Positions 1 through 58,475 of a stretch of 58,475 nucleotides of DNA are shown one piece after another. How positions within the stretch are numbered: the first letter of the stretch is position 1; the number at the start of each line of letters is the position of its first letter. A model generated the notes under the pieces. It was not told where the DNA came from. It was given only the letters and a program-made list of their open reading frames with translations, and searched no databases. This stretch comes from a virus, in IMG/VR virus record IMGVR_UViG_3300009158_003990, positions 1 to 58,475 of that record; one strand, 5' to 3'. Made by a program: the position numbers and the translations under genes.

Positions 1-204
1 ATTGGGGGTGGTACTATCCAAGGTGGACAGGTTTATGGTGGTACAACCCATGATGGTATGGACATTCAACACAATCCATGCTCTATTGCTGATGTTTACG
101 CAACAGCCTACAAAGCTTTGGGTTTAGATCCAATGTTCCAAATTAGAGATAATTTAGGGCGACCAATACCTATATCAGAAGGAAAGGCTTTAGATATATT
201 TTGA
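1..204 (+). CDS. DUF1501 family protein, C-terminal fragment (5' end outside window)
   Basis: The first 67 codons are open from the window edge and end at TGA 202-204. The translation carries the typical C-terminal signature of DUF1501 proteins: a GGGTIQGGQVYGGT-like turn, a short DG segment, the phrase IADVYATAYKALGLDP, and a closing GRPIPISEG. DUF1501 proteins belong to the alkaline phosphatase/sulfatase-like superfamily and are very numerous in Planctomycetota; their substrate is unknown. The N-terminal metal-binding part lies outside the window. The next gene starts on the overlapping TTGA, so the two are probably co-transcribed. The family call comes from a remembered motif pattern, not a search. 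Confidence 0.75.
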   Translation: MGGGTIQGGQVYGGTTHDGMDIQHNPCSIADVYATAYKALGLDPMFQIRDNLGRPIPISEGKALDIF

Positions 205-1124
205 TTAATTATTCTTTATGCTTATTTAGTGAATTTGAAAATTCTGTTGAAGAGTCCACAAATAGTTTGCGTAGATATTCAACAGGATTACTTGAGTATT
301 TTTTAAAATTAAATCATGTTGACTTAAAAGTTGTTCAATTTGATTGGAAAACAGAGCGTAATCAAGAAAAAACTTTTGAAAAAATTCCAAAATGTGATTT
401 TTTATTAACAGCTTTATATGCATTAAATGTTTTAAATAACCCTCATTTAGCAAAAGAAAAGGTTAATTATAAAACTTCAACTTTTTTAGAAAATAAAAGT
501 TCGTGGGATTATTCATTTGGAAATCTAAAAGAAAGTTCTCCAGAATGCTATATTCCTTACCCTTGTTCAAAAAGATTGTTTAAATACAAAGAAAAAATTC
601 CAAAAACAATTCTTTTAGACGATCACAATTCAGAAATAGGTTTTGGAAAAGATATATCTGTACAAATAATGAATTGGTTAGAAGAATTTGTAGATAATGG
701 ATATAAAATTTATCAACTTACAAAACAAGGAGATCTGCCACATTCAAAATATATAGAGCCAATATTTAAATGCAATTATCAAGAATATATGGAAAAAACA
801 TCTGAAATTGAATCATTTATAATGACTCACCCAGGAGCTTATGAGAATTCTGTAATAGATATGGTTGCAAGAGGCATTAAAGTATTAGTTCCTATAGATC
901 AAGGAACATTTAAAAGATATGATAAAAGCGAAGGATTTGTGCCAAAAGAAATAATTCAAGATTTTAATTTAAAAACATTTAAAAATAAAGAAGAATTGAT
1001 AGGCGTTATAAAAAAACCATTTGACAATTCAAACATGAAAAGATACATATCTATGATGACTGATATGGAGGAAGTGGTTTCTATAATTGATAAAACTTTT
1101 CAAAGTATTTTAAGTAAAAACTAG
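201..1124 (+). CDS. Possible GT-B-like glycosyltransferase
   Basis: This 307-residue protein starts at TTG 201, overlapping the stop of the DUF1501 gene. An AAAGG sits 13 bases upstream, so the start is only moderately supported. The C-terminal half (about residues 140-260) has the layout of a GT-B donor-binding domain: a strand with TILLDDHN, a helix, then MTHPGAYENSVIDMVARGIKVLVP, which resembles the loop where family members pick one sugar-donor site and protect it. There is no clear E-x7-E motif. It precedes a 2OG oxygenase gene by seven bases. The alternative is an unrelated Rossmann-type protein; the transferase call is an inference. Confidence 0.45.
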   Translation: MINYSLCLFSEFENSVEESTNSLRRYSTGLLEYFLKLNHVDLKVVQFDWKTERNQEKTFEKIPKCDFLLTALYALNVLNNPHLAKEKVNYKTSTFLENKSSWDYSFGNLKESSPECYIPYPCSKRLFKYKEKIPKTILLDDHNSEIGFGKDISVQIMNWLEEFVDNGYKIYQLTKQGDLPHSKYIEPIFKCNYQEYMEKTSEIESFIMTHPGAYENSVIDMVARGIKVLVPIDQGTFKRYDKSEGFVPKEIIQDFNLKTFKNKEELIGVIKKPFDNSNMKRYISMMTDMEEVVSIIDKTFQSILSKN

Positions 1125-1131
1125 GAATAAT

Positions 1132-1629
1132 ATGATATTGCATTTAAAAGAATTTTTTACTAAAGAACAATGCTCTTTTTTAAGTGGTGTTTTGTTAGGT
1201 TATTACAAAAACAATAGCCTTACTTGGGAAGGCAATGATCATCATTATAAAAATTCTTATGGTTCAACAATTCCAGAGTTTGAATCTATACTTGAAGACA
1301 TAACCCCAAGAATAAAAATATTATTAAAGAATGACAACATAGTTAAAGTAAACAGTTATAGTAGAATTTATTTTAATGAATCGATTCTAAAAAAACATGT
1401 AGACAGACAAGATCTAGAATACACATTGAGTGTTTGTATATTTGATAATACAAGTAAAAAGTGGCCTTTATTTGTTGAGTTTGAGGATTCTGTTGTAGAA
1501 GTTGCAACGAATGTTGGTGATGGGGCATTAATTTTAGGAACAAAAATGCCACATTGGAGAGAAAATCTTGCGTGTAATGAAAATCAAATGATAATGCAGT
1601 GCTTTTTTCATTGGAAAAATATTAAGTAA
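1132..1629 (+). CDS. 2-oxoglutarate/Fe(II)-dependent oxygenase
   Basis: A 165-residue protein of the size of phage prolyl-hydroxylase-like oxygenases. The Fe(II) facial triad is visible as H-x-D in KHVDRQD (about residues 88-94) and a distal His in MPHWRENL (about 143-150). The Arg after that His could bind the carboxylate of 2-oxoglutarate. The core between them (SVCIFDNTSKKWPLFVEF, then VGDGALILG) fits the double-stranded beta-helix. Such enzymes hydroxylate proteins, nucleotides or lipids, and the substrate here is unknown. A second member of the superfamily lies at 5389. It is followed by two hairpins that probably end this transcript. Confidence 0.75.
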   Translation: MILHLKEFFTKEQCSFLSGVLLGYYKNNSLTWEGNDHHYKNSYGSTIPEFESILEDITPRIKILLKNDNIVKVNSYSRIYFNESILKKHVDRQDLEYTLSVCIFDNTSKKWPLFVEFEDSVVEVATNVGDGALILGTKMPHWRENLACNENQMIMQCFFHWKNIK

Positions 1630-1642
1630 TTTTAGATGAATA

Positions 1643-1665
1643 ATTGTTTGTTTAAAACGAACAAT
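1643..1665 (+). other. Hairpin downstream of the oxygenase gene
   Basis: Two 9-base arms (1643-1651 and 1657-1665) pair with one G-T wobble around a five-base loop. There is no T-run after it, so it is not a classical terminator by itself. A TATAAT hexamer at 1665-1670 touches its right arm, but no good -35 box is placed for it. Together with the terminator at 1674 it may form a tandem end-of-transcript structure. Confidence 0.4.
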
Positions 1666-1673
1666 ATAATATG

Positions 1674-1700
1674 GATCTGATATGTTATCAGGTCATTTTT
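1674..1700 (+). terminator. Probable intrinsic terminator
   Basis: An 8-base-pair stem (1674-1681 with 1687-1694, one G-T wobble) with a five-base loop is followed directly by ATTTTT. It lies between the oxygenase gene and the strong Shine-Dalgarno site of the next small gene. It therefore either ends the upstream unit or acts as an attenuator in a leader. Confidence 0.55.
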
Positions 1701-1725
1701 GCGGTGTCTTTAGGAGGAAGATTTT

Positions 1726-1941
1726 ATGTTGGATTTATTCTTGGCAACATCGATTGCCTTTGGTTCTGAGTCTGTTAATGCTATTGGACTTCGTTCTAAG
1801 TCCAGTTGTTCTGGTGGTGTTTGTTCGTCTTCTGCACCTGTTGCAGTTGAAACCAATAAAAAACCAGAAACAAAGGCTGTTATTGCTACGCAAAAACAAT
1901 CTAGGTTCAAAGGACATCTTCGCTCAAAGAAATGTCGTTAA
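1726..1941 (+). CDS. Small Cys-containing protein of unknown function
   Basis: A 71-residue reading frame with a near-perfect AGGAGG eight bases before its ATG, which makes it a well supported gene. The N-terminus is short and hydrophobic (LDLFLATSIAF), possibly a weak secretion signal. A Cys-Ser-Gly cluster follows (SSCSGGVCSSS, about residues 26-36), then a Lys-rich tail ending in Cys-Arg. It sits alone between two terminator-like hairpins, so it is probably its own transcription unit. No family is recognised. The Cys cluster might bind metal or form a disulfide. Confidence 0.65.
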   Translation: MLDLFLATSIAFGSESVNAIGLRSKSSCSGGVCSSSAPVAVETNKKPETKAVIATQKQSRFKGHLRSKKCR

Positions 1942-1953
1942 TCTATACGAGAC

Positions 1954-1985
1954 ATGGGGTTGTGTAAAAACAGCCCCATTGTTTT
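1954..1985 (+). terminator. Intrinsic terminator after the small Cys gene
   Basis: A GC-containing 10-base-pair stem (1954-1963 with 1970-1979, one G-T wobble) with loop GTAAAA is followed by TGTTTTG. It is the best-formed terminator in this part of the window and separates the 71-residue protein from the methyltransferase gene. Confidence 0.75.
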
Positions 1986-2015
1986 GTAAGAAAAACACAT
2001 ACATATTTCTTACAA
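1984..2015 (+). promoter_or_regulatory. Perfect 10-bp inverted repeat abutting the methyltransferase Shine-Dalgarno
   Basis: Arms at 1984-1993 (TTGTAAGAAA) and 2006-2015 (TTTCTTACAA) are perfectly complementary around a 12-base spacer. The right arm runs straight into the AAGGAGG site at 2014-2020, and two further T-G pairs could extend the stem into it. It could be an operator bound by a dimeric protein or an RNA hairpin that limits translation of the methyltransferase gene. Confidence 0.5.
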
Positions 2016-2025
2016 GGAGGTTTAA

Positions 2026-2925
2026 GTGCTTAAAGTTTATGACATGTTTTCGGGCATAGGCGGTTTTGCTTTAGGGTTTCAAAAAGAAGGTTTTGAAGTA
2101 ACTGCTTTCGCAGAAGTAGATAAGTATCCTTCTCAAGTCTTGGCAAAAAACTTTCCAAACATTCCAAATTATGGCGATGTTACAAAAATAAAATACGAAA
2201 AAGATCAATTTGATGTAATAGTTGGGGGTTTCCCTTGCACAGATATATCTATAGCAAGCCAATCAAAGGAGGGCATATATGGAAAAAGATCGTTCCTATG
2301 GAAAGAATTCTTCCGAGCAGTTAGAGATGTTCAACCAAAATACTGTGTCATTGAAAATGTCTTTATGCTGCTTGGAAGAGGGCTTGAAACGGTATTACAA
2401 GACCTTGCCAGCATCGGGTACGATGCGACTTATACAACGCTCGATGCCCAATACTGTGGAACAGCCCAACGAAGGCGTAGGGTTTACATTTTGGGGGTGC
2501 GTGATGGAATCCCCGCCAATAGCGATATACTCCAGTTTGGCCCTCGTAGTACTAGAACCTGTCAACAAAGCGTTCAACTTGTCAAAAAAAGCTTTGAATG
2601 GAATTTTAAAGAGAGCATGTGGTTCAAAGAAACCTTTGCCTACTTTACTCGCCAAAGAAGTGATCAATTTGATGAATGCGGAGTCTCATCAACCTTAACA
2701 AAAAGAGATTATAAATCATTTACAGATTTAGTGGTATCTGATGGGAATATACGCAGAGTAACGCCTACAGAGAGACTTAGACTTATGGGTTTTCATGACC
2801 ATTGGCATATTCCAGATGCTTCAAATACTGATAAATATAAATACAATGGTATGCATGTACCTTCAGTACAGTACATAGCAAGATGTTTAAAGGAGTATCA
2901 CAAATGTTTGAGTTCTCAAAAATAG
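2026..2925 (+). CDS. DNA (cytosine-5) methyltransferase
   Basis: This 299-residue protein carries the ordered C5-methylase motifs. Motif I is FSGIGGFALG (residues 7-16). Motif IV is GGFPCTDIS with the catalytic Cys. Motif VI is ENV, and motif VIII is AQRRRRVY. A C-terminal PSVQYIARCL represents motif X. It transfers a methyl group from SAM to a cytosine in a short target. The start is GTG 2026, five bases after AAGGAGG. No restriction enzyme gene is adjacent, so it is an orphan, presumably protecting phage DNA from host restriction. The middle of the gene (about 2390-2570) looks richer in GC than its neighbours, which hints at recent acquisition. Confidence 0.93.
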   Translation: MLKVYDMFSGIGGFALGFQKEGFEVTAFAEVDKYPSQVLAKNFPNIPNYGDVTKIKYEKDQFDVIVGGFPCTDISIASQSKEGIYGKRSFLWKEFFRAVRDVQPKYCVIENVFMLLGRGLETVLQDLASIGYDATYTTLDAQYCGTAQRRRRVYILGVRDGIPANSDILQFGPRSTRTCQQSVQLVKKSFEWNFKESMWFKETFAYFTRQRSDQFDECGVSSTLTKRDYKSFTDLVVSDGNIRRVTPTERLRLMGFHDHWHIPDASNTDKYKYNGMHVPSVQYIARCLKEYHKCLSSQK

Positions 2926-3536
2926 CAGAAAAATTTGACGAACACTTGTCTGGACAATTATATTGGCACAGCAATTTCGTTAATCATTTCTTGCCTGAGA
3001 TTGCATCTGTATTTATGGCAGAAGAAACAAATTGTTATGATTTTGGGGCAAGCACAGGTAATGTTGAGTTAGCTTTATCAAGTATGATTAAATCAAGAAA
3101 CATAGATTTTATACCTGTTGAAAAATGCAAAGAAATGGTAGAAAGATATAAAGGTGAAAGCGAAGTAGTTCTTGATGACTTTCTCAATATTTATATGGAA
3201 GAGTTTTCATTTGCCACATGCATTTTATCTCTATGTTTTGTTCATCCATCAAAAAGAGAAATGTTTATAGATTCTTTAAAAAATAACTGTATGATTGGCG
3301 GTGCTTTTGTGATATTAGAAAAAATGAAATCTAAAGGTGGATACTTAGGAACAGCTTTAAATAGAGTCACATGGCGTAACAAGATTGAAAATGGTGAATC
3401 TTTAAAAATGGTGATTAATAAAGAGCTTTCTTTAAGTGGTGTTCAGTATCCATTAAGCGAAAAAGAACTTGAAGGATTTGAGTTAATATGGGCTTATGGT
3501 GATTTTAGAGCTTATATTTGGCTAAAGGAGTTTTAA
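2904..3536 (+). CDS. Class I SAM-dependent methyltransferase, CmoA-like
   Basis: The start at ATG 2904 is preferred over an earlier in-frame ATG because AAGGAG lies eight bases upstream; this overlaps the C5 methylase by 22 bases. The 210-residue protein has a SAM-binding motif I, YDFGASTGNVELAL (about residues 48-61), an acidic residue after strand 2 (PVEK), and post-motif CILSLCFVHPSKR. The C-terminal WRNKI and ELSLSGVQYPL segments match phage proteins resembling the tRNA carboxy-SAM enzyme CmoA. The substrate is unknown. Confidence 0.7.
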   Translation: MFEFSKIAEKFDEHLSGQLYWHSNFVNHFLPEIASVFMAEETNCYDFGASTGNVELALSSMIKSRNIDFIPVEKCKEMVERYKGESEVVLDDFLNIYMEEFSFATCILSLCFVHPSKREMFIDSLKNNCMIGGAFVILEKMKSKGGYLGTALNRVTWRNKIENGESLKMVINKELSLSGVQYPLSEKELEGFELIWAYGDFRAYIWLKEF

Positions 3537-3537
3537 A

Positions 3538-3786
3538 ATGGATGAAGAATTAGATTATCATTGTTCTGAATGCGGTGTTCAAATTTCAGAGTGGATGCTT
3601 AGAGATGTAGATGGAGTTACAGTTGACACTTGTTTAAATTGTGCTATTAAAACATCATTAATGTCATGCCCTGTTTGCAATAAAAATATAGGAATGACAA
3701 ATGTAGATCGTGCAAATAGAATACTAGGAGATGGATGGGAAGAAATGTGTGAAGAGTGTGCAACTGAATTTAATAGAAAGAAATAA
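3538..3786 (+). CDS. Small zinc-finger protein with four CxxC knuckles
   Basis: An 82-residue protein with four cysteine pairs: CSEC, CLNC, CPVC and CEEC. They are spaced as two treble-clef or rubredoxin-like zinc sites. A GGAG stands a few bases before the ATG. It starts two bases after the methyltransferase stop, so they share a transcript. It could bind nucleic acid or protein. No specific family is recognised. Confidence 0.6.
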   Translation: MDEELDYHCSECGVQISEWMLRDVDGVTVDTCLNCAIKTSLMSCPVCNKNIGMTNVDRANRILGDGWEEMCEECATEFNRKK

Positions 3787-3787
3787 A

Positions 3788-3937
3788 ATGGAAGATGAAT
3801 TTATTATTACTTTTTTAAATAATAAAAAGTATAGAATTAAAGATGTTAAAAAAATAGTTAAAGATGAACCAAAAATTAACAAAAAATATATAAGCGAGAT
3901 AGATGAAAAAATATGTAAGTGGAAAATAAAATGGTGA
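3788..3937 (+). CDS. Hypothetical protein, 49 residues
   Basis: ATG 3788 follows the previous stop at 3784-3786 by one base and gives a 49-residue Lys/Glu-rich protein with two predicted beta strands (FIITFLNNKKYRI). The frame extends upstream to 3731 but that would lie inside the zinc-finger gene, so the later start is chosen. The tight packing supports it; nothing in the sequence gives a function. Confidence 0.5.
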   Translation: MEDEFIITFLNNKKYRIKDVKKIVKDEPKINKKYISEIDEKICKWKIKW

Positions 3938-4350
3938 ACATAAAGTTAATAATAAATAATAAAGTTTATTATGCTATGTGTAGTGATGAATCAAATAAAC
4001 AAAAAATGAAAATGGGTATAACTTGGGCAGATTTACTTCATCATCTTGAATCTGGTCCATTTTTAGAAGAATCTGAAATAAATCAAAATAGCGAAAACAA
4101 TCACCTAATAGATTTATCTGAAAGCTTAGATGGATTAAAGTTTTTAATTTTTACTTTTAAAAGCAATGGTAAAAAAATGTTTTCTGTTCACTGTAATGAA
4201 AAAATTTTGATTAGTAAAAAAATGCCATTTAATAAATGGAGAGCTTATTTAAGTTGTGGACATTCTTTTTTGATGGACTCATCTATAGACAGTCAAAATA
4301 AATATAAAAGGGTTTTTTGTTCTAATTGTTTGGAGCATTCTTATGATTAA
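3931..4350 (+). CDS. Hypothetical protein with C-terminal Cys/His pair
   Basis: A 139-residue protein starting at ATG 3931, which overlaps the previous stop by seven bases. Its N-terminus reads as beta strands (VNIKLIINNKVYY). Its C-terminal 40 residues contain CGHSF and CSNC, arranged like a small zinc-binding site. The family is unknown. It sits in a run of small, overlapping genes between the methyltransferases and the second oxygenase. Confidence 0.55.
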   Translation: MVNIKLIINNKVYYAMCSDESNKQKMKMGITWADLLHHLESGPFLEESEINQNSENNHLIDLSESLDGLKFLIFTFKSNGKKMFSVHCNEKILISKKMPFNKWRAYLSCGHSFLMDSSIDSQNKYKRVFCSNCLEHSYD

Positions 4351-4408
4351 TGGTTATGTAAGAAAAGATAGGCTTTCTAAAATAAAATTAATTTCTGGAG
4401 GACTAGTA

Positions 4409-4786
4409 ATGATTTCTTTAGAGCAATTAGAGTATTTGCTTAAAGATCTTACTGGAAAATCATATGATGTTTTTGAAATTTTTACTTTAATTAGAGGTTT
4501 TGATGGCGACATAATAAATATGGATATGATGGATACTATGGTTGCTGATTGCATGTACACTTTAAATACAGACGGAACTAATTGTAAACATGTTACTTTA
4601 TCGCCTGTTGCCGAAGAAAAAGAAACATCTAGAATGATTATGGAAGGTGAGCAAACAATGCAGGAATATTATATTTCTGAAACAAGAAGACTTAAAGTTA
4701 ATATTTCAAAGAATCTTAGTTTTGTAACCGAAAAATGTAATGAATACAAAAAGGCAATGATAGGTAAAAAAAATGAAAACAGATGA
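4409..4786 (+). CDS. Hypothetical protein, 125 residues
   Basis: ATG 4409 is chosen over the upstream in-frame ATG 4343 because TGGAGGA lies seven bases before it. The upstream start would overlap the previous gene by eight bases, which is also possible and would add 22 residues. The protein is acidic and mostly helical, with no recognised domain. Its stop overlaps the next start by 14 bases, as in a translationally coupled operon. Confidence 0.55.
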   Translation: MISLEQLEYLLKDLTGKSYDVFEIFTLIRGFDGDIINMDMMDTMVADCMYTLNTDGTNCKHVTLSPVAEEKETSRMIMEGEQTMQEYYISETRRLKVNISKNLSFVTEKCNEYKKAMIGKKNENR

Positions 4787-5396
4787 TATTATGAAAAGAA
4801 TTGAGCATGGAAATAGTTTAGCGGACAAACTAGCACATTATCTCAATTTTAGATTTAAGTATGAATTTGAAAAAGCTTCTCTTGAAGAAGATAGAAATCT
4901 AATGATTGATTATAAATGTAAGAAAAATAATAAAACTGCACAATTTAAGTGTCGTGAAAATAAATCAGACATTATTTATGAAGTAATGAGATTTTATTCT
5001 TTAAATGGACAAGATCATCAAGAAGCACCAGGAAGAGATGTGAGAACAACATCACAACTTTATATATGCTTATCTTCTGATAAAAGAAAAATAATTGTTG
5101 CAGAAACTGAAGCTGTTAAAAAAGTTGTAAATAAAGAAATGCAAAAAATAATAATGAATGCTGGAGTAGCAAAACAATATGAAATAGATTGTCAGACAAC
5201 AAGAAATAAAACAAAAAGATTGTCTACAAGCAAGTCTGGAATTGAAATATGGTTTAAGGTAGACGAAGGAAGAGACTCAAGATATTACAGTAAAGTTTTA
5301 GTTTTTATTCCATATTCTGCAATATTTGAATCAATAACAATTGATGTAAGAGAAAATGAAAATATAGAAGATGAAAGGACTTGGAAAAATGAATGA
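4773..5396 (+). CDS. Unknown protein, possible restriction-like nuclease fold
   Basis: A 207-residue protein. Residues about 35-60 read NLMIDYKCKKNNKTAQFKCREN, i.e. an Asp, a short hairpin and then QFKCR. That is the spacing of a PD-(D/E)xK core with Gln in place of Glu. The rest has no motif I recognise. The 3' end overlaps the second 2OG oxygenase by eight bases. The nuclease idea rests on this one motif, so I treat the function as open. Confidence 0.45.
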   Translation: MKTDDIMKRIEHGNSLADKLAHYLNFRFKYEFEKASLEEDRNLMIDYKCKKNNKTAQFKCRENKSDIIYEVMRFYSLNGQDHQEAPGRDVRTTSQLYICLSSDKRKIIVAETEAVKKVVNKEMQKIIMNAGVAKQYEIDCQTTRNKTKRLSTSKSGIEIWFKVDEGRDSRYYSKVLVFIPYSAIFESITIDVRENENIEDERTWKNE

Positions 5397-5985
5397 TGAA
5401 ATCATGTTTAATCAAAGAAATCCACATGTTGTAATTGTTGATGAATTTTATAAAGATCCAGATTCAATTGTAGAAACAACAAAAGAATTTGTATTTAAAG
5501 AAGAAAATAAATTTTACAAAGGAAAAAGAACAACCCAATGTTTATTTCCTTATGTAAAAGAAGAATTTGAAAGAATACTTAATGTTGAAATAGTTGATTG
5601 GTTAAATCAACCTATGAATGGCGTTTTTCAAATAACAGAAGGCAAAGATCCTTTAGTCTATCATAGCGATCAACAAGACTATGCAGCAGCAGTATATTTA
5701 ACAAAAGATGGACCAACAAATGCTGGAACATCATTTTGGATAGATAAAAAATATGGGTGTAGAAGACCACCAAGTCACCCATTAGAACATAGAGAAGGAA
5801 TAAGCGATTCAGATATATATACACAACATAATCTTACGCATGAAGATAATTGGGAATTAGTAGATAGAGTTGGTTCTGTGTATAATCGCCTAGTTATTTG
5901 GGATGGAAAAATGATTCATTCTGCCACTATGTATGGTGATTTTTCTAGGTTGGTTCAACTATTCTTTTTTAATGTGAAAAAATAA
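5389..5985 (+). CDS. 2OG/Fe(II) oxygenase-like protein
   Basis: ATG 5389 is favoured over 5371 because AAAGGA precedes it at a good distance. The 199-residue product has the iron ligands H-x-D in YHSDQQDYAAAVYLT (about residues 90-104) and a distal His in DGKMIHSATMYG. An Arg follows in SRLVQLFFF, which in this superfamily holds 2-oxoglutarate. The N-terminal IVDEFYKDPDSIV phrase is shared by many phage and marine bacterial oxygenases. It is directly coupled (TAATG) to a glycosyltransferase-methyltransferase fusion, which suggests action on a glycan or the same surface polymer. Confidence 0.7.
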   Translation: MNDEIMFNQRNPHVVIVDEFYKDPDSIVETTKEFVFKEENKFYKGKRTTQCLFPYVKEEFERILNVEIVDWLNQPMNGVFQITEGKDPLVYHSDQQDYAAAVYLTKDGPTNAGTSFWIDKKYGCRRPPSHPLEHREGISDSDIYTQHNLTHEDNWELVDRVGSVYNRLVIWDGKMIHSATMYGDFSRLVQLFFFNVKK

Positions 5986-7235
5986 TGCCATACTTTTCAA
6001 TTGTAACACCAACACATAACGCACAATTTCTTGCTAGACTTTCTAGATCTATAGAAAGGCAAACATTTAAAGATTTTGAATGGATAATTGTTCCTAATGG
6101 AAATGCCAACATTGATATTGAAACTTTGGCTTTTAAACCAAAAGTTATTTATTCTGGTTATCCAAATTCAAAATTAATTGGTCATTTTAAAAAAAGAGGG
6201 TGCTTTGCATCTCAAGGAACTATATTAGTAGAAGTAGATCATGATGATGAACTAACAGAAGATTGCTTGCAAGAATTATATAATGCATTTAATTCAGATG
6301 AGACAATTGATTTTGCATATTCAAATTGTGCAGAAATAAATGCTGATGGAGAACCATTTGTTTACTCTAACTATTTTGGCTGGAGAAATAGACCGCTTAA
6401 GTATTATGGAAGAGATCTTTTAGAACTAATATCATTCGATCCAAATCCAGCTTCATTTTCTAAGATTTGGTTTGCACCAAATCATGTGAGAGCTTGGAAA
6501 AAATCTTTCTATGATAAAATTGGTGGTCATAATGAAACAATGGAAGTTTTAGATGATCACGATATTCTTTGCAGAACATACATACAAGGCAAAGTTAAAC
6601 ATATAGATAAGTGTTTGTATATTTACTATAAGCACAAAGAAAATACCTGTTATGGTGAGAAGAATGCTTTTATTCAAGAAGAGACATTAAACATTCATGA
6701 TAAGTATATTTATGCATTAGTTGAGAAATGGTGCGACCTTAATAGTTTGCTTAAGATAGACCTTTGTGGAGGTTTTAATTCTCCAAAGGGGTACAAGTCA
6801 ATAGACATGCAAAACGCAGAAATTATACACGATTTAAACGATCCTTGGCCTTTTAAAGATAGCGAAGTAGGATTGATAAGGGCACATGATGCACTAGAAC
6901 ATTTAAGAGATCCAATTCATGTTATGAGAGAATCTTATAGGTGCTTGTGTCCAATGGGTTGGTTTTTAACTCAAACCCCATCAACAGATGGTAGAGGTGC
7001 TTTTCAAGATCCAACACACATATCTTTTTGGAACAGCAATAGCTTTTGGTATTACACTAAAGAAGAACAGGCAAAATATATCGGAACACCAGTAAGATTT
7101 CAAGGAAATAGAATTAAGAATTTTTATCCAACTGATTGGCACAAGACACATAATATACTTTATGTAAAAGCTGACCTTGTAAGACTTCCAGATAGAAATT
7201 TAAATGTAAGAGTTCCTGGAGAAGTCTCAATATGA
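5985..7235 (+). CDS. Fusion: GT2 glycosyltransferase plus SAM methyltransferase
   Basis: A 416-residue two-domain protein. Residues 1 to about 245 form a GT-A family 2 transferase: YFSIVTPTHNAQF at the N-terminus, EVDHDDELT with the metal-binding DxD-like acid cluster, and LDDHDILCR near its end. Residues about 255-400 form a class I methyltransferase of the type-11 group: IDLCGGFNSPKGYKSIDM, the phrase DLNDPWPFKDSEV, DALEHLRDP, and TPSTDGRGAFQDPTH. The sugar-transfer and methyl-transfer steps may be sequential on one glycan, for instance adding and capping a residue. The start codon overlaps the oxygenase stop. Confidence 0.85.
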   Translation: MPYFSIVTPTHNAQFLARLSRSIERQTFKDFEWIIVPNGNANIDIETLAFKPKVIYSGYPNSKLIGHFKKRGCFASQGTILVEVDHDDELTEDCLQELYNAFNSDETIDFAYSNCAEINADGEPFVYSNYFGWRNRPLKYYGRDLLELISFDPNPASFSKIWFAPNHVRAWKKSFYDKIGGHNETMEVLDDHDILCRTYIQGKVKHIDKCLYIYYKHKENTCYGEKNAFIQEETLNIHDKYIYALVEKWCDLNSLLKIDLCGGFNSPKGYKSIDMQNAEIIHDLNDPWPFKDSEVGLIRAHDALEHLRDPIHVMRESYRCLCPMGWFLTQTPSTDGRGAFQDPTHISFWNSNSFWYYTKEEQAKYIGTPVRFQGNRIKNFYPTDWHKTHNILYVKADLVRLPDRNLNVRVPGEVSI

Positions 7236-7444
7236 AAATAATAATTAAAAACACATCTGGAGATTTTTTTTGCAAACAACCAGAAGTTGGAATTACAAAA
7301 AATAAAAAAGATGCCCATATATTTTTTTGTTTAAATGATTATCATGCAAATTTAATTTTAGAAAAAACAAAGCAATTTATTTCAAATGATAATTTAAATC
7401 TTGAGATTATTGATAAAACAGAAATTAATTTAAATATAGAGTAA
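7232..7444 (+). CDS. Hypothetical protein, 70 residues
   Basis: The start overlaps the fusion gene's stop by four bases (ATGA) and is preceded by TGGAGAAG, so translation is well supported. The product has alternating strands and helices and an unusually Asn/Lys-rich composition. No motif or family is recognised. Confidence 0.55.
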   Translation: MKIIIKNTSGDFFCKQPEVGITKNKKDAHIFFCLNDYHANLILEKTKQFISNDNLNLEIIDKTEINLNIE

Positions 7445-7451
7445 AACATTT

Positions 7452-7640
7452 ATGAAAATTAAAAAGAATAGACAAAAAAAAGCTAGAAGAATTATGCTTC
7501 TTGCAGCAATAAGAATGTCTAAAGAAATTGGAATTAAATTTGATAGAATTAATATGGAAGAAACAAGAGATATTTATATGTGCAAGTATGGCGTAGATAG
7601 TTTGATTAGGCGATTTGATATAGCGAGTATTGTTGCTTGA
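7452..7640 (+). CDS. Hypothetical basic protein, 62 residues
   Basis: ATG 7452 follows the previous gene after seven bases but has no clear Shine-Dalgarno. The first 15 residues are strongly basic (KIKKNRQKKARR) and the rest is helical. It ends immediately next to the stop of the convergent HAD gene. It could be a small nucleic-acid-binding protein; the evidence is only the open frame and its position. Confidence 0.45.
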   Translation: MKIKKNRQKKARRIMLLAAIRMSKEIGIKFDRINMEETRDIYMCKYGVDSLIRRFDIASIVA

Positions 7641-8033
7641 TTATTTCTTTGGTGTCTTTGTTTTAATTCCAGATTTTTTATATTCATTTCTCATAGATTG
7701 TTTGTCATCTATAGCAAACAGTATTTTTTCTTTAATGCTCTGTGCGTGTTTAATTTTTGATTCATTCTGTTCTTTTGAGCTATCTCCCAATCCATTCATC
7801 ATAAGTTTGTTGTATTTGACTCCAGCTTTTTTAAGTGCTTCTGTTGTGTCTTTCCTATTCGACTCAGGTCTGCCAGTTATAATGTATATTTTGTTTTCTT
7901 TTGACAACTCATTAACATAATCAATAACTTTTTTAATTGGGTATATACCATTACGCAATATAGTATTGTCAATATCAACAATTACTACGCTTGAATTAGA
8001 AAAATAAGCATGTATATCTTTTATTATATTCAC
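7641..8033 (-). CDS. HAD-superfamily phosphatase, PNK 3'-phosphatase-like
   Basis: The reverse-strand start is taken as GTG 8033 because AAGGAG lies six bases upstream; an upstream GTG at 8060 lacks a Shine-Dalgarno. The 130-residue product has the HAD motifs: VVIVDIDNT (nucleophile Asp20, Asp22), motif II IYIITGRPES, and motif IV AIDDKQS. The TGRPES phrase and small size fit the phosphatase domain of T4-type polynucleotide kinase and related swivel phosphatases. It could remove 3' phosphates from nucleic acids or act on small molecules. It is one of few reverse genes, and the 60-base gap to the next gene holds an operator-like repeat. Confidence 0.8.
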   Translation of the reverse strand: MNIIKDIHAYFSNSSVVIVDIDNTILRNGIYPIKKVIDYVNELSKENKIYIITGRPESNRKDTTEALKKAGVKYNKLMMNGLGDSSKEQNESKIKHAQSIKEKILFAIDDKQSMRNEYKKSGIKTKTPKK

Positions 8034-8055
8034 ATTAATCTCCTTATTTAATAAG

Positions 8056-8069
8056 TACACCGTGGTGTA
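8056..8069. promoter_or_regulatory. Operator-like inverted repeat in a divergent intergenic region
   Basis: TACACC and GGTGTA are exact inverse complements separated by two bases. They lie midway between the reverse HAD gene and the forward glycosyltransferase at 8093. This is the only divergent gap of this size in the first 13 kb, so promoters for both directions should lie here. The repeat is a plausible binding site for a dimeric regulator. No confident -10/-35 pair can be assigned. Confidence 0.4.
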
Positions 8070-8092
8070 TTTTATATTAAAGGGAGCTAAAA

Positions 8093-8671
8093 ATGAAATT
8101 AAATATACTTACTGTTTTATTTAGAAAAGAATTTTTAGAAAAACAAATAGAATCAATCCCAAATAGAAATGATATAAATTGGATAATTTGTAAAACTAAA
8201 TCTTGGGGTGAATTGCCAAAAGAAATAGTTAATAATAATAAAAATTTTTCAACAATTGTTGCTGAAGTTGACTGCGATGAAATAAAAGAAAATTTTGTAG
8301 CAAAAATAAATTATGGAATGTCTTTTGTTGAAAACGGGTTTTTTTACTTGTTAGATGACGATAATATTGTTCACAAAAATATGATTTCTTTTTATGATAC
8401 GCATAAACAATACGATATGATAATTGGAAAACAAATATATAAAAATGGAAATTTGCGTATATATGCACACATACCAAAACAAGACCACATAGATATGGGC
8501 AATGTTATATGCACAACAAAAATTTTAAAAGATGTTGATTATTTTAATAATGTTGATAAATCAATGTCATCATATGATGGGCAGTTTTGGATGCAGTGTT
8601 ATTCAAAATTAAAAAAGGAAAATGTTTTTTTAACAGATGAAACTATATTTTATTATAATGGACTAAGATAA
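8093..8671 (+). CDS. GT-A glycosyltransferase
   Basis: A 192-residue protein with AAGGGAG before its ATG. It has an N-terminal strand KLNILTVLFRKEF, the middle of a GT-A fold, and the metal-site acid cluster FYLLDDDNIVH at about residues 82-92. A later SSYDGQFWMQ fits the acceptor side. It is short for a family 2 enzyme but similar in size to other phage GT-A proteins. It opens the very AT-rich sugar-modification block and is coupled (TAATG) to an aminotransferase-like gene. Confidence 0.72.
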   Translation: MKLNILTVLFRKEFLEKQIESIPNRNDINWIICKTKSWGELPKEIVNNNKNFSTIVAEVDCDEIKENFVAKINYGMSFVENGFFYLLDDDNIVHKNMISFYDTHKQYDMIIGKQIYKNGNLRIYAHIPKQDHIDMGNVICTTKILKDVDYFNNVDKSMSSYDGQFWMQCYSKLKKENVFLTDETIFYYNGLR

Positions 8672-9279
8672 TGGCTATAGGTGTTCATAAAATAACAGAA
8701 GATTTTGAATTATTGGTTTCTAAGTATACCAATGCTCCTTATTGTGTTGCTATTGATAATTGTAGCAATGCTTTATTTCTTGCTCTTTCATATGAAAACA
8801 TAAAAGATAAAAAAATAAGTATTCCATCTAGAACTTACCCATCTGTTCCATGTGAAATAATTCATGCTGATGGTAAAGTTGAATTTTATCAAGTTGAAGG
8901 AAAAATAAAAGGTGAATATCAACTACTAGGAACAAAAGTATTTGATAGTGCTTTAAGATTTACATCTAATATGTACAGAAAAGGATTTACTCAATGTCTT
9001 TCTTTTAGTGGTCCTCACAAGCATTTAAAGCTTGGCAAAGGAGGGATGATATTAACTGACGATATAGAAGCTTATAAATGGTATAAGAAAGCAAGATTTA
9101 GCGGAAGAAGCGAATGTAGCTATCACGATGATAATTTTACCATGACAGGTTGGAACTTTTACATGCTTCCAGAAATAGCTGCTAAAGGAATAGGTCTTAT
9201 GGCAGGAATAAAAGATCATAATGAAGATTTAGAATTATTGTATCCTGATTTAAGTAATTTTAAAGTATATAAAAAATAA
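8671..9279 (+). CDS. Short DegT/DnrJ/EryC1-type sugar aminotransferase
   Basis: The protein matches the PLP-binding half of the DegT family, which makes amino sugars such as Qui4N or Fuc3N. It has CVAIDNCSNALFLAL near the N-terminus, SIPSRTYPSVPCEI, the core VFDSALR, and SGPHKHLKLGKGGMI, where the second Lys is a good candidate for the Schiff-base lysine. GWNFYMLPEIAAKG follows, as in full-length enzymes. At 202 residues it lacks roughly 170 C-terminal residues of a normal family member. It is either a natural minimal form or truncated. Downstream acyl-transfer genes suggest its product is N-acylated. Confidence 0.72.
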   Translation: MAIGVHKITEDFELLVSKYTNAPYCVAIDNCSNALFLALSYENIKDKKISIPSRTYPSVPCEIIHADGKVEFYQVEGKIKGEYQLLGTKVFDSALRFTSNMYRKGFTQCLSFSGPHKHLKLGKGGMILTDDIEAYKWYKKARFSGRSECSYHDDNFTMTGWNFYMLPEIAAKGIGLMAGIKDHNEDLELLYPDLSNFKVYKK

Positions 9280-9281
9280 TT

Positions 9282-9842
9282 ATGTTTTTAAATAAAAACC
9301 AATTGGTTAAAATAAAATTTAAAAGCATTGGGAAAAATGTATTTATTTCCAATAAATGTTCTATATATTCTCCACATTTAATTGAAATTGGAGATAATGT
9401 AAGAATAGATGATTTTAGTATTTTGTCACCAGGAAGCAGCTTGAAAATTGGAAACTATGTACACATAGGATGCTATAGTTCTTTAATTGGAAAAGGTGAA
9501 TTTATATTAGAAGATTTTGTGGGTATTTCTGGAAGAGTATCTTTGTATAGTAGTTCTGATGATTATACTGGAATGTCAATGACAAATGTAATGATTCCAA
9601 ACGATTTTAAAAAAGTTTTAAGTGGAAAAATTCATATTAAAAAACATTCTATTATAGGAACTGGTTCAATATTATTGCCAAATATAACAATAGAAATGGG
9701 TTGTTCAATTTATGCACAAACACTTATACAATATGATTGTGAAGAATTTGGTGTTTATAGTGGAAATCCATCAAAGCTAATAGGAAAAAGATTAAAGGAG
9801 TTTTTAAAATATGAAAAAAGATTTATTGAAAATAATAAATGA
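9282..9842 (+). CDS. Hexapeptide-repeat (left-handed beta-helix) acyltransferase
   Basis: A 186-residue protein with imperfect hexapeptide repeats over about residues 15-160 (IGKNVFISN, IEIGDNVRIDD, LKIGNYVHIGCYSSLIG, IIGTGSILLPN, then SGNPSKLIGKR). This is the pattern of sugar O- and N-acyltransferases of the WbbJ/PglD type. A KKHSIIGTGS segment carries the likely catalytic His. Its end overlaps the ACP gene by 32 bases. The acyl donor is therefore probably the phage ACP rather than a CoA ester; that part is inference from gene order. Confidence 0.85.
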   Translation: MFLNKNQLVKIKFKSIGKNVFISNKCSIYSPHLIEIGDNVRIDDFSILSPGSSLKIGNYVHIGCYSSLIGKGEFILEDFVGISGRVSLYSSSDDYTGMSMTNVMIPNDFKKVLSGKIHIKKHSIIGTGSILLPNITIEMGCSIYAQTLIQYDCEEFGVYSGNPSKLIGKRLKEFLKYEKRFIENNK

Positions 9843-10032
9843 AGTATTAAAAGAAAAAGAAATTAAACTATTAGAAATTTATCCAGAAATGAGTTTGAGA
9901 AATGATATTGGTTTTGATTCTCTCAATTTAGCATACTTAACTGTTTTAATTGAAGATAAATATGGAATTGACATTTTTGAAAATGGTGTGATTGATACTA
10001 TATCTGATATATTAAAAAAAATAAATGAATAA
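9811..10032 (+). CDS. Acyl carrier protein
   Basis: A 73-residue acidic helical protein with the phosphopantetheine site GFDSLNLAYL; the modified Ser is residue 37. AAAGGAG lies 10 bases before its ATG, inside the end of the acyltransferase gene. The holo-form would carry an acyl chain as a thioester and needs a host phosphopantetheinyl transferase, as none is seen here. It is flanked by an acyltransferase and an acyl-adenylating ligase, so it is a dedicated carrier for sugar acylation rather than for membrane lipid synthesis. Confidence 0.9.
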   Translation: MKKDLLKIINEVLKEKEIKLLEIYPEMSLRNDIGFDSLNLAYLTVLIEDKYGIDIFENGVIDTISDILKKINE

Positions 10033-10978
10033 CTTTATATTAAACAATACTGATTCAATCATTGACTATGAAATACTAGGGTTTATTGAAAAAATAAAAA
10101 ATAAAGAAGACATTATTTTTACAACTTCTGGAACAACAGGAGAACCAAAAAAAATAATTCATAGCTATAAAACATTAGTTAAAAACATAAAAATTAAAGA
10201 TGAATTAAAAAATAGCGTTTGGGCATTGACATATGACTATACAAAAATGGCTGGATCACAAGTTATATTGCAGTCTTATTTAAACAAAGCAAAAATTGTT
10301 AACTTATTTAAAAAATCTTATGCAGAAACAATAAGTTTAATAAAAAAATATAATGTAACACACATATCTGCTACTCCTACTTTTTATAGATTATTAACAA
10401 ATAACATTTTTAAAAAAATAAAACAAGCAACAATAGGTGGTGAACCAGTAGATATTAATTTAATTAGTTATTTAAAAAAAATATTTCCTAATGCAAAAAT
10501 AACAAACATATACGCATCAACAGAGTTTGGAACATTGTTTAGTTCAAATGATTATTGTTTTACAATATCAGAAAAAAATGAGTCGTTTGTTAAAATAATA
10601 AAAGAAACAATTTTTATAAAAAACAATGATAAATGGTTTAATACAGAAGATAAAATTGAATGGGTAGAATCAAATAAGTTTAAAATAATTGGAAGAGATT
10701 CAAATATGATAAATGTAGGTGGAGTAAAAGTAAATCCAATAAAAATAGAATCTGCAATAAATAATTTACATTATGTTTTAAGCTCTTATGTTTATGGAAA
10801 AAGTAATTCAATAATGGGAACAATAGTAGTTGCAGATATTATTGTTAAAAAAAATGTAGATAAAAATATAATAAAAAAAGACTTAGAAAAAACTTTAAAT
10901 AGATATGAAATTCCTTTAAAAATAAATATAGTTGATAATATACATTTAACCTCTACTGGCAAGATAATAAGAAAATGA
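10025..10978 (+). CDS. AMP-forming acyl ligase (acyl-ACP or acyl-CoA synthetase), compact
   Basis: Adenylating-enzyme motifs are clear. The P-loop-like TTSGTTGEPKK is at residues 33-43, IYASTEFGTLF is the A5-like motif, and WFNTEDKIEW with IIGRDSNMINVGGVKVNP is the hinge. The C-terminal STGKIIRK carries the catalytic Lys. At 317 residues it lacks the usual N-terminal subdomain of about 150 residues, as in short MenE-like ligases. It overlaps the ACP gene by eight bases, so its likely job is to load a carboxylic acid onto that ACP. The acid is not known. Confidence 0.85.
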   Translation: MNNFILNNTDSIIDYEILGFIEKIKNKEDIIFTTSGTTGEPKKIIHSYKTLVKNIKIKDELKNSVWALTYDYTKMAGSQVILQSYLNKAKIVNLFKKSYAETISLIKKYNVTHISATPTFYRLLTNNIFKKIKQATIGGEPVDINLISYLKKIFPNAKITNIYASTEFGTLFSSNDYCFTISEKNESFVKIIKETIFIKNNDKWFNTEDKIEWVESNKFKIIGRDSNMINVGGVKVNPIKIESAINNLHYVLSSYVYGKSNSIMGTIVVADIIVKKNVDKNIIKKDLEKTLNRYEIPLKINIVDNIHLTSTGKIIRK

Positions 10979-11697
10979 AAACAATTTTAGTTAGTGGAAT
11001 ATCGAAAGGATTAGGTTTAGTTTTATTGAAATCATTGTTATTGGATAACAATATTGTTTATGGAATAAGCAGAACTACTAATGATGAAATAGATGAATTA
11101 AAAAAAATATATCATAATAATTTTATTCATTTAATGCATGATTTAAGTTTATCTGAGTGTGTTGCAAAATTATCAACTCATATATTAAAAAATAAAATAA
11201 AATTTGATTGTTTTATTAACAATGCAGCGTTTGCATACGATGATATTATAACTAATGCAAGTTTAAGTAAATTAGAATACATGTTTAAAATAAATGTATT
11301 AAATCCAATTATGATTACAAAAATAATGCTTAGAAATTTTATTCTTAATAAAACAAAAGGAAACATAGTTCATATTTCAAGTATAAGTGTTCACACAGGA
11401 TATAAAGGACTGTCAATGTATGCAGCAACAAAAGGTGCTATCGAAGCATTTTCAAAAAATACAGCAAGAGAATGGGGAGAAATTGGAATTAGATCAAATT
11501 GTATTGTTGCTGGATTTATGGAAACAGAAATGAATAATAAATTAACTATTGATAAAAAAGAAAGAATATACAATAGAACATGTTTAAAAAAACAAACAAA
11601 TAAAAATTCAGTAGTTGATACTATTAAATTTTTAATTTCTAAAAATGCAAATTCAATTACTGGTCAAAATTTTTTTGTGGATTGTGGAACAATTTAA
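10975..11697 (+). CDS. Short-chain dehydrogenase/reductase, FabG-like
   Basis: A classical 240-residue SDR. The cofactor motif SGISKGLG is at residues 7-14, FINNAAF follows in the middle, IVHISSIS carries the catalytic Ser, and YAATK gives Tyr149 and Lys153. The C-terminal ITGQNFFVDCG is typical of FabG-type reductases. It overlaps the ligase by four bases (ATGA). In this setting it may reduce a 3-oxoacyl group on the ACP to the 3-hydroxyacyl form, or act on a keto-sugar. Sequence alone does not decide between these. Confidence 0.88.
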   Translation: MKTILVSGISKGLGLVLLKSLLLDNNIVYGISRTTNDEIDELKKIYHNNFIHLMHDLSLSECVAKLSTHILKNKIKFDCFINNAAFAYDDIITNASLSKLEYMFKINVLNPIMITKIMLRNFILNKTKGNIVHISSISVHTGYKGLSMYAATKGAIEAFSKNTAREWGEIGIRSNCIVAGFMETEMNNKLTIDKKERIYNRTCLKKQTNKNSVVDTIKFLISKNANSITGQNFFVDCGTI

Positions 11698-11708
11698 AAG
11701 GATTATAC

Positions 11709-12419
11709 ATGATACATGTTTACGGATTATGTTATAGAATACTAGACTATGCTAAAAAAACAGTTGATAGTTTAAGAGAAACTGCTTCTGAAGATTTTAA
11801 TTTAACATGTGTTGAAGGAAGATCATGCAACTCAGAATCTTTTTTAAGTTGGGGTAAACAATGTTTGGAAAATAAAAAAATTCAAAGATTTATAACATCA
11901 AGCACAAATTGTCGTGGGTATGGATTAAGTTGGGCTATTAAAAATTTTAAACCAGATGATTCAGAAGATTTTTTTATATTAACGGATTTAGATGTTTTAG
12001 TTCCAAAAAATATAGATTGGATAAAAGAAGTAAGGGAAACAATGAAAAACAATGTTATATCTGGATTTACTTTAAATAACAAGAATTATGTTTATCCAAA
12101 TTCTAAATGGAACGAAAACGAAAACATTTCAAAAAAATTATTTAGCTTAATAATTATGTCTGTTAAAACAAAAGAATACTTTAAAGTTTATGAAAAAAAA
12201 TTAGTTAATTTAATAGATTCAGATATTATTTCAAATATGTCTAATTATGGAAAAAGAGATTTAATTGATTCTAAGTTATATCATCTTGGATGGGATGCAT
12301 GGAAAGACGATAAGGAATATTGGGAAAATAAAAAAAATAAAAATAACTGGAACTTAAAAAAAGACTATGATGATACAGATGAAGAGCCAATATTTAAGGT
12401 ATACACAAATGACAACTAA
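11709..12419 (+). CDS. GT-A glycosyltransferase
   Basis: ATG 11709 is preferred because AAAAGGA lies just upstream; a longer frame would overlap the SDR gene. The 236-residue product begins with strands typical of GT-A enzymes (MIHVYGLCYRI), has a STNCRGYGLSWAI segment, and the metal site FFILTDLDVLVP with DLD at about residue 96. It ends in a Lys/Asp-rich tail. It is the transferase closest to the acylation cassette and may attach the acylated amino sugar. The acceptor is unknown. Confidence 0.68.
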   Translation: MIHVYGLCYRILDYAKKTVDSLRETASEDFNLTCVEGRSCNSESFLSWGKQCLENKKIQRFITSSTNCRGYGLSWAIKNFKPDDSEDFFILTDLDVLVPKNIDWIKEVRETMKNNVISGFTLNNKNYVYPNSKWNENENISKKLFSLIIMSVKTKEYFKVYEKKLVNLIDSDIISNMSNYGKRDLIDSKLYHLGWDAWKDDKEYWENKKNKNNWNLKKDYDDTDEEPIFKVYTNDN

Positions 12420-13023
12420 AGAATCGTTGGATCTTGTAAAAAAAATAACTCAAAAAATACCAAGCTTTCATCATCACTACCATGTTCTTTATGACATATC
12501 AAATCTTATTAAAAAAGAAAATATTAATTATGTTGAAATAGGTGCGTATGCTGGAGCATCAGCAGCATTAATGCTTCATAATCCAAAAGTAAATGTTATT
12601 TCTATAGACATTGGAGATCCAATAAGACAAGAAGATGTACACAACAACATTTCTATTTTTTTTGATTGTAATAATAAAAAAAGATTTGATTATATAGAAG
12701 GAAGTTCTCATGCAGAAGAAACAAAAATTGAACTTTTAAATAAAATTAAAGAAATAGATATTCTTTTTATTGATGGAGATCACCCTTATAATTCAGTTAT
12801 AAAAGATTTTGAAATTTATTCTTGTTTAGTAAATAAAAATGGGTATATAGTTTTTGATGATTATCATTGCAATACATGCACTGAAGTAAAACCAGCCGTA
12901 AATTTTATAGTTTCAAATTTAAAAAAAGATGAATTTGAAGTTATAGGTAGTTTGCCAAACACATTTAATGCTTTTCCAGAAAGTTTTAAATCAAGCAATT
13001 GTTTTGTGTTAAGAAAAAAATAA
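12409..13023 (+). CDS. Class I SAM-dependent methyltransferase (Methyltransf_24 type)
   Basis: The start at ATG 12409 overlaps the previous stop and follows TTTAAGG. The 204-residue protein has motif I VEIGAYAGASAALML (about residues 42-56), an acidic residue after strand 2 (ISIDIGD), IDILFIDGDHPYNSV as the motif II region, and GYIVFDDYH. This set is typical of the cephalosporin hydroxylase/Methyltransf_24 group found in glycan and secondary-metabolite clusters. Sugar O-methylation is the likely role here. Confidence 0.82.
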   Translation: MTTKESLDLVKKITQKIPSFHHHYHVLYDISNLIKKENINYVEIGAYAGASAALMLHNPKVNVISIDIGDPIRQEDVHNNISIFFDCNNKKRFDYIEGSSHAEETKIELLNKIKEIDILFIDGDHPYNSVIKDFEIYSCLVNKNGYIVFDDYHCNTCTEVKPAVNFIVSNLKKDEFEVIGSLPNTFNAFPESFKSSNCFVLRKK

Positions 13024-13050
13024 TTGATCTAGGAAATTAATGGGGAAATA

Positions 13051-13332
13051 ATGCAATATCTCTATGAGATTTGGTTAAAGATACATGATGAAAAAAGCAA
13101 ATATAAAGCATCTATAAATCTTAATGGAAGTTGTTGTATAGCTTTATGTGCTTCTTCAAATAAAGAAGCTATTGAAATTTTAGAAAACACATTTCTTTGT
13201 TGCGATACAAGACCTATTAAAAATAAAAGAAAAATAAAAGATTCGAGGTTGAAAGATGGTTGTTCTAAGTATATATTTCTCTTGCGTAAAGAAAGTATGA
13301 ATAGCTATAAACGAGATTGTGGTCATAAGTAA
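13051..13332 (+). CDS. Hypothetical protein, 93 residues
   Basis: The ATG is preceded by a GGGG-containing stretch at suitable spacing. The product is rich in Lys and Cys (SCCIALCASS, FLCCDTR, DGCSKY). It begins with LYEIWLKIHDEKSKYKAS, which looks like a beta-hairpin, and resembles no family I know. Its stop codon lies at the left foot of the hairpin array that fills 13331-13606. Confidence 0.5.
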   Translation: MQYLYEIWLKIHDEKSKYKASINLNGSCCIALCASSNKEAIEILENTFLCCDTRPIKNKRKIKDSRLKDGCSKYIFLLRKESMNSYKRDCGHK

Positions 13333-13606
13333 CTGGGTTATCAAATTCAATAACGGTTCTTTCCCAGTTCTTTCCCCGAAGCAACCACAACACCAGAACA
13401 CAGGTTCAAAGACTGCCATAGAGTAGCCAAACTCTTAACAGGTGGCACGAAAAGTTTAATTAAGAATCAACACTAAGATCGGAGTGACCCCTTCTCCGCT
13501 TAGACCTGATAGAGCAAAGCACAAAAATTCTTAATTGATGTCTTGTTTGGTAGAGTTTATAGCACACCGAAGGTAAACAAAGAACTCTGATGCTATGCTA
13601 TCAGGG
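13331..13606 (+). ncRNA. Candidate structured RNA (multi-hairpin non-coding region)
   Basis: No reading frame of note fills this 290-base gap, and its base composition is more balanced than the flanking genes. At least five stems can be drawn. The outer arms of the first are 13331-13337 with 13363-13369. The second is 13420-13424 with 13431-13435. A long stem of 12 pairs, including one wobble, joins 13456-13467 to 13527-13538. Inside it lies a 10-bp hairpin with a two-base bulge (13473-13503). A last hairpin, 13585-13606, stands just before the cupin Shine-Dalgarno. It could be an independent RNA or the 5' leader of the cupin gene. No tRNA, tmRNA or known riboswitch pattern fits. Confidence 0.5.
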
Positions 13607-13625
13607 TAAAGAAGGGGTATTTGTA

Positions 13626-13976
13626 ATGAGATTTAAAGCCGATATTGACCTTAAAAAATGGGGCAGTGAGGAAACAATCAAAGACCCATTAAGAGAAATA
13701 ATTTTGAAAATATTAAAAATGGATATTTTAAAAAAAACAAGCTGGCACTACCATTCTCAAAAAGAGTCTTATTTTTATATATTTTCTGGAGAGGTATCAA
13801 TACACATATCTGATGGCGATGACTTAAATTTGGCTCATATAGAGCTTCTAAAGCAAGGTGATTGTTTTTTTGTAGGTGCTAATAAAAGACACATGATAAC
13901 AGCTATGAAAGAAAGTGTATTACTTGAATCATCAAATTACGATGATCCAGTAGACAAAACTATAGTTCATTACTAG
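13626..13976 (+). CDS. Small cupin protein (sugar isomerase/epimerase-like)
   Basis: ATG 13626 is chosen because AAGAAGGGG precedes it by eight bases. The 116-residue protein is a single cupin: W-HYHSQKESYFYIFSG holds the first motif with two His and a Glu, and GDCFFVGANKRHMI the second with its His. The N-terminal KADIDLKKWGSEE phrase and length fit mannose-6-phosphate isomerase-type or sugar-binding cupins. It sits within sugar-modification genes and directly after the structured non-coding region, which may control it. Confidence 0.72.
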   Translation: MRFKADIDLKKWGSEETIKDPLREIILKILKMDILKKTSWHYHSQKESYFYIFSGEVSIHISDGDDLNLAHIELLKQGDCFFVGANKRHMITAMKESVLLESSNYDDPVDKTIVHY

Positions 13977-14238
13977 CAATATCACAAAAAATTTGAATAA
14001 CATTCTTTTCTATAAATCCACATGCGTTTAAACAATTTAAATTTTTACCAATCATCAATGTTATTTCTATAAACTCAGACTCAGATATATAACCAATACA
14101 ATAAGATTTTAATATTATTTTTTTAAAAAGTAAAAAGTCTTCTTTTGAAAAAATTACTGTATTAGAGTTGAGCAAATCAATTTTGTCTTTAAAATAAATC
14201 TTGAGTTTTCTTTTGCTTTCGCTTATTCTGTTTTTCAT
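13960..14238 (-). CDS. Hypothetical reverse-strand protein, 92 residues
   Basis: The only sizeable frame across 13977-14261. It starts at ATG 14238 on the reverse strand, has no good Shine-Dalgarno, and its end overlaps the cupin stop. The composition is natural for a helical soluble protein (SKEDFLLFKKIILKSYCIGYI). No family is recognised. If it is not a gene, this stretch is a 285-base gap without coding content. The divergent GNAT start is only about 23 bases away, leaving little room for a promoter. Confidence 0.45.
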   Translation of the reverse strand: MKNRISESKRKLKIYFKDKIDLLNSNTVIFSKEDFLLFKKIILKSYCIGYISESEFIEITLMIGKNLNCLNACGFIEKNVIQIFCDIASNEL

Positions 14239-14261
14239 GTTTCTATCTTATGAGGTATGTT

Positions 14262-14744
14262 ATGTCAAAAAAAACTAAGATTGATCCTACAATAAAACTT
14301 TTAATAAAAAGAAATCTTATAGAGGTTGTTGATATAGATAAAGCTTCTAGCTATATAAATGACCCCGATTTTGGATTAATCGAAAACGAATCTTCTTGGG
14401 ATTCATCTTCTTTTACAAGTTTTGTCAGAAAAAAGAACACATTCTCGTATGTTATTTATGAAAAAACTAAAATTGTTGGTTTTTTATTGATCGAATCTGA
14501 TCCAGATAGCACAAAAATTGAAAAACTAACGGTTCATCCTAAATATAGAAGAATGACTTTTGGTTCATTGCTATTAAATCACTTAATACAAAAGGCATTT
14601 AGTTCAAAAATAGTTGTTTATTGCAAAGAAAACGATAGTGACAGTATAGCTTTTTATAAAAACAAAAAATTTAAATCAAATCTTGTTAAGTCTCACTTTG
14701 GGAAAGATATAGATGCTGTAAGGTTTTCACTGGAGATAAAATGA
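14262..14744 (+). CDS. GNAT-family acetyltransferase
   Basis: ATG 14262 is preferred over 14250 because TGAGG lies six bases before it. The 160-residue product has the GNAT core. The strand YVIYEKTKIVGFLLIESDPDSTKIEKLTVHPKYRRMTFG contains motif A with the R-R-x-x-x-G acetyl-CoA loop, then LLLNHLIQKAF. VYCKENDSDSIAFYKNKKF closes the fold, as in RimI-type enzymes. It could acetylate an amino sugar from this block or a protein N-terminus. Confidence 0.8.
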   Translation: MSKKTKIDPTIKLLIKRNLIEVVDIDKASSYINDPDFGLIENESSWDSSSFTSFVRKKNTFSYVIYEKTKIVGFLLIESDPDSTKIEKLTVHPKYRRMTFGSLLLNHLIQKAFSSKIVVYCKENDSDSIAFYKNKKFKSNLVKSHFGKDIDAVRFSLEIK

Positions 14745-14917
14745 AAGATAAAAATAAGCAATCTGTTAGTTGTCTTGGTTTTTGTGGTAAAAATTTTATG
14801 AGTATAGATCCTAAAACAAATAGAATTTGTAAAAAATGCAAAGAAAAGATGTATAATAAAAAGAACGAAATGGGCAAAAATTACTTTAATGAAAAAAAAA
14901 CAGAGATAAATGAATAA
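14741..14917 (+). CDS. Small zinc-ribbon protein, 58 residues
   Basis: A short gene overlapping the GNAT stop by four bases (ATGA) and the next glycosyltransferase by eight. It contains SCLGFCGKNFMS, an expanded C-x3-C knuckle, and NRICKKCK. This is the layout of small phage and proteobacterial zinc-ribbon proteins that usually read CxxC...S...NRxCxxC. The tail is Lys/Glu-rich. It probably binds nucleic acid or protein, but there is no direct clue to the role. Confidence 0.6.
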   Translation: MKDKNKQSVSCLGFCGKNFMSIDPKTNRICKKCKEKMYNKKNEMGKNYFNEKKTEINE

Positions 14918-15953
14918 ACCAAAAGTTGCACTTATAACACCATCATTAGGTATGGGTGGTGCAGAAAGATGGATAGTTACTCTTGCAAAATTCTTCAAAA
15001 GATTAGAACCTTATTTAATTTTAAATTTAAGTGGTCAAAGCGATTCAATTTTATTAGAAGAAGTTCCAAGCAAAACAAAAATTATATCTGGTCTTTATTT
15101 AAGTTCAGATAAAATCATAAATATTTTAAGCGAAGCAGATGCAATTATTTCTTGGTGTTTTAATTTAGACTTAAGATTAAAGGATAAATTAAAATGTCCA
15201 ACAATAGATGTTTCTCATAGTGACCCAACATGGGAAAACCACAAATCTTTGATTGATTACACATCAAAAAATTCAAAGTATCATGTTGGAGTAAGTAGGG
15301 TTGCTGCTTCAGCATATAAAAATAACAATTCAGATGTAATTTATAACGGAATAGATACAAAAAGACTTAAGGAAGTAAGAGGAAGAATTAAACAAAGAGA
15401 AGAATGGGATTGTGAAAATAACAAAGTAGTTATTTTTTTAAGCAGATTGTCAGAAGAAAAAAATCCTAAAATATTGCTAGATTGTTCTGATTTGTTTGAT
15501 GAAAGTTGGAAGTTTTTATTTGTTAATACTGGCTCTATAAAAAATTATTTTAATTCAATTAAAAAAAACAATATCAAAATTATAGAAAAAACAAAATATG
15601 TTGGAGATTATTATTCTGGTGCAGATGTAGTAGTTCTTCCTTCAGACATAGAAGGAATGCCATTAGTTTTATTAGAGTCTTGGTTTTGTGGTGTTCCTGT
15701 TGTAACGACTAGGTATGATTCTTATGTTGAATTAGAAAATATGCATGGGGAATTATGTTTGTCAACAGAAGTAAGACCAACAGCACTTGAATTTTCAAAT
15801 AAAATAAACCAAGCTTTTTATGAGGGCAGATGTTCTAAAAGAGTTATTCTTGCCAAAGATGTTGTGGAAAAAAATTATACTCATGAAACAATGATTAAAA
15901 ATTGGGAAGATTATGTGTTTTTAAAAATGAAAGAATGTAATGATACGCAATAA
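14910..15953 (+). CDS. GT4 family glycosyltransferase
   Basis: A 347-residue GT-B enzyme. The N-terminal loop is VALITPSLGMGGAERW. The link between lobes reads DVIYNGIDTKRL, the C-lobe begins with KVVIFLSRLSEEKNPKIL, and the donor site is VVLPSDIEGMPLVLLESWFCGVPVV, with the two Glu of the E-x7-E motif. Retaining GT4 enzymes use nucleotide sugars such as UDP-GlcNAc or GDP-mannose. It is followed, with overlap, by a sulfotransferase gene. Confidence 0.88.
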   Translation: MNKPKVALITPSLGMGGAERWIVTLAKFFKRLEPYLILNLSGQSDSILLEEVPSKTKIISGLYLSSDKIINILSEADAIISWCFNLDLRLKDKLKCPTIDVSHSDPTWENHKSLIDYTSKNSKYHVGVSRVAASAYKNNNSDVIYNGIDTKRLKEVRGRIKQREEWDCENNKVVIFLSRLSEEKNPKILLDCSDLFDESWKFLFVNTGSIKNYFNSIKKNNIKIIEKTKYVGDYYSGADVVVLPSDIEGMPLVLLESWFCGVPVVTTRYDSYVELENMHGELCLSTEVRPTALEFSNKINQAFYEGRCSKRVILAKDVVEKNYTHETMIKNWEDYVFLKMKECNDTQ

Positions 15954-16551
15954 CAAAAAAAAATGGATATATATAGGACCACCAAAAACTGGAAGCACAG
16001 CAGTATCTTATATACTGACAGATGGAAAATACAAAAAAAATTATATTGCCGAAAGTTTAAGTATTAATTTTGAAGGAAAAGAAATAAATGGTCAACATAC
16101 ACCTTGGCCTCCTAAAAAATTAAAAACTAAATACAACAATCATACAGTTTTTATAAGTGTAAGAAATCCTTTTTCTAGAATAGTTTCCCTTTATAATCAT
16201 TGGAAAAATGGAAAAAATTATGGTCGTGAATTATTATCAAAAGATAAAACGCTTGAAGAATTTATATATCTTGTTTTAAAAAAATCTCTTTCTAATAATG
16301 GATTTTTTCACACCACAATAACAGATTGGGTTTATAGATATGATTATTTTATAAAACAAGAAAATTTATACAATGATTTAAAAATGCTGAATATTCACTC
16401 TAATGATTTTATTATTCCTTTAATAAACGGAAAAATAAATTCGACAGATTACTGGAAAGAAGTACATAATAAAAAAACAATTGAGATGACAATTGAATGG
16501 GCAGAAAAAGATTTTTGTAATTTTGGATACAGTAAGGACATTAATGCTTAA
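15940..16551 (+). CDS. Carbohydrate-type sulfotransferase
   Basis: A 203-residue protein with both PAPS-binding signatures. The 5'-phosphosulfate loop is GPPKTGSTAVS (residues 13-23), directly after a first beta strand. The 3'-phosphate motif is VRNPFSRIVSLYNHW (about 76-90). Size and spacing fit the Sulfotransfer_2 group, which sulfates glycans. The start at ATG 15940 overlaps the GT4 gene by 14 bases, so the acceptor is probably the same glycan. PAPS would come from the host. Confidence 0.82.
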   Translation: MIRNNKKKWIYIGPPKTGSTAVSYILTDGKYKKNYIAESLSINFEGKEINGQHTPWPPKKLKTKYNNHTVFISVRNPFSRIVSLYNHWKNGKNYGRELLSKDKTLEEFIYLVLKKSLSNNGFFHTTITDWVYRYDYFIKQENLYNDLKMLNIHSNDFIIPLINGKINSTDYWKEVHNKKTIEMTIEWAEKDFCNFGYSKDINA

Positions 16552-17260
16552 TTATTTTTTTGGATTTTTTGGTTCTGATCGTTCTGGTAAATGGTGGACT
16601 CTTCGTTGTCAGCACATTAAAGATAATCCATCATGCATAGGTTGTGGCACAAAAAAAGATGTACAAGTTCATCATAAAATACCAGTTAGTGTTGATGTAT
16701 CTAAAGAGTTGTGCAGAGATAACTTATGTACTCTTTGCAAATATTGCCATTTTGTTTTTGGGCATTTGCACAATTACAAAAATTATAATCCAGAAGTAAT
16801 TAGGGATTGCCAAGAGCATTACAAAAGAGTAAAACAATTTAAAGTTAAAACTTTTCAACGACCTATTTCTTTATGGAGGACTATTATGACTAAGTTTTTT
16901 GGTTCTATTGCTTTGGTTTTTTTGGGCTATTCAATTTATGTTAGCCATATGTATGTAGTAGAAACTAACAAAAATACAACAATTAAAGAGCTTTTTGCTG
17001 CTGAAAATAGAATCTTGAAAGATGAAATTTACGCAGAGCGAAGCAAGCCAACTTATGAAAATGGCTATAGAGATGCTATTTTAAGGGCTGGTTCACCAAG
17101 TGGTTCTGGTGCATATCGTGATGGTTGGGAATCTTGTGCAAAGCTTTATACAGATGGCTCATGGACAAGCGGATATCATACAGCACTAGAACAATTCGGG
17201 TGGAAGAATGAGTCTACAGCATTCAAAACCAATAAACCTCAAAGCGTATCTATGAAATAA
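16544..17260 (+). CDS. HNH endonuclease domain fused to a membrane protein
   Basis: TAAGGA sits five bases before ATG 16544, which overlaps the sulfotransferase stop. Residues 1-100 form an HNH domain: CIGC (31-34), VHHKIPV with the HH pair (43-44), a central Asn (N60), CTLCKYCHF and GHLH. Residues about 118-136 are a single hydrophobic helix (SIALVFLGYSIYVSH). The C-terminal 90 residues carry three YxxG-type repeats (YENGYRDA, AYRDGWES, SGYHTALE). An in-frame ATG at residue 115 has its own GGAGGA, so two genes may have merged, or two products may be made. The nuclease probably nicks or cuts DNA as a selfish or packaging-type enzyme. Confidence 0.7.
   Translation: MLNYFFGFFGSDRSGKWWTLRCQHIKDNPSCIGCGTKKDVQVHHKIPVSVDVSKELCRDNLCTLCKYCHFVFGHLHNYKNYNPEVIRDCQEHYKRVKQFKVKTFQRPISLWRTIMTKFFGSIALVFLGYSIYVSHMYVVETNKNTTIKELFAAENRILKDEIYAERSKPTYENGYRDAILRAGSPSGSGAYRDGWESCAKLYTDGSWTSGYHTALEQFGWKNESTAFKTNKPQSVSMK
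16886..17260 (+). CDS. Nested in-frame product: small membrane-anchored protein
   Basis: ATG 16886 lies in frame inside the HNH gene, five bases after GGAGGA (16875-16880), a better site than many true starts here. It would give a 124-residue protein with an N-terminal membrane helix or uncleaved signal (KFFGSIALVFLGYSIYVS). A helical segment and three aromatic-Gly repeats follow. The membrane anchor begins exactly at this start, so independent translation is credible. Nothing indicates a function. Confidence 0.5.
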   Translation: MTKFFGSIALVFLGYSIYVSHMYVVETNKNTTIKELFAAENRILKDEIYAERSKPTYENGYRDAILRAGSPSGSGAYRDGWESCAKLYTDGSWTSGYHTALEQFGWKNESTAFKTNKPQSVSMK

Positions 17261-17272
17261 TTTTTTGTCTTT

Positions 17273-17305
17273 TTGCCCTCATACTGTGTATTAGTATGGG
17301 GGCAA
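17273..17305 (+). promoter_or_regulatory. Ribosome-site-sequestering hairpin before an HNH gene
   Basis: Thirteen base pairs (17273-17285 with 17293-17305, one T-G wobble) enclose a seven-base loop. The right arm contains the GGGGG that should serve as ribosome-binding site for ATG 17307, one base after the stem. Folding would block translation. A similar arrangement is known for T4 homing endonuclease genes, where hairpins silence early read-through transcripts. Confidence 0.6.
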
Positions 17306-17306
17306 C

Positions 17307-17681
17307 ATGAAAAAAAAGTCACATAACAATACGACAGTTGGAAAAATATCTGGAAGATATTGGTGTTCTTTAATAAAGAATGCAAAAAGAAGAAATATAA
17401 AAATAACAGTAACAATGCAAGATGCTTGGGAAATTTTTTTAAAACAAAATAAAAAATGTTTTTATACTGGATTAAAAATAACGCATACAAAATATTTAAA
17501 AAGAATTAATAATAAAAATGTATACTCTTTAGGGACCGCTTCAATAGATAGAAAAAATAGCGAACTTGGATATACCAAAGAAAATATACAATGGGTTCAT
17601 AAAGATGTTAACTACATGAAAATGAATTTAAACGAAAAATATTTTATAAAACTTTGTAAGCTTATATCTAAAAGATTCTAA
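17307..17681 (+). CDS. HNH endonuclease (phage homing-type)
   Basis: A 124-residue protein. It opens with a basic stretch and a helix (YWCSLIKNAKRRNI), then KKCFYTGLKI, and the HNH-type core ASIDRKNSELGYTKENIQWV, followed by DVNYMKMNLNEKYF. The DRxxS-x-GY-x-x-x-N-x-x-W pattern belongs to a group of stand-alone phage HNH nucleases. It probably makes a nick or double-strand break that drives its own spread, or it helps in recombination. It lies between the HNH-membrane gene and peptide deformylase. Confidence 0.7.
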   Translation: MKKKSHNNTTVGKISGRYWCSLIKNAKRRNIKITVTMQDAWEIFLKQNKKCFYTGLKITHTKYLKRINNKNVYSLGTASIDRKNSELGYTKENIQWVHKDVNYMKMNLNEKYFIKLCKLISKRF

Positions 17682-17696
17682 TAGAAGAGTACTTAA

Positions 17697-18191
17697 ATGA
17701 AAATAATTCTAAACAATAATGATTTGTTGAAAAAAAAATGTTTAAATGTAGATTTAAAAACAGGATTTAAAGTTGCCAAAAGAATGGGTATGTTTTTAAA
17801 CACATTAAAGAAAAAAACAAATAATAAAATAGTTGGTTTGGCAGCAAATCAAATTGGCATAAATGCATGTGTATGTATAGCGTTAAAAAACAGTAAGCCT
17901 TTTGTTTTAATAAATCCAAAAATAATTTCTTTTTCTAATGTAAGAATTAGAAATAAAGAGCAGTGTTTAAGTTATCCAGATGTAGAGCTAGATGTATACA
18001 GACATATGTGGATTGAAGTTTCTTGTTCTAATCATAAAGAAACAATTTTCTTTGGAAATGTTTCACTTGAAAGTGATACTATTAAAAATCTTGAGAGTGC
18101 TGTTGCTCAACATGAAATATGTCATTTAAACGGATTGACTTTTCATGATTTTCAATGGAACAATGCCCCAACACCAACGGAGTGGAACTAA
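17697..18191 (+). CDS. def: Peptide deformylase
   Basis: All three family motifs appear in a 164-residue protein. Motif 1 is VGLAANQIG. Motif 2 is EQCLSYPD with the metal-binding Cys; the usual Gly of EGCLS is Gln here. Motif 3 is AQHEICHLNG with two His ligands and the catalytic Glu. The enzyme removes the formyl group from nascent proteins. Phage deformylases are known, especially in cyanophages, and probably maintain host translation or photosystem repair there. The C-terminus is short compared with bacterial enzymes. Confidence 0.9.
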   Translation: MKIILNNNDLLKKKCLNVDLKTGFKVAKRMGMFLNTLKKKTNNKIVGLAANQIGINACVCIALKNSKPFVLINPKIISFSNVRIRNKEQCLSYPDVELDVYRHMWIEVSCSNHKETIFFGNVSLESDTIKNLESAVAQHEICHLNGLTFHDFQWNNAPTPTEWN

Positions 18192-18192
18192 T

Positions 18193-18456
18193 ATGCAGAC
18201 TCATTATATTAAAAATAAAATGTCTTCAAGTGACAAGTTTTCCACAGAACTTGAAAGCATAATATACAATATTGTTCCAATTGATTATTTGGTTTCAGAA
18301 GAGATTCTTATAAAACAAATAACAACAGAAGCATCTAAAGAATTTTCTAGCAGAAGATACTTGTCTAAAGAGATAAGAGACACGCTTGCAAATATGATAA
18401 AAAATCATCATATAAAAGAAATATATGGATCAAAAATTGTAAAAGCTATTTTTTAA
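18193..18456 (+). CDS. Hypothetical protein, 87 residues
   Basis: ATG 18193 follows the deformylase stop after one base and is preceded by CGGAG; an earlier in-frame start would lie inside deformylase. The protein is helical (TELESIIYNIVPIDYLVSEEILIKQI, then SKEIRDTLANMI), perhaps a winged-helix-like fold, but no motif allows an assignment. Confidence 0.5.
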   Translation: MQTHYIKNKMSSSDKFSTELESIIYNIVPIDYLVSEEILIKQITTEASKEFSSRRYLSKEIRDTLANMIKNHHIKEIYGSKIVKAIF

Positions 18457-18463
18457 AAAAATA

Positions 18464-18604
18464 ATGTCAAAGATTAAAAATAAAATATTTATTGATGTTT
18501 TTATAATTATACTGTCATTTATTGCATTATATTTAATATTAGGTCTATTTCTTTCTGATTTAATTCATAAAGACGATTGTAAGTGTATTGGTGTCTTAAA
18601 GTAA
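18464..18604 (+). CDS. Small single-span membrane protein, 46 residues
   Basis: A short frame from ATG 18464 with a basic N-terminus (MSKIKNK), a hydrophobic helix of about 24 residues (IFIDVFIIILSFIALYLILG) and a Cys-containing tail. No clear Shine-Dalgarno is present. It fills the gap between two better-supported genes. It could belong to a lysis or membrane-modification set, but this is speculative. Confidence 0.42.
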   Translation: MSKIKNKIFIDVFIIILSFIALYLILGLFLSDLIHKDDCKCIGVLK

Positions 18605-18648
18605 GGGGTATTTATTTATAGGCAAATTTCTCTAAGGAGGGGAACCCT

Positions 18649-18843
18649 ATGAACAGATACTTTGAAGTTTGGGGCGTTCCACCCAATCAAAAGAATAGGA
18701 TAAAAATTGCAGAATATGAAGAAATATATTGGCAAAGAGCAGAAAAAAAAAGTGCAAGATTAGAAGAAATTGGATATGAAAAAATTGTTATTTATGAAAA
18801 AACAAGAAATGATAGTGTTGATAAAGGAAGCTTGTTGTTGTAA
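18649..18843 (+). CDS. Hypothetical protein, 64 residues
   Basis: A strong AAGGAGGGG precedes ATG 18649, so expression is likely high. The product begins RYFEVWGVPPNQKNRIKIAEY and continues as a Lys/Glu-rich helix. It has no recognised family. It stands just before a GT4 gene. Confidence 0.6.
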   Translation: MNRYFEVWGVPPNQKNRIKIAEYEEIYWQRAEKKSARLEEIGYEKIVIYEKTRNDSVDKGSLLL

Positions 18844-18876
18844 TATTTTAAAAGAGGATTTATTAAAAAGGAAGCA

Positions 18877-19950
18877 ATGTCAATGAACATAAATTATTTA
18901 GCACCAATCAATAAACTTGGTTATGGGGTTGTTGGAACAAACATATACAATGAACTTATTAAAAAAAATAATGTTTCATTGTTTCCAATTGGCCCAATAG
19001 AATGCGATGATGAAAATTCAGAAAAAATAAGGTCTGGATTAATTAATTCTTCGTCTTTTGATTATGATGCACCAAGCTTTAGAATTTGGCATCAATGGGA
19101 TATGGCTTTAAATGTAGGAAAAGGTAAAAAGTTTGGCCTTACATTTTTTGAAATGGATAGATTAAAAGAAAAAGAAATTCACAACTTAAATTTTTTAGAT
19201 AAAATATTTGTTTGTTCTGATTGGTCAAAAAAAATAATTGTGGATAGTGGAATAAGTGCCGATAAGGTTAAAGTTATAAATCTTGGTGTAGACAACTCTA
19301 TTTTTGATGAAAAAGAAATCGTTCCTTCTAAAACAACATATTTGTTAAATGTTGGAAAATGGGAAATAAGAAAGGGTCATGATCTAATAATAGATATTCT
19401 TCTTAAAGCATTTACTCCAGAAGATGATTTTAAATTAATAATGTGTTGTTCAAATCCTTTTTTAACTCAAGAAGAACAAAATCAATGGATTTCATTTTAC
19501 GAAAAAAGTCCATTTTTTGATAAAATAATTGTTTTAAAGAATAGACTTGAAACACAAAAAGAAGTTTTTGATATTATGAAAAAAAGTGACATAGGTATTT
19601 TTCCATATAGATCTGAGGCTTGGAATTTAGAGTTAGCTGAAATGCTTGCTCTTGGAAAAAACTGTATAGCAACAAATTATTCTGGACCTACTCAATATGC
19701 TTTAGAATCAGGTTGCGAATTAATAGATCCAGATGGGATTGAATTAGCAAACGATGGCAAATGGTTTGATGGTAGTGGCAATTGGGCAAAATTAAATGAG
19801 TCTTATGTTGAAAGATTTGCCAATAAACTTAAGTTGTTACATCAAAAAAAACAGTCTGGAGAATTGATTAAAAATACTAAAGGTATAGAGTTTTTTAAAA
19901 AACATACATGGGAATCTATTGCCTCATATATATCTGAGGAAATTAAATAA
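18877..19950 (+). CDS. GT4-type glycosyltransferase
   Basis: A 357-residue GT-B protein with AAGGA upstream; ATG 18877 or 18883 are both possible starts. The N-lobe has NKLGYGVVGTNIYNEL and KIFVCSDWSKKIIVDSGI. Then comes KVINLGVDNSIFDE, and the C-lobe starts with YLLNVGKWEIRKGHD. The donor site reads IGIFPYRSEAWNLELAEMLALGKN, a variant E-x7-E. The sequence resembles transferases that act on host lipopolysaccharide-like glycans, but the target here is unknown. Confidence 0.82.
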   Translation: MSMNINYLAPINKLGYGVVGTNIYNELIKKNNVSLFPIGPIECDDENSEKIRSGLINSSSFDYDAPSFRIWHQWDMALNVGKGKKFGLTFFEMDRLKEKEIHNLNFLDKIFVCSDWSKKIIVDSGISADKVKVINLGVDNSIFDEKEIVPSKTTYLLNVGKWEIRKGHDLIIDILLKAFTPEDDFKLIMCCSNPFLTQEEQNQWISFYEKSPFFDKIIVLKNRLETQKEVFDIMKKSDIGIFPYRSEAWNLELAEMLALGKNCIATNYSGPTQYALESGCELIDPDGIELANDGKWFDGSGNWAKLNESYVERFANKLKLLHQKKQSGELIKNTKGIEFFKKHTWESIASYISEEIK

Positions 19951-20342
19951 TGAAAACAAAAATATCTTTTCTTGTTTGTTCAAAAAATATAGACGGCATT
20001 CCTGCTATAGCAATAGATAAAGTTGAAGATCGCTTTTATATACCAACATTTGAAATTACGCAAGAAGATGTAAACATAGATTCTTTTATATGCGAAAAGT
20101 TTAATTTTTTAACTGGTGGCAACGCAAGCTACAAAAAAAACATTGGCGATACTAACATATATATATGCGGAACTATTGTTGATGGCGATTATTTTTCTAT
20201 TGTATTTGGTTGCTATATACCAAGAATATTTGAACATAAAAATATTCATTGGGAATCAATGTCTATACTTGTAGAAGAAGATTTTTTTGACCAAGAATAC
20301 AAAGAACAAATTATTTCATGCTTTAATTATTTTTCAAGATAG
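19950..20342 (+). CDS. Hypothetical protein, 130 residues
   Basis: The start overlaps the glycosyltransferase stop by one base. The protein is a mixed alpha/beta domain with ISFLVCSKNIDGIPAIAIDK at the N-terminus, and FYIPTFEITQEDVN. The secondary-structure order vaguely resembles Nudix hydrolases, but no Nudix box is present. I do not assign a function. Confidence 0.5.
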   Translation: MKTKISFLVCSKNIDGIPAIAIDKVEDRFYIPTFEITQEDVNIDSFICEKFNFLTGGNASYKKNIGDTNIYICGTIVDGDYFSIVFGCYIPRIFEHKNIHWESMSILVEEDFFDQEYKEQIISCFNYFSR

Positions 20343-20348
20343 GTATAA

Positions 20349-20657
20349 ATGAATATCAAAATATCCATAGAAGTAATTGACAACGAAATATCTTCTTATG
20401 TAGATATACCAAAAGAACTTAGTCAAGAACAACAACATGCATTTGCTTTAAAGTTTGCTTCTACTGTTTTTATGTTGCAAACAGGTGAAATATTACCATC
20501 TATTTTTCAGTCTGTGGTAAGTTCTGGAATTTTAACTAATCAAAAACTTTTTTCAGAACTTATTATTAGAAAAATATTAGATGGTTTTAATATTGATGCA
20601 GATAATATGCCAATGATTAATCCTAGTGATGCTTTTTTGTTTAGGGAAAAACAATGA
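20349..20657 (+). CDS. Hypothetical protein, 102 residues
   Basis: A well-packed reading frame overlapping the ThyX gene by four bases (ATGA). The N-terminal strand IKISIEVIDNEIS is followed by helices (EQQHAFALKFASTVFML). It is soluble and acidic. No known family is apparent. Its coupling to thyX suggests co-expression with nucleotide metabolism. Confidence 0.52.
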   Translation: MNIKISIEVIDNEISSYVDIPKELSQEQQHAFALKFASTVFMLQTGEILPSIFQSVVSSGILTNQKLFSELIIRKILDGFNIDADNMPMINPSDAFLFREKQ

Positions 20658-21448
20658 TTGAATCTAGAGTAATAGCCGATTCTATTAGTGATTCTGGCAA
20701 AAGAATAACTACCTTTATTTGCACTTTTCCAAGGTTTATTCTTGCAGAATTTAACACACACAGAATGCTTTCAAGAAACGCAGCAAGTTCTAGAGCTATG
20801 CCCATTAAAAAGTTTATAGAACAAGTTGCTAATTTTCCAGTAATGCCTGTCTATTGGGGAAAAGATCAGTCTGGAATGCAAGCTTGGTCTGAACTATCAC
20901 CTTCTGATATACCTGTTGCAGAAACTATATGGTTACAAGCAAGAGATGCAATGATTCATTGTGCTCAAGAAATGAGATCTCTTGGAGTTCATAAACAAAT
21001 TGTAAACAGACTTCTTGAACCTTGGTTTAATGTTACCGTTATAGTAACAGCAACAGAGCTAGACAATTTTTTTAAGCTTAGATGTCATAAGGATGCACAA
21101 CCAGAAATAAATTCTTTAGCACTTAGAATGAAAGAAGCTTTAGATGAATCAAATCCTAAAAAAATCAATTTCGGAGATTGGCACATTCCTTTTGGCGATA
21201 AATACATAGAAGAAAAACTTAAGATTAAAGATAAGATTAAAATTGCTGTAGCTAGATGTGCAAGAGTTAGCTATTTAAATTTTGAAGGAAATATTGATCA
21301 TGAAAAAGATTATGACTTACACGACAAACTTGCAGAGCAGGGTCATTGGAGTCCTTTTGAACATTGTGCTTCTCCGCTTCATGATCCAAAAGAATCATCT
21401 GGAAACTTTGTTGGATGGCATCAATACAGAAAGTCTTTTCAACAATGA
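20654..21448 (+). CDS. thyX: Flavin-dependent thymidylate synthase
   Basis: The signature loop reads FNTHRMLSRNAASSRAMP (about residues 35-52), matching the ThyX R-H-R-x7-S motif region with Thr in the first position. WSPFEHCA near the C-terminus, and the central RLLEPWFNVTVIVTATELDNFFKLRC, are also typical. It makes dTMP from dUMP using methylene-THF, NADPH and FAD. At 264 residues it is of normal family length. Together with NrdJ and the dNMP kinase it supplies dNTPs for phage replication. Confidence 0.92.
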   Translation: MIESRVIADSISDSGKRITTFICTFPRFILAEFNTHRMLSRNAASSRAMPIKKFIEQVANFPVMPVYWGKDQSGMQAWSELSPSDIPVAETIWLQARDAMIHCAQEMRSLGVHKQIVNRLLEPWFNVTVIVTATELDNFFKLRCHKDAQPEINSLALRMKEALDESNPKKINFGDWHIPFGDKYIEEKLKIKDKIKIAVARCARVSYLNFEGNIDHEKDYDLHDKLAEQGHWSPFEHCASPLHDPKESSGNFVGWHQYRKSFQQ

Positions 21449-22011
21449 CAAAAAAAATATGTTGGCTTAAATGGGAAGATCCTTTTGACCCAAAAGAAAA
21501 AGACTCTAATCTTGAAATACAATCTCAAAAAGATGGTTTCATAGAAAGTCAAGACGATGAAATAGATAGGCATTTAAGAGTTATAGTTGGACCTTATGGC
21601 ACAATACCAATAAATGAAAATTCAATAACAGGCAAGCTTTATAAAATGTGGGTTGGTCATTGCAATTTTGATATAACAAAAGACATATCAAATACAATAG
21701 AAAAAGTCCAAGGGGTTGAAATACTTAGAGTTTGGACAAGATATAGATTTTGGATAGGAGTAGGCAATTTATTTGACGATAATGTTGTTCATCAAGAAAT
21801 AGAGTCTTCTATTTTTCCTAAAAAAATAAATGAAAGCGTTTCTATAAATGCATTATCAAAAGTTTTGTCTAAAAAATATAAGTTTTGGATAATATATTCT
21901 TTGCACAATGAAGAAATAAAAACTTTGGGCGGTGAAAGTAAAGATGCTATATTAAATACAATAAAAGAAATAAAAGACATATTGATTATTTCTTGTAGTT
22001 GGGAAAAATAA
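21445..22011 (+). CDS. Conserved-looking hypothetical protein, 188 residues
   Basis: ATG 21445 overlaps the ThyX stop by four bases and is chosen over an internal upstream ATG. The protein has a compact beta-rich centre (RHLRVIVGPYGTIPI, then KMWVGHCNFDITKDI and VWTRYRFWIGVGN) that looks like a folded domain. I cannot place the family. It lies between thymidylate synthase and a sigma-like factor. Confidence 0.55.
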   Translation: MTKKICWLKWEDPFDPKEKDSNLEIQSQKDGFIESQDDEIDRHLRVIVGPYGTIPINENSITGKLYKMWVGHCNFDITKDISNTIEKVQGVEILRVWTRYRFWIGVGNLFDDNVVHQEIESSIFPKKINESVSINALSKVLSKKYKFWIIYSLHNEEIKTLGGESKDAILNTIKEIKDILIISCSWEK

Positions 22012-22532
22012 TGCCTAAAAAAATGCAAGTTAAAAAAGAAATAACAGATTTAGATTTCAGCAACGCAGTTAAAAATCAAGATAATATAAAAATAATTAAA
22101 AAAGCTACACTTTCTTATCACAAAATAATAGATCAAGACGAATTAAATTCTTGTGGATTAGAAGCACTTTGGAAGTCTTTGCAGTGTCATAATGAAAAAT
22201 ACAATCAAAAATTTACAACTACTTTGTATAGATTTGTTGATTGGGAGTGTAAAAGAAGGCTAAGAAGAAAAAAGTCTTTAAAAAATAGTTTTTCTCATTT
22301 ATTATCTAACGATTTTTCAAATCTTCTAATTAAGCAAAATGATCTTTCTTCTTACATAAATGAAAAAATAAGTTTGCTTGACAAAGATTTTAGTATATTA
22401 TTAAGACAAAGGTTTTTTGATGGTTTTTCAGTAAAAGAAATTGGGGAAATAAACAATTGTACCCCAAGCATAATTAGGTATAAACTTTTAAAAGCTATTA
22501 AAAAACTTAAGTCTATTTGTTCAGATATTTAA
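22011..22532 (+). CDS. Small sigma-70-like factor
   Basis: The start overlaps the previous stop (TAATG). The 173-residue protein has two helical parts. Residues about 40-95 resemble sigma region 2: DELNSCGLEALWKSLQCH, then FTTTLYRFVDWECKRRLRRKK. Residues about 125-168 resemble region 4, with a helix-turn-helix: LRQRFFDGFSVKEIGEINNC, then RYKLLKAIKKLK. This is the layout of ECF-type and phage late sigma factors. It probably redirects host RNA polymerase to a class of phage promoters, which I could not define. Confidence 0.68.
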   Translation: MPKKMQVKKEITDLDFSNAVKNQDNIKIIKKATLSYHKIIDQDELNSCGLEALWKSLQCHNEKYNQKFTTTLYRFVDWECKRRLRRKKSLKNSFSHLLSNDFSNLLIKQNDLSSYINEKISLLDKDFSILLRQRFFDGFSVKEIGEINNCTPSIIRYKLLKAIKKLKSICSDI

Positions 22533-22547
22533 AAACAGGAGATTGAT

Positions 22548-22805
22548 ATGAGCGATGTAAGAACTGCTGTAAGTCCAGAACAAGTTCAAAAAACAATGGG
22601 TATTGTTATTTCAACTTTGAAATTTGTTTCGACAATTATTCCAGGCGAAGCAGATGATAAAATTGTTGCTGTTATTTCTGCATTAGCACAAGAACCTTGG
22701 GTTATTCCAGCGGTTACATTTTTAATTAATAAATTCGACAACACAAAACCAATTACTTCTGAAGATTTTTTACTCGCTATAAAAGTAGCAAAAAATGAGG
22801 CTTAA
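22548..22805 (+). CDS. Hypothetical protein, 85 residues
   Basis: CAGGAG lies seven bases before ATG 22548. The protein is made of amphipathic and hydrophobic helices (KTMGIVISTLKFVSTII, then PWVIPAVTFLINKF) with no strongly charged surface between them. It could be a membrane-associated phage protein. It opens a group of secreted or membrane genes that ends with the papain-like protease. The family is unknown. Confidence 0.5.
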   Translation: MSDVRTAVSPEQVQKTMGIVISTLKFVSTIIPGEADDKIVAVISALAQEPWVIPAVTFLINKFDNTKPITSEDFLLAIKVAKNEA

Positions 22806-22807
22806 TC

Positions 22808-23587
22808 ATGTTTAAAAAAGCACTGTTCTTTTTTTTAGTATTTTGCAATCTTACCTTTGCAGAAAACTTTATTGTTCCAGAACAAAAAATTGTTGGAGCA
22901 GAACTTCCAATTCCGTTGGGTGAGCTTGTAGATTTATCTATAAGTCCAATTCAATCTGCTCCAAAGTTTTTAGTTTCAACCACATATGCATGGAAAGTTT
23001 TTGATGGCTACACAGAGAAACGAATCCGCAACTATGAGAATGGCGTTTTCTTTGGTTCTGGCATACAAGCAAAAAAGCTTAAGGTCATTGTTTCTGTAAC
23101 TCATTTATACATAGTTAAAGATAATGAAAAGCTTTTAGAAGCAGCTATTAGAACCAATTTTATTTCAACAGATGTTTTTATTGGTGAAGAAGAACCTAGT
23201 ACTCCAATAGAACCAGAAGTTGAACCAGAATTTGGAGAATCAAAATATCAACTTTCTAAGTTTGTTTATGATGGCGTTAAGAATATTAAGCTATCAAAAT
23301 CAGATAGGACAAAACAATGTGCTGCTATTGCAACATCTTTTGATGGTATTGCTGCTGCTATTGCTGCTGGAACAATAGCAACACTTGAAGACATACTAAA
23401 GAAAACAGCAGAATCAAATAAATTTGCACTAACCAAATCTGGTGGAGATAGAACAAAATGGGAATCTTTATTTACAGAAATACAAGAAAAACTTTTTGAT
23501 CTATATAAAACCAACAAAATGCAAACTAAAGAAGATTTTGCTATTGCGTGGAGAGAAATATCTTCTGGACTTAAGTTAATAAAATAG
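22808..23587 (+). CDS. Secreted protein with signal peptide
   Basis: A 259-residue protein with a clear Sec signal: basic MFKK, hydrophobic ALFFFLVFCNLTFA, then a likely cleavage before ENF. The mature N-terminal half is beta-rich (KFLVSTTYAWKVFDGY, GVFFGSGIQAKKLKVIVSV). A Pro/Glu linker follows (about residues 132-145), then a helical C-terminal domain (QCAAIATSFDGIAAAIAAG). It precedes the protease gene by seven bases. It may act in the periplasm during infection or lysis. No family is recognised. Confidence 0.6.
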   Translation: MFKKALFFFLVFCNLTFAENFIVPEQKIVGAELPIPLGELVDLSISPIQSAPKFLVSTTYAWKVFDGYTEKRIRNYENGVFFGSGIQAKKLKVIVSVTHLYIVKDNEKLLEAAIRTNFISTDVFIGEEEPSTPIEPEVEPEFGESKYQLSKFVYDGVKNIKLSKSDRTKQCAAIATSFDGIAAAIAAGTIATLEDILKKTAESNKFALTKSGGDRTKWESLFTEIQEKLFDLYKTNKMQTKEDFAIAWREISSGLKLIK

Positions 23588-23594
23588 GTGAAAC

Positions 23595-24518
23595 ATGTCT
23601 GAACTATCAAGACTTAATGGTTGGGCAGGAAAAGACAATCCTTCGCTTGTTGAAAGTGAATTTAATTTAATTAAAGATGACGGATCATTTAAAGACTTTA
23701 ATGTTTATGGTAAAAGCCAAGACACTAAGGGTAAAAAAATGATGTTGTACGATGTTGTTCGTAAAGTTCTTGGTAAGGATACTGAGAATTATCCACAGGA
23801 GATCGGGGATTGTGTAAGTTTTGGTGCTAAGAATGCAATTGAATATTTAATGGCTACTGAAAAGCTTATGAAGGGCGATCACGAAAAATTTGAACCTATA
23901 TTTCCTCCGTATCTTTATGGTATAGGAAGAGTTTTAGTTGGTCGTGGACAACTTAATGGTGAAGATGGTTCTTTAGGAAGTTGGATGGCAGATGCTGTTA
24001 TTAAATATGGGGTTTTGCGTAGTAATTTTAATGGTGTTCCTAAGTATGCAGGAAGCGTAGCTAAAAAATGGGGCAATACTCCCGGACCAGATAAAAAGTT
24101 TATTGAAGAAGGAACTAGTCATCCAGTAAAATCTGCTGCTCAAATTAAAACTTGGGATCAATTAGTAGAGTCTATTGTGAATGGTTATCCTTGCACAACC
24201 GCTAGTGATGTTGGTTATACGATGACACCAGCAAACGATGGCTTTCATCGTCAAACAGATAATTGGGGTCACCAGATGTGCTTTATAGGCGTTGATGATA
24301 GGGCAGATGACCCATATGCCATTATTGTTAACAGTTGGGGTGATGCTCATGGCCAGCTTAAAGACTTTAATACTGGCGAATCCCTTCCTATTGGCACTCT
24401 TAGAGTTAGAAAGAAAGATGCTGAAAAACATCTTAGGGCTGGTGAAACTTTTGCATACAGCAATTTTGATGGATTTCAAGAACAGTTGATAGACAAAAAA
24501 TTATTCATGCTTATATAG
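23595..24518 (+). CDS. Papain-like (C1-type) cysteine protease
   Basis: The catalytic set of the papain fold is in place: Gln in YPQEIGDCVSFGA with the nucleophile Cys73, His226 in NWGHQMCFIGVDD, and Asn246 in IIVNSWGD. At 307 residues, with no signal peptide, it is probably cytoplasmic or virion-borne. Phages carry such proteases in virions or tail complexes, and as host-protein processing enzymes. Neighbouring genes encode membrane and secreted proteins and a prohead-type motif protein, so a virion or lysis role is plausible. Base composition is less AT-biased than that of the flanking genes. Confidence 0.8.
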   Translation: MSELSRLNGWAGKDNPSLVESEFNLIKDDGSFKDFNVYGKSQDTKGKKMMLYDVVRKVLGKDTENYPQEIGDCVSFGAKNAIEYLMATEKLMKGDHEKFEPIFPPYLYGIGRVLVGRGQLNGEDGSLGSWMADAVIKYGVLRSNFNGVPKYAGSVAKKWGNTPGPDKKFIEEGTSHPVKSAAQIKTWDQLVESIVNGYPCTTASDVGYTMTPANDGFHRQTDNWGHQMCFIGVDDRADDPYAIIVNSWGDAHGQLKDFNTGESLPIGTLRVRKKDAEKHLRAGETFAYSNFDGFQEQLIDKKLFMLI

Positions 24519-24527
24519 GATTTAAAA

Positions 24528-24998
24528 ATGTCTAAAAAAAAAGATGATGAACATTTAAAACAACAAATAGATTACAATGAATTTTTAAATTCAATTAAAG
24601 ATTTAATCTTAAGCACTAATGCTTATAAAAATCAAAAATTAAAACAATTTTCTATAGCAAAAGCATCTTATGATGCTCCACAATCAGCAAGAAATAATGC
24701 AAAAAAAGTTTTAGCTTGGAAAGAAAAATATGGAAAAGAATGCAAAGGAATGACTGCTGTTGGTTGGGCTAGAGCAAGAGACTTAGCTGGAAATGCTATG
24801 TTGTCTGCTGACACAGTAAAAAGAATGGCTCAATTTAATAGACACGGATCTAATTATGAAAAAGCTAAATCCAAACCAGAATATAAAACTAAACCTTGGA
24901 GCATTCCAGCAGTTGTTGCATGGTTAGGTTGGGGTGGAACATCTGGTATTGAATGGGCGATAAGAACAAGTCAATCAATTCTAAAAAAGAAAAAATAA
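24528..24998 (+). CDS. Phage protein with prohead-associated repeat motif
   Basis: Residues about 45-110 of this 156-residue protein read as a motif common in tailed-phage head-region proteins: APQSARNNAKKVLAWKEKYG, then TAVGWARARDLAGN, TVKRMAQFNRHG, and later VAWLGWGGTSGIEWA. In other phages this module occurs alone or attached to head-maturation protease or portal-neighbour proteins. It probably helps virion assembly. The recognition rests on remembered motif patterns, so the role is tentative. Confidence 0.55.
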   Translation: MSKKKDDEHLKQQIDYNEFLNSIKDLILSTNAYKNQKLKQFSIAKASYDAPQSARNNAKKVLAWKEKYGKECKGMTAVGWARARDLAGNAMLSADTVKRMAQFNRHGSNYEKAKSKPEYKTKPWSIPAVVAWLGWGGTSGIEWAIRTSQSILKKKK

Positions 24999-25000
24999 TT

Positions 25001-25144
25001 ATGTTAAACCTAGTTATTTTTTTATTGTTTAGTCAAAACATAAATAAAGAACAGTTTATATTAATAGAAAAAGATTCTATTTCATTTTCTAAATTAATAA
25101 ATGAAGTTAAAAAGAATACAAAACAAGAAGAATGTTTTACTTGA
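25001..25144 (+). CDS. Small protein with hydrophobic N-terminus, 47 residues
   Basis: ATG 25001 starts two bases after the previous stop. The N-terminus MLNLVIFLLFSQ is hydrophobic and could be a short anchor or signal. The remainder is charged and ends in Cys-Phe-Thr. No good Shine-Dalgarno is visible. It is retained because it exactly fills the space before the next gene, but it may be spurious. Confidence 0.4.
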   Translation: MLNLVIFLLFSQNINKEQFILIEKDSISFSKLINEVKKNTKQEECFT

Positions 25145-25158
25145 CGGAGAAAAAAATA

Positions 25159-25500
25159 ATGCGGTCGCATAAAAAAATACAAGAAATATTAGAAAAATCA
25201 GATACAATTAAAAAATACGATGCTATTGGTATTATAACAATAATAACAATTGTTAGTCTTGTTTTTCAAGGTATAAAACTAATACAATATTGCAAATCTT
25301 CTAAGGTTACAGCATTAATAATAAAAAAGGGTGGACCAATTGTAAGAATGTTTATTAGAAAAAACTTGTATAATAAAATAATTGAAGCAAATGTTCCAGA
25401 GAATGATGCTAAAATAATTTCTAATACAATAGTTGATCTTATACAATCTTTATCTATAAGTGAAATAACTAGTCTTTTAGAATTAGTTTTTAATGAATAA
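25159..25500 (+). CDS. Single-span membrane protein, 113 residues
   Basis: ATG 25159 is chosen because CGGAG precedes it at normal distance; the upstream start at 25132 overlaps the previous gene. The product has a hydrophobic helix AIGIITIITIVSLVFQGIKL (about residues 24-43). It is followed by a basic segment and two amphipathic helices (NAKIISNTIVDLIQSL-like). It may be a spanin- or holin-associated protein; nothing proves it. Its stop meets the stop of the reverse glycosyltransferase end to end. Confidence 0.5.
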   Translation: MRSHKKIQEILEKSDTIKKYDAIGIITIITIVSLVFQGIKLIQYCKSSKVTALIIKKGGPIVRMFIRKNLYNKIIEANVPENDAKIISNTIVDLIQSLSISEITSLLELVFNE

Positions 25501-26193
25501 TTAAATGTTTTTTTCTTTTAATTCTTTAAGTTTTTTTAAGTGACCGTTAGAGTATAATGCCTCTGTAAAATTTTCACCTATATTTTCTAAATAATATATT
25601 TCTTCTTCGCTAATGTTGTTAAAGTCTATATACCAAGGAATATGTCTACAAGCAAAATTTCCAGACAATCTCATGCTTTCATATCTATATCTTTTTATTT
25701 TTTGATCCATCGTAAATGTCATATCTGTAATTGCTCTATAAACATTTTCTTCTTCTGTTGGATACCAACATATGCTTTGATGATCAAATACTGTTGCTTT
25801 GTATGGATAATGATCTGGAATGTCATCCATTCTTAATGCCAGAGAAGCTTTTCTATCATATTTATTTATGCATTCTTTCATAATTTCTTGCCAATTGTAT
25901 GGCATATTAGGATTTAGTTCAAGATCTGCATCAGAGTAAATGTAATATTCACAATCTCTAATTTTATAAATATCAGAACCAAAAAACACCCAAGGACCAT
26001 GATTGGCATGTAATCTTAAAATTTTTATATCGTTTTCAATTTCTTTATACCAATCAAGAAGAGGAACATATGTAGATTTGTTATCTATAATTGTTATGTC
26101 TGAATTGCCATTTAATCTAAATAAATCTTCTACCATTTTCTTACATGTGGTTAACCTGTTTATATTTGTTAAAAATATAGGATAATTTACCAT
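25501..26193 (-). CDS. GT-A glycosyltransferase (reverse strand)
   Basis: A 230-residue protein with the family 2-like order. PIFLTNINRLTTCKKMVEDL is at the N-terminus, then SDITIIDNKSTY and EYYIYSDADLELNP with the DxD metal site (about residues 80-95). The C-terminal half has HQSICWYP, DMTFTM and a SGNFACRHIPWYID segment seen in related phage transferases. It is transcribed with the GT6 gene, three bases downstream of it, as a two-gene reverse operon. Confidence 0.78.
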   Translation of the reverse strand: MVNYPIFLTNINRLTTCKKMVEDLFRLNGNSDITIIDNKSTYVPLLDWYKEIENDIKILRLHANHGPWVFFGSDIYKIRDCEYYIYSDADLELNPNMPYNWQEIMKECINKYDRKASLALRMDDIPDHYPYKATVFDHQSICWYPTEEENVYRAITDMTFTMDQKIKRYRYESMRLSGNFACRHIPWYIDFNNISEEEIYYLENIGENFTEALYSNGHLKKLKELKEKNI

Positions 26194-26195
26194 TA

Positions 26196-27146
26196 TTATT
26201 CTCCAACTATTTTAAATTCTCCATTAACTATATCGTACACCTTATCTTTATGAATAAGCATTTTATATACAATTTGAGTTATGTCTAATTTTGTATTTCT
26301 AGTTTCTCCAATTCCACCTTTGTCACTAATTAAAAATTTAAATTGTTCTGTTAATACTGTTTTTTCTGGTGGATTAAAATGAAAGTAAGCATTAATGTAA
26401 CTCTCATCATTTACTGGTGGCTCATAATTAATCTTTTTATCTTCTATTTGATATCCTCTTAAAACTTTGCAAAAATCTATAACCTTTTCTTTTTTTCCAC
26501 CAAAAAAAGCACCATAATAATAAGTGTATTTTAATTTACTGTCTAAAGGAACATAAGATTTTCCAGTTTTATTTCTATCAAAACCTTTTCCATTAGATAA
26601 CCAAGAACGATTCCCATAATGTTCTCCACCAACAAGATCTCCCAAAAACCATGACTCATCAAAGTTTTTATCTATATTTGTATCTGCATCAAAATAATAA
26701 ATATAATCACAATTTTCTTTTTCAAGCTTTATTATATTTTTAAATTTTGAATTTGTTCCTTCATGCCAATGACTATGATTTTCTTTTATGTAAACAACAT
26801 TTGCATTTGGCAAATAATTTATTGGACTTAAGTCAGAAAACAAATAAAACTTTATATTAAATTCTCCTTTATAATAATGATTAAATTTTTTAACAAATCT
26901 TAGTCCAAGAGCAAAATATGAATTTGTGCAGACAATAACAATCGCTATTGTTTTTAATGAAAAACATTCATTTTCTGGAATTACTATTTCTTTTGTGTCA
27001 CTGTATATTATTAATTTTTTAATTTCATTGGGTTTTGTGTCGCCAAAAACATCGTTTGATGCTTTTACAAAACCAAAATTTTGAATTTCATATTTTAATA
27101 TTTCTGTTACATCTACATCTCCATATGTTGCTTTTTTAATGTTCAT
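26196..27146 (-). CDS. GT6-family glycosyltransferase with extra N-terminal domain
   Basis: A 316-residue two-part protein. Residues 1-65 form a small domain (KKATYGDVDVTEIL, VKASNDVFGDTKPNEIKKL) that also occurs attached to secreted bacterial proteins. Residues about 68-300 carry GT6 motifs: IVIVCTNSYFALGL, FYLFSD, the metal site YYFDADTNID, YYYGAFFGG, and NDESYINAYFHFNPPEK. Family GT6 includes the ABO blood-group and alpha-1,3-galactosyl transferases, and bacterial and cyanophage homologues are known. It probably adds Gal or GalNAc to a fucosylated or galactosylated acceptor. Confidence 0.85.
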   Translation of the reverse strand: MNIKKATYGDVDVTEILKYEIQNFGFVKASNDVFGDTKPNEIKKLIIYSDTKEIVIPENECFSLKTIAIVIVCTNSYFALGLRFVKKFNHYYKGEFNIKFYLFSDLSPINYLPNANVVYIKENHSHWHEGTNSKFKNIIKLEKENCDYIYYFDADTNIDKNFDESWFLGDLVGGEHYGNRSWLSNGKGFDRNKTGKSYVPLDSKLKYTYYYGAFFGGKKEKVIDFCKVLRGYQIEDKKINYEPPVNDESYINAYFHFNPPEKTVLTEQFKFLISDKGGIGETRNTKLDITQIVYKMLIHKDKVYDIVNGEFKIVGE

Positions 27147-27175
27147 ATTTTCCTTTAATTAAAACTGTTTGTGTG

Positions 27176-27181
27176 TATAAT
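27176..27181 (+). promoter_or_regulatory. Possible -10 box of a forward promoter
   Basis: A perfect TATAAT lies in the 67-base divergent gap between the reverse GT6 gene and the forward GT2 gene, preceded by TGTG. No convincing -35 hexamer is found at 16-18 bases. The position in a divergent gap supports it, but in such AT-rich DNA the hexamer could occur by chance. Confidence 0.35.
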
Positions 27182-27213
27182 ACATATATTAAAATGTTAA
27201 GGAGTAAATAACA

Positions 27214-27951
27214 ATGTTTGAATTGCCTAATGTTAGTTGTTTTTGTCCAACATACGGAAGAACTAAACTTCTTATGGAGTCTGTCAATTGTTTTTTAAAT
27301 CAAGACTACAAAGGAAAAAAGGAATTAATTATATTAAATGATTTTGATCAACAAGAACTTATTTTCAATCATCCAGAAGTTAGAGTAATTAATTCAAAAA
27401 AAATAAAAAAATTAAGTGATAAATTTAATGAGTGCATTTCTTATTGTTCTGGAGATTATATATTTGTTTGGGAAGATGATGATATTTTTTTACCTTGGAG
27501 AATATCTTTTTCAATAAATAATTTAGATGAAAACGGTTGTTTTCATACAAGACAAGCATTTAAAGAAATTGGTCATAAAAAAATTGTTTTTTCTGATAAC
27601 TTACATCATTCTGCATTATGTATGCACAAAGATTCTTGGGAAAAAATTGGGTTTTACTCAGAATCTGATAGCACTAATATAGACACGCTTCTTTTTGATA
27701 AAATTAAAGATGAATATGGAACTATACACCAACAAATAAATAACGAAAATATTTATAATATATATAGGTATGAAACAACAAATCATTATCATGGATCAAG
27801 TATAGGTCAAAACTTTTCTGAAACCGTTCCAGTCTATCTTCAAGAAAAAATAAAAAATAAAGAAGAACCAACTGAAGGAATAATTATAAAGCCTTATTGG
27901 AAATATGATTATGTTGAAACAGCAAATCTTTTTTTAAAAAACTCAATATAA
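27214..27951 (+). CDS. GT2 family glycosyltransferase
   Basis: A 245-residue GT-A enzyme. It has VSCFCPTYGRTKLLMESVNC at the N-terminus, KKELIILNDFDQQ, and the metal cluster YIFVWEDDDIFLPWR (about residues 85-99). ALCMHKDSWEKIGFYSE is the acceptor loop. AAGGAG precedes the ATG. It is divergent from the GT6 operon and directly upstream of the ribonucleotide reductase leader. Its sugar is unknown. Confidence 0.82.
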   Translation: MFELPNVSCFCPTYGRTKLLMESVNCFLNQDYKGKKELIILNDFDQQELIFNHPEVRVINSKKIKKLSDKFNECISYCSGDYIFVWEDDDIFLPWRISFSINNLDENGCFHTRQAFKEIGHKKIVFSDNLHHSALCMHKDSWEKIGFYSESDSTNIDTLLFDKIKDEYGTIHQQINNENIYNIYRYETTNHYHGSSIGQNFSETVPVYLQEKIKNKEEPTEGIIIKPYWKYDYVETANLFLKNSI

Positions 27952-28101
27952 CCCATTGAATCTAAATAAAAAATAAGTAAGAATCTCCTTTGTCTTATCG
28001 TTATTATGGGTGTATTTATCCCTGCTGGTAATCGCCAGCCTTACATACCTTTAAAGTTTCGCTTATCCTTGCGATCAAGCAAGGAATATGGAGTTTTTTT
28101 C
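27952..28101 (+). promoter_or_regulatory. 150-base leader of the ribonucleotide reductase gene
   Basis: This gap holds two hairpins: a 5-bp stem at 28024-28039 and a 7-bp stem at 28066-28085. The second ends three bases before the Shine-Dalgarno region and is followed by a run of seven T. The frame of nrdJ stays open back to ATG 28006 but no ribosome site supports that start. The leader may control nrdJ. A cobalamin riboswitch would be attractive for a B12-dependent enzyme, yet no B12-box-like sequence is seen. Confidence 0.4.
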
Positions 28102-30393
28102 ATGTCTATTCAAGAATTGCAAAATTATACTGCTGTTTCCAAATACGCTAGATGGGTTGAATCTGAAAAAAGAAGAGAGACTTGGGATGAAAGCGTAACT
28201 AGAATTAAGGATATGATGCTTGAAGTTCATCCTTCGTTAAAAGAAGATATTGAAAAAAATTATGGAATGATTAAAGATCAAAAAATATTAGGTTCACAAA
28301 GAGCATTACAGTTTGGTGGCAAACCAATCCTTAAGCATAATGCAAGGATATTCAATTGTTCTGCTAGTTATTGTGATAGATTGAAGTTTTTTCAAGAGTG
28401 TTTTTACTTATTGCTGTGTGGGTCTGGAACTGGTTTTAGTGTACAAAAACATCATGTCGAGTTATTACCAAAGTTTTCATCCACTAGATTAGATCCAGAG
28501 ACATGTTGCTATCAACATCTTATTCACAGAGTTGAAGATTCGATTGAAGGTTGGGCAGATGCTCTTGGCGTTCTTCTTTCCTCATATTTTGAAACTCCAA
28601 TAAAAGGGTTTGAAAAATACAAAGATATTGAAGTTGGATTTAGTTATGTAGACATAAGAGAAAAGGGTTCTCCTTTGGGTTGTGGTATAGGTAATGCTCC
28701 AGGTTATCAACCATTGGAAAAAGCATTAGAATCTACTAGAGCATTGCTGAATAGATGTACTGCAAATGGACAAACAAAATTAAGAACAATAGATGCATTC
28801 GATATAGTTATGTTTGCTGCTGATGCTGTTATTTCTGGAGGTGTTCGTAGGTCTGCAACGATAGCTTTATTCTCTGCTGATGACGAATTGATGATTAATG
28901 CAAAAACTGGCGATTGGTATTTTACTAATCCCCAAAGGGCTAGGGCAAACATCTCTGCATTACTTCATAGAAAAGATACTTCTAAAGAAGTATTTGAAAA
29001 TCTATTTAAGGCAACAAAAGAGTTTGGAGAACCAGGCTTTTTCTTTGCTGATTATTACGATGTCTTATGCAATCCATGTTGTGAAATATCATGGATAACT
29101 AGGCACTTCTATAAGAAGGGTAGTCCAGAACTAGCCGAGGCTTTGTCATTATATGAAGGACCAATAACAACAAAAGAGTCATGCAAAGATGACATGCCAG
29201 AAGATGAGGTTGGTCTTTCTGGTTGGGGGTTCTGCAATTTATCAACCATTAATGGAAAAACAATAACATCAGAAGAAGACTTCTATGAAAGATGTGCTGC
29301 TGCTGCGTTTATTGGTACATTACAAGCATCTTTTACCAGTTTCCCATACTTGGGTCATGTTACAGAACTTATCGCTCGCAAAGAGGCTTTATTGGGCGTT
29401 TCAATTAATGGTATGCAACATCACCCTAAAATATTATTAAATCCCAAAATTCAACAAAAAGGTGCTGAGATAGTAAAAAGTATAAATAAAAAGTATGCTT
29501 CTATCTTAAACATAAGTCCTGCTGCTAGAACAACTTGTATCAAACCAGAAGGTAATTCTTCTGCTTTATTGGGTTCTACATCGGGCATTCATCCAGACCA
29601 TAGCAGAAGGTATTTTCGTATTGTCCAAGCTAATCAGATGGAAGCACCTTATCAGTATTTTAAAAGTGTTAATCCTCAAGCATGTGAACAATCTGTTTGG
29701 TCATCAAATAAAACGGATGATTGCATAAGGTTTTGTGTGCAAAGTCAAGATGGAACTGTATTGAAAGAACATGTAAGTGCTATCTCTATGTTAGAAGATG
29801 TTATCTCCACCTACAGTAATTGGGTCATTTTTGGTAAAAGTGAAGATCTGTGCGTTAGAAAAGAATTAAATCATAATGTGTCTAACACAATACATGTGCA
29901 AGACAATGAATGGGATTTAGTTATGGATTATATCTATAAAAACAAGGCCGATCTTGCTGGAGTGTCTTTGATTGCATCTAGTGGAGATAAAGACTACAAT
30001 CAAGCACCATTTACAGCAGTGTATTCAATAGATGAACAAATAAAGATGTATGGTTTTGAGGCTACATCTAAAGCTTACGAGTTATATCCTAAATTTTCTG
30101 AGTATGGTTTTGATTCTTTGTGGAATGCATGTTCTTGTAATCTTGGCTATTTTGAGCCAATAGGGGAAAAACAAGAAGAATGGAAAAAATTAATTGATGC
30201 ATATTCTTGCGAGTTTTTTAATTCTAATATAAAATATGCAACATATGCACTTAAAGATGCTTCTAACTTAGATCTTTGGAATAAATTAATTGATAGTTAT
30301 TCTTCGGTTAATTATTTGGACATAAAAGAAGAAACTTCTACAATAGACATGCAGGGAGAACTTGCTTGTGCTGGTGGAGCTTGTTTAGTATGA
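28102..30393 (+). CDS. nrdJ: Adenosylcobalamin-dependent (class II) ribonucleotide reductase
   Basis: ATG 28102 is chosen for its GGAG and for matching the usual N-terminus (YARWVESEKRRETW). The 763-residue monomeric enzyme has the redox Cys in IFNCSASY, the radical-site loop CNPCCEISW, its partner in GWGFCNLSTING, and the C-terminal swinging pair CAGGAC. Conserved GSGTGFSVQ and TTCIKPEGNSSALLG are also present. It reduces ribonucleotides, probably triphosphates, to deoxyribonucleotides using host or environmental B12. The loop between the second and third active-site Cys is long (over 50 residues). Confidence 0.93.
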   Translation: MSIQELQNYTAVSKYARWVESEKRRETWDESVTRIKDMMLEVHPSLKEDIEKNYGMIKDQKILGSQRALQFGGKPILKHNARIFNCSASYCDRLKFFQECFYLLLCGSGTGFSVQKHHVELLPKFSSTRLDPETCCYQHLIHRVEDSIEGWADALGVLLSSYFETPIKGFEKYKDIEVGFSYVDIREKGSPLGCGIGNAPGYQPLEKALESTRALLNRCTANGQTKLRTIDAFDIVMFAADAVISGGVRRSATIALFSADDELMINAKTGDWYFTNPQRARANISALLHRKDTSKEVFENLFKATKEFGEPGFFFADYYDVLCNPCCEISWITRHFYKKGSPELAEALSLYEGPITTKESCKDDMPEDEVGLSGWGFCNLSTINGKTITSEEDFYERCAAAAFIGTLQASFTSFPYLGHVTELIARKEALLGVSINGMQHHPKILLNPKIQQKGAEIVKSINKKYASILNISPAARTTCIKPEGNSSALLGSTSGIHPDHSRRYFRIVQANQMEAPYQYFKSVNPQACEQSVWSSNKTDDCIRFCVQSQDGTVLKEHVSAISMLEDVISTYSNWVIFGKSEDLCVRKELNHNVSNTIHVQDNEWDLVMDYIYKNKADLAGVSLIASSGDKDYNQAPFTAVYSIDEQIKMYGFEATSKAYELYPKFSEYGFDSLWNACSCNLGYFEPIGEKQEEWKKLIDAYSCEFFNSNIKYATYALKDASNLDLWNKLIDSYSSVNYLDIKEETSTIDMQGELACAGGACLV

Positions 30394-30488
30394 TGAGATC
30401 AAGGACAAGAAAAACAAAAAGAAAATCTTGCAGGATAAAAGGACTAAGAAAGGAGAGAATAAAAAGTGTTAAGAAGAGGAAAAGTTAA
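30390..30488 (+). CDS. Possible very small basic protein, 32 residues
   Basis: ATG 30390 overlaps the nrdJ stop by four bases, as in coupled genes. It encodes a peptide made mostly of Arg, Lys and Ser (MMRSRTRKTKRKSCRIKG) before stopping inside the next gene. It could be a nucleic-acid-binding peptide. The Shine-Dalgarno of the following gene lies within it, so it may equally be untranslated spacer. Confidence 0.25.
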   Translation: MMRSRTRKTKRKSCRIKGLRKERIKSVKKRKS

Positions 30489-31338
30489 AGCTTTTGGTGC
30501 TCCATTTAATACAAAATATTCAAGTTGTTCCAATCTTAAGCCAACTTTATTTGATTGGGATGCATATGAATCAGACATACATGTCTATATAGACTATGCA
30601 ATAGTTAACCAAGGACATTTGTCGCCAAAAACTATTTCAAGATTAAAAATTGGTTGGCTTTGTGAATCCAATGAAATTTATTTAGATCTTTATAATTATA
30701 TAAAAAATAATACTCAAGATGTTTTTTCCAAGTTCGATTATATTTTTACATCAGATAAAAGCCTTCTTTCTTTAGATAGAAGATTTAGATTTTGTTTTTC
30801 TTGTAGTAATATACCTTGGACACCTAAAGATTCTTGGGGCATATACCCAAAAACAAAAATATGTTCTATGATTTGTTCAGAGAAAAAAATGTGTTATGGT
30901 CATCTTTATAGACATCAAGTAGCACAAATATATATGGGCGATGTGGATATTTATGGTGGTGCTTTTGGATCTCCATTTACTGGTGAAAAATACGATGGCT
31001 TTTATAAAAAAGAAAATGCATTAAAAGACTACATGTTTTCAATAGTTATACAAAATAATTTTAAGCCTCATTTTTTTACAGAACATTTAACAGATTGTTT
31101 TGCATATGGAACTATACCTATATACTTAGGCGATCCAGAAATAAATAGATTTTTTAATGGTAATGGAATATTGAAATATCAAGGTGGATTTGATATTAAA
31201 ACTTTAAGTATAGATATGTATAATAGCAAGATAGATGCAATAAATGAAAATCTTGAAATAATAAAGAAAATGCCTATGTCTGATGATTATCTTTATCTTC
31301 AGTGTTTAGAAATACTTGGAGTAAATAAAAATGGATAA
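30466..31338 (+). CDS. GT10-like (alpha-1,3-fucosyltransferase family) glycosyltransferase
   Basis: Start GTG 30466 has AAGGAG 10 bases upstream. The 290-residue product shows the C-terminal lobe of GT10 enzymes: IYGGAFGSPFTG, the YMFSIVIQNNFKPHFFTEHLTD stretch (donor loop, about residues 190-212), and AYGTIPIYLGDPEI. In classical members this reads ENS..dYVTEK and GtVPV. The N-lobe is small and divergent. It may transfer fucose from GDP-fucose or a related sugar. Family membership is well supported; the sugar is not. Confidence 0.78.
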   Translation: MLRRGKVKAFGAPFNTKYSSCSNLKPTLFDWDAYESDIHVYIDYAIVNQGHLSPKTISRLKIGWLCESNEIYLDLYNYIKNNTQDVFSKFDYIFTSDKSLLSLDRRFRFCFSCSNIPWTPKDSWGIYPKTKICSMICSEKKMCYGHLYRHQVAQIYMGDVDIYGGAFGSPFTGEKYDGFYKKENALKDYMFSIVIQNNFKPHFFTEHLTDCFAYGTIPIYLGDPEINRFFNGNGILKYQGGFDIKTLSIDMYNSKIDAINENLEIIKKMPMSDDYLYLQCLEILGVNKNG

Positions 31339-31567
31339 ATTTCAAGTTGGAGATGTCATTTGTTTAAAATCTGGTAGTATGCCAATGACTGTTGTAAATT
31401 TAAATGCTGAAACTAATGAAGTTTTAGTTGCTTATTTTGACTTAGATGCAAATGTTATGAGGGATGGTTTTCCTCCAGATGCAATAGAATTTACTCATGA
31501 TGCTTGGAAAATGAAGTATTGTGTCAATCTTGAAGAGGAAACAGACGAAGATGAGGACAAGTATTAA
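31331..31567 (+). CDS. DUF2158-like small protein
   Basis: A 78-residue protein with the N-terminal phrase QVGDVICLKSGSMPMTVVNL, followed by VLVAYFDLD and an acidic tail. This matches the short DUF2158 (YodC-like) domain, an SH3-like barrel of unknown function often encoded by phages. Overlap with both neighbours shows it is translationally coupled. Confidence 0.68.
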   Translation: MDKFQVGDVICLKSGSMPMTVVNLNAETNEVLVAYFDLDANVMRDGFPPDAIEFTHDAWKMKYCVNLEEETDEDEDKY

Positions 31568-31929
31568 TGCCAACATATCAGTATCAATGCGAAAATTGTT
31601 TGTATTCATTTGAAAAAGAACAGTCTTTTTCAGAAGAACACATCAAGAAATGTCCAAGTTGTAAAAAAAATAATTTATATCAAGTTTTTTCTGGTGGTTT
31701 GATGAATTATGTTAAAGGTGGAGAAACAATAGGTCATATAAGTGATGCTAATTTTAAACGAGAAGGAGGTAAAATCAAAGAAAAGATTGCAAAAGAAAAA
31801 CAAGAAGCAGACGATAAACTTCCTTGGTGGAGATCTGGAAAAATAAAAGGCTTAGAGAAACAAGAAAAGCCAATTAATTTAGATAAGATATCAAACAAAA
31901 ATGATTACATAACTAAGGGGAAAAAATGA
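31567..31929 (+). CDS. FmdB-family zinc-ribbon protein
   Basis: A 120-residue protein whose first 45 residues read as the FmdB zinc ribbon: PTYQYQCENC, then KKCPSCKKNNLYQVFSGG. The tail is Lys/Glu-rich and disordered. FmdB-type proteins are common in bacteria and phages and may regulate transcription; a virion role is also possible. It starts on TAATG with the previous stop. Confidence 0.72.
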   Translation: MPTYQYQCENCLYSFEKEQSFSEEHIKKCPSCKKNNLYQVFSGGLMNYVKGGETIGHISDANFKREGGKIKEKIAKEKQEADDKLPWWRSGKIKGLEKQEKPINLDKISNKNDYITKGKK

Positions 31930-32234
31930 CGGAAAAACTTGTTGATGGTGGTCATGTTTATATAAAGTGCAGCAATTGCAACAAACCATTGGTTGATCTT
32001 TTGATTGTTGGTCCAAACGCAAAAAAACCAGATGGAGCACCGTTTATTTGGAATTGTGTTGCTAATTGTTGTTATTGTTCAGATAAAAGTTTTAAAACAG
32101 AAGTGTTTGGAATTTTTAGAGCATCAGGAATAATATCAGAAATAGATTCAGAAAATTATAAAGAGATTACAAGTCTTGATGATATTTTAACTGATGGTGA
32201 CAATATTACTTTTCAAGTTTCAAGGAAAAAATAA
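31926..32234 (+). CDS. Small zinc-binding protein, 102 residues
   Basis: Two Cys pairs, CSNC (about residues 15-18) and CCYC (about 48-51), in a beta-rich domain with FIWNCVANCCYC and VFGIFRASGII suggest one zinc ribbon. It overlaps the FmdB gene by four bases. The next gene begins at its last base, where the stop and start share an A (TAATG). Its role is unknown; it belongs to a series of three small zinc proteins upstream of the replication genes. Confidence 0.58.
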   Translation: MTEKLVDGGHVYIKCSNCNKPLVDLLIVGPNAKKPDGAPFIWNCVANCCYCSDKSFKTEVFGIFRASGIISEIDSENYKEITSLDDILTDGDNITFQVSRKK

Positions 32235-32581
32235 TGAACGATTTTTACAATGATCCAGAAATTGAAGCGTATGGATTTGATGAAAATGCAGAAGATTGTA
32301 ATCCAGAAGATGCACAGTCTCTTGCAAAAAAGACGAGAGATATAAAAAATGAAACCGTTTCTTTTTGGTTAAAGATTTGTCGTGGAAGCTTTATGTCTGG
32401 AACAATATTTGATCCTTCTACGATCAGTTCTGAAGAACTTAAGAGATATGACAACTACACAGGACAGAATAAGTATTCATATAAAAAGGTTTCAGAAGAA
32501 TGCTTTAATCACTATATATCATATTTAACTACTAAAAAAACTTCCTTTTTAAGAAATGCACAAAGAGGTTTGATATCATGA
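32234..32581 (+). CDS. Hypothetical protein, 115 residues
   Basis: Acidic N-terminus (NDFYNDPEIEAYGFDENAED) followed by a helical region. It is coupled to its neighbours by overlaps at both ends. I see no catalytic or metal-binding motif. The position suggests an accessory role near replication or early transcription. Confidence 0.5.
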   Translation: MNDFYNDPEIEAYGFDENAEDCNPEDAQSLAKKTRDIKNETVSFWLKICRGSFMSGTIFDPSTISSEELKRYDNYTGQNKYSYKKVSEECFNHYISYLTTKKTSFLRNAQRGLIS

Positions 32582-32871
32582 AAAACAAAAAGCCTAAATT
32601 TTTAATTAATGAGGTAAATTCATTTTACATTAGGATGAATGCATCTAAGCACACTATAGAATACATTTCAGAAAAGCTTGGTTGTGATTGTTCAGACATT
32701 ATTGAAATATATAATGACTCAAAAAAATCTGAAACAAATTATCAGATTCACAGCGGAACTGTTTCTATGACTGAAAAACAATCTGTATCTGATGACAATT
32801 CAACAAAAAAAGATGACAATATAAATCATGAATTTTTAGAAAAGTATAAAAACACACGACACAAATTATGA
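32578..32871 (+). CDS. Hypothetical protein with possible helix-turn-helix
   Basis: The first 50 residues of this 97-residue protein (NSFYIRMNASKHTIEYISEKL, then GCDCSDIIEIYNDSKK) have the spacing of a helix-turn-helix in which a Gly-containing turn links two helices. The rest is a Ser/Asp/Lys-rich disordered tail. It overlaps neighbours by four bases at each end. DNA binding is a guess from pattern only. Confidence 0.48.
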   Translation: MKNKKPKFLINEVNSFYIRMNASKHTIEYISEKLGCDCSDIIEIYNDSKKSETNYQIHSGTVSMTEKQSVSDDNSTKKDDNINHEFLEKYKNTRHKL

Positions 32872-33287
32872 ACATTTGTAATTATGAAGATGATTTTATA
32901 TTTGAAAAGCCAATGTGGATTGCTTTGCTTTCTAATGGCGAAAAAGTTTATCAGGATGATGGTCGCCCCAATTTGGCAGATCATTCTGCTTGGATAAGAT
33001 TGGCTGCTTATCTAAAAGAAACAAAATTAAAAATAACAAGTCTTTACTTTAGATTTAGATCAAATATAGTATACCTTTTGCCAGAAAACGCAGAAGGCTA
33101 TTATTTTTCAAATGGTATTATTGGGCAACTATCCTCTGATTTTTCTATAAGTCTTTTTGTTTGTGGCGAAATAAATGGTAACATTGCACGAATAAGAAAT
33201 ATAAAGATACCAGAGTTAATAGTTATGTCAGAAGAAGAAAGAATAATAGAAAACTTTTCTATAAGTTCTATAATTATGAATATATAA
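32868..33287 (+). CDS. Conserved phage protein of unknown function, 139 residues
   Basis: The protein has a core I associate with uncharacterised phage proteins near recA: PMWIALLSNGEKVYQDDGRP, then SAWIRLAAYL and KITSLYFRFRSN. The pattern suggests a compact beta-rich domain. No enzyme motif is visible. It directly precedes another RecA-neighbour gene. Confidence 0.52.
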   Translation: MNICNYEDDFIFEKPMWIALLSNGEKVYQDDGRPNLADHSAWIRLAAYLKETKLKITSLYFRFRSNIVYLLPENAEGYYFSNGIIGQLSSDFSISLFVCGEINGNIARIRNIKIPELIVMSEEERIIENFSISSIIMNI

Positions 33288-33289
33288 AT

Positions 33290-33718
33290 ATGGCAAAAAA
33301 TAGATCAGATAGTAGCAAATACGAATCTAGGCATGGTGGTGGGTGGATTACTTCTGCTCAGTTTCTTGCAGAGGTTATGTGTGAAAGATACGCCAAAAAA
33401 AATGGCGAAGAATTAGTTTACAAGTTTTGGAATGTTGATTTTTGGAAAAAAGAATTTTTCAAACAACTTGCATTTGCTAAAAAATTGCTTCTTGTTTACG
33501 AACCCCATATTATTTCAAAGGCACTAAGGTCTAAAGAAGGCAAATCTGTTTTTTCTTTAGGTGCTCCTTGGTTAAAGAAAATAATTGAACTGGAACAAAG
33601 AAAGTTTAAATTAGCAGATACTAGCAAGGTTGTTGATACAACTGAGTTGCCAATTAGAAAACCATTCCAATCATCCAAATCTCTAATGAAAAAATTAAAG
33701 GACTTAGATAATGAGTGA
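33290..33718 (+). CDS. Conserved RecA-adjacent phage protein
   Basis: A 142-residue protein with RHGGGWITSAQFLAEVMCER, KFWNVDFWKKEFFKQ and the Cys/His-poor helix AKKLLLVYEPHIISKAL. It overlaps the recA start by eight bases. Proteins of this type repeatedly sit beside phage RecA genes, so a recombination or repair accessory function is likely. The exact role is unknown. Confidence 0.55.
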   Translation: MAKNRSDSSKYESRHGGGWITSAQFLAEVMCERYAKKNGEELVYKFWNVDFWKKEFFKQLAFAKKLLLVYEPHIISKALRSKEGKSVFSLGAPWLKKIIELEQRKFKLADTSKVVDTTELPIRKPFQSSKSLMKKLKDLDNE

Positions 33719-35732
33719 AAACTTAGATAAGATTTTAAAAGAAGTAGATAAACAATATGGCAAAGGTGTAGCTATAAATGCAAACGAATTACTGGATGAA
33801 GAAAAGTATGTAATACCATTATCTCCTGCATTAAATTTGGGTCTTCATGGTGGAATACCAGAAGGCTCTTGGATTACATGCTCTGGTCATCCAAAAAGTG
33901 GTAAGGCACAACCAATATCTGCAATTGTTTATACAAACAAAGGCCCAAAAAGAATTGGCGATATAAAAGTTGGAGATATAGTTTGTTGTCCAAGCGGAAC
34001 ATTATCTCCTGTTGTTGGTGTTTTTCCTCAAGGCGTAAAAGATGTTTATACAATAACATTTTCTGATGGTTCTACGGCAGAATGTGAGGCAGATCACCTT
34101 TGGAACATAAAAACAAGAGAGCAAAAGTCTTATAAAACTGTAATGCTAAAAGATTTTATGGATAAAATATTTATAGGAAAAAGCACTAAAGCTAAATATT
34201 CAATACCAATAACTAATCCAGTAAATTTTGATGCTGCACAACTACCAATAGACCCATTTGCTTTTGGCGTTTTATTGACGATTGGATTTTTTAAGAAAAA
34301 AATTACAGCATTGATTGAAGATGAAAATCTACTTACTAAATTTTGTGACATTATGGATAAGTATGCATTTTCTTATTCTACTAAAGATAAACAATTGACT
34401 CTTGATATTAAAGACGAAATCAAAAAATTAAATCTCTTTAATAAAAAAACATGTGAAAAATTTATACCTTCAATTTATTTATACAACTCAATAGAAAATA
34501 GGTTTTTATTACTTAAAGGCATACTGGCTTTTGCTCATATAACTAAAAAAGAAACTCCTATTATTACAGTTTCATCAAAACAATTTGCTGAAGACTTTAG
34601 GTTGTTGGTTCAATCTCTTGGTGGAATATGTTTGATATCTAGACATAAAAACAATGAAGACAATTTTATTTACTATTGCTCCATTATTATTAAAGATAAA
34701 AAAGGGCTGTTTGAATTTAAAAAAGAAAAGTTTAACAAAATTGACATCAAAAACAATCTTTCAAGAAAAATAATTTCTGTAGTAAAATCAAGACAAGAGA
34801 AATGTGTTTGTATATCTATTAAGAATAAGAATGGTCTATACTTAACAGACAACTTTATCGTTACTCATAACACGCTAACTGCATTATCTTTTGCTGCACA
34901 ATGTCAAAAGCCAGAACACGGAGCTAGACATGTGTATTATCTAAACATTGAGGGTAGACTTAAGCCTATGAATTTAAGAGGTATAGCTGGTTTAAATTTA
35001 GATAAAATGACAATCTATAGATCTACTCAAGATAAAATTCTTTCCGCAAAGGATTACTTAAATTTGGCGTTTAAAGCCATTAATACACACCCAGGAAGTT
35101 TAATTATCATAGATAGTGTTTCTGCTCTGTGTGATGAGAAGGAAATGGATCAAGGTATTGGCTATGAGAATAGAGGGGCTGGTAATAAGCTTTTTGCTGG
35201 TTTTTGTAGGCAAGCAGCCAATATAGTTCCAGTACAAAACTGTATGGTTTGGGCGATTATGCACTTAACACAATCTCAAGGAATGTATGGTGGTTATACA
35301 GAAAAAGGTTCTAGAACATTGCAATATCAAGCAGATGTGCAAATGAGAGTGAAGTCTGATAAACCTTGGAGTGTTGGTGGAGAAGGAAAAGACAAACAAA
35401 TTGGTCAACAGGTTCATTGGATAATTGAGTCTTGTTCTTTAGGATCTCCTGGAATGGAAGTTGATAGCTTTATAAGATATGGAATTGGTATAGATAATAC
35501 ATACGAGGCAATTAATTTGGGTTGTCAGCTTGGACTTATTGATAAGGCTGGTGCTTGGATGACATTAAACTTTATGGAAAGACACTTGAAACTATTAAAG
35601 TCTGAAGTTTGGGATGATCCCACTATTAAATTAGTTAAAACTCAAGGTGCAGAAAAAATGTATAAATTATTGTTAGAAAATCCAAAATGGATAACCGCTT
35701 TAGAAAAAGAAATTAAGGCGATTATATCGTGA
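33711..35732 (+). CDS. recA: RecA-family recombinase interrupted by an intein
   Basis: A 673-residue precursor. Residues 1-65 and 388-673 together form a 351-residue RecA. The Walker A reads GHPKSGK then T after the intein, and Walker B is SLIIIDSVSAL. NIVPVQNCMVWAIMHLTQSQG and QYQADVQMRV follow in order. The intein (residues 66-387) splits the Walker A between Lys and Thr, so ATP binding requires splicing. The mature enzyme would polymerise on ssDNA for strand exchange, as UvsX does in T4. It leads a replication-recombination operon. Confidence 0.93.
   Translation: MSENLDKILKEVDKQYGKGVAINANELLDEEKYVIPLSPALNLGLHGGIPEGSWITCSGHPKSGKAQPISAIVYTNKGPKRIGDIKVGDIVCCPSGTLSPVVGVFPQGVKDVYTITFSDGSTAECEADHLWNIKTREQKSYKTVMLKDFMDKIFIGKSTKAKYSIPITNPVNFDAAQLPIDPFAFGVLLTIGFFKKKITALIEDENLLTKFCDIMDKYAFSYSTKDKQLTLDIKDEIKKLNLFNKKTCEKFIPSIYLYNSIENRFLLLKGILAFAHITKKETPIITVSSKQFAEDFRLLVQSLGGICLISRHKNNEDNFIYYCSIIIKDKKGLFEFKKEKFNKIDIKNNLSRKIISVVKSRQEKCVCISIKNKNGLYLTDNFIVTHNTLTALSFAAQCQKPEHGARHVYYLNIEGRLKPMNLRGIAGLNLDKMTIYRSTQDKILSAKDYLNLAFKAINTHPGSLIIIDSVSALCDEKEMDQGIGYENRGAGNKLFAGFCRQAANIVPVQNCMVWAIMHLTQSQGMYGGYTEKGSRTLQYQADVQMRVKSDKPWSVGGEGKDKQIGQQVHWIIESCSLGSPGMEVDSFIRYGIGIDNTYEAINLGCQLGLIDKAGAWMTLNFMERHLKLLKSEVWDDPTIKLVKTQGAEKMYKLLLENPKWITALEKEIKAIIS
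33906..34871 (+). mobile_element. Class 3-type intein in RecA with degenerate LAGLIDADG endonuclease
   Basis: A 322-residue intein begins with Ala (AQPISAIVYTNKGPKRIGDI), not Cys or Ser, and ends VTHN, followed by Thr in the host protein. It has the class 3 W-C-T set: Trp66 in ADHLWNI, Cys302 in CISIKNKNG, and Thr320 in the final THN. This class uses the internal Cys for the first thioester. The central region retains two LAGLIDADG-like helices, FAFGVLLTIGFF (119-129) and LLLKGILAFAH (201-211). The usual acidic residues of the GDG and DTDG ends are lost. The homing endonuclease therefore looks dead while splicing residues are kept. Confidence 0.88.
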
Positions 35733-36127
35733 AAGTAATAGGTCTTGATGGTAAAACTTATTCTTGGACTTCTGGTAATGTTCCAGACCATGATGATGCA
35801 AGACATAGATCATCTTTGCATCTATTGGCAAGGGGCATTCTTAAGTCAATGTACCCGATGGACAGAATCTTGGAGGAAGCAGTGCTTCCTGGAACTGGTG
35901 GGTTGACGGCAGATTTTTGGTTGCCACTAAGAAAAACAATAGTCGAAGTTCATGGCGAGCAACATTATAAATTTATACCCTTTTTTCATAATACGATGTT
36001 AAATTTTTATCATTCTAAAAAAAATGATAAGAATAAAATAGAGTGGTGTGAAAAAAACAACATTTACCTTATAGAGCTACCATTTAATGAATCAGAACAA
36101 CAGTGGCGAAAAAGAGTTGAAGGCTAG
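35729..36127 (+). CDS. PD-(D/E)xK-like endonuclease
   Basis: GTG 35729 overlaps the recA stop by four bases. The 132-residue protein has a nuclease core: LTADFWLPLRKTIVEVHGEQHY, which gives D-xn-E-x-H/Q, and then KNKIEWCEKNNIYLIELPF. This matches small phage endonucleases that follow recA, probably acting on recombination intermediates. The pattern is similar to the Vsr/EDxHD group. The target structure is not known. Confidence 0.68.
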   Translation: MKVIGLDGKTYSWTSGNVPDHDDARHRSSLHLLARGILKSMYPMDRILEEAVLPGTGGLTADFWLPLRKTIVEVHGEQHYKFIPFFHNTMLNFYHSKKNDKNKIEWCEKNNIYLIELPFNESEQQWRKRVEG

Positions 36128-36599
36128 CGAAGAAGAAATATTTGACTCTCTTCTTGATGCATACGAAAATTCTATAGGTCTTCCTTCAATACCTAAAGGC
36201 TTAGAATTTACATGCATAAAATATCTTTATATGTCTAATGAAGATTTTAAAAAAATGTCTTCAGAAGATTGTGCAGAAGCATGTGTTCTTTTAAATAGTT
36301 TTTCATTTCATTTGTCTAGATTATTAAACAAAGAAAAATCTAAATTAAGATGGTGCAATGAACGAATACTAAAAGTTGTGTCTGGTAAATTAACGGAATA
36401 CAGATACTTTTCTCCAGATGAAAGAATGGCATTATCAATTAAGGATGATGATTATGCTCAAAAAATAAAGCTATTGTCTGTAAAAATACAAGCAAGAATA
36501 GACAGAATAGAATATCTTCCGATAAGAATAGAAAAAGTTTCTGATGCATTTTCAAATCTTTCTTATAACAAAAGGAAAAACAATGAGCGTAATTTCTAG
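36087..36599 (+). CDS. Conserved RecA-operon protein of unknown function
   Basis: A 170-residue helical protein with IFDSLLDAYENSIGLPSIP, KYLYMSNEDFKKMSSEDCAEA and FSFHLSRLLNKEKSKLRWCNE, phrases I associate with recombination-module phage proteins. ATG 36087 overlaps the nuclease gene by 41 bases; TTG 36117 would be an alternative start. Coiled-coil character suggests a protein that binds recombination complexes. Confidence 0.55.
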   Translation: MNQNNSGEKELKASEEEIFDSLLDAYENSIGLPSIPKGLEFTCIKYLYMSNEDFKKMSSEDCAEACVLLNSFSFHLSRLLNKEKSKLRWCNERILKVVSGKLTEYRYFSPDERMALSIKDDDYAQKIKLLSVKIQARIDRIEYLPIRIEKVSDAFSNLSYNKRKNNERNF

Positions 36600-37044
36600 T
36601 CTTAAAGATGCTATCTTGAAAAAAGATTGGGATCTAGTCGATGCTGTTTTGCAAACCTTGGCTGGAATTTCTGTAGAACAAAGAGTTATTAAAAACAATC
36701 CAGTAATTTCTGAAAAAATAAATAATGTTGATGATTCACTGAATAAATTTATGGTTAATACGAATAGCATAGTAAGAGAAAAGACAGATGTTATTCCTGC
36801 AAACAATAAAAATGTTTTTTATGATGATAAAACATTAGATATGGATTTTGCAGAAATGTCTCAAAAATCTAGTCCAAAAAAATATAGGGCTGAAGTCGAT
36901 GAATCTACTTTTTTTAAGTCTGCAAAGTGTTCAAGATGTGGAAGCACAATGAATGTTGCAGCAGAAGAATTTGCTTTTAAAAGCAAAGACAGCGAATCTT
37001 CTGGTTTTGTATGTGTTCCATGTATGAAGAGGGCAAAAAGATGA
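36583..37044 (+). CDS. Zinc-ribbon protein of the recombination module
   Basis: ATG 36583 follows AAAGGA and overlaps the previous gene by 17 bases. The 153-residue product has an N-terminal helix (ISSLKDAILKKDWDLVDAVL), a disordered centre and a C-terminal zinc ribbon with CSRCGS and CVPCMKRAK. This organisation suggests ssDNA or protein binding. It ends inside the helicase start (ATGA). Confidence 0.58.
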   Translation: MSVISSLKDAILKKDWDLVDAVLQTLAGISVEQRVIKNNPVISEKINNVDDSLNKFMVNTNSIVREKTDVIPANNKNVFYDDKTLDMDFAEMSQKSSPKKYRAEVDESTFFKSAKCSRCGSTMNVAAEEFAFKSKDSESSGFVCVPCMKRAKR

Positions 37045-38501
37045 CAGATGTAGGATCAGAAAGAATTATTTTATCCGCTTTATTTCAAAAGGGTTATGAC
37101 TGCTTTATTGAAATATCAGATATAATTGACGAAAATTGTTTTTCTAATGATGAAAACTCGGCTATTTACAAGTGTTTTACAAAAATCTTAGATGATAAAG
37201 AGTCTAAGATTGATATACCAACTATAATTTCAAAAGCAGAGTCATTAGGACTATCTTCTTACTTCAAAACATCTGAACAGGCCAAATATCTTAGATCTTT
37301 AATGATTTTTCCTGTTGAATTGGTTAATGCGAGAAAAGCAGCAGCTAAATTAAAGAAGCTTAATATAGCAAAAAAGCTTTCATATAGTCTTTCTGATGGT
37401 GCATTATCCCTTAATGCAATCACTGGAGATGAGCCTATTAGTCAAATTATAGCTATTGCTGAATCAACCGTTTTGAGTGCAACATTTAAAATATCTAATG
37501 CCGAAGACCCAAATCCAAAACTAATTGGTGATGGTTTAGCTGAATATATAGATCATCTTGAATCAAATCCTGTTTCTCAACTTGGAATATCTTCTGGATT
37601 TAAAAATTATGATATGGCTATAGGTGGTGGTCTTAGACCAGGCTCAGTCAATTTGATTGGTGCTAGGATGAAAACAGGTAAAAGCTTTTTTGCAGATAAT
37701 GTTGCGGTTAATGTTTCTTTAAAGAATATACCTGTTTTGATGCTAGATACAGAAATGAGCGAAAAGGATCATTGGCATAGGATATTGGCTTGCATGTCTG
37801 GAGTTAAGATTGAAGAAATTGAAAGCGGTTTATTTTCTTCAAATAGTAAAAACAAACAAAAGATACATAATGCATTAGATAAAATAAAATCTATGCCTCT
37901 TCAGTATAAAGCGATTGCAGGAAAAAGTTTTGATGAAGTTATGTCTTTGGCAAGAAGATGGATAATTAAAGATGTTGGTTTAGACGATTCTGGAAAAGCA
38001 AACCCATGCGTTATTATATATGATTATATAAAATTAATGGATGATTCTGGCATTGGCAAAAATATGGCAGAATATCAAGCATTAGGTTTTTTAATGTCAA
38101 GCTTGCACAATTTTATGTTTCAGTATGGAGTTGCATGTTTAGCATTTACACAATTAAATAGAGATGGAATAAGCAGAGAAGACACAGATGTTGCCAGCGG
38201 TTCAGACAGAATACTTTGGCTTTGTAGCAACTTTTCTATATACAAAAGAAAAAGTGAAGAAGAAATGGCAGATGAAAGTGTTTCAAATAATAACATTAGA
38301 TACAATTTAAAGCTCATACCAATTGTTTGCCGTCATGGTAAAGGTATAGAGCCAGGAGACTATATAAATATTTCAGCTAATTACGAAGTTGGGAAGATAG
38401 ATGAAGGCCCAACAAGAAATCAATTTTACAAAGCAAATTCTCCTAGAAATAACACTGGTTTTGAAGTAGAAGGATTACCAAATGAAATTGAAATCGATTG
38501 A
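37041..38501 (+). CDS. dnaB: DnaB-type replicative helicase
   Basis: ATG 37041 overlaps the zinc-ribbon stop. The 486-residue protein has a helical N-terminal domain (EISDIIDENCFSNDENSAIY) and a RecA-like core. The core contains Walker A GARMKTGKS (207-215), LDTEMSEKDHW, Walker B CVIIYDYIKLM and the AFTQLNRDG sensor loop. It unwinds DNA 5'-3' at the fork and normally pairs with the primase encoded next. The C-terminal RHGKG and polar tail are typical. Confidence 0.9.
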   Translation: MTDVGSERIILSALFQKGYDCFIEISDIIDENCFSNDENSAIYKCFTKILDDKESKIDIPTIISKAESLGLSSYFKTSEQAKYLRSLMIFPVELVNARKAAAKLKKLNIAKKLSYSLSDGALSLNAITGDEPISQIIAIAESTVLSATFKISNAEDPNPKLIGDGLAEYIDHLESNPVSQLGISSGFKNYDMAIGGGLRPGSVNLIGARMKTGKSFFADNVAVNVSLKNIPVLMLDTEMSEKDHWHRILACMSGVKIEEIESGLFSSNSKNKQKIHNALDKIKSMPLQYKAIAGKSFDEVMSLARRWIIKDVGLDDSGKANPCVIIYDYIKLMDDSGIGKNMAEYQALGFLMSSLHNFMFQYGVACLAFTQLNRDGISREDTDVASGSDRILWLCSNFSIYKRKSEEEMADESVSNNNIRYNLKLIPIVCRHGKGIEPGDYINISANYEVGKIDEGPTRNQFYKANSPRNNTGFEVEGLPNEIEID

Positions 38502-39591
38502 AACAAAAAAAATGGAATATTTGAATAATGTTGTCTGCCAAAACATAAATTTTCTTCTTGATCATTATGGAATAAAATATAAAGATCACTCTGATTCTTT
38601 GGTTTTTGCATGTCCTATTCATGGTGGCGATAACACAACTGCATTGAACTTTTTTTTAAATGGTCATACAAAAATAGGCAATTGGATTTGCTATACACAT
38701 AACTGTCAAAACCACTTTATAAATACTTCAATAGGATTTTTTAGGGGTGTTGTTAGCAATAAAAAGTTTGGCTGGTCAAAGTCTGGAGATAGAGTAGTAG
38801 ATTTTAAATATATTGTTTTTGAACTTTGTGATATTTTAAAGGTTGATCTATCTCTTATAAAAGAGGATACAAAGATTGAATCTATTGAAAAACACGCACA
38901 TGTTTTTTCAGTTAAGAAAACTATGCAGCCAACAAATTACACAAGAAAAATGGTGAGAGAAAAATTGGCTATACCATCCGAATACTTTGTTTCTAGGGGT
39001 TACGATCCAGCAATATTAGATAAGTATGATGTTGGTGATTCTATGTCTGAAAATAGAATTTTTAAAAATAGGGCTGTTGTTCCAATTTATGATTCTGAAA
39101 ACAAACATATAGTTGGATTCACAGGAAGAATAAAGCTAGAAAAATGCAGTTCTTGCAATAACTTTCATACTCAAAAAGAATGCGATCCAGAAAAAAACTT
39201 GAGCAAATGGATGCATAGCAAAGGATTTTCAAAAAAAAATTATCTTTATAATTATGGAAATGCAAAAGAAAGCATTATGAAAAAAGGTTTTGTAATATTG
39301 GTTGAAGGTCCAGCAGATGTTTGGAAGTTTTTAAAGAATGGAATTGAAAATGTTGTTGCGGTTTTTGGTTCTTCATTAAGTGATAGCCAACAAATAATAC
39401 TAGAATCTTCTGGTGCTACATCATTAGTTTTACTTTTTGATTCAGATAAAGCTGGAAGTAAAGCTTCTGATCAATTATCCTTGTCTTTGTCTAGAACATT
39501 TAAAATTATTAAGGTTTCATTGCCAAATGGAATTAAAGACCCAGGAGATTTGACTGATGAGCAAATAAACCATATATTTAATCCTATTTAA
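38482..39591 (+). CDS. dnaG: DnaG-type primase
   Basis: AAGGA sits just before ATG 38482, and the start overlaps the helicase by 20 bases. The 369-residue product has an N-terminal zinc-binding region with Cys44, His47 (CPIHGG) and Cys70, Cys75 (ICYTHNCQ). A TOPRIM catalytic core follows, with FVILVEGPADVW (Glu) and LVLLFDSDKAGS (DxD). It is short, with no C-terminal helicase-binding domain, as in other phage primases. An internal CSSCNNFHTQKEC insertion could form a second metal site. Confidence 0.88.
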   Translation: MKLKSIETKKMEYLNNVVCQNINFLLDHYGIKYKDHSDSLVFACPIHGGDNTTALNFFLNGHTKIGNWICYTHNCQNHFINTSIGFFRGVVSNKKFGWSKSGDRVVDFKYIVFELCDILKVDLSLIKEDTKIESIEKHAHVFSVKKTMQPTNYTRKMVREKLAIPSEYFVSRGYDPAILDKYDVGDSMSENRIFKNRAVVPIYDSENKHIVGFTGRIKLEKCSSCNNFHTQKECDPEKNLSKWMHSKGFSKKNYLYNYGNAKESIMKKGFVILVEGPADVWKFLKNGIENVVAVFGSSLSDSQQIILESSGATSLVLLFDSDKAGSKASDQLSLSLSRTFKIIKVSLPNGIKDPGDLTDEQINHIFNPI

Positions 39592-39607
39592 AAGGATCTA
39601 TGCAAAA

Positions 39608-40240
39608 ATGACAAATCAAAAAATAATTGCTTTTTCTGGAAAAAAAGGATCTGGAAAAGATACTTTGGCTGGATTTCTTTCTTATAACTCAATGGCACTA
39701 TTTGGTTGTAGGTCTTCAATTTATGCGTTTGCACAACCTCTTAAAAAAATAGCAATTGATTTCTTTGGACTAGAACACCAGCAAGTTTTTGGTTCAATAG
39801 AAAATAAAAATTCTTTAACTAATTATTCATGGGAAGACCTTCCTCATTATCAAGGAGTGGGTCCAACTGGTAAAATGACAGCAAGAGAGTTTTTGCAAGA
39901 AATTGGAACTGGCATTTGCAGAAAAATGAATAAAAACATACATATAGATGCTTGTTTTAATATGATAAGAAGAGATAAGTACCCATTAAGTTTTATTACT
40001 GATGCAAGATTTGAAAACGAAATAAATAAAGTTAAAGAATTTGGTGGTATAACTATTAGACTAACAAGATCTATAGATAGCGATATTCATATAAGTGAAA
40101 ACGAGCTTAATGATAGTAATATTTTTGATATTGTAATAGATAATAAAAATATGAGTAAATCTGAGCAAGAGCATGAACTTTTAAAAAAACTTAAATCTAT
40201 AGATTGGATAAAAAATGATCATAACTTATTTAAGATCTAG
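39608..40240 (+). CDS. Deoxynucleoside monophosphate kinase
   Basis: A 210-residue P-loop kinase with FSGKKGSGKDTLAG at residues 9-22, AREFLQEIGTGICRKM, and FITDARFENEI, which match T4 gp1-type dNMP kinases. It phosphorylates dNMPs, including products of host DNA breakdown. AAGGAT stands 12 bases before the ATG. Its role fits beside primase and exonuclease, and it complements NrdJ and ThyX. Confidence 0.83.
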   Translation: MTNQKIIAFSGKKGSGKDTLAGFLSYNSMALFGCRSSIYAFAQPLKKIAIDFFGLEHQQVFGSIENKNSLTNYSWEDLPHYQGVGPTGKMTAREFLQEIGTGICRKMNKNIHIDACFNMIRRDKYPLSFITDARFENEINKVKEFGGITIRLTRSIDSDIHISENELNDSNIFDIVIDNKNMSKSEQEHELLKKLKSIDWIKNDHNLFKI

Positions 40241-41240
40241 TTCTGTAAGTTCTTATTCATGGTGTCAGCATAAATATTGGTTAACATACAATCTTGGATT
40301 CAAGGATGACTCTAACAAAAAAGCAGAAAAAGGCAATGTTGTTCATAAAGCATTAGAATTGTTGGCAAATAAAAAGCTTTGCCTACAAAATGGAACATCT
40401 TCGTTTTTTGATAATGAGTTAAAGCAAGAGTTTTCCACAATAGAAATATCTCCAGAAAGCTCAATAGTTGCAGCTTATGATCATTACAAAAATAAAAGTA
40501 TACATGGATGGGAAGATAAAGACCTTAAGGATTGCGAAAAATGGACTTGGGATACATTATTGTTTAATAACGGCATGTTTTCCCCTCTTTCAAGAAAAAT
40601 AGAGAAACCAGAGCAATATTTTGACATTGAGATTAAATTTCCTTGGGCTAAATACGAATACTATATAGACGATGGAACTGTTCTTTCTGGAAACCTTAGA
40701 ATAAAAGGAACAATGGACCTTATAGCTAGAGTAGATAAGAAAACCATAGAGTACATAGACTGGAAAACTGGAGAAAGAAAAAATTGGGCAACAGGTAAAG
40801 AAAAAAGCTATGATGATTTTTATAAGGATTTTCAACTTAGACTTTATCATTATGCTTTAAGCGAGCTTTATCCAGACGAAGAAAATATAATAATAACAAT
40901 TTTTTTTAATAAGTCTGGTGGCCCTTTTACTCTTTGTTTTCACAAAGAAGATGTGGCAAAAACAGTAGAAATGATAAGGCATGAATTTGAAAAAATAAAG
41001 TCTTGTCATTTTCCAACAAGAATAATAGATTACGGAAAAGATAGGTGGAAATGTGAAAGGCTTTGTAGGTTTCATAAAGAAAAACATGAAGATTCAGATC
41101 TTTCAATATGTGATTTTATGAACAAAGAGATTATACAATTAGGTATGAGTCGTGCTTATTTAAAACATGCGAATAAGGGCACTGTTAGCTCTTATGGGGA
41201 TGGTGGTGGTCAATCTAATAGGGAGAACAAAGATGTTTAG
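40215..41240 (+). CDS. RecB/Cas4-like PD-(D/E)xK exonuclease
   Basis: A 341-residue protein. Nuclease motifs are ordered as in the RecB family: GNVVHKALELL (His), IKGTMDLIARV (Asp), EYIDWKTGER (Asp-x-Lys) and QLRLYHYAL (QxxxY). Cys residues at KCERLCRFHKEKH and ICDF could hold an Fe-S cluster or zinc, as in AddB/Cas4 proteins. It overlaps the kinase by 26 bases. It probably processes DNA ends during recombination-dependent replication. Confidence 0.82.
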   Translation: MIITYLRSSSVSSYSWCQHKYWLTYNLGFKDDSNKKAEKGNVVHKALELLANKKLCLQNGTSSFFDNELKQEFSTIEISPESSIVAAYDHYKNKSIHGWEDKDLKDCEKWTWDTLLFNNGMFSPLSRKIEKPEQYFDIEIKFPWAKYEYYIDDGTVLSGNLRIKGTMDLIARVDKKTIEYIDWKTGERKNWATGKEKSYDDFYKDFQLRLYHYALSELYPDEENIIITIFFNKSGGPFTLCFHKEDVAKTVEMIRHEFEKIKSCHFPTRIIDYGKDRWKCERLCRFHKEKHEDSDLSICDFMNKEIIQLGMSRAYLKHANKGTVSSYGDGGGQSNRENKDV

Positions 41241-41946
41241 CGATAAACTTACAGAAGAACAAAAAGAAGAGCTTAAAAATAAACAGCTTCCACGAATAGC
41301 TAATTATTACCCAATAGAAAAATTAAACTTAATAAAAGAAGAAGAAAAAATTATTAAAAAAGAAAGGGTTATGGTTTTTAATTCTTCAATAATAAGGAAT
41401 AACTATAATTTTCAAGGCGTTATTTCTGGTGAAGATGTAGAAAAAATATCAAATGAAGTTTTTAAACCTCAAAACTTATTGTACATAGATAGAGATGTTG
41501 CAGAAAAAGATTTTAATTATAAACAAATTATACCATATTGTATTTTTACAAAGGGCGACCTTGTTTTTGTTTATGAAAGATCTAAGTCTGGCTCTGAATC
41601 TAGACTGCATAATTTGCTTTCTATTGGTGTTGGTGGTCATATAAACCCTTGTGATGGAAACAATGTAGAAGCAGTAAATAGTGCTTGCAAAAGAGAAATA
41701 ATGGAAGAAGTCAGTTTTTCAACAGAGGATCAGATAACCCCTATTGCGTTAATAAATGACGATTCTGACGAAGTTAATTCTGTGCATTTTGGAGTTATAT
41801 ATCATATTAAGTTAAATCAAGACTCTGTTTTTATTCCAGTTGACAAAGCACTTTCTAATGGTACTTTTAAAACATTCGATGAATTACTTTTAGATGAATC
41901 AAGAATTGAAAAATGGTCAAAATTAGTAATATCAGTAATTAAATAG
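41233..41946 (+). CDS. NUDIX hydrolase
   Basis: ATG 41233 is chosen for the GGGAG before it; the earlier frame lies inside the exonuclease gene. The 237-residue protein has a Nudix box, GGHINPCDGNNVEAVNSACKREIMEEVSF region (about residues 132-160), with the REIMEE core. Between the Gly pair and the core it is longer by several residues than the classical 23-residue box. The N-terminal 90 residues are an extension. It may hydrolyse a nucleotide sugar or damaged nucleotide. Confidence 0.78.
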   Translation: MFSDKLTEEQKEELKNKQLPRIANYYPIEKLNLIKEEEKIIKKERVMVFNSSIIRNNYNFQGVISGEDVEKISNEVFKPQNLLYIDRDVAEKDFNYKQIIPYCIFTKGDLVFVYERSKSGSESRLHNLLSIGVGGHINPCDGNNVEAVNSACKREIMEEVSFSTEDQITPIALINDDSDEVNSVHFGVIYHIKLNQDSVFIPVDKALSNGTFKTFDELLLDESRIEKWSKLVISVIK

Positions 41947-41979
41947 ATTGAATTGTAAAATTAATTTTAAGGATAGAAT

Positions 41980-43896
41980 ATGAATTGGACACCATTACAT
42001 TGCCATACGCATTATAGCCTATTAGATGCACTTAGTAAGCCAGATATTCTGGCAAAAAGATGCTTTGATCTTGGATATAAGTCGTGTGCCATAACTGATC
42101 ACGGAACTATTTCTGGATGCATATCTTTTGCTAAAGCATGTTTGTCCAAAAAAATAAAGCCAATATTGGGTTGCGAATTTTACATGTGTAAAGAAGCATC
42201 ATCTATTCAAACTAAAGATAATTCTGATTTAACGCATTTGTGTGTTCTTTCTAAAAACTTGATTGGTTGGAAAAATTTAATAAGTCTTTCTTCTAAATCA
42301 AATTCTCCAGAGTGTTTTCAGCATAAACCAAGGCTGCATATAAGCGATTTTTTAGGTAATACAGATGGATTAATTGCTTTTTCTGGACATATTGGTAGCG
42401 AATTAGCAAATTGTTTGTTTGCAGATTTTAAAGAGGCATATTCAAGAACTGAGTATGGTGAAATAAAAGAATTACTTAAGCCAGATTGGTTAGATTGTGC
42501 CATTAAAGTTTGTTCACAATATGTTGATGTATTTGGAACAGACAATTTCTTTATAGAAATACAGCTTTTTGATAAAGAAAACATACCAGCATCAATAGTA
42601 ATTGCAGAATGTCTTCGTGAAATATCAAAAAAAACAGGCATTAAAAAGATAGCAACTCCAGATGTTCATTATGTTCTTGCCGAAGATGCATCAGATCAAA
42701 GAGTATTGCTTTGTTCTTTAATGGAGGCAACACTTAAAAATATTAGAGATAAAATTCAAAAAAGTGGTGATTTTGATCTTTCTGTTTTTTTTAAGTCTAA
42801 TAAGTATTATCTTCCTTCTCTTGAAGAGATTGTGGCTTTACATGAAAAAGATGAAATAGACAATTGTCAATTAATTGATAGTATGTGTGAAAATTATTCA
42901 ATGATTAAAGAGCCATCTATTCCAAACTTTGATTGTCCAAATAAGCTAAGTCAAATTTCTTATCTAAGACAGTTGTGCAGAGAGGGTTGGAATAAAAAGT
43001 TTTCTGAAATAGGATCAAAAACAGAGCAATACAAAATATATACAGAAAGAATTGCTTATGAGTTAAATGTTATAGATAAGTCTGGACTTTCTGGCTATTT
43101 CTTGATTGTTCAAGATTATTGTAACTGGGCAAAATCAAAAAATTGGCTTGTTGGTCCAGGAAGAGGATCTGGTGCTGGATGCATGATTTCTTACCTTTTG
43201 GGAATAACAGATGTAGACCCAATAAAACATGGGCTTGTTTTTGAAAGATTTTATAATGCTGGAAGAAATACTTCTGGTAGAGTTAGCTTGCCAGATATTG
43301 ATTGTGATTTTCCAATAACAAAAAGAGATCTTGTTGTTGAATACATTCGATCTAAATATGGGGATGGTCATGTTAGTCAAATGATTACATTTAGTAGAAT
43401 GCAAGGCAGAGGCTCATTGAAAGATGTATTAAGGGCACACGGTTTTTCTTTTGAGGAAAGCAATAGAATAACAAAGCATATTCCTGATGAGTCTGAGATA
43501 TCTGAACAATTGCAGGAAATGAGAGATGAAGATGGCGATTCTTCAATAATAAGGTGGGCTTTAGAAAATATTCCTGATAAATTATCAGAGTATTGTAAAA
43601 TAGATGAAAACGGAGAGATAACAGGAAAATTAGCAAAAGAATTTATGCAAGCAATAAGATTGGAAGGAACAAAAAGAAGTCAAGGAAAACATGCTGCTGG
43701 CATAATTATTAGCGACTTACAAATGGGTCAAATATGCCCAATGATTTTTGATAAAAAATCAAAGCAGTCTATAGCTGGTCTTGAAATGTCAGATTTAGAG
43801 TCTATAGGTTTAGTTAAGTTTGATATACTTGGAGTTGCTGTTTTAGATAAAATTATGGGGTGCATAAACTTTTTAAAAGGCAAAACAAATGAATGA
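41980..43896 (+). CDS. dnaE: DNA polymerase III alpha, N-terminal part (PHP, palm, thumb)
   Basis: A 638-residue protein with an intact-looking PHP domain: LHCHTHYSLL, AITDHG, LGCEFY. The palm has VGPGRGSGAG, PDIDCDF with catalytic Asp439 and Asp441, and KFDILGV with the third Asp615. The protein stops only 23 residues after that Asp, at the point where normal alpha subunits continue into the fingers domain. There is no intein at the end, so the two halves probably associate. A spacer of two genes then separates it from the second half at 44800. Confidence 0.9.
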   Translation: MNWTPLHCHTHYSLLDALSKPDILAKRCFDLGYKSCAITDHGTISGCISFAKACLSKKIKPILGCEFYMCKEASSIQTKDNSDLTHLCVLSKNLIGWKNLISLSSKSNSPECFQHKPRLHISDFLGNTDGLIAFSGHIGSELANCLFADFKEAYSRTEYGEIKELLKPDWLDCAIKVCSQYVDVFGTDNFFIEIQLFDKENIPASIVIAECLREISKKTGIKKIATPDVHYVLAEDASDQRVLLCSLMEATLKNIRDKIQKSGDFDLSVFFKSNKYYLPSLEEIVALHEKDEIDNCQLIDSMCENYSMIKEPSIPNFDCPNKLSQISYLRQLCREGWNKKFSEIGSKTEQYKIYTERIAYELNVIDKSGLSGYFLIVQDYCNWAKSKNWLVGPGRGSGAGCMISYLLGITDVDPIKHGLVFERFYNAGRNTSGRVSLPDIDCDFPITKRDLVVEYIRSKYGDGHVSQMITFSRMQGRGSLKDVLRAHGFSFEESNRITKHIPDESEISEQLQEMRDEDGDSSIIRWALENIPDKLSEYCKIDENGEITGKLAKEFMQAIRLEGTKRSQGKHAAGIIISDLQMGQICPMIFDKKSKQSIAGLEMSDLESIGLVKFDILGVAVLDKIMGCINFLKGKTNE

Positions 43897-44167
43897 CAAC
43901 TTTGAGGAAATATCAATTATTACAAAACTAGTAAGTCAACAGATAGCACTATTGGATTCTTTGGCTGAATGCAATTCTTCAAAAAAAGAACTCATTAAAC
44001 AAGCAAATAAGATATTAAAATCTGTTGCAATATATCATGGTGGAAGTTTGTTTTTAAATAAAGAATTTTTAGATTCTGCTGAAGACTCTGATGTAGAATT
44101 AAATATAATTCAAGATAAAGAAGGTTCTGTAGAATTAAAAATTAAGGATGCAAATAATGAAGAGTAA
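43889..44167 (+). CDS. Hypothetical protein between polymerase and exonuclease
   Basis: This 92-residue protein starts inside the end of the polymerase N-part gene and stops inside the exonuclease start. It has a helical N-terminus (FEEISIITKLVSQQIALLDSLAE) and an acidic C-terminus. It might connect the split polymerase halves or the exonuclease, as its position suggests, but no motif proves this. Confidence 0.5.
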   Translation: MNDNFEEISIITKLVSQQIALLDSLAECNSSKKELIKQANKILKSVAIYHGGSLFLNKEFLDSAEDSDVELNIIQDKEGSVELKIKDANNEE

Positions 44168-44795
44168 TACAATTATTGTATTTGATTTTGAAACAGGATC
44201 TTTAGATACACAAACATGTGAGGTTATACAAGTTGCAGCAAAAGCAATAAATAGAAAAACCTTGCTTCCTATTCCAGATGCAGTTTTTAATAGTTTAATA
44301 AAGCCAAGAGACTTTAATAACTTGCAAGATTCTGCTTTGGCAGTAAATAAAAAAACAAAAGAAGAATTAGCTTTAGCACCAGAAATAAGCGTTGTTTGGA
44401 ATAGGCTTATTGATTTTATTTCAAGGTTTTCTATTGGCAAAAGCAATATAATGGCTCCAGTTCCAGCGGGTAAAAACATTCGTCATTTTGATATGCCAAT
44501 TTTTGAAAGAGTATGTCGTGAGCTTGGTTATACAGACAAAGATAAAAAACAAACATATTTTAATAATCGTAGCATGTTTGATTTAGATGAAATAATGCTT
44601 TTGTGGTTTGAAAATAGTGATGATATGCCAAATATGAAGATGGATACAATCCGAGATCATTTTGGTATGTCAAAAGCAAATGCTCATGATGCATTAGTTG
44701 ATGTTGAGCAAACTGGAGATTTAATTATCCATTTTTTAAAATTGCATAGATCAATATACCCAAAAGTAAAATTTAAAGACTCATTCAAGAAATAA
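44157..44795 (+). CDS. dnaQ: DnaQ-like 3'-5' proofreading exonuclease
   Basis: ATG 44157 has AAGGA eight bases before it. The 212-residue protein has the DEDDh active site: FDFETGS (Asp, Glu), KNIRHFDMPIFERV (third Asp), and NAHDALVDVEQTGDL (His, Asp). It proofreads polymerase errors, in E. coli as the epsilon subunit of Pol III. Its gene sits exactly between the halves of the polymerase alpha subunit, which is consistent with one complex. A C-terminal alpha-binding tail is short. Confidence 0.87.
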   Translation: MKSNTIIVFDFETGSLDTQTCEVIQVAAKAINRKTLLPIPDAVFNSLIKPRDFNNLQDSALAVNKKTKEELALAPEISVVWNRLIDFISRFSIGKSNIMAPVPAGKNIRHFDMPIFERVCRELGYTDKDKKQTYFNNRSMFDLDEIMLLWFENSDDMPNMKMDTIRDHFGMSKANAHDALVDVEQTGDLIIHFLKLHRSIYPKVKFKDSFKK

Positions 44796-44799
44796 TAAT

Positions 44800-46425
44800 A
44801 TGACAAAAAAATATCAGTTCTCATGTGGTTGCAGTTTTCCAATTATTGGTGAGCCTTTATCAAAAGACTCTTTGCCATTAATGGAAGTGGATGCAACAAA
44901 ACTTCCTTCTTGTGAAAGTGCTTGGAACATTTTTGCAAGAGGTGACACAAAAGGAATTTTTCAATTAGAATCAGATCTTGGTAAACAATGGTCTAAAAAA
45001 TTAAGACCAAAAACAGTTGAGCATCTTACTGCTTTAGGTGCATTAATTCGCCCTGGAGCATTGCGTTCTGTTGATGATAAAGGCGTTAGTATGACAGCAC
45101 ACTATTGCAGGATTGTTAATGGAGAAGAACAAGTTTCTTCTTATCATCCTGTCGTTGACGAAGCCCTTAAATCTACATATGGATCACTTGTTTTTCAAGA
45201 ACAAGCTATGGAGCTTTCTAAGGTTGTTGCTGGATTTACGCTACAAGAAGCAGACATTCTTCGTAAGGCAATGGGTAAAAAATCATCAAGCGAAATGGCT
45301 AAATGCAAAAAGTTATTTATTGATGGTTCTAAAAAAATGAATGTTGTTTCTGAAATTCAAGCAGAAGAAATATTTGGTTGGATTGAACAAAGTCAAAAAT
45401 ACTCATTTAATAAAAGCCATGCTTGTTCATATGGCTTGCTTACATACAATACGGCATATTTAAAAAGCCATTTTCCTGTTCAGTTTTTTACAAGTTGGTT
45501 ATTCTATGCAAAAGATAAGGCAGACAGTCTTTTAGAAATATCTGATCTTATTGATGAAGCTAAAAAGTTTAATGTGGACATTGAATTACCAGACATAACT
45601 GTATTAAATAGTAATTTTTATACAAATGGAAAAACTATATGGTTTGGTATTACTGACATTAAAGGCATTGGAATGTCGCAGTTTGAAAAAATAAAAAAAT
45701 CTATACAAAATTACCCAACAAAAATAAAAAGTTGGGAAGAATTTGTTATTAAGCTTTCTGATGATATGCCAACTTCAAGTTTGGAAAAACTTATATCGGT
45801 TGGTGCTTTTAGAAAATATGGAAGTAATAGGCAGAAGCTTTTAGCTGATCTTAACTGTTGGACACAACTTACAGATAAAGAAAGGTCTTGGATAAAAGAA
45901 AATGTTGAAATTACAAATATTGCAGATATGGTTTTAAAGTCAGCAAAAACAAAAAAAGATGGCGGTGCGTGTTGTATTTCTAAGCGTGTTGACATACTTA
46001 CAAGTTTGGCAAATAGTATAATAAATCCACCTTCTCCTTTGGTTGATATTCCTTCTTGGGTTATTTGGATAGAAAAACAGTCATTAGGCATTGCTTTGAC
46101 ATATAATGCTACAGATTCATGCGATACTAGTAGTTCAAATACAACATGTAAAGAATACTTAGATGGAAAAAGTGGATATATGGTTTTTGGTGTTGAAATA
46201 AGAAGGTGTAAAGAAGTTGTTACAAAGGCTGGAAAAACACCAGGATCAAAAATGTGTTTTCTTTCAGTATCTGATCCAACAGGAAAAATAGACGATGTTA
46301 TCTGTTTTCCAAATCCGTACAAAGAAATAGGTTCTTTGTTGAAAGAGGGAAACACAGTCTTGATTCAAGCAGAACGAGACAAAAAAAGTGAATCTCTTTT
46401 GGTTAAAAAAGCTTTTCAAATTTAG
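44800..46425 (+). CDS. dnaE: DNA polymerase III alpha, C-terminal part (fingers, clamp-binding, OB fold)
   Basis: A 541-residue protein beginning with an unusual FSCGCSFPI segment, then FARGDTKGIFQLES, the start of the fingers region in normal alpha subunits. Fingers motifs LIRPGALRS, LRKAMGKKSS and KSHACSYGLLTYNTAYLKSH follow. A helix-hairpin-helix region comes next (ITDIKGIGMSQFEKI). The last 110 residues (VFGVEIRRCKEV and FLSVSDPTGKIDDV) match the OB fold. No catalytic Asp of the palm is present, so it cannot polymerise without the product of 41980-43896. There is no convincing Shine-Dalgarno, but the position is unambiguous. Confidence 0.9.
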   Translation: MTKKYQFSCGCSFPIIGEPLSKDSLPLMEVDATKLPSCESAWNIFARGDTKGIFQLESDLGKQWSKKLRPKTVEHLTALGALIRPGALRSVDDKGVSMTAHYCRIVNGEEQVSSYHPVVDEALKSTYGSLVFQEQAMELSKVVAGFTLQEADILRKAMGKKSSSEMAKCKKLFIDGSKKMNVVSEIQAEEIFGWIEQSQKYSFNKSHACSYGLLTYNTAYLKSHFPVQFFTSWLFYAKDKADSLLEISDLIDEAKKFNVDIELPDITVLNSNFYTNGKTIWFGITDIKGIGMSQFEKIKKSIQNYPTKIKSWEEFVIKLSDDMPTSSLEKLISVGAFRKYGSNRQKLLADLNCWTQLTDKERSWIKENVEITNIADMVLKSAKTKKDGGACCISKRVDILTSLANSIINPPSPLVDIPSWVIWIEKQSLGIALTYNATDSCDTSSSNTTCKEYLDGKSGYMVFGVEIRRCKEVVTKAGKTPGSKMCFLSVSDPTGKIDDVICFPNPYKEIGSLLKEGNTVLIQAERDKKSESLLVKKAFQI

Positions 46426-46434
46426 GAGTTTATT

Positions 46435-46812
46435 ATGAATGTTTGTTCTTTTCTTGGTAAGTTAACTAGAGATCCAGAGTTGGTAAATTTAAACAATGGA
46501 AAATCCGTTGTTAATTTTTGCATATCAGTAAGGAATCCATCAAAGAATCAAGAAAAACCAGAAATGACATTTATAGATTGTGTTGCTTGGGAAAAAGCAG
46601 CAGATCTTATATATAAATATTTTAAAAAAGGATCAAAAATATTAGTTAATACTTCAGCAAAAACTGAAACATGGACAGACAAAGAAAGTGGTAAAAATAG
46701 ACACAAAATTAAATTTGTTGTGCAAAAGTTTTGGTATATTGATGAAAAGACTAATGCAGATGAAGAATTAAAAATTTCTAGTCAAGAAGAATTTTCTACC
46801 GAATGGCTATAA
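46435..46812 (+). CDS. ssb: Single-stranded DNA-binding protein
   Basis: A bacterial-type SSB of 125 residues. The OB fold starts with MNVCSFLGKLTRDPEL and continues with VVNFCISV, TFIDCVAWEKAADLIYKYFKKGSKILV and the hairpin of GKNRHKIKFVVQKFWYID. AGGAG lies before the ATG, nine bases after the polymerase stop. The acidic tail ends in EEFSTEWL rather than the usual DDDIPF tip, so interaction with host factors may differ. It coats ssDNA at the fork. Confidence 0.88.
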   Translation: MNVCSFLGKLTRDPELVNLNNGKSVVNFCISVRNPSKNQEKPEMTFIDCVAWEKAADLIYKYFKKGSKILVNTSAKTETWTDKESGKNRHKIKFVVQKFWYIDEKTNADEELKISSQEEFSTEWL

Positions 46813-46818
46813 ACAAAA

Positions 46819-48318
46819 ATGTCAAAAAAAAGAATATTGTTATGCGGTGAATCAACATCAATAAGTTCTGGTTATGCAAATTATGGATTGCAGATCATGA
46901 ACAGGCTACACGAAACTAACGAATTTGAGCTTGGGGAAATAGCTGCATTTCCAAAAAACCCAAATGCTCATTTAGATGTTCCTTGGGTTGTTTACTCAAG
47001 AGATAAAAGTGGAAATCCATTAAAAGATCCGAAAGATATTTTTGAAAGTGTTATTTATGACTTTAAACCAGATATTGTTTGGTCTTTTAGAGATCCTTGG
47101 GTAGATGACTTTATAGGTTTATCTCCATTTAAAAAAAAGTATCATTGGGCTTATATGCCAACCATTGATGCTGTGCCTCTAGATCCTCATTGGATTTATG
47201 CTATTTCAAAAGCTGATTCTGTTTTTACATATTCCGATTGGGCGTTAGAAATACTTAGAAAAAATTATCCAAATATAAACGCTATATCTTCAGCTTCTCC
47301 TGCTGGAGATGATATTTTTGTTGTTGAAAAAGACAAAAGAAAATTTAAAGAAAAAAATGGAATTAATCCAGACTGCTTAATTATAGGCACAGTAATGAGG
47401 AATCAAAGAAGAAAGCTTTATCCAGATCTTTTTGATGCTTTTGAAATGCTTTTAAAGCAAGCCCCAAAAGAAATGTCTTCAAGGTTAATTCTTTATGTTC
47501 ATACAACATATCCTGATCTTGGTTGGGATATACCTAAACTAATATCTGAAAGACCAAGTATTTCCAACAAAGTTTTTTTCAACTATGTTTGTAGTTCATG
47601 TTCTAGAATTTCTATTCTAAATTTTAGTGGTTCATTAATTGGTTGCAACTACTGTAAATCTGATACATGTATTTTTCCTACTACTAAAAATGGGGTAAAA
47701 AGAGAATCTATGCTGGCGGTGTATAGCTTAATGGATCTATATGTTCAATATTCTTGTGCAGAAGGATTTGGTATGCCATTAGTTGAAGCTGGATCTTGTG
47801 GTGTTCCTGTTTGTGCCACAGACTATAGTGCAATGTCAGATATAGTGAGAAAACTTGATGGATATCCTATAAAAGTACAAAGAATGTTCTATGAACCAGA
47901 AACGCACAGAAAATTAGCTCTTCCAGACAATCAAAATTTTGTTGATATTTGTATTAAACATTTTCAACAACCAGAAACGATTAGAAAATACAAAAGCCTA
48001 AAAATATCTAATCTAACAAAACAAAAATATAATTACGATGATGTTGCAAAAAAACTTTCAAAGCATTTTAATACTATACCTAAAACAAATTCTTGGGAAT
48101 TACCAAAAAATATTTTAGATATTCCAGAATACGAAGAAAAAAGTTCTTCATCTGATTTTTTAAAAAAAATACTTGGACAAATATATAAAGATGATGATTT
48201 TTTGTTTTTAAAATATTTAAAAATTCTTAATTACAGTATGGCAAGTAGGAAATCTGTTTACGATGAGGTTGTTGAAAAAATAAATGAATATAATAATCTA
48301 GAACTAGAAAGAAAATAA
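46819..48318 (+). CDS. GT4-type glycosyltransferase with a zinc-ribbon insertion
   Basis: A 499-residue GT-B enzyme. The N-lobe begins GESTSISSGYANYGL, then VWSFRDPWVDDF and FTYSDWALEIL. The C-lobe starts IIGTVMRNQRRKLYPDLF. Within it, residues 258-261 (CSSC) and 276-279 (CNYC) form a small zinc-ribbon insertion. The donor site is SCAEGFGMPLVEAGSCGVPV. The 100-residue C-terminal tail is helical. It starts the second glycan block, directly after SSB. Sugar and acceptor are unknown. Confidence 0.87.
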   Translation: MSKKRILLCGESTSISSGYANYGLQIMNRLHETNEFELGEIAAFPKNPNAHLDVPWVVYSRDKSGNPLKDPKDIFESVIYDFKPDIVWSFRDPWVDDFIGLSPFKKKYHWAYMPTIDAVPLDPHWIYAISKADSVFTYSDWALEILRKNYPNINAISSASPAGDDIFVVEKDKRKFKEKNGINPDCLIIGTVMRNQRRKLYPDLFDAFEMLLKQAPKEMSSRLILYVHTTYPDLGWDIPKLISERPSISNKVFFNYVCSSCSRISILNFSGSLIGCNYCKSDTCIFPTTKNGVKRESMLAVYSLMDLYVQYSCAEGFGMPLVEAGSCGVPVCATDYSAMSDIVRKLDGYPIKVQRMFYEPETHRKLALPDNQNFVDICIKHFQQPETIRKYKSLKISNLTKQKYNYDDVAKKLSKHFNTIPKTNSWELPKNILDIPEYEEKSSSSDFLKKILGQIYKDDDFLFLKYLKILNYSMASRKSVYDEVVEKINEYNNLELERK

Positions 48319-48319
48319 T

Positions 48320-49444
48320 ATGAATGTTTTATATATAGGAAACTATAGGGATGGCACTGGTTATGGTCAAGCAGCAGAAGATTACATTCTTTCTTTAGAT
48401 TCTGTTGGTGTTAATGTTGTTTGTAAACCATTAATGTTTAATAATAATAAGCACATTCCTCACAAAAGAATTATTGAAATTGAAAAAAGAAAGTCTGCTA
48501 ATTTTGACATTGTTATTCAGCACACATTACCAATTCACATGCAATATGACTCAAGATTTTTTTTAAATGTTGCACTATTCTCTCATGAAACAGATTCTTT
48601 TATTATGTCTGGATGGAAAGAAAAAATAAATAATATGGACATGTGTATCGTGTCAAACAATGATAACTTAAAATCTTGTATAAAAAGCGACATAAAAATA
48701 CCCACACATGTTGTTCATCAAGGAAGAGATTTTTCTATTTATAATAAAAAATATAAAAAACTCGAAGAAATAACAAACAATACATTCTCAAATGACTTTA
48801 TATTTTATACGATAGGTGAAAAAACAAGAAGGAAAAATTTAACATCTCTTTTAAAGGCTTACTTCTTAGAATTTAGAGAAAATGAATCTGTCTGCTTAAT
48901 AGTAAAAACAGATGGTTCTGAAGAAGATGAATTTTTTAAATATTGCAAATCAATTGCTTCTGGTTTGAATATAGTTAATCACACAAGAGTTTTTTTGATT
49001 TCAAAAAGACTTACAGATAATGAAATTTTTAGACTACACTCATCCTGTCATGCTTTTGTTCAATCTTCGTATGGTGAAGGTTGGAGTATTCCAGCTTTTG
49101 ATGCATTGGGTTTTGGCAAAACACCAATAGTTACCAATTGCACTGGCTACAAAGAATATTTAGATGAATCTGTGGCTTGGATGGTTGATTGCCATAAAGA
49201 ACCAGTTTTTAATACAGATAGATTAGACAGTGGTATGATGCATGGTTCTGAATTTTGGTGGTCAATAGATATAAACGAATTAAGGAAAAAAATGAGGGAA
49301 TGCTATGAGGAAGAAGGACAAAGAGAAAAAAGGAAAGAAAATTCTTTGGATAGAGCGTATGAATTTTGTCACGAAAAAATCGGTGAAAACTTTTTAAAGG
49401 TGCTAAAAAAATGCCTCCAAGAAAAAAAAAGCAGAACTGGGTAG
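48320..49444 (+). CDS. GT4-type glycosyltransferase
   Basis: A 374-residue GT-B enzyme with an N-terminal GNYRDGTGYGQAAEDY glycine loop. IFYTIGEKTRRKNLTSLLKAY starts the C-lobe. The donor site is QSSYGEGWSIPAFDALGFGKTPIV, with Glu in the usual place. It follows the previous transferase after one base and overlaps the phoH gene by 34 bases. The two GT4 genes probably act in sequence on one glycan. Confidence 0.85.
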   Translation: MNVLYIGNYRDGTGYGQAAEDYILSLDSVGVNVVCKPLMFNNNKHIPHKRIIEIEKRKSANFDIVIQHTLPIHMQYDSRFFLNVALFSHETDSFIMSGWKEKINNMDMCIVSNNDNLKSCIKSDIKIPTHVVHQGRDFSIYNKKYKKLEEITNNTFSNDFIFYTIGEKTRRKNLTSLLKAYFLEFRENESVCLIVKTDGSEEDEFFKYCKSIASGLNIVNHTRVFLISKRLTDNEIFRLHSSCHAFVQSSYGEGWSIPAFDALGFGKTPIVTNCTGYKEYLDESVAWMVDCHKEPVFNTDRLDSGMMHGSEFWWSIDINELRKKMRECYEEEGQREKRKENSLDRAYEFCHEKIGENFLKVLKKCLQEKKSRTG

Positions 49445-50145
49445 ATATAACCAATTACAAAGAAGAACAACCAGAAACATCATGGCAACAAGATAGAGAT
49501 AAATCCGTAGAGGAAGAAACAAAAAATCAAATAAAGGGAAAAACAAAAAATCAAGAAATATATATAGAGGCAATTGAAAGAAGTACTTTGACAATTTGTT
49601 CTGGTCCTGCTGGTGCTGGTAAAACATTTATTGCTTGTGGCGTTGCTGCTGGCTTGATGATGCAAAAAAAGATAGAAAAAATAATAATTGCTAGACCTTT
49701 AATTGAATGTGGTCAAAAAATAGGTGCATTTCCAGGAGACTTAAAAGAAAAAACAGAGCCATTTATGGTTGCTATGCTAGAAGCACTTGGTGCTTTTTTA
49801 ACAAAAACAAAAATGAAAGCTATTAGAAATGATCAATTATTAGAAATATGTCCTCTTGAATTAATGAGGGGAAGAACTTTTCATGACTCTATGATTATTT
49901 TAGATGAAGCACAAAATGCCACAAGAAGGCAATTAAAAATGTTTTTGACTCGTTTTGGTCAAAACTCTAAGGTTGTAGTGTGTGGAGATCACACCCAAAC
50001 AGATCTGCCTCATTATGAAGGAAACACTATGGAATGGATTTTATCTAGGTTGGATCATAAAGATATTGCTAAAGTCATGCTGACTGGAGATGATATACAA
50101 AGACATGGTTTAATTAAGTACATCATCGAACAGTTGGGAGAATAA
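49411..50145 (+). CDS. phoH: PhoH-like ATPase
   Basis: A 244-residue P-loop protein. A basic N-terminal tail leads into CSGPAGAGKTFIACG (Walker A, about residues 63-77). IIIARPLIE and GAFPGDLKEKTEPF are PhoH hallmarks. Walker B is SMIILDEAQNAT, and KVVVCGDHTQTDLP follows, as in PhoH/RNA helicase-like ATPases. PhoH genes are very common in phages; the function is not settled, with roles in RNA metabolism suggested. Here it interrupts the glycosyltransferase series. Confidence 0.9.
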   Translation: MPPRKKKQNWVDITNYKEEQPETSWQQDRDKSVEEETKNQIKGKTKNQEIYIEAIERSTLTICSGPAGAGKTFIACGVAAGLMMQKKIEKIIIARPLIECGQKIGAFPGDLKEKTEPFMVAMLEALGAFLTKTKMKAIRNDQLLEICPLELMRGRTFHDSMIILDEAQNATRRQLKMFLTRFGQNSKVVVCGDHTQTDLPHYEGNTMEWILSRLDHKDIAKVMLTGDDIQRHGLIKYIIEQLGE

Positions 50146-51141
50146 ATGCATCCTGCTATGAATAGTATCTTAAGGCAAGCAACCAGAAAAGATACGGATA
50201 GGCTTAACATTATAACTTTTTCTACGCATGAAAGATATCAGTCGAATATGGCTGATGTTGATGCTAATTTTTGGGTTATAAATAATAAAAATATAAAACT
50301 TTGGAATGAAGTTTATGCAAAATTACCAAATAATCACATACTTCTAAATGATGTTGAAAGTATTTTAGATATACCATTTTATCTTGATTTAGATATTGTT
50401 TTGACACACGAAAGATTTATGCAATATGACTTTGGTGTTCAGATAGCAAAGTATTTTCATCTTCCTATTGTGTGCTTAGAACACATATGTATGACACCAC
50501 AAAGAGAATCGCTTAAGAAGAAAATTGGAAACACAAATGTTTTTATATCAAAATATTCTTCTGATTCTTGGGGCATTGGACCTAACTCAAAAGTAATTCA
50601 TCACGGAGTTAACACAAATGATTTTTGCAATAAAAAAATAAAAAGAGAAAATAATATACTAAGCGTTGTAAATAGGTGGGTAGAAAGAGACTATGAGTGC
50701 GGTTATTATTTGTGGGAAAGAGTTACATCTGGTTTACCAACAGTCGTTGTTGGAGATAATCCTGGTCTTTCATCTCCATGCAATAATGTGGAAGAACTTG
50801 CACTAAAATACAACAGGTCAAGTATATTTTTAAATACATCTATATTTAGTCCTATACCAACTACTTTATTAGAAGCAATGTCATGTGGTTCTTGTGTTGT
50901 AAGTACATCAAATGATATGATTTCAAAAATAATAGATCATGGTGTTAATGGATTTATTTCCAATGATCCAGAAGAAATTACAAAAATACTGAAGTATTGC
51001 ATGAGCGATGAGTCTATGTGCAGGAGAATTGGTGAGAATGCAAGAAAAACAATTTTAGAAAAATTCTCATTAAATGCGTTTACTTCTAATTGGAATAATC
51101 TACTTCGACAATCACTAGAAAAGAATTGGTGGGAATTATGA
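50146..51141 (+). CDS. GT4-type glycosyltransferase
   Basis: A 331-residue GT-B protein starting right after the phoH stop. It has THERYQSNMADVDANFW at the N-terminus, KVIHHGVNTNDFCN between lobes, NNILSVVNRWVERDYECGYY at the C-lobe start, and SPIPTTLLEAMSCGSCVV as the donor site with one of the two expected Glu. It overlaps the next gene by four bases. It may be inactive or specialised. Confidence 0.78.
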   Translation: MHPAMNSILRQATRKDTDRLNIITFSTHERYQSNMADVDANFWVINNKNIKLWNEVYAKLPNNHILLNDVESILDIPFYLDLDIVLTHERFMQYDFGVQIAKYFHLPIVCLEHICMTPQRESLKKKIGNTNVFISKYSSDSWGIGPNSKVIHHGVNTNDFCNKKIKRENNILSVVNRWVERDYECGYYLWERVTSGLPTVVVGDNPGLSSPCNNVEELALKYNRSSIFLNTSIFSPIPTTLLEAMSCGSCVVSTSNDMISKIIDHGVNGFISNDPEEITKILKYCMSDESMCRRIGENARKTILEKFSLNAFTSNWNNLLRQSLEKNWWEL

Positions 51142-51620
51142 GATTGAATATTGAGATACCATGCTTTAAATTTGATTCAACTGATTTAAATTCAAGAAAC
51201 ATTTGTCCTTTCCCTATTGAGGAACTTGAAGGGTTTGAATATTGTCATTATAAAAATTTAGAAAAAATAGTTGATGATGGAGAATTAGATCACATATCTT
51301 GCAAAAATGTAATAAATTTTATAAACTACAAAGAATTAGAACAAACATTGATAGGTTGGTTTAAAAAATTAAGGCATGGAGGCACTATGCTTCTATTGTT
51401 TGAAGACTTAATAGAATTGTGCAGACTTGTGACTGTCGGCAAAATAAAAGAAGAAATGGCACAAGAATTAATATATGGAAAGCAATTTAATGATATTATA
51501 ATAAAGAAGTCGGGAACAACCATTGCTGAAATAAAAAGAATTTTTGTTCAAAATGGTATGTTTATAGAAACAATTAAGATAGAAGGCTTTTATTGTTGTA
51601 TCACATCTAGGAGAATATAA
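51138..51620 (+). CDS. Truncated SAM-methyltransferase-like protein
   Basis: ATG 51138 follows GTGGGAATT. The 160-residue product matches the second half of type-11 methyltransferases: KNVINFINYKELEQTLIGWFKKLRHGGTMLLLFEDL, then a C-terminal GMFIETIKIEGFYCCITSRR. The N-terminal glycine-rich SAM-binding motif is missing, so it may not bind SAM. It could be a scaffold or a decayed enzyme in the glycan cluster. Membership is inferred from the remaining strands. Confidence 0.55.
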   Translation: MRLNIEIPCFKFDSTDLNSRNICPFPIEELEGFEYCHYKNLEKIVDDGELDHISCKNVINFINYKELEQTLIGWFKKLRHGGTMLLLFEDLIELCRLVTVGKIKEEMAQELIYGKQFNDIIIKKSGTTIAEIKRIFVQNGMFIETIKIEGFYCCITSRRI

Positions 51621-52456
51621 TGGATCATCCGCTTATTACTTCATGCAAAGATTGTATTTTTTGTTCTTATGATGACAAGATGGTTCAAGTTGGATGCTTG
51701 CAAAATAAGATAGAAAAAATAAAAGATAAAAAATTCAAAATAGAAATTGAAAAAACAGAAGATAGAGAATTTTTTGTAATTAAAGATCATATATGCAACA
51801 CACATAGAAAACAAAGTTTTTTAAAAGATTTAACAATAGATGAGGCTATTGCAAAAGCCAAAAAAGATAGCGGTATTAAATTGGGTTGTTTTGTTATGAT
51901 TGATTTTTTTGACGAAGAAAAAATAAAGAGAACTCTTGACAGCATTGTTTTTCAGTCGAGGCAATTTCATGAAGTTGTTTTTTGTATAAACAACAGCATT
52001 AAAATTTCTCAAGTTTTAAAGATTATAAATAATAAAATGGAATCTGATGGATTAGAAGAATTTCCATTCAAGTGGGTTATTAAATCTATTATTGATGATT
52101 CATATTCTGGAATGCTAGCAGTCAATTTGTCTTGGAACTCTTCGCAATGCACATTTTTTTCATGTTTTAAATTTGGTTTTAGCATTCCTAAAGAGTTTTC
52201 CGAAGAAATTAATTTTGCATTAACTGAATCTTTAGAGAAATTTCTTTTGCTTGATGGCATTGATTCTGATGAAAATGGACTAACGATTCAAACATATATA
52301 TTTAATATATTAAAAGGCAACGAAGAAGGAGTTGCTGAAGATGGAACATTTGTAAAAACAATATCTGAAAAAATAGTGTTTGTTGCAAAGGATCAAAATC
52401 TTTTAAGCATGATTAAGAAATGTGAGGAAATATGTCCATCAATGAGCCAAAAATAA
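51620..52456 (+). CDS. Degenerate GT-A-like protein with N-terminal Cys cluster
   Basis: The first 30 residues of this 278-residue protein hold a Cys-rich site, SCKDCIFCSYDDKMVQVGC. From about residue 90 the sequence resembles a family 2 transferase (GCFVMIDFFDEEKIKRTLDSIVFQ, then FHEVVFCIN), but no DxD metal site is found. It overlaps the next GT2 gene by 25 bases. Perhaps a non-catalytic partner of that enzyme. This is an inference from fold-like pattern and gene order. Confidence 0.45.
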   Translation: MDHPLITSCKDCIFCSYDDKMVQVGCLQNKIEKIKDKKFKIEIEKTEDREFFVIKDHICNTHRKQSFLKDLTIDEAIAKAKKDSGIKLGCFVMIDFFDEEKIKRTLDSIVFQSRQFHEVVFCINNSIKISQVLKIINNKMESDGLEEFPFKWVIKSIIDDSYSGMLAVNLSWNSSQCTFFSCFKFGFSIPKEFSEEINFALTESLEKFLLLDGIDSDENGLTIQTYIFNILKGNEEGVAEDGTFVKTISEKIVFVAKDQNLLSMIKKCEEICPSMSQK

Positions 52457-53199
52457 CTGTCGTAATACCAAGCCATAATCATGAGATGTGGATAAAGGAT
52501 TGTTTAGATAGCGTTATTAATGATACATATACAAACAAGCAGATAGCTGTTGTTGATGATGGTTCCTCTGATAATTCTGCCAATAAAATATTCAATCTTA
52601 TTTCATCAAGTAAAGAATTTGTTTCTAATTCTATTCATGGTATAGAAGGCACTTATTTAGATAGTGGCGTAAAAATTAGATTTGTTTCTACAACGGATTC
52701 TGTTGGTCCATCTGCTGCAAGAAACATAGGCATGAAACTTTTTTATGAAGATACCGATTTGTTTTCATTTATAGATTCTGATGATATGCATATTTCTGGC
52801 AAGTTAAAAGAAACAACTCAAAAAATGTTAGACAATTATGGCTATGTTGGAGTTGTTTATTGTGACTATGATAATTTTTATACAGAAAACAAAAGAGTTC
52901 ATGAGCAATACAAAGAGCCATTTTGCAAAGAAAGACTTTTAAACGAATGCATTATCCCATGTCATTCTTTGGTTGCAAAATATGCAATAGATAAAGTCGG
53001 ATTTTTTGATGAACAAATGAGAGTTGCTGAAGATTATGATCTTTGGATAAGAATGTCCAAGGAATTTGTTTGTTATCATATTCCAAAAAAATTAGCTATT
53101 GTTAGAAGAGGTCCACATAATTCAGATCATATAGTAGACAAAAACATTTGGGGTAAAAATTGGCAAAGAATAAGAGAAAAAATAAAAAATGACCAATAG
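52432..53199 (+). CDS. GT2 family glycosyltransferase
   Basis: A classical 255-residue GT-A enzyme. KITVVIPSHNHEMWIKDCLDS and IAVVDDGSSDNS lie at the N-terminus. SAARNIGMKLFYEDTDLFSFIDSDDMHIS carries the metal site. FDEQMRVAEDYDLWIRMSK has the catalytic ED motif. A GGAAATATG start region follows TGAGG. It is active-looking throughout, and it overlaps the nucleotidyltransferase gene by 11 bases. Confidence 0.9.
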   Translation: MSINEPKITVVIPSHNHEMWIKDCLDSVINDTYTNKQIAVVDDGSSDNSANKIFNLISSSKEFVSNSIHGIEGTYLDSGVKIRFVSTTDSVGPSAARNIGMKLFYEDTDLFSFIDSDDMHISGKLKETTQKMLDNYGYVGVVYCDYDNFYTENKRVHEQYKEPFCKERLLNECIIPCHSLVAKYAIDKVGFFDEQMRVAEDYDLWIRMSKEFVCYHIPKKLAIVRRGPHNSDHIVDKNIWGKNWQRIREKIKNDQ

Positions 53200-53866
53200 C
53201 ATGTGCGTAATAATACTTGCTGCTGGCATTGGCAAAAGAATGAAAGCCTATGGTCCAAAATGTACTATAGAGTTAAATTCTAATGAAACAGTTATTGGTA
53301 GACAAATAAGATTAATGAAAAAGGCTCTGCCTAATTACAATATTATTGTTGTTGTTGGATTTCAAAAAGCAAAAGTATTAAAAATAATAGATGTAGAATT
53401 TATTGAAAATAAAAAATACGAATCTACAAATACATCTGTTTCAGTAAATATGGCAATTAAAAATAAAAAATATTCAAAAATATTAATTGTGTATGGGGAT
53501 ATTGTTTTTACAAACGATATTTTTTTAAATATGCCGAATGAGTCTTGGGTTGCAATAGATAATGAAAAAAACCAAAGGTCGAATGAGGTTGGAATTAATA
53601 TAATTGATGATTACGCCACACATTTTTCTTATGGGGTTATTCCAAAGTGGGGTCATGTGGCTATGCTTATGGGCAAAGAATTGTTGTTATATGAAAACAT
53701 AACAAATAATGCTTGTTCTAATAAAAAGTTTTGTTTTGAAATATTTAATGAAATAATAGACTGTGGTGGAAAATTTAAATCACACAGTAATAAAAACTGG
53801 AAAATGGTTGAAATAGATACATCTAAAGATATAGATAGAGCTATAAAGTTAACAAAAAGAGATTAA
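53189..53866 (+). CDS. Sugar/choline-phosphate nucleotidyltransferase (LicC/HddC-like)
   Basis: A 225-residue protein with the nucleotidyltransferase signature ILAAGIGKRMKAYGPK (about residues 8-23), NYNIIVVVGFQKAKV, YESTNTSVSVNMAI and the metal site ILIVYGDIVFTND. It would activate a sugar-1-phosphate or phosphocholine with NTP. The YESTNTSVSV segment is like LicC-type cytidylyltransferases. It lies two genes upstream of a degenerate GHMP kinase, similar to heptose activation pairs, so it may make an activated donor for the local glycosyltransferases. Confidence 0.8.
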   Translation: MTNSMCVIILAAGIGKRMKAYGPKCTIELNSNETVIGRQIRLMKKALPNYNIIVVVGFQKAKVLKIIDVEFIENKKYESTNTSVSVNMAIKNKKYSKILIVYGDIVFTNDIFLNMPNESWVAIDNEKNQRSNEVGINIIDDYATHFSYGVIPKWGHVAMLMGKELLLYENITNNACSNKKFCFEIFNEIIDCGGKFKSHSNKNWKMVEIDTSKDIDRAIKLTKRD

Positions 53867-53867
53867 T

Positions 53868-54722
53868 ATGAATGTACTTTGCGTTAAAAGCAAGGAATTA
53901 AGCACAAAAGAATTTTATGGATGGGGCAAGGCAGTCAATTCATCTGGAAATAATTTTATTTATTGGAACAAAGGTAAAAAACCTATTCTTGATGTTTTTT
54001 ACGAAAAAAAACCTGATGTTTTTATAGTTCACACCAACGATGTAGATAGAGCTACAAAAAAAGCAATTGCATTGTATAATGATTGTAAGACGGTTATATT
54101 TAATGGTTCTGAAGAGATGAAATATCATGAAAATGTATTTGTTTTACCGCTACCTAATAAGTCTTTGGATATCTATAATTTTATAGTTTATAAAAAACAA
54201 GAAAGATTTTTTTCTGATATTAATTATGTTGGAGATTATATTGACATCGATGAAAATATTATTCTAAGTTTATTAAATGATAAGAGTCTTTGCATAAAGT
54301 TATGGGGAAATACTAAGTGGCCTTATAGACAATATGTTGGAAAATTAAAGTCTGATTTAGTTAAAGATGTTATATCTTCTTGTTCTTTAAGTTTGTATTC
54401 TGATTTGTTTTCAGATTTTTCTTGGGTCTTGCAGGTTTTTTCTTGTGGTAAACCATGCTTTATGTATAAATCAAAATCTTCTTCTGATTTATTAGGTGCA
54501 TCTAATTTTAACTATGAAACAGAAGAGGATCTTGTTTTTTCAATGATTGACTTTCTTAGAAATCCAGAGTCTTTGCAAAAAGAAGTTTTTAGGATTAGGG
54601 AAAACATAAGAAGCAATCATACTTCTCACAATAGAGTATCTGATTTTTTAAATACTATAGGACTAAAGGAAGAAGCTAAAAAATGCATAGTGGAATTACA
54701 AAAAATAACATCGAAATATTAA
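53868..54722 (+). CDS. GT-B-like glycosyltransferase, CgeB-type
   Basis: This 284-residue protein shows the C-lobe plan of CgeB-like transferases: DINYVGDYIDIDENI, CIKLWGNTKWPYRQY and SLSLYSDLFSDFSWVLQVFSCGKPCFM, which stands where the donor loop should be. The N-lobe has KPDVFIVHTNDVDRA. The E-x7-E motif is not intact. It overlaps the next gene by 40 bases. The assignment to GT-B is fair, the activity uncertain. Confidence 0.62.
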   Translation: MNVLCVKSKELSTKEFYGWGKAVNSSGNNFIYWNKGKKPILDVFYEKKPDVFIVHTNDVDRATKKAIALYNDCKTVIFNGSEEMKYHENVFVLPLPNKSLDIYNFIVYKKQERFFSDINYVGDYIDIDENIILSLLNDKSLCIKLWGNTKWPYRQYVGKLKSDLVKDVISSCSLSLYSDLFSDFSWVLQVFSCGKPCFMYKSKSSSDLLGASNFNYETEEDLVFSMIDFLRNPESLQKEVFRIRENIRSNHTSHNRVSDFLNTIGLKEEAKKCIVELQKITSKY

Positions 54723-55405
54723 CTTTAAATTTTGGTTTTGTTGATTCTCCAGATTTTATAAAAAAATCTTTATGGTGGATTACAAAAAACTTTAAAAATA
54801 CAGATATTATGATGATTGCTGCAATAGATAACAACGAAATATCGGATGATATTTTTGAAAAGATATCTTATTATTCTTCAAATATATCTTGGAAAATAAT
54901 CAAAACAGATACAAAAAAATTGTTTGATTCTTATTCAATAAAAAGTTATGGAAATTCATTGTCTCTTTCGTATAAAGTTTGTGATAAGCTATCCTCTAAA
55001 AGAAAAATAATCACAAGTCAAAAAATAATTTATCCAAAAGATACATTTGATAATTTTGTAATATCTATGGAACATGTAAAAGTTAAAACAATAAATTCTT
55101 ATTTTATGCCAAAGTATGTGCAAGAAGGACTTACTGACTTTTCTTCTAACTTTAGTGAGTATCTAGCTAGAGAGTGTAGAAAATATCCGATTAATACAAT
55201 AGATTATCCTCCTAAAAGCTTAGACTATTCTACAAAAGCATTTTACGAAAATGAAAATAATAAAGATGTTGAATTTATAGATGGTGAAGTTTTCTATATG
55301 GAAAAAGATGAAATAGAACAAATTGAAATTAAAAATGAAAATTTAGATTTTTTGATAAATGAAACTATTACTAAGCATAGCGAAATTGTGGAGAGAGTAT
55401 GGTAG
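54683..55405 (+). CDS. Hypothetical protein of the glycan block, 240 residues
   Basis: ATG 54683 is preceded by AAGGA with a rather long spacer. The N-terminal 100 residues alternate strands and helices (EILTLNFGFVDSPDFIKKSLWW and NTDIMMIAAIDNNEI), like the start of a GT-A fold, but no metal-binding acid pair is evident. The C-terminal 80 residues are acidic. It is coupled to the GHMP kinase gene by a 7-base overlap. Function unknown. Confidence 0.5.
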   Translation: MHSGITKNNIEILTLNFGFVDSPDFIKKSLWWITKNFKNTDIMMIAAIDNNEISDDIFEKISYYSSNISWKIIKTDTKKLFDSYSIKSYGNSLSLSYKVCDKLSSKRKIITSQKIIYPKDTFDNFVISMEHVKVKTINSYFMPKYVQEGLTDFSSNFSEYLARECRKYPINTIDYPPKSLDYSTKAFYENENNKDVEFIDGEVFYMEKDEIEQIEIKNENLDFLINETITKHSEIVERVW

Positions 55406-56148
55406 TATTTAGAATCCCTAAACCCATAAGTATTATTGGCGAAAATACTAGCAAGTCAATAACTTTTGCAACATGCAATTTTTCAATAGCTATTGATGGT
55501 TCATTAGACATAGGACAAAATTATTTATGTCAATCTTCTAAGTTTTTATTTGATTATTTAAAAGAATCTAAAGAAACAAGAAAAGACGAAATAATTAAGA
55601 ATTATCATAAAACACAAAACAATGCATTTTTTTCAAAAGCAATATCTAGTACTTTTGGTGGATTAAATTATACAACAATAACTGAAGATTCTTGGTTTAA
55701 TATTAAACTTAAAGCAAACAAAGTTTTTAATTCTTATATTTTAGCATATGAAATAAATAAAACATTTTTTACAAATGATATGTACAATACTGAAAATCTA
55801 CTAAATCCAAGCATTGTTGAAAAAATGACATCTGATTTTTATGACTCCTATCAAAAAGAAAATTGGGATTTCTTAGGAAAATTAATCAACGGATTCTGGA
55901 AAATCAAAAAAGAAAAATATCCAGAATCAAGAAATAATTATATAGACAAGCTGTATTCAGATTGTAGATTAAGCGGTGTTATTGGTGGAAAGATGGATGG
56001 ATCAACAATGATTCTTTTTGTTCATCCAGAAAATCACGAAAAAATAAAATCTATAATGTCTGATCATATCTTATTAAATAGCTCTATGGACATTTCTGGA
56101 TTTGTGAGTCAGGAGGTATTTAGTGGAATTAGCAATTGTTGTGAATAA
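55399..56148 (+). CDS. Degenerate GHMP-type sugar kinase (HddA-like)
   Basis: A 249-residue protein. The N-terminus RIPKPISIIGENTSKSITFAT resembles the PLRISFAGGGTD start of D-glycero-D-manno-heptose kinases. The C-terminal region NWDFLGKLINGFWKIKKEKYP, then LYSDCRLSGVIGGKMDGSTM and HPENHEKI, matches motif 3 and surroundings. The glycine/serine ATP loop (GLGSSS) is absent, so catalytic competence is doubtful. With the nucleotidyltransferase at 53189 it recalls heptose-activation genes. Confidence 0.65.
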   Translation: MVVFRIPKPISIIGENTSKSITFATCNFSIAIDGSLDIGQNYLCQSSKFLFDYLKESKETRKDEIIKNYHKTQNNAFFSKAISSTFGGLNYTTITEDSWFNIKLKANKVFNSYILAYEINKTFFTNDMYNTENLLNPSIVEKMTSDFYDSYQKENWDFLGKLINGFWKIKKEKYPESRNNYIDKLYSDCRLSGVIGGKMDGSTMILFVHPENHEKIKSIMSDHILLNSSMDISGFVSQEVFSGISNCCE

Positions 56149-56578
56149 TTTAAGTATAGGTCAACTTTCATACTTAATAAGCAAACAAGCAAAAAACAAG
56201 AACATAATTGTATTTTCTAAGGAAAGTTATACAATGAATTTAAACAATGGTTTTTCTGTTTTGTCTGCATTTGAATTTTTAAATTATAAAGGCAAAAATG
56301 TAATAGCCACAGATATAGAGTCTTGCAAAGTTGTTGTTTCTAATCCAGCGATAGAGAAATTTTATTTTTATGTTTGGGATTTAGAATGGATGAGATTAGA
56401 ATCGTTTGACTATGAAGAAATGTCTGATGTATATAGAAACGAAAAATCTATATTGGTTTCTAGAAGCGAGAGACATGCTTTGGCAATAGAACAAGCTTGG
56501 AATAAAAAATCTTTAATTATAGAAGATTTTGATATAGATAAAATTATTGGAGATAAAAATGTCAAAATTAACATATGA
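56123..56578 (+). CDS. Hypothetical Rossmann-like protein, 151 residues
   Basis: Start GTG 56123 has a textbook AGGAGG seven bases upstream inside the kinase gene. The product has alternating strands and helices, ELAIVVNNLSIGQLSYLISK, KNIIVFSKESYTMNL, KNVIATDIESCKVVV, and FYFYVWDLEWMRL. It may be a single-lobe GT-B relative. It overlaps the nuclease gene by 20 bases. No catalytic residue can be named. Confidence 0.5.
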   Translation: MELAIVVNNLSIGQLSYLISKQAKNKNIIVFSKESYTMNLNNGFSVLSAFEFLNYKGKNVIATDIESCKVVVSNPAIEKFYFYVWDLEWMRLESFDYEEMSDVYRNEKSILVSRSERHALAIEQAWNKKSLIIEDFDIDKIIGDKNVKINI

Positions 56579-57323
56579 GTTTTTAATTAGTCACTATGTT
56601 GAAAAACTTAAGTCTACTTATGAAATAGCAGAAGAGTTTGGTACATATCCAAATAAAGTAAGACGAGCATTAACAGAATTTGGCATTCCTATCAGAGATA
56701 AATCTAAAGCACAAGCAGAAGCTATTAAGACAGGAAGATGCAAGCACCCAACAAAAGGCAAGAAGACATCTGAAGAAACAAAAAATAAAATAAGTGACTC
56801 AATTGCAAATGTTTGGGAAAAAATGCCAGAAGAAGAGAAAAAGAGAAGGGCTGAAGTCTCTAGAGCACAATGGGAGTCTTTGTCTGCTCAAAAGGTTGAG
56901 GAAATGCAAAAAGCAGCAGCAATATCGGTTCGTGCAGCAGCAGTATATGGCTCTAAACTTGAAAAGTTTTTAATATCTGGACTAAAAAAAGAAGGCTATA
57001 ATGCCGATTTCCATAAATCTTTTTGGGCTATTGACAGAAAACAACATATTGATATATTTATTTCTAACCTTAATTTGGCAATAGAAATTGATGGGCCAAG
57101 TCATTTTAGATCTATATGGGGAGATGATGTACATCAAAAACAAGTTGTTAGCGATAGTAAAAAAACTGGCTTTATAATAAACGCTGGAATGAAAATGATT
57201 AGGGTTAAAAACATAGATGGAAATAGTTCTGGATTTTATATGAGAACTATATTGAAAAAACTTTTGCATACAATAGAATTGATTAAGAATGGGGCAAAGG
57301 AAAACCTATTTGAACTGGAGTAA
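56559..57323 (+). CDS. EDxHD-type (Vsr-like) endonuclease with DNA-binding N-terminus
   Basis: ATG 56559 follows TGGAG. Residues about 5-50 look like a helix-turn-helix (TYEIAEEFGTYPNKVRRALTE), with KGKKTSEETKNKISDS and a NUMOD-like basic helical linker to about 130. The C-terminal 110 residues have the nuclease core KLEKFLISGLKKEGY, HIDIFISNLNLAIEIDGPSHF and KMIRVKNID, as in EDxHD homing endonucleases related to very-short-patch repair enzymes. It may be a homing enzyme or a phage recombination nuclease. Confidence 0.78.
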   Translation: MSKLTYEFLISHYVEKLKSTYEIAEEFGTYPNKVRRALTEFGIPIRDKSKAQAEAIKTGRCKHPTKGKKTSEETKNKISDSIANVWEKMPEEEKKRRAEVSRAQWESLSAQKVEEMQKAAAISVRAAAVYGSKLEKFLISGLKKEGYNADFHKSFWAIDRKQHIDIFISNLNLAIEIDGPSHFRSIWGDDVHQKQVVSDSKKTGFIINAGMKMIRVKNIDGNSSGFYMRTILKKLLHTIELIKNGAKENLFELE

Positions 57324-57325
57324 TA

Positions 57326-57994
57326 ATGTTAAGTGAAGAAGATATCAAGGAAAAACCAGACATCAACAGTAGGGATTGGAACGAATATGTTCTATCTCAT
57401 TTTGGACCTGACGAATTGGCAGATGGAAATCCAACTGTGGATGGACTAAGAAGAGTCTCAGGACTTCTTTTAGGGCCAATAATTAGCGGGATAGCTAAAG
57501 TAATACAGTCGCCAAATCCTCAGAATGACAATCGTTGTGTTGTAGAATATACATGCACAATTATGTTTGGTGAAAGGTTGTTAACGCAGACTAGTGTTGC
57601 TGACTGCTACCCAGGCAATTGCGACCACCGTTTTGCTGTCTATTCTTCTGCAATAGCTGAAACTAGGGCTGAAGGTCGATCATTGAGGAAATTGCTAAAA
57701 TTACGCAAAGTAATCGCTGCTGAAGAAGCGGGGCTAGTTCCTCTTGAAGAAACTGGAGTTAATGGTAAGATAACTCCTACGCAGATGAATTTTATTGAAA
57801 CTCTCTGCCAAAGAAATGATATCAATGTACCAGTTTATTTGGGTGCAGCAAAAGACTTTAACTTTAATGGCAAGCTTGAAGAAATACCATATAAGTCAGC
57901 AGTCGCTGTAATATCTCATTTATCCGAAATGCAAAGAAATCAAGCGTCTATTAATGTTAAGTTCAAGGGCTATAACTCTAACTGGAGGAAGTAA
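57326..57994 (+). CDS. Conserved phage protein, possibly Rad52-like annealing protein
   Basis: A 222-residue protein with CTGGAG before its ATG. It has GLRRVSGLLLGPIISG, a beta-rich middle (CVVEYTCTIMFGERLL), then FAVYSSAIAETRAEGRSLRKLLKLRKVIAAEEAG and a C-terminal helical part. The AETRAEGRSLRKLLKLR helix resembles the basic helix of Rad52/RedB-like single-strand annealing proteins. The call is an inference from one segment. It is less AT-rich than the glycan genes. It precedes a zinc protein, consistent with a DNA-metabolism role. Confidence 0.48.
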   Translation: MLSEEDIKEKPDINSRDWNEYVLSHFGPDELADGNPTVDGLRRVSGLLLGPIISGIAKVIQSPNPQNDNRCVVEYTCTIMFGERLLTQTSVADCYPGNCDHRFAVYSSAIAETRAEGRSLRKLLKLRKVIAAEEAGLVPLEETGVNGKITPTQMNFIETLCQRNDINVPVYLGAAKDFNFNGKLEEIPYKSAVAVISHLSEMQRNQASINVKFKGYNSNWRK

Positions 57995-57996
57995 TT

Positions 57997-58365
57997 ATGA
58001 AGGCTATTATCCCAACAAAGTTTTGCACAATTGAAATAGATTGTGATTCGGTAAAAGATGTGTTTAGAGAAGTAGGAGGCATCTCTGAAATCTTTAATGA
58101 AGAAAAGTGCGGATTGTGTGGTAACACAGCAATTATGCCAAAAACTAGATCTGTAGAAAAAAATAAAAAAGTTTACGAATATTTTGAGATGGGTTGCACC
58201 AATTCAAAGTGTAGAGCTAGACTTTCTTATGGTCAAAGACAAGATGGTGGTGGCATCTTCCCTGTTAGGAAGCTTGATGCTAATGGTAAACCAGACCGTG
58301 AAACAGGTGCTTACGGACCACATAATGGTTGGAGTAAGTATCGAGGCGAGAACAAAGATGAGTGA
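57997..58365 (+). CDS. Zinc-binding phage protein, 122 residues
   Basis: Contains a zinc ribbon with CGLCGNTAIM (about residues 38-47) and GCTNSKCRARLSYGQR (about 67-82), followed by PVRKLDANGKPDRETGAYGPHNGW. The second half has a flat, polar composition that looks like a nucleic-acid-binding surface. GGAGG precedes the ATG. It is probably an accessory of the annealing-like protein upstream. Confidence 0.58.
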   Translation: MKAIIPTKFCTIEIDCDSVKDVFREVGGISEIFNEEKCGLCGNTAIMPKTRSVEKNKKVYEYFEMGCTNSKCRARLSYGQRQDGGGIFPVRKLDANGKPDRETGAYGPHNGWSKYRGENKDE

Positions 58366-58475
58366 TATTGCAGTAGATGTTAGCTCTTTGAGTACAGAAG
58401 AGCTTAAAAAAGAACTCCTTTGGCTTGACGGTTATGATACCGAATGGTCAAAGGAGATTTCTAAATTAATTAAAG
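58358..58475 (+). CDS. Partial hypothetical protein (3' end outside window)
   Basis: ATG 58358 overlaps the previous stop by eight bases and is preceded by GAGGCGAG. Thirty-nine codons stay open to the window edge (MSDIAVDVSSLSTEELKKEL, then WLDGYDTEWSKEI). The start is acidic and helical. No function can be given from this fragment. Confidence 0.5.
   Translation, partial: MSDIAVDVSSLSTEELKKELLWLDGYDTEWSKEISKLIK

Follow-up and report, generated by a model that had tools for sequence, protein, structure and literature searches.

A class 3 intein carrying a LAGLIDADG domain without its catalytic acids in the Walker A motif of a phage RecA-like recombinase

Class 3 inteins are defined by a complete WCT signature (Trp B:12, Cys F:4 and Thr G:5) and by a position 1 that is not Cys, Ser or Thr (PMC3196547, PMC7664689). 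The described members MP-Be DnaB, MP-Catera Gp206, Dra Snf2, MsmDnaBi1 (6bs8) and MchDnaB1 (6rix/6riy) share with the intein reported here the WCT residues, the non-nucleophilic position 1, the block B His, the terminal His-Asn and the Hint fold (PMC3196547, PMC7664689). The present intein differs from them in its phage RecA-like extein, in its Ala1 within a Glu1 subfamily, and in its full-length, apparently dead homing endonuclease (HEN) domain. MsmDnaBi1 has no HEN domain (PMC6195587), whereas the present intein keeps one.

The RadA inteins of P. horikoshii and T. sibiricus likewise occupy a RecA-family P-loop and have no active HEN (PMC5790916). These are mini-inteins without a HEN domain, and conditional splicing has been shown for them, whereas the present intein, known from its sequence, keeps the complete HEN fold. 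The PhoVMA intein has an intact HEN architecture and has lost a catalytic Asp, as seen here, and HEN deletion largely diminished splicing of the TliVMA intein (PMC8966425), whose structure (7qsu) is the best Foldseek match to ours. Both are located at the archaeal VMA-b site, whereas the decay described below is a graded series across phage clades. The mycobacteriophage TerL1-a P-loop inteins interrupt a terminase and not a recombinase, and several phage inteins in the study of that site encode functional homing endonucleases, unlike the one reported here. The RecA inteins of M. tuberculosis and M. leprae belong to class 1 and lie at other sites. They too are found in RecA, but in the cellular protein (PMC5050341).

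Class 3 inteins, RecA-family P-loop insertions and degenerate HENs are each already known. Here they come together, and live-looking, one-acid-lost, both-lost and empty states occur at one site in one recombinase family. In searches of open-access papers, which did not include Tori and Perler 2011, we found no report of this RecA intein subfamily. The graded series allows two reasons for keeping a dead HEN to be told apart by test: dependence of the splicing domain on it (HEN-HINT mutualism), or a role in regulating the host protein.

The window, which is the whole stretch of DNA analyzed, is the IMG/VR virus record IMGVR_UViG_3300009158_003990 (58,475 bases). Its ORF 33711-35732 encodes 673 aa, a RecA-like phage recombinase interrupted by the intein. 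The features are as follows.

33711..33905, plus strand: N-extein (65 aa), ending in the Walker A residues GHPKSGK (33885-33905)
33906..34871, plus strand: intein of 322 aa (Ala1 to Asn322; ORF residues 66-387), assigned to class 3 from its signature, AlphaFold2 (AF2) model and Foldseek matches
33906..33908, plus strand: position 1, Ala (GCA); Glu (GAA) in close relatives
34077..34109, plus strand: block B, AECEADHLWNI, with His64 (34095-34097) and Trp66 (34101-34103), both invariant
34200..34709, plus strand: LAGLIDADG homing endonuclease domain (intein residues ~99-268), predicted to be catalytically dead, under purifying selection
34260..34292, plus strand: first LAGLIDADG motif, AFGVLLTIGFF, with Ile126 at the catalytic Asp position
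34518..34544, plus strand: second LAGLIDADG motif, GILAFAHIT, without an acidic residue; DTDG in relatives
34809..34811, plus strand: Cys302 of block F:4, predicted initiating nucleophile, invariant, within CVCISIKNKNG
34863..34871, plus strand: block G, Thr320-His321-Asn322 (G:5 Thr, penultimate His and terminal Asn), invariant
34872..35732, plus strand: C-extein (286 aa plus stop), beginning with Thr+1; matches Pfam RecA and the UvsX-like PHROG_97

The recombinase matched Pfam RecA above the family cut-off (2.3e-11) and the UvsX-like PHROG_97 (2.6e-23). With the cellular RecA model TIGR02012, the score was 67 bits (1.6e-18), below the cut-off of 325 bits. By these matches, the extein host protein is a RecA/UvsX-like phage recombinase. 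The residue before the intein is K65 (AAG) within CSGHPKSGK, and that after it is Thr388 (ACG, 34872-34874). The insertion point is thus SGHPKSGK|T. A preliminary description of this DNA had stated that Walker A is split between Lys and Thr, and the ORF translation bears this out; in relatives with an empty site, this point lies within an uninterrupted SGHPKTGKT or SGKPKTGKT.

Next to the signature residues themselves, their conservation was analyzed. His64, Trp66, Cys302, Thr320, His321 and Asn322 were invariant in an alignment of 25 sequences (alignment A1), and also in the wider table of relatives. Although Cys300 adjoins Cys302, it is replaced by Ser in many relatives, whereas Cys302 never varies. 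Therefore, Cys302 and not Cys300 was assigned to F:4. Glu1 is the rule across the intein subfamily and Ala1 is the exception of the window; more distant relatives possess Glu, Asp, Ala, Leu, Phe or Pro, and none of the listed relatives with a clear junction has Cys, Ser or Thr at this position. The best sequence matches in the PDB were gp41-1 and its WCT-engineered form, followed by MsmDnaBi1 (6bs8) and MchDnaB1. In the columns of Trp66 and Cys302, class 1 gp41-1 has Phe and Asp, whereas class 3 MsmDnaBi1 (6bs8) has Trp and Cys. The nearest sequences in the searches and in the intein tree, which contains no class 1 outgroup set, were of class 3 type. The intein at 33906-34871 is accordingly classified, from these residues, as class 3. 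The preliminary description had made the same assignment and had placed Ala1, Trp66 (in ADHLWNI), Cys302 and Thr320 exactly where we find them; the class 3 assignment, the K|T insertion point and the dead LAGLIDADG domain all stand when compared with more than 100 relatives.

The structure, whose modeling had been proposed as a check, was predicted with AlphaFold2 from the family alignment (pLDDT 88, pTM 0.88). The model is a complete intein fold, in which the Hint domain is interrupted by a two-motif LAGLIDADG domain. Foldseek returned HEN-containing VMA inteins first (TliVMA 7qsu, E 4e-15), then LAGLIDADG enzymes, and it also found class 3 MsmDnaBi1 (6bs8) with a TM of 0.81 by target length.

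In the window, the two LAGLIDADG motifs read GVLLTIGFF (residues 121-129) and GILAFAHIT (residues 205-213). Since these columns read GCLIGDGGL and GLMDTDGYN in live-looking relatives, which keep GDG and DTDG, the acids have been lost from both motifs. An active LAGLIDADG enzyme has an acid at the end of each helix; here the helices end in TIG and AFAH. Loss of both acids is incompatible with LAGLIDADG nuclease activity. The intein is thus predicted to be unable to home by its own nuclease, and the earlier view of a dead endonuclease domain is upheld.

The states of the motifs differ among clades. GDG and DTDG are found in most of the distant RecA relatives with an intein at the same site and of the inteins of other phage genes. 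GNG is paired with DTDG in the clade with 73-78% RecA identity, GAG or GCG is paired with KVAG in the 83-88% clade, and the clade of the window has TIG or TVG and AFAH or SFAH. GNG may be an active or an inactive state. We infer that the nuclease decayed in nested steps, from GDG/DTDG through GNG/DTDG to the acid-free state.

Two further groups of inteins were observed. The RecG genes of Lentzea and Saccharothrix (L245, L247-L253 and L256-L259) carry a P-loop class 3 intein with a second decay series, from GDG/DTDG forms of 342 aa down to forms of ~225 aa without the first motif. Thus, shrinkage of the domain occurs elsewhere among related class 3 inteins. Staphylococcus phage Alsa_1 (L237) and Lactococcus phage 949 (L238) possess class 3-like inteins with Ala1 after GK. 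Cys F:4 and Thr G:5 are present in them, and HII replaces HLW, so that the Trp of WCT is apparently absent.

The relatives compared came from scans of public contigs and of a phage collection. Over all 673 aa, two further contigs are 100% identical to the window ORF. In the clade with 73-100% RecA identity, the intein was present in all 59 junction-readable IMG/VR contigs. Because the architecture recurs in these 59 contigs, it is not a chance product. Intein-free alleles were found at RecA identities of ~67-69% (L206 group), ~60% (L076 group) and 42-45%. In the L076 group, where gene order was checked, the order around RecA is that of the window. One contig (L074) has a deletion, either an assembly error or real, that runs from the last part of the N-extein through Walker A into the first part of the intein. 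A single 221-kb contig (IMGVR_UViG_3300024509_000007) is reported to carry two intein-free RecA genes (L207 and L216).

In the RecA tree, the clade of the window and the 83-88% clade were grouped (92/64), the empty clade of ~68% identity was sister to that pair (99/92), and the GNG clade was placed outside. In the intein tree, the no-acid group and the GNG group were each supported at 100/99, and they joined at 82/80 along with two other rows. These trees suggest vertical inheritance with one precise loss of the intein. A RecA tree that keeps all occupied rows of the clade together was not rejected (AU p 0.055). Since there are intein-free alleles, one group of which is possibly nested beside the clade of the window, precise loss may have happened, and the intein may persist for more reasons than that it physically cannot be lost.

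Selection was measured by NG86 on pairs and by codon models in IQ-TREE. In the codon models, the omega of the dead HEN domain was 0.124 in the window clade and 0.047 in the 83-88% clade. Omega = 1 was rejected (2dlnL 265 and 347) at a cost of 133 and 173 log units, respectively. When only tight subclades were used, the values were unchanged (0.124 and 0.044). The Hint parts gave 0.01-0.07, and the C-extein 0.022 in both no-acid clades. Since the recombinase is strongly conserved and the insert breaks its Walker A motif, accurate splicing would be needed. By structure, the omega of the dead HEN was 0.135 in helices, 0.079 in strands and 0.108 in loops. Examples of its conserved residues are K185, P188, S224 and L238-G240. 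The intein was 322 aa long in 12 of the 12 distinct window-clade sequences, and 309 or 310 aa in the sister 83-88% group. Because the intein is in frame with RecA, missing stop codons and frameshifts are not evidence of constraint; the low omega and the absence of in-frame indels are. An overlapping gene was considered as the source of the low dN/dS and rejected, as no long ORF lies over the intein and the two reverse-strand ORFs there are 61 and 73 aa. The dead HEN domain is kept by strong purifying selection. The preliminary description had called the intein a relic. This holds for the nuclease activity only; the domain itself is constrained (omega 0.05-0.12) and its length is kept.

We also considered whether uneven decay of the DNA-facing strands indicates lost DNA binding. 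Comparison of the GNG clade with the no-acid clades gave identities of 0.12-0.16 in strands and 0.30-0.32 in helices, whereas within the window clade the HEN strands are as constrained as the remainder. With this mixed result, the reading was set aside.

The explanation that we favor, and regard as probable, is class 3 splicing in the RecA P-loop with the dead HEN domain retained as a scaffold for folding or for splicing (HEN-HINT mutualism). The intein would have to be excised from the P-loop before a functional ATPase forms. Cys302, in an active site of Cys, His64 and Thr320 braced by Trp66, would attack the Lys(-1)-Ala1 bond to give the branched thioester typical of class 3. Transfer of the N-extein to Thr+1 would follow, Asn322 would cyclize with the assistance of His321, and an acyl shift would rebuild GK-T. 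The ancestral intein presumably carried an active LAGLIDADG endonuclease; in the window lineage the acids would have gone from the first motif before the second, after which the intein would have been inherited vertically. The dead domain is most likely retained because Hint folding or splicing relies on it as a scaffold. This reading rests on the omega values of 0.124 and 0.047, the rejection of omega = 1 and the nearly fixed length, and HEN domains that aid splicing irrespective of nuclease activity have a precedent (PMC8966425). Against it, the purifying selection could stem solely from the avoidance of precursor misfolding. In addition, when the window clade is compared with the 83-88% clade, no part of the intein is less conserved than the HEN (identity 0.36, versus 0.54-0.55 in Hint).

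The best-surviving alternative, though we consider it unlikely, is that the dead endonuclease simply reflects one step in the homing cycle, in which activity would have been lost after fixation. The insert would persist since precise deletion is rare, and the domain would be constrained only because a misfolded insert spoils RecA, with neither dependence of Hint nor regulation. Decay after fixation and rare precise loss are indeed predicted for that cycle (PMC3229294), and the full occupancy of the 59 contigs and the span of the RecG inteins from GDG/DTDG to ~225-aa forms agree with it. However, the omega of 0.05-0.12 and the near-constant length, across lineages that have both acids missing in common, are tighter than expected for a dispensable insert, and the empty-site clade possibly nested beside that of the window suggests that precise loss may occur.

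It is doubtful that the dead HEN was recruited as an obligate splicing-control module that gates the maturation of phage RecA, for example by ssDNA; if true, this would explain the strong purifying selection on a nuclease-dead domain. Slightly more doubtful still is a conditional splicing switch, in which RecA stays inactive until a cue such as ssDNA or redox state frees Cys302, with the dead HEN as part of the sensor. In RadA of P. horikoshii, a RecA homologue with an intein in the same P-loop, ssDNA raises the splicing rate almost 50-fold, and control requires the region that once held the HEN (PMC5790916). For MsmDnaBi1, which lies in the DnaB P-loop, oxidizing the catalytic Cys causes reversible inhibition (PMC6195587). 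In alignment A1, Cys27 and Cys60 are invariant beside Cys302. However, Cys48, the trap partner in DnaBi1, aligns at or next to Val47 (phmmer against 6bs8), and a Cys48-Cys118 redox trap of the MsmDnaBi1 type was rejected because this partner position is not conserved. Condition-dependent behavior cannot be read from sequence, and the two outcomes that the preliminary description had offered, a switch or strict dependence, are inseparable at this level.

Mobility with the cut supplied in trans by a free-standing nuclease is very improbable. A small nuclease-like gene (35729-36127), Vsr-like by eye, overlaps the RecA stop codon, and its product matches PHROG homing/HNH endonuclease families. However, it occupies the same place in the ~60% relatives without the intein (L076-L078 and L080) and is thus unlinked to intein presence, so that trans-homing by this gene was rejected. 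The gene is a core operon gene, located beside RecA with and without the intein. That the insert is a class 1 or class 2 intein, or no intein, can practically be dismissed: the general models are weak (Hom_end_hint below cut-off, TIGR01445 without a match), but position 1 is not Cys, Ser or Thr, WCT is complete, the closest sequences are of class 3 type and the model is a complete Hint and LAGLIDADG intein.

In a search of window positions 1-25000, no DNA-level relatives were found among annotated phages, and no tRNA genes were found for the phage. DNA polymerase III alpha is encoded in two ORFs (41980-43896 and 44800-46425) with a DnaQ-like exonuclease gene (44148-44795) between them. A split intein was considered here and rejected, as the facing ends have no intein motifs by eye and the exonuclease gene intervenes. 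The window also encodes many glycosyltransferases (5985-7235, 14910-15953, 18877-19950, 26196-27146, which is of the GT6 family, and 46819-51141) and an AMP-binding enzyme (10025-10978).
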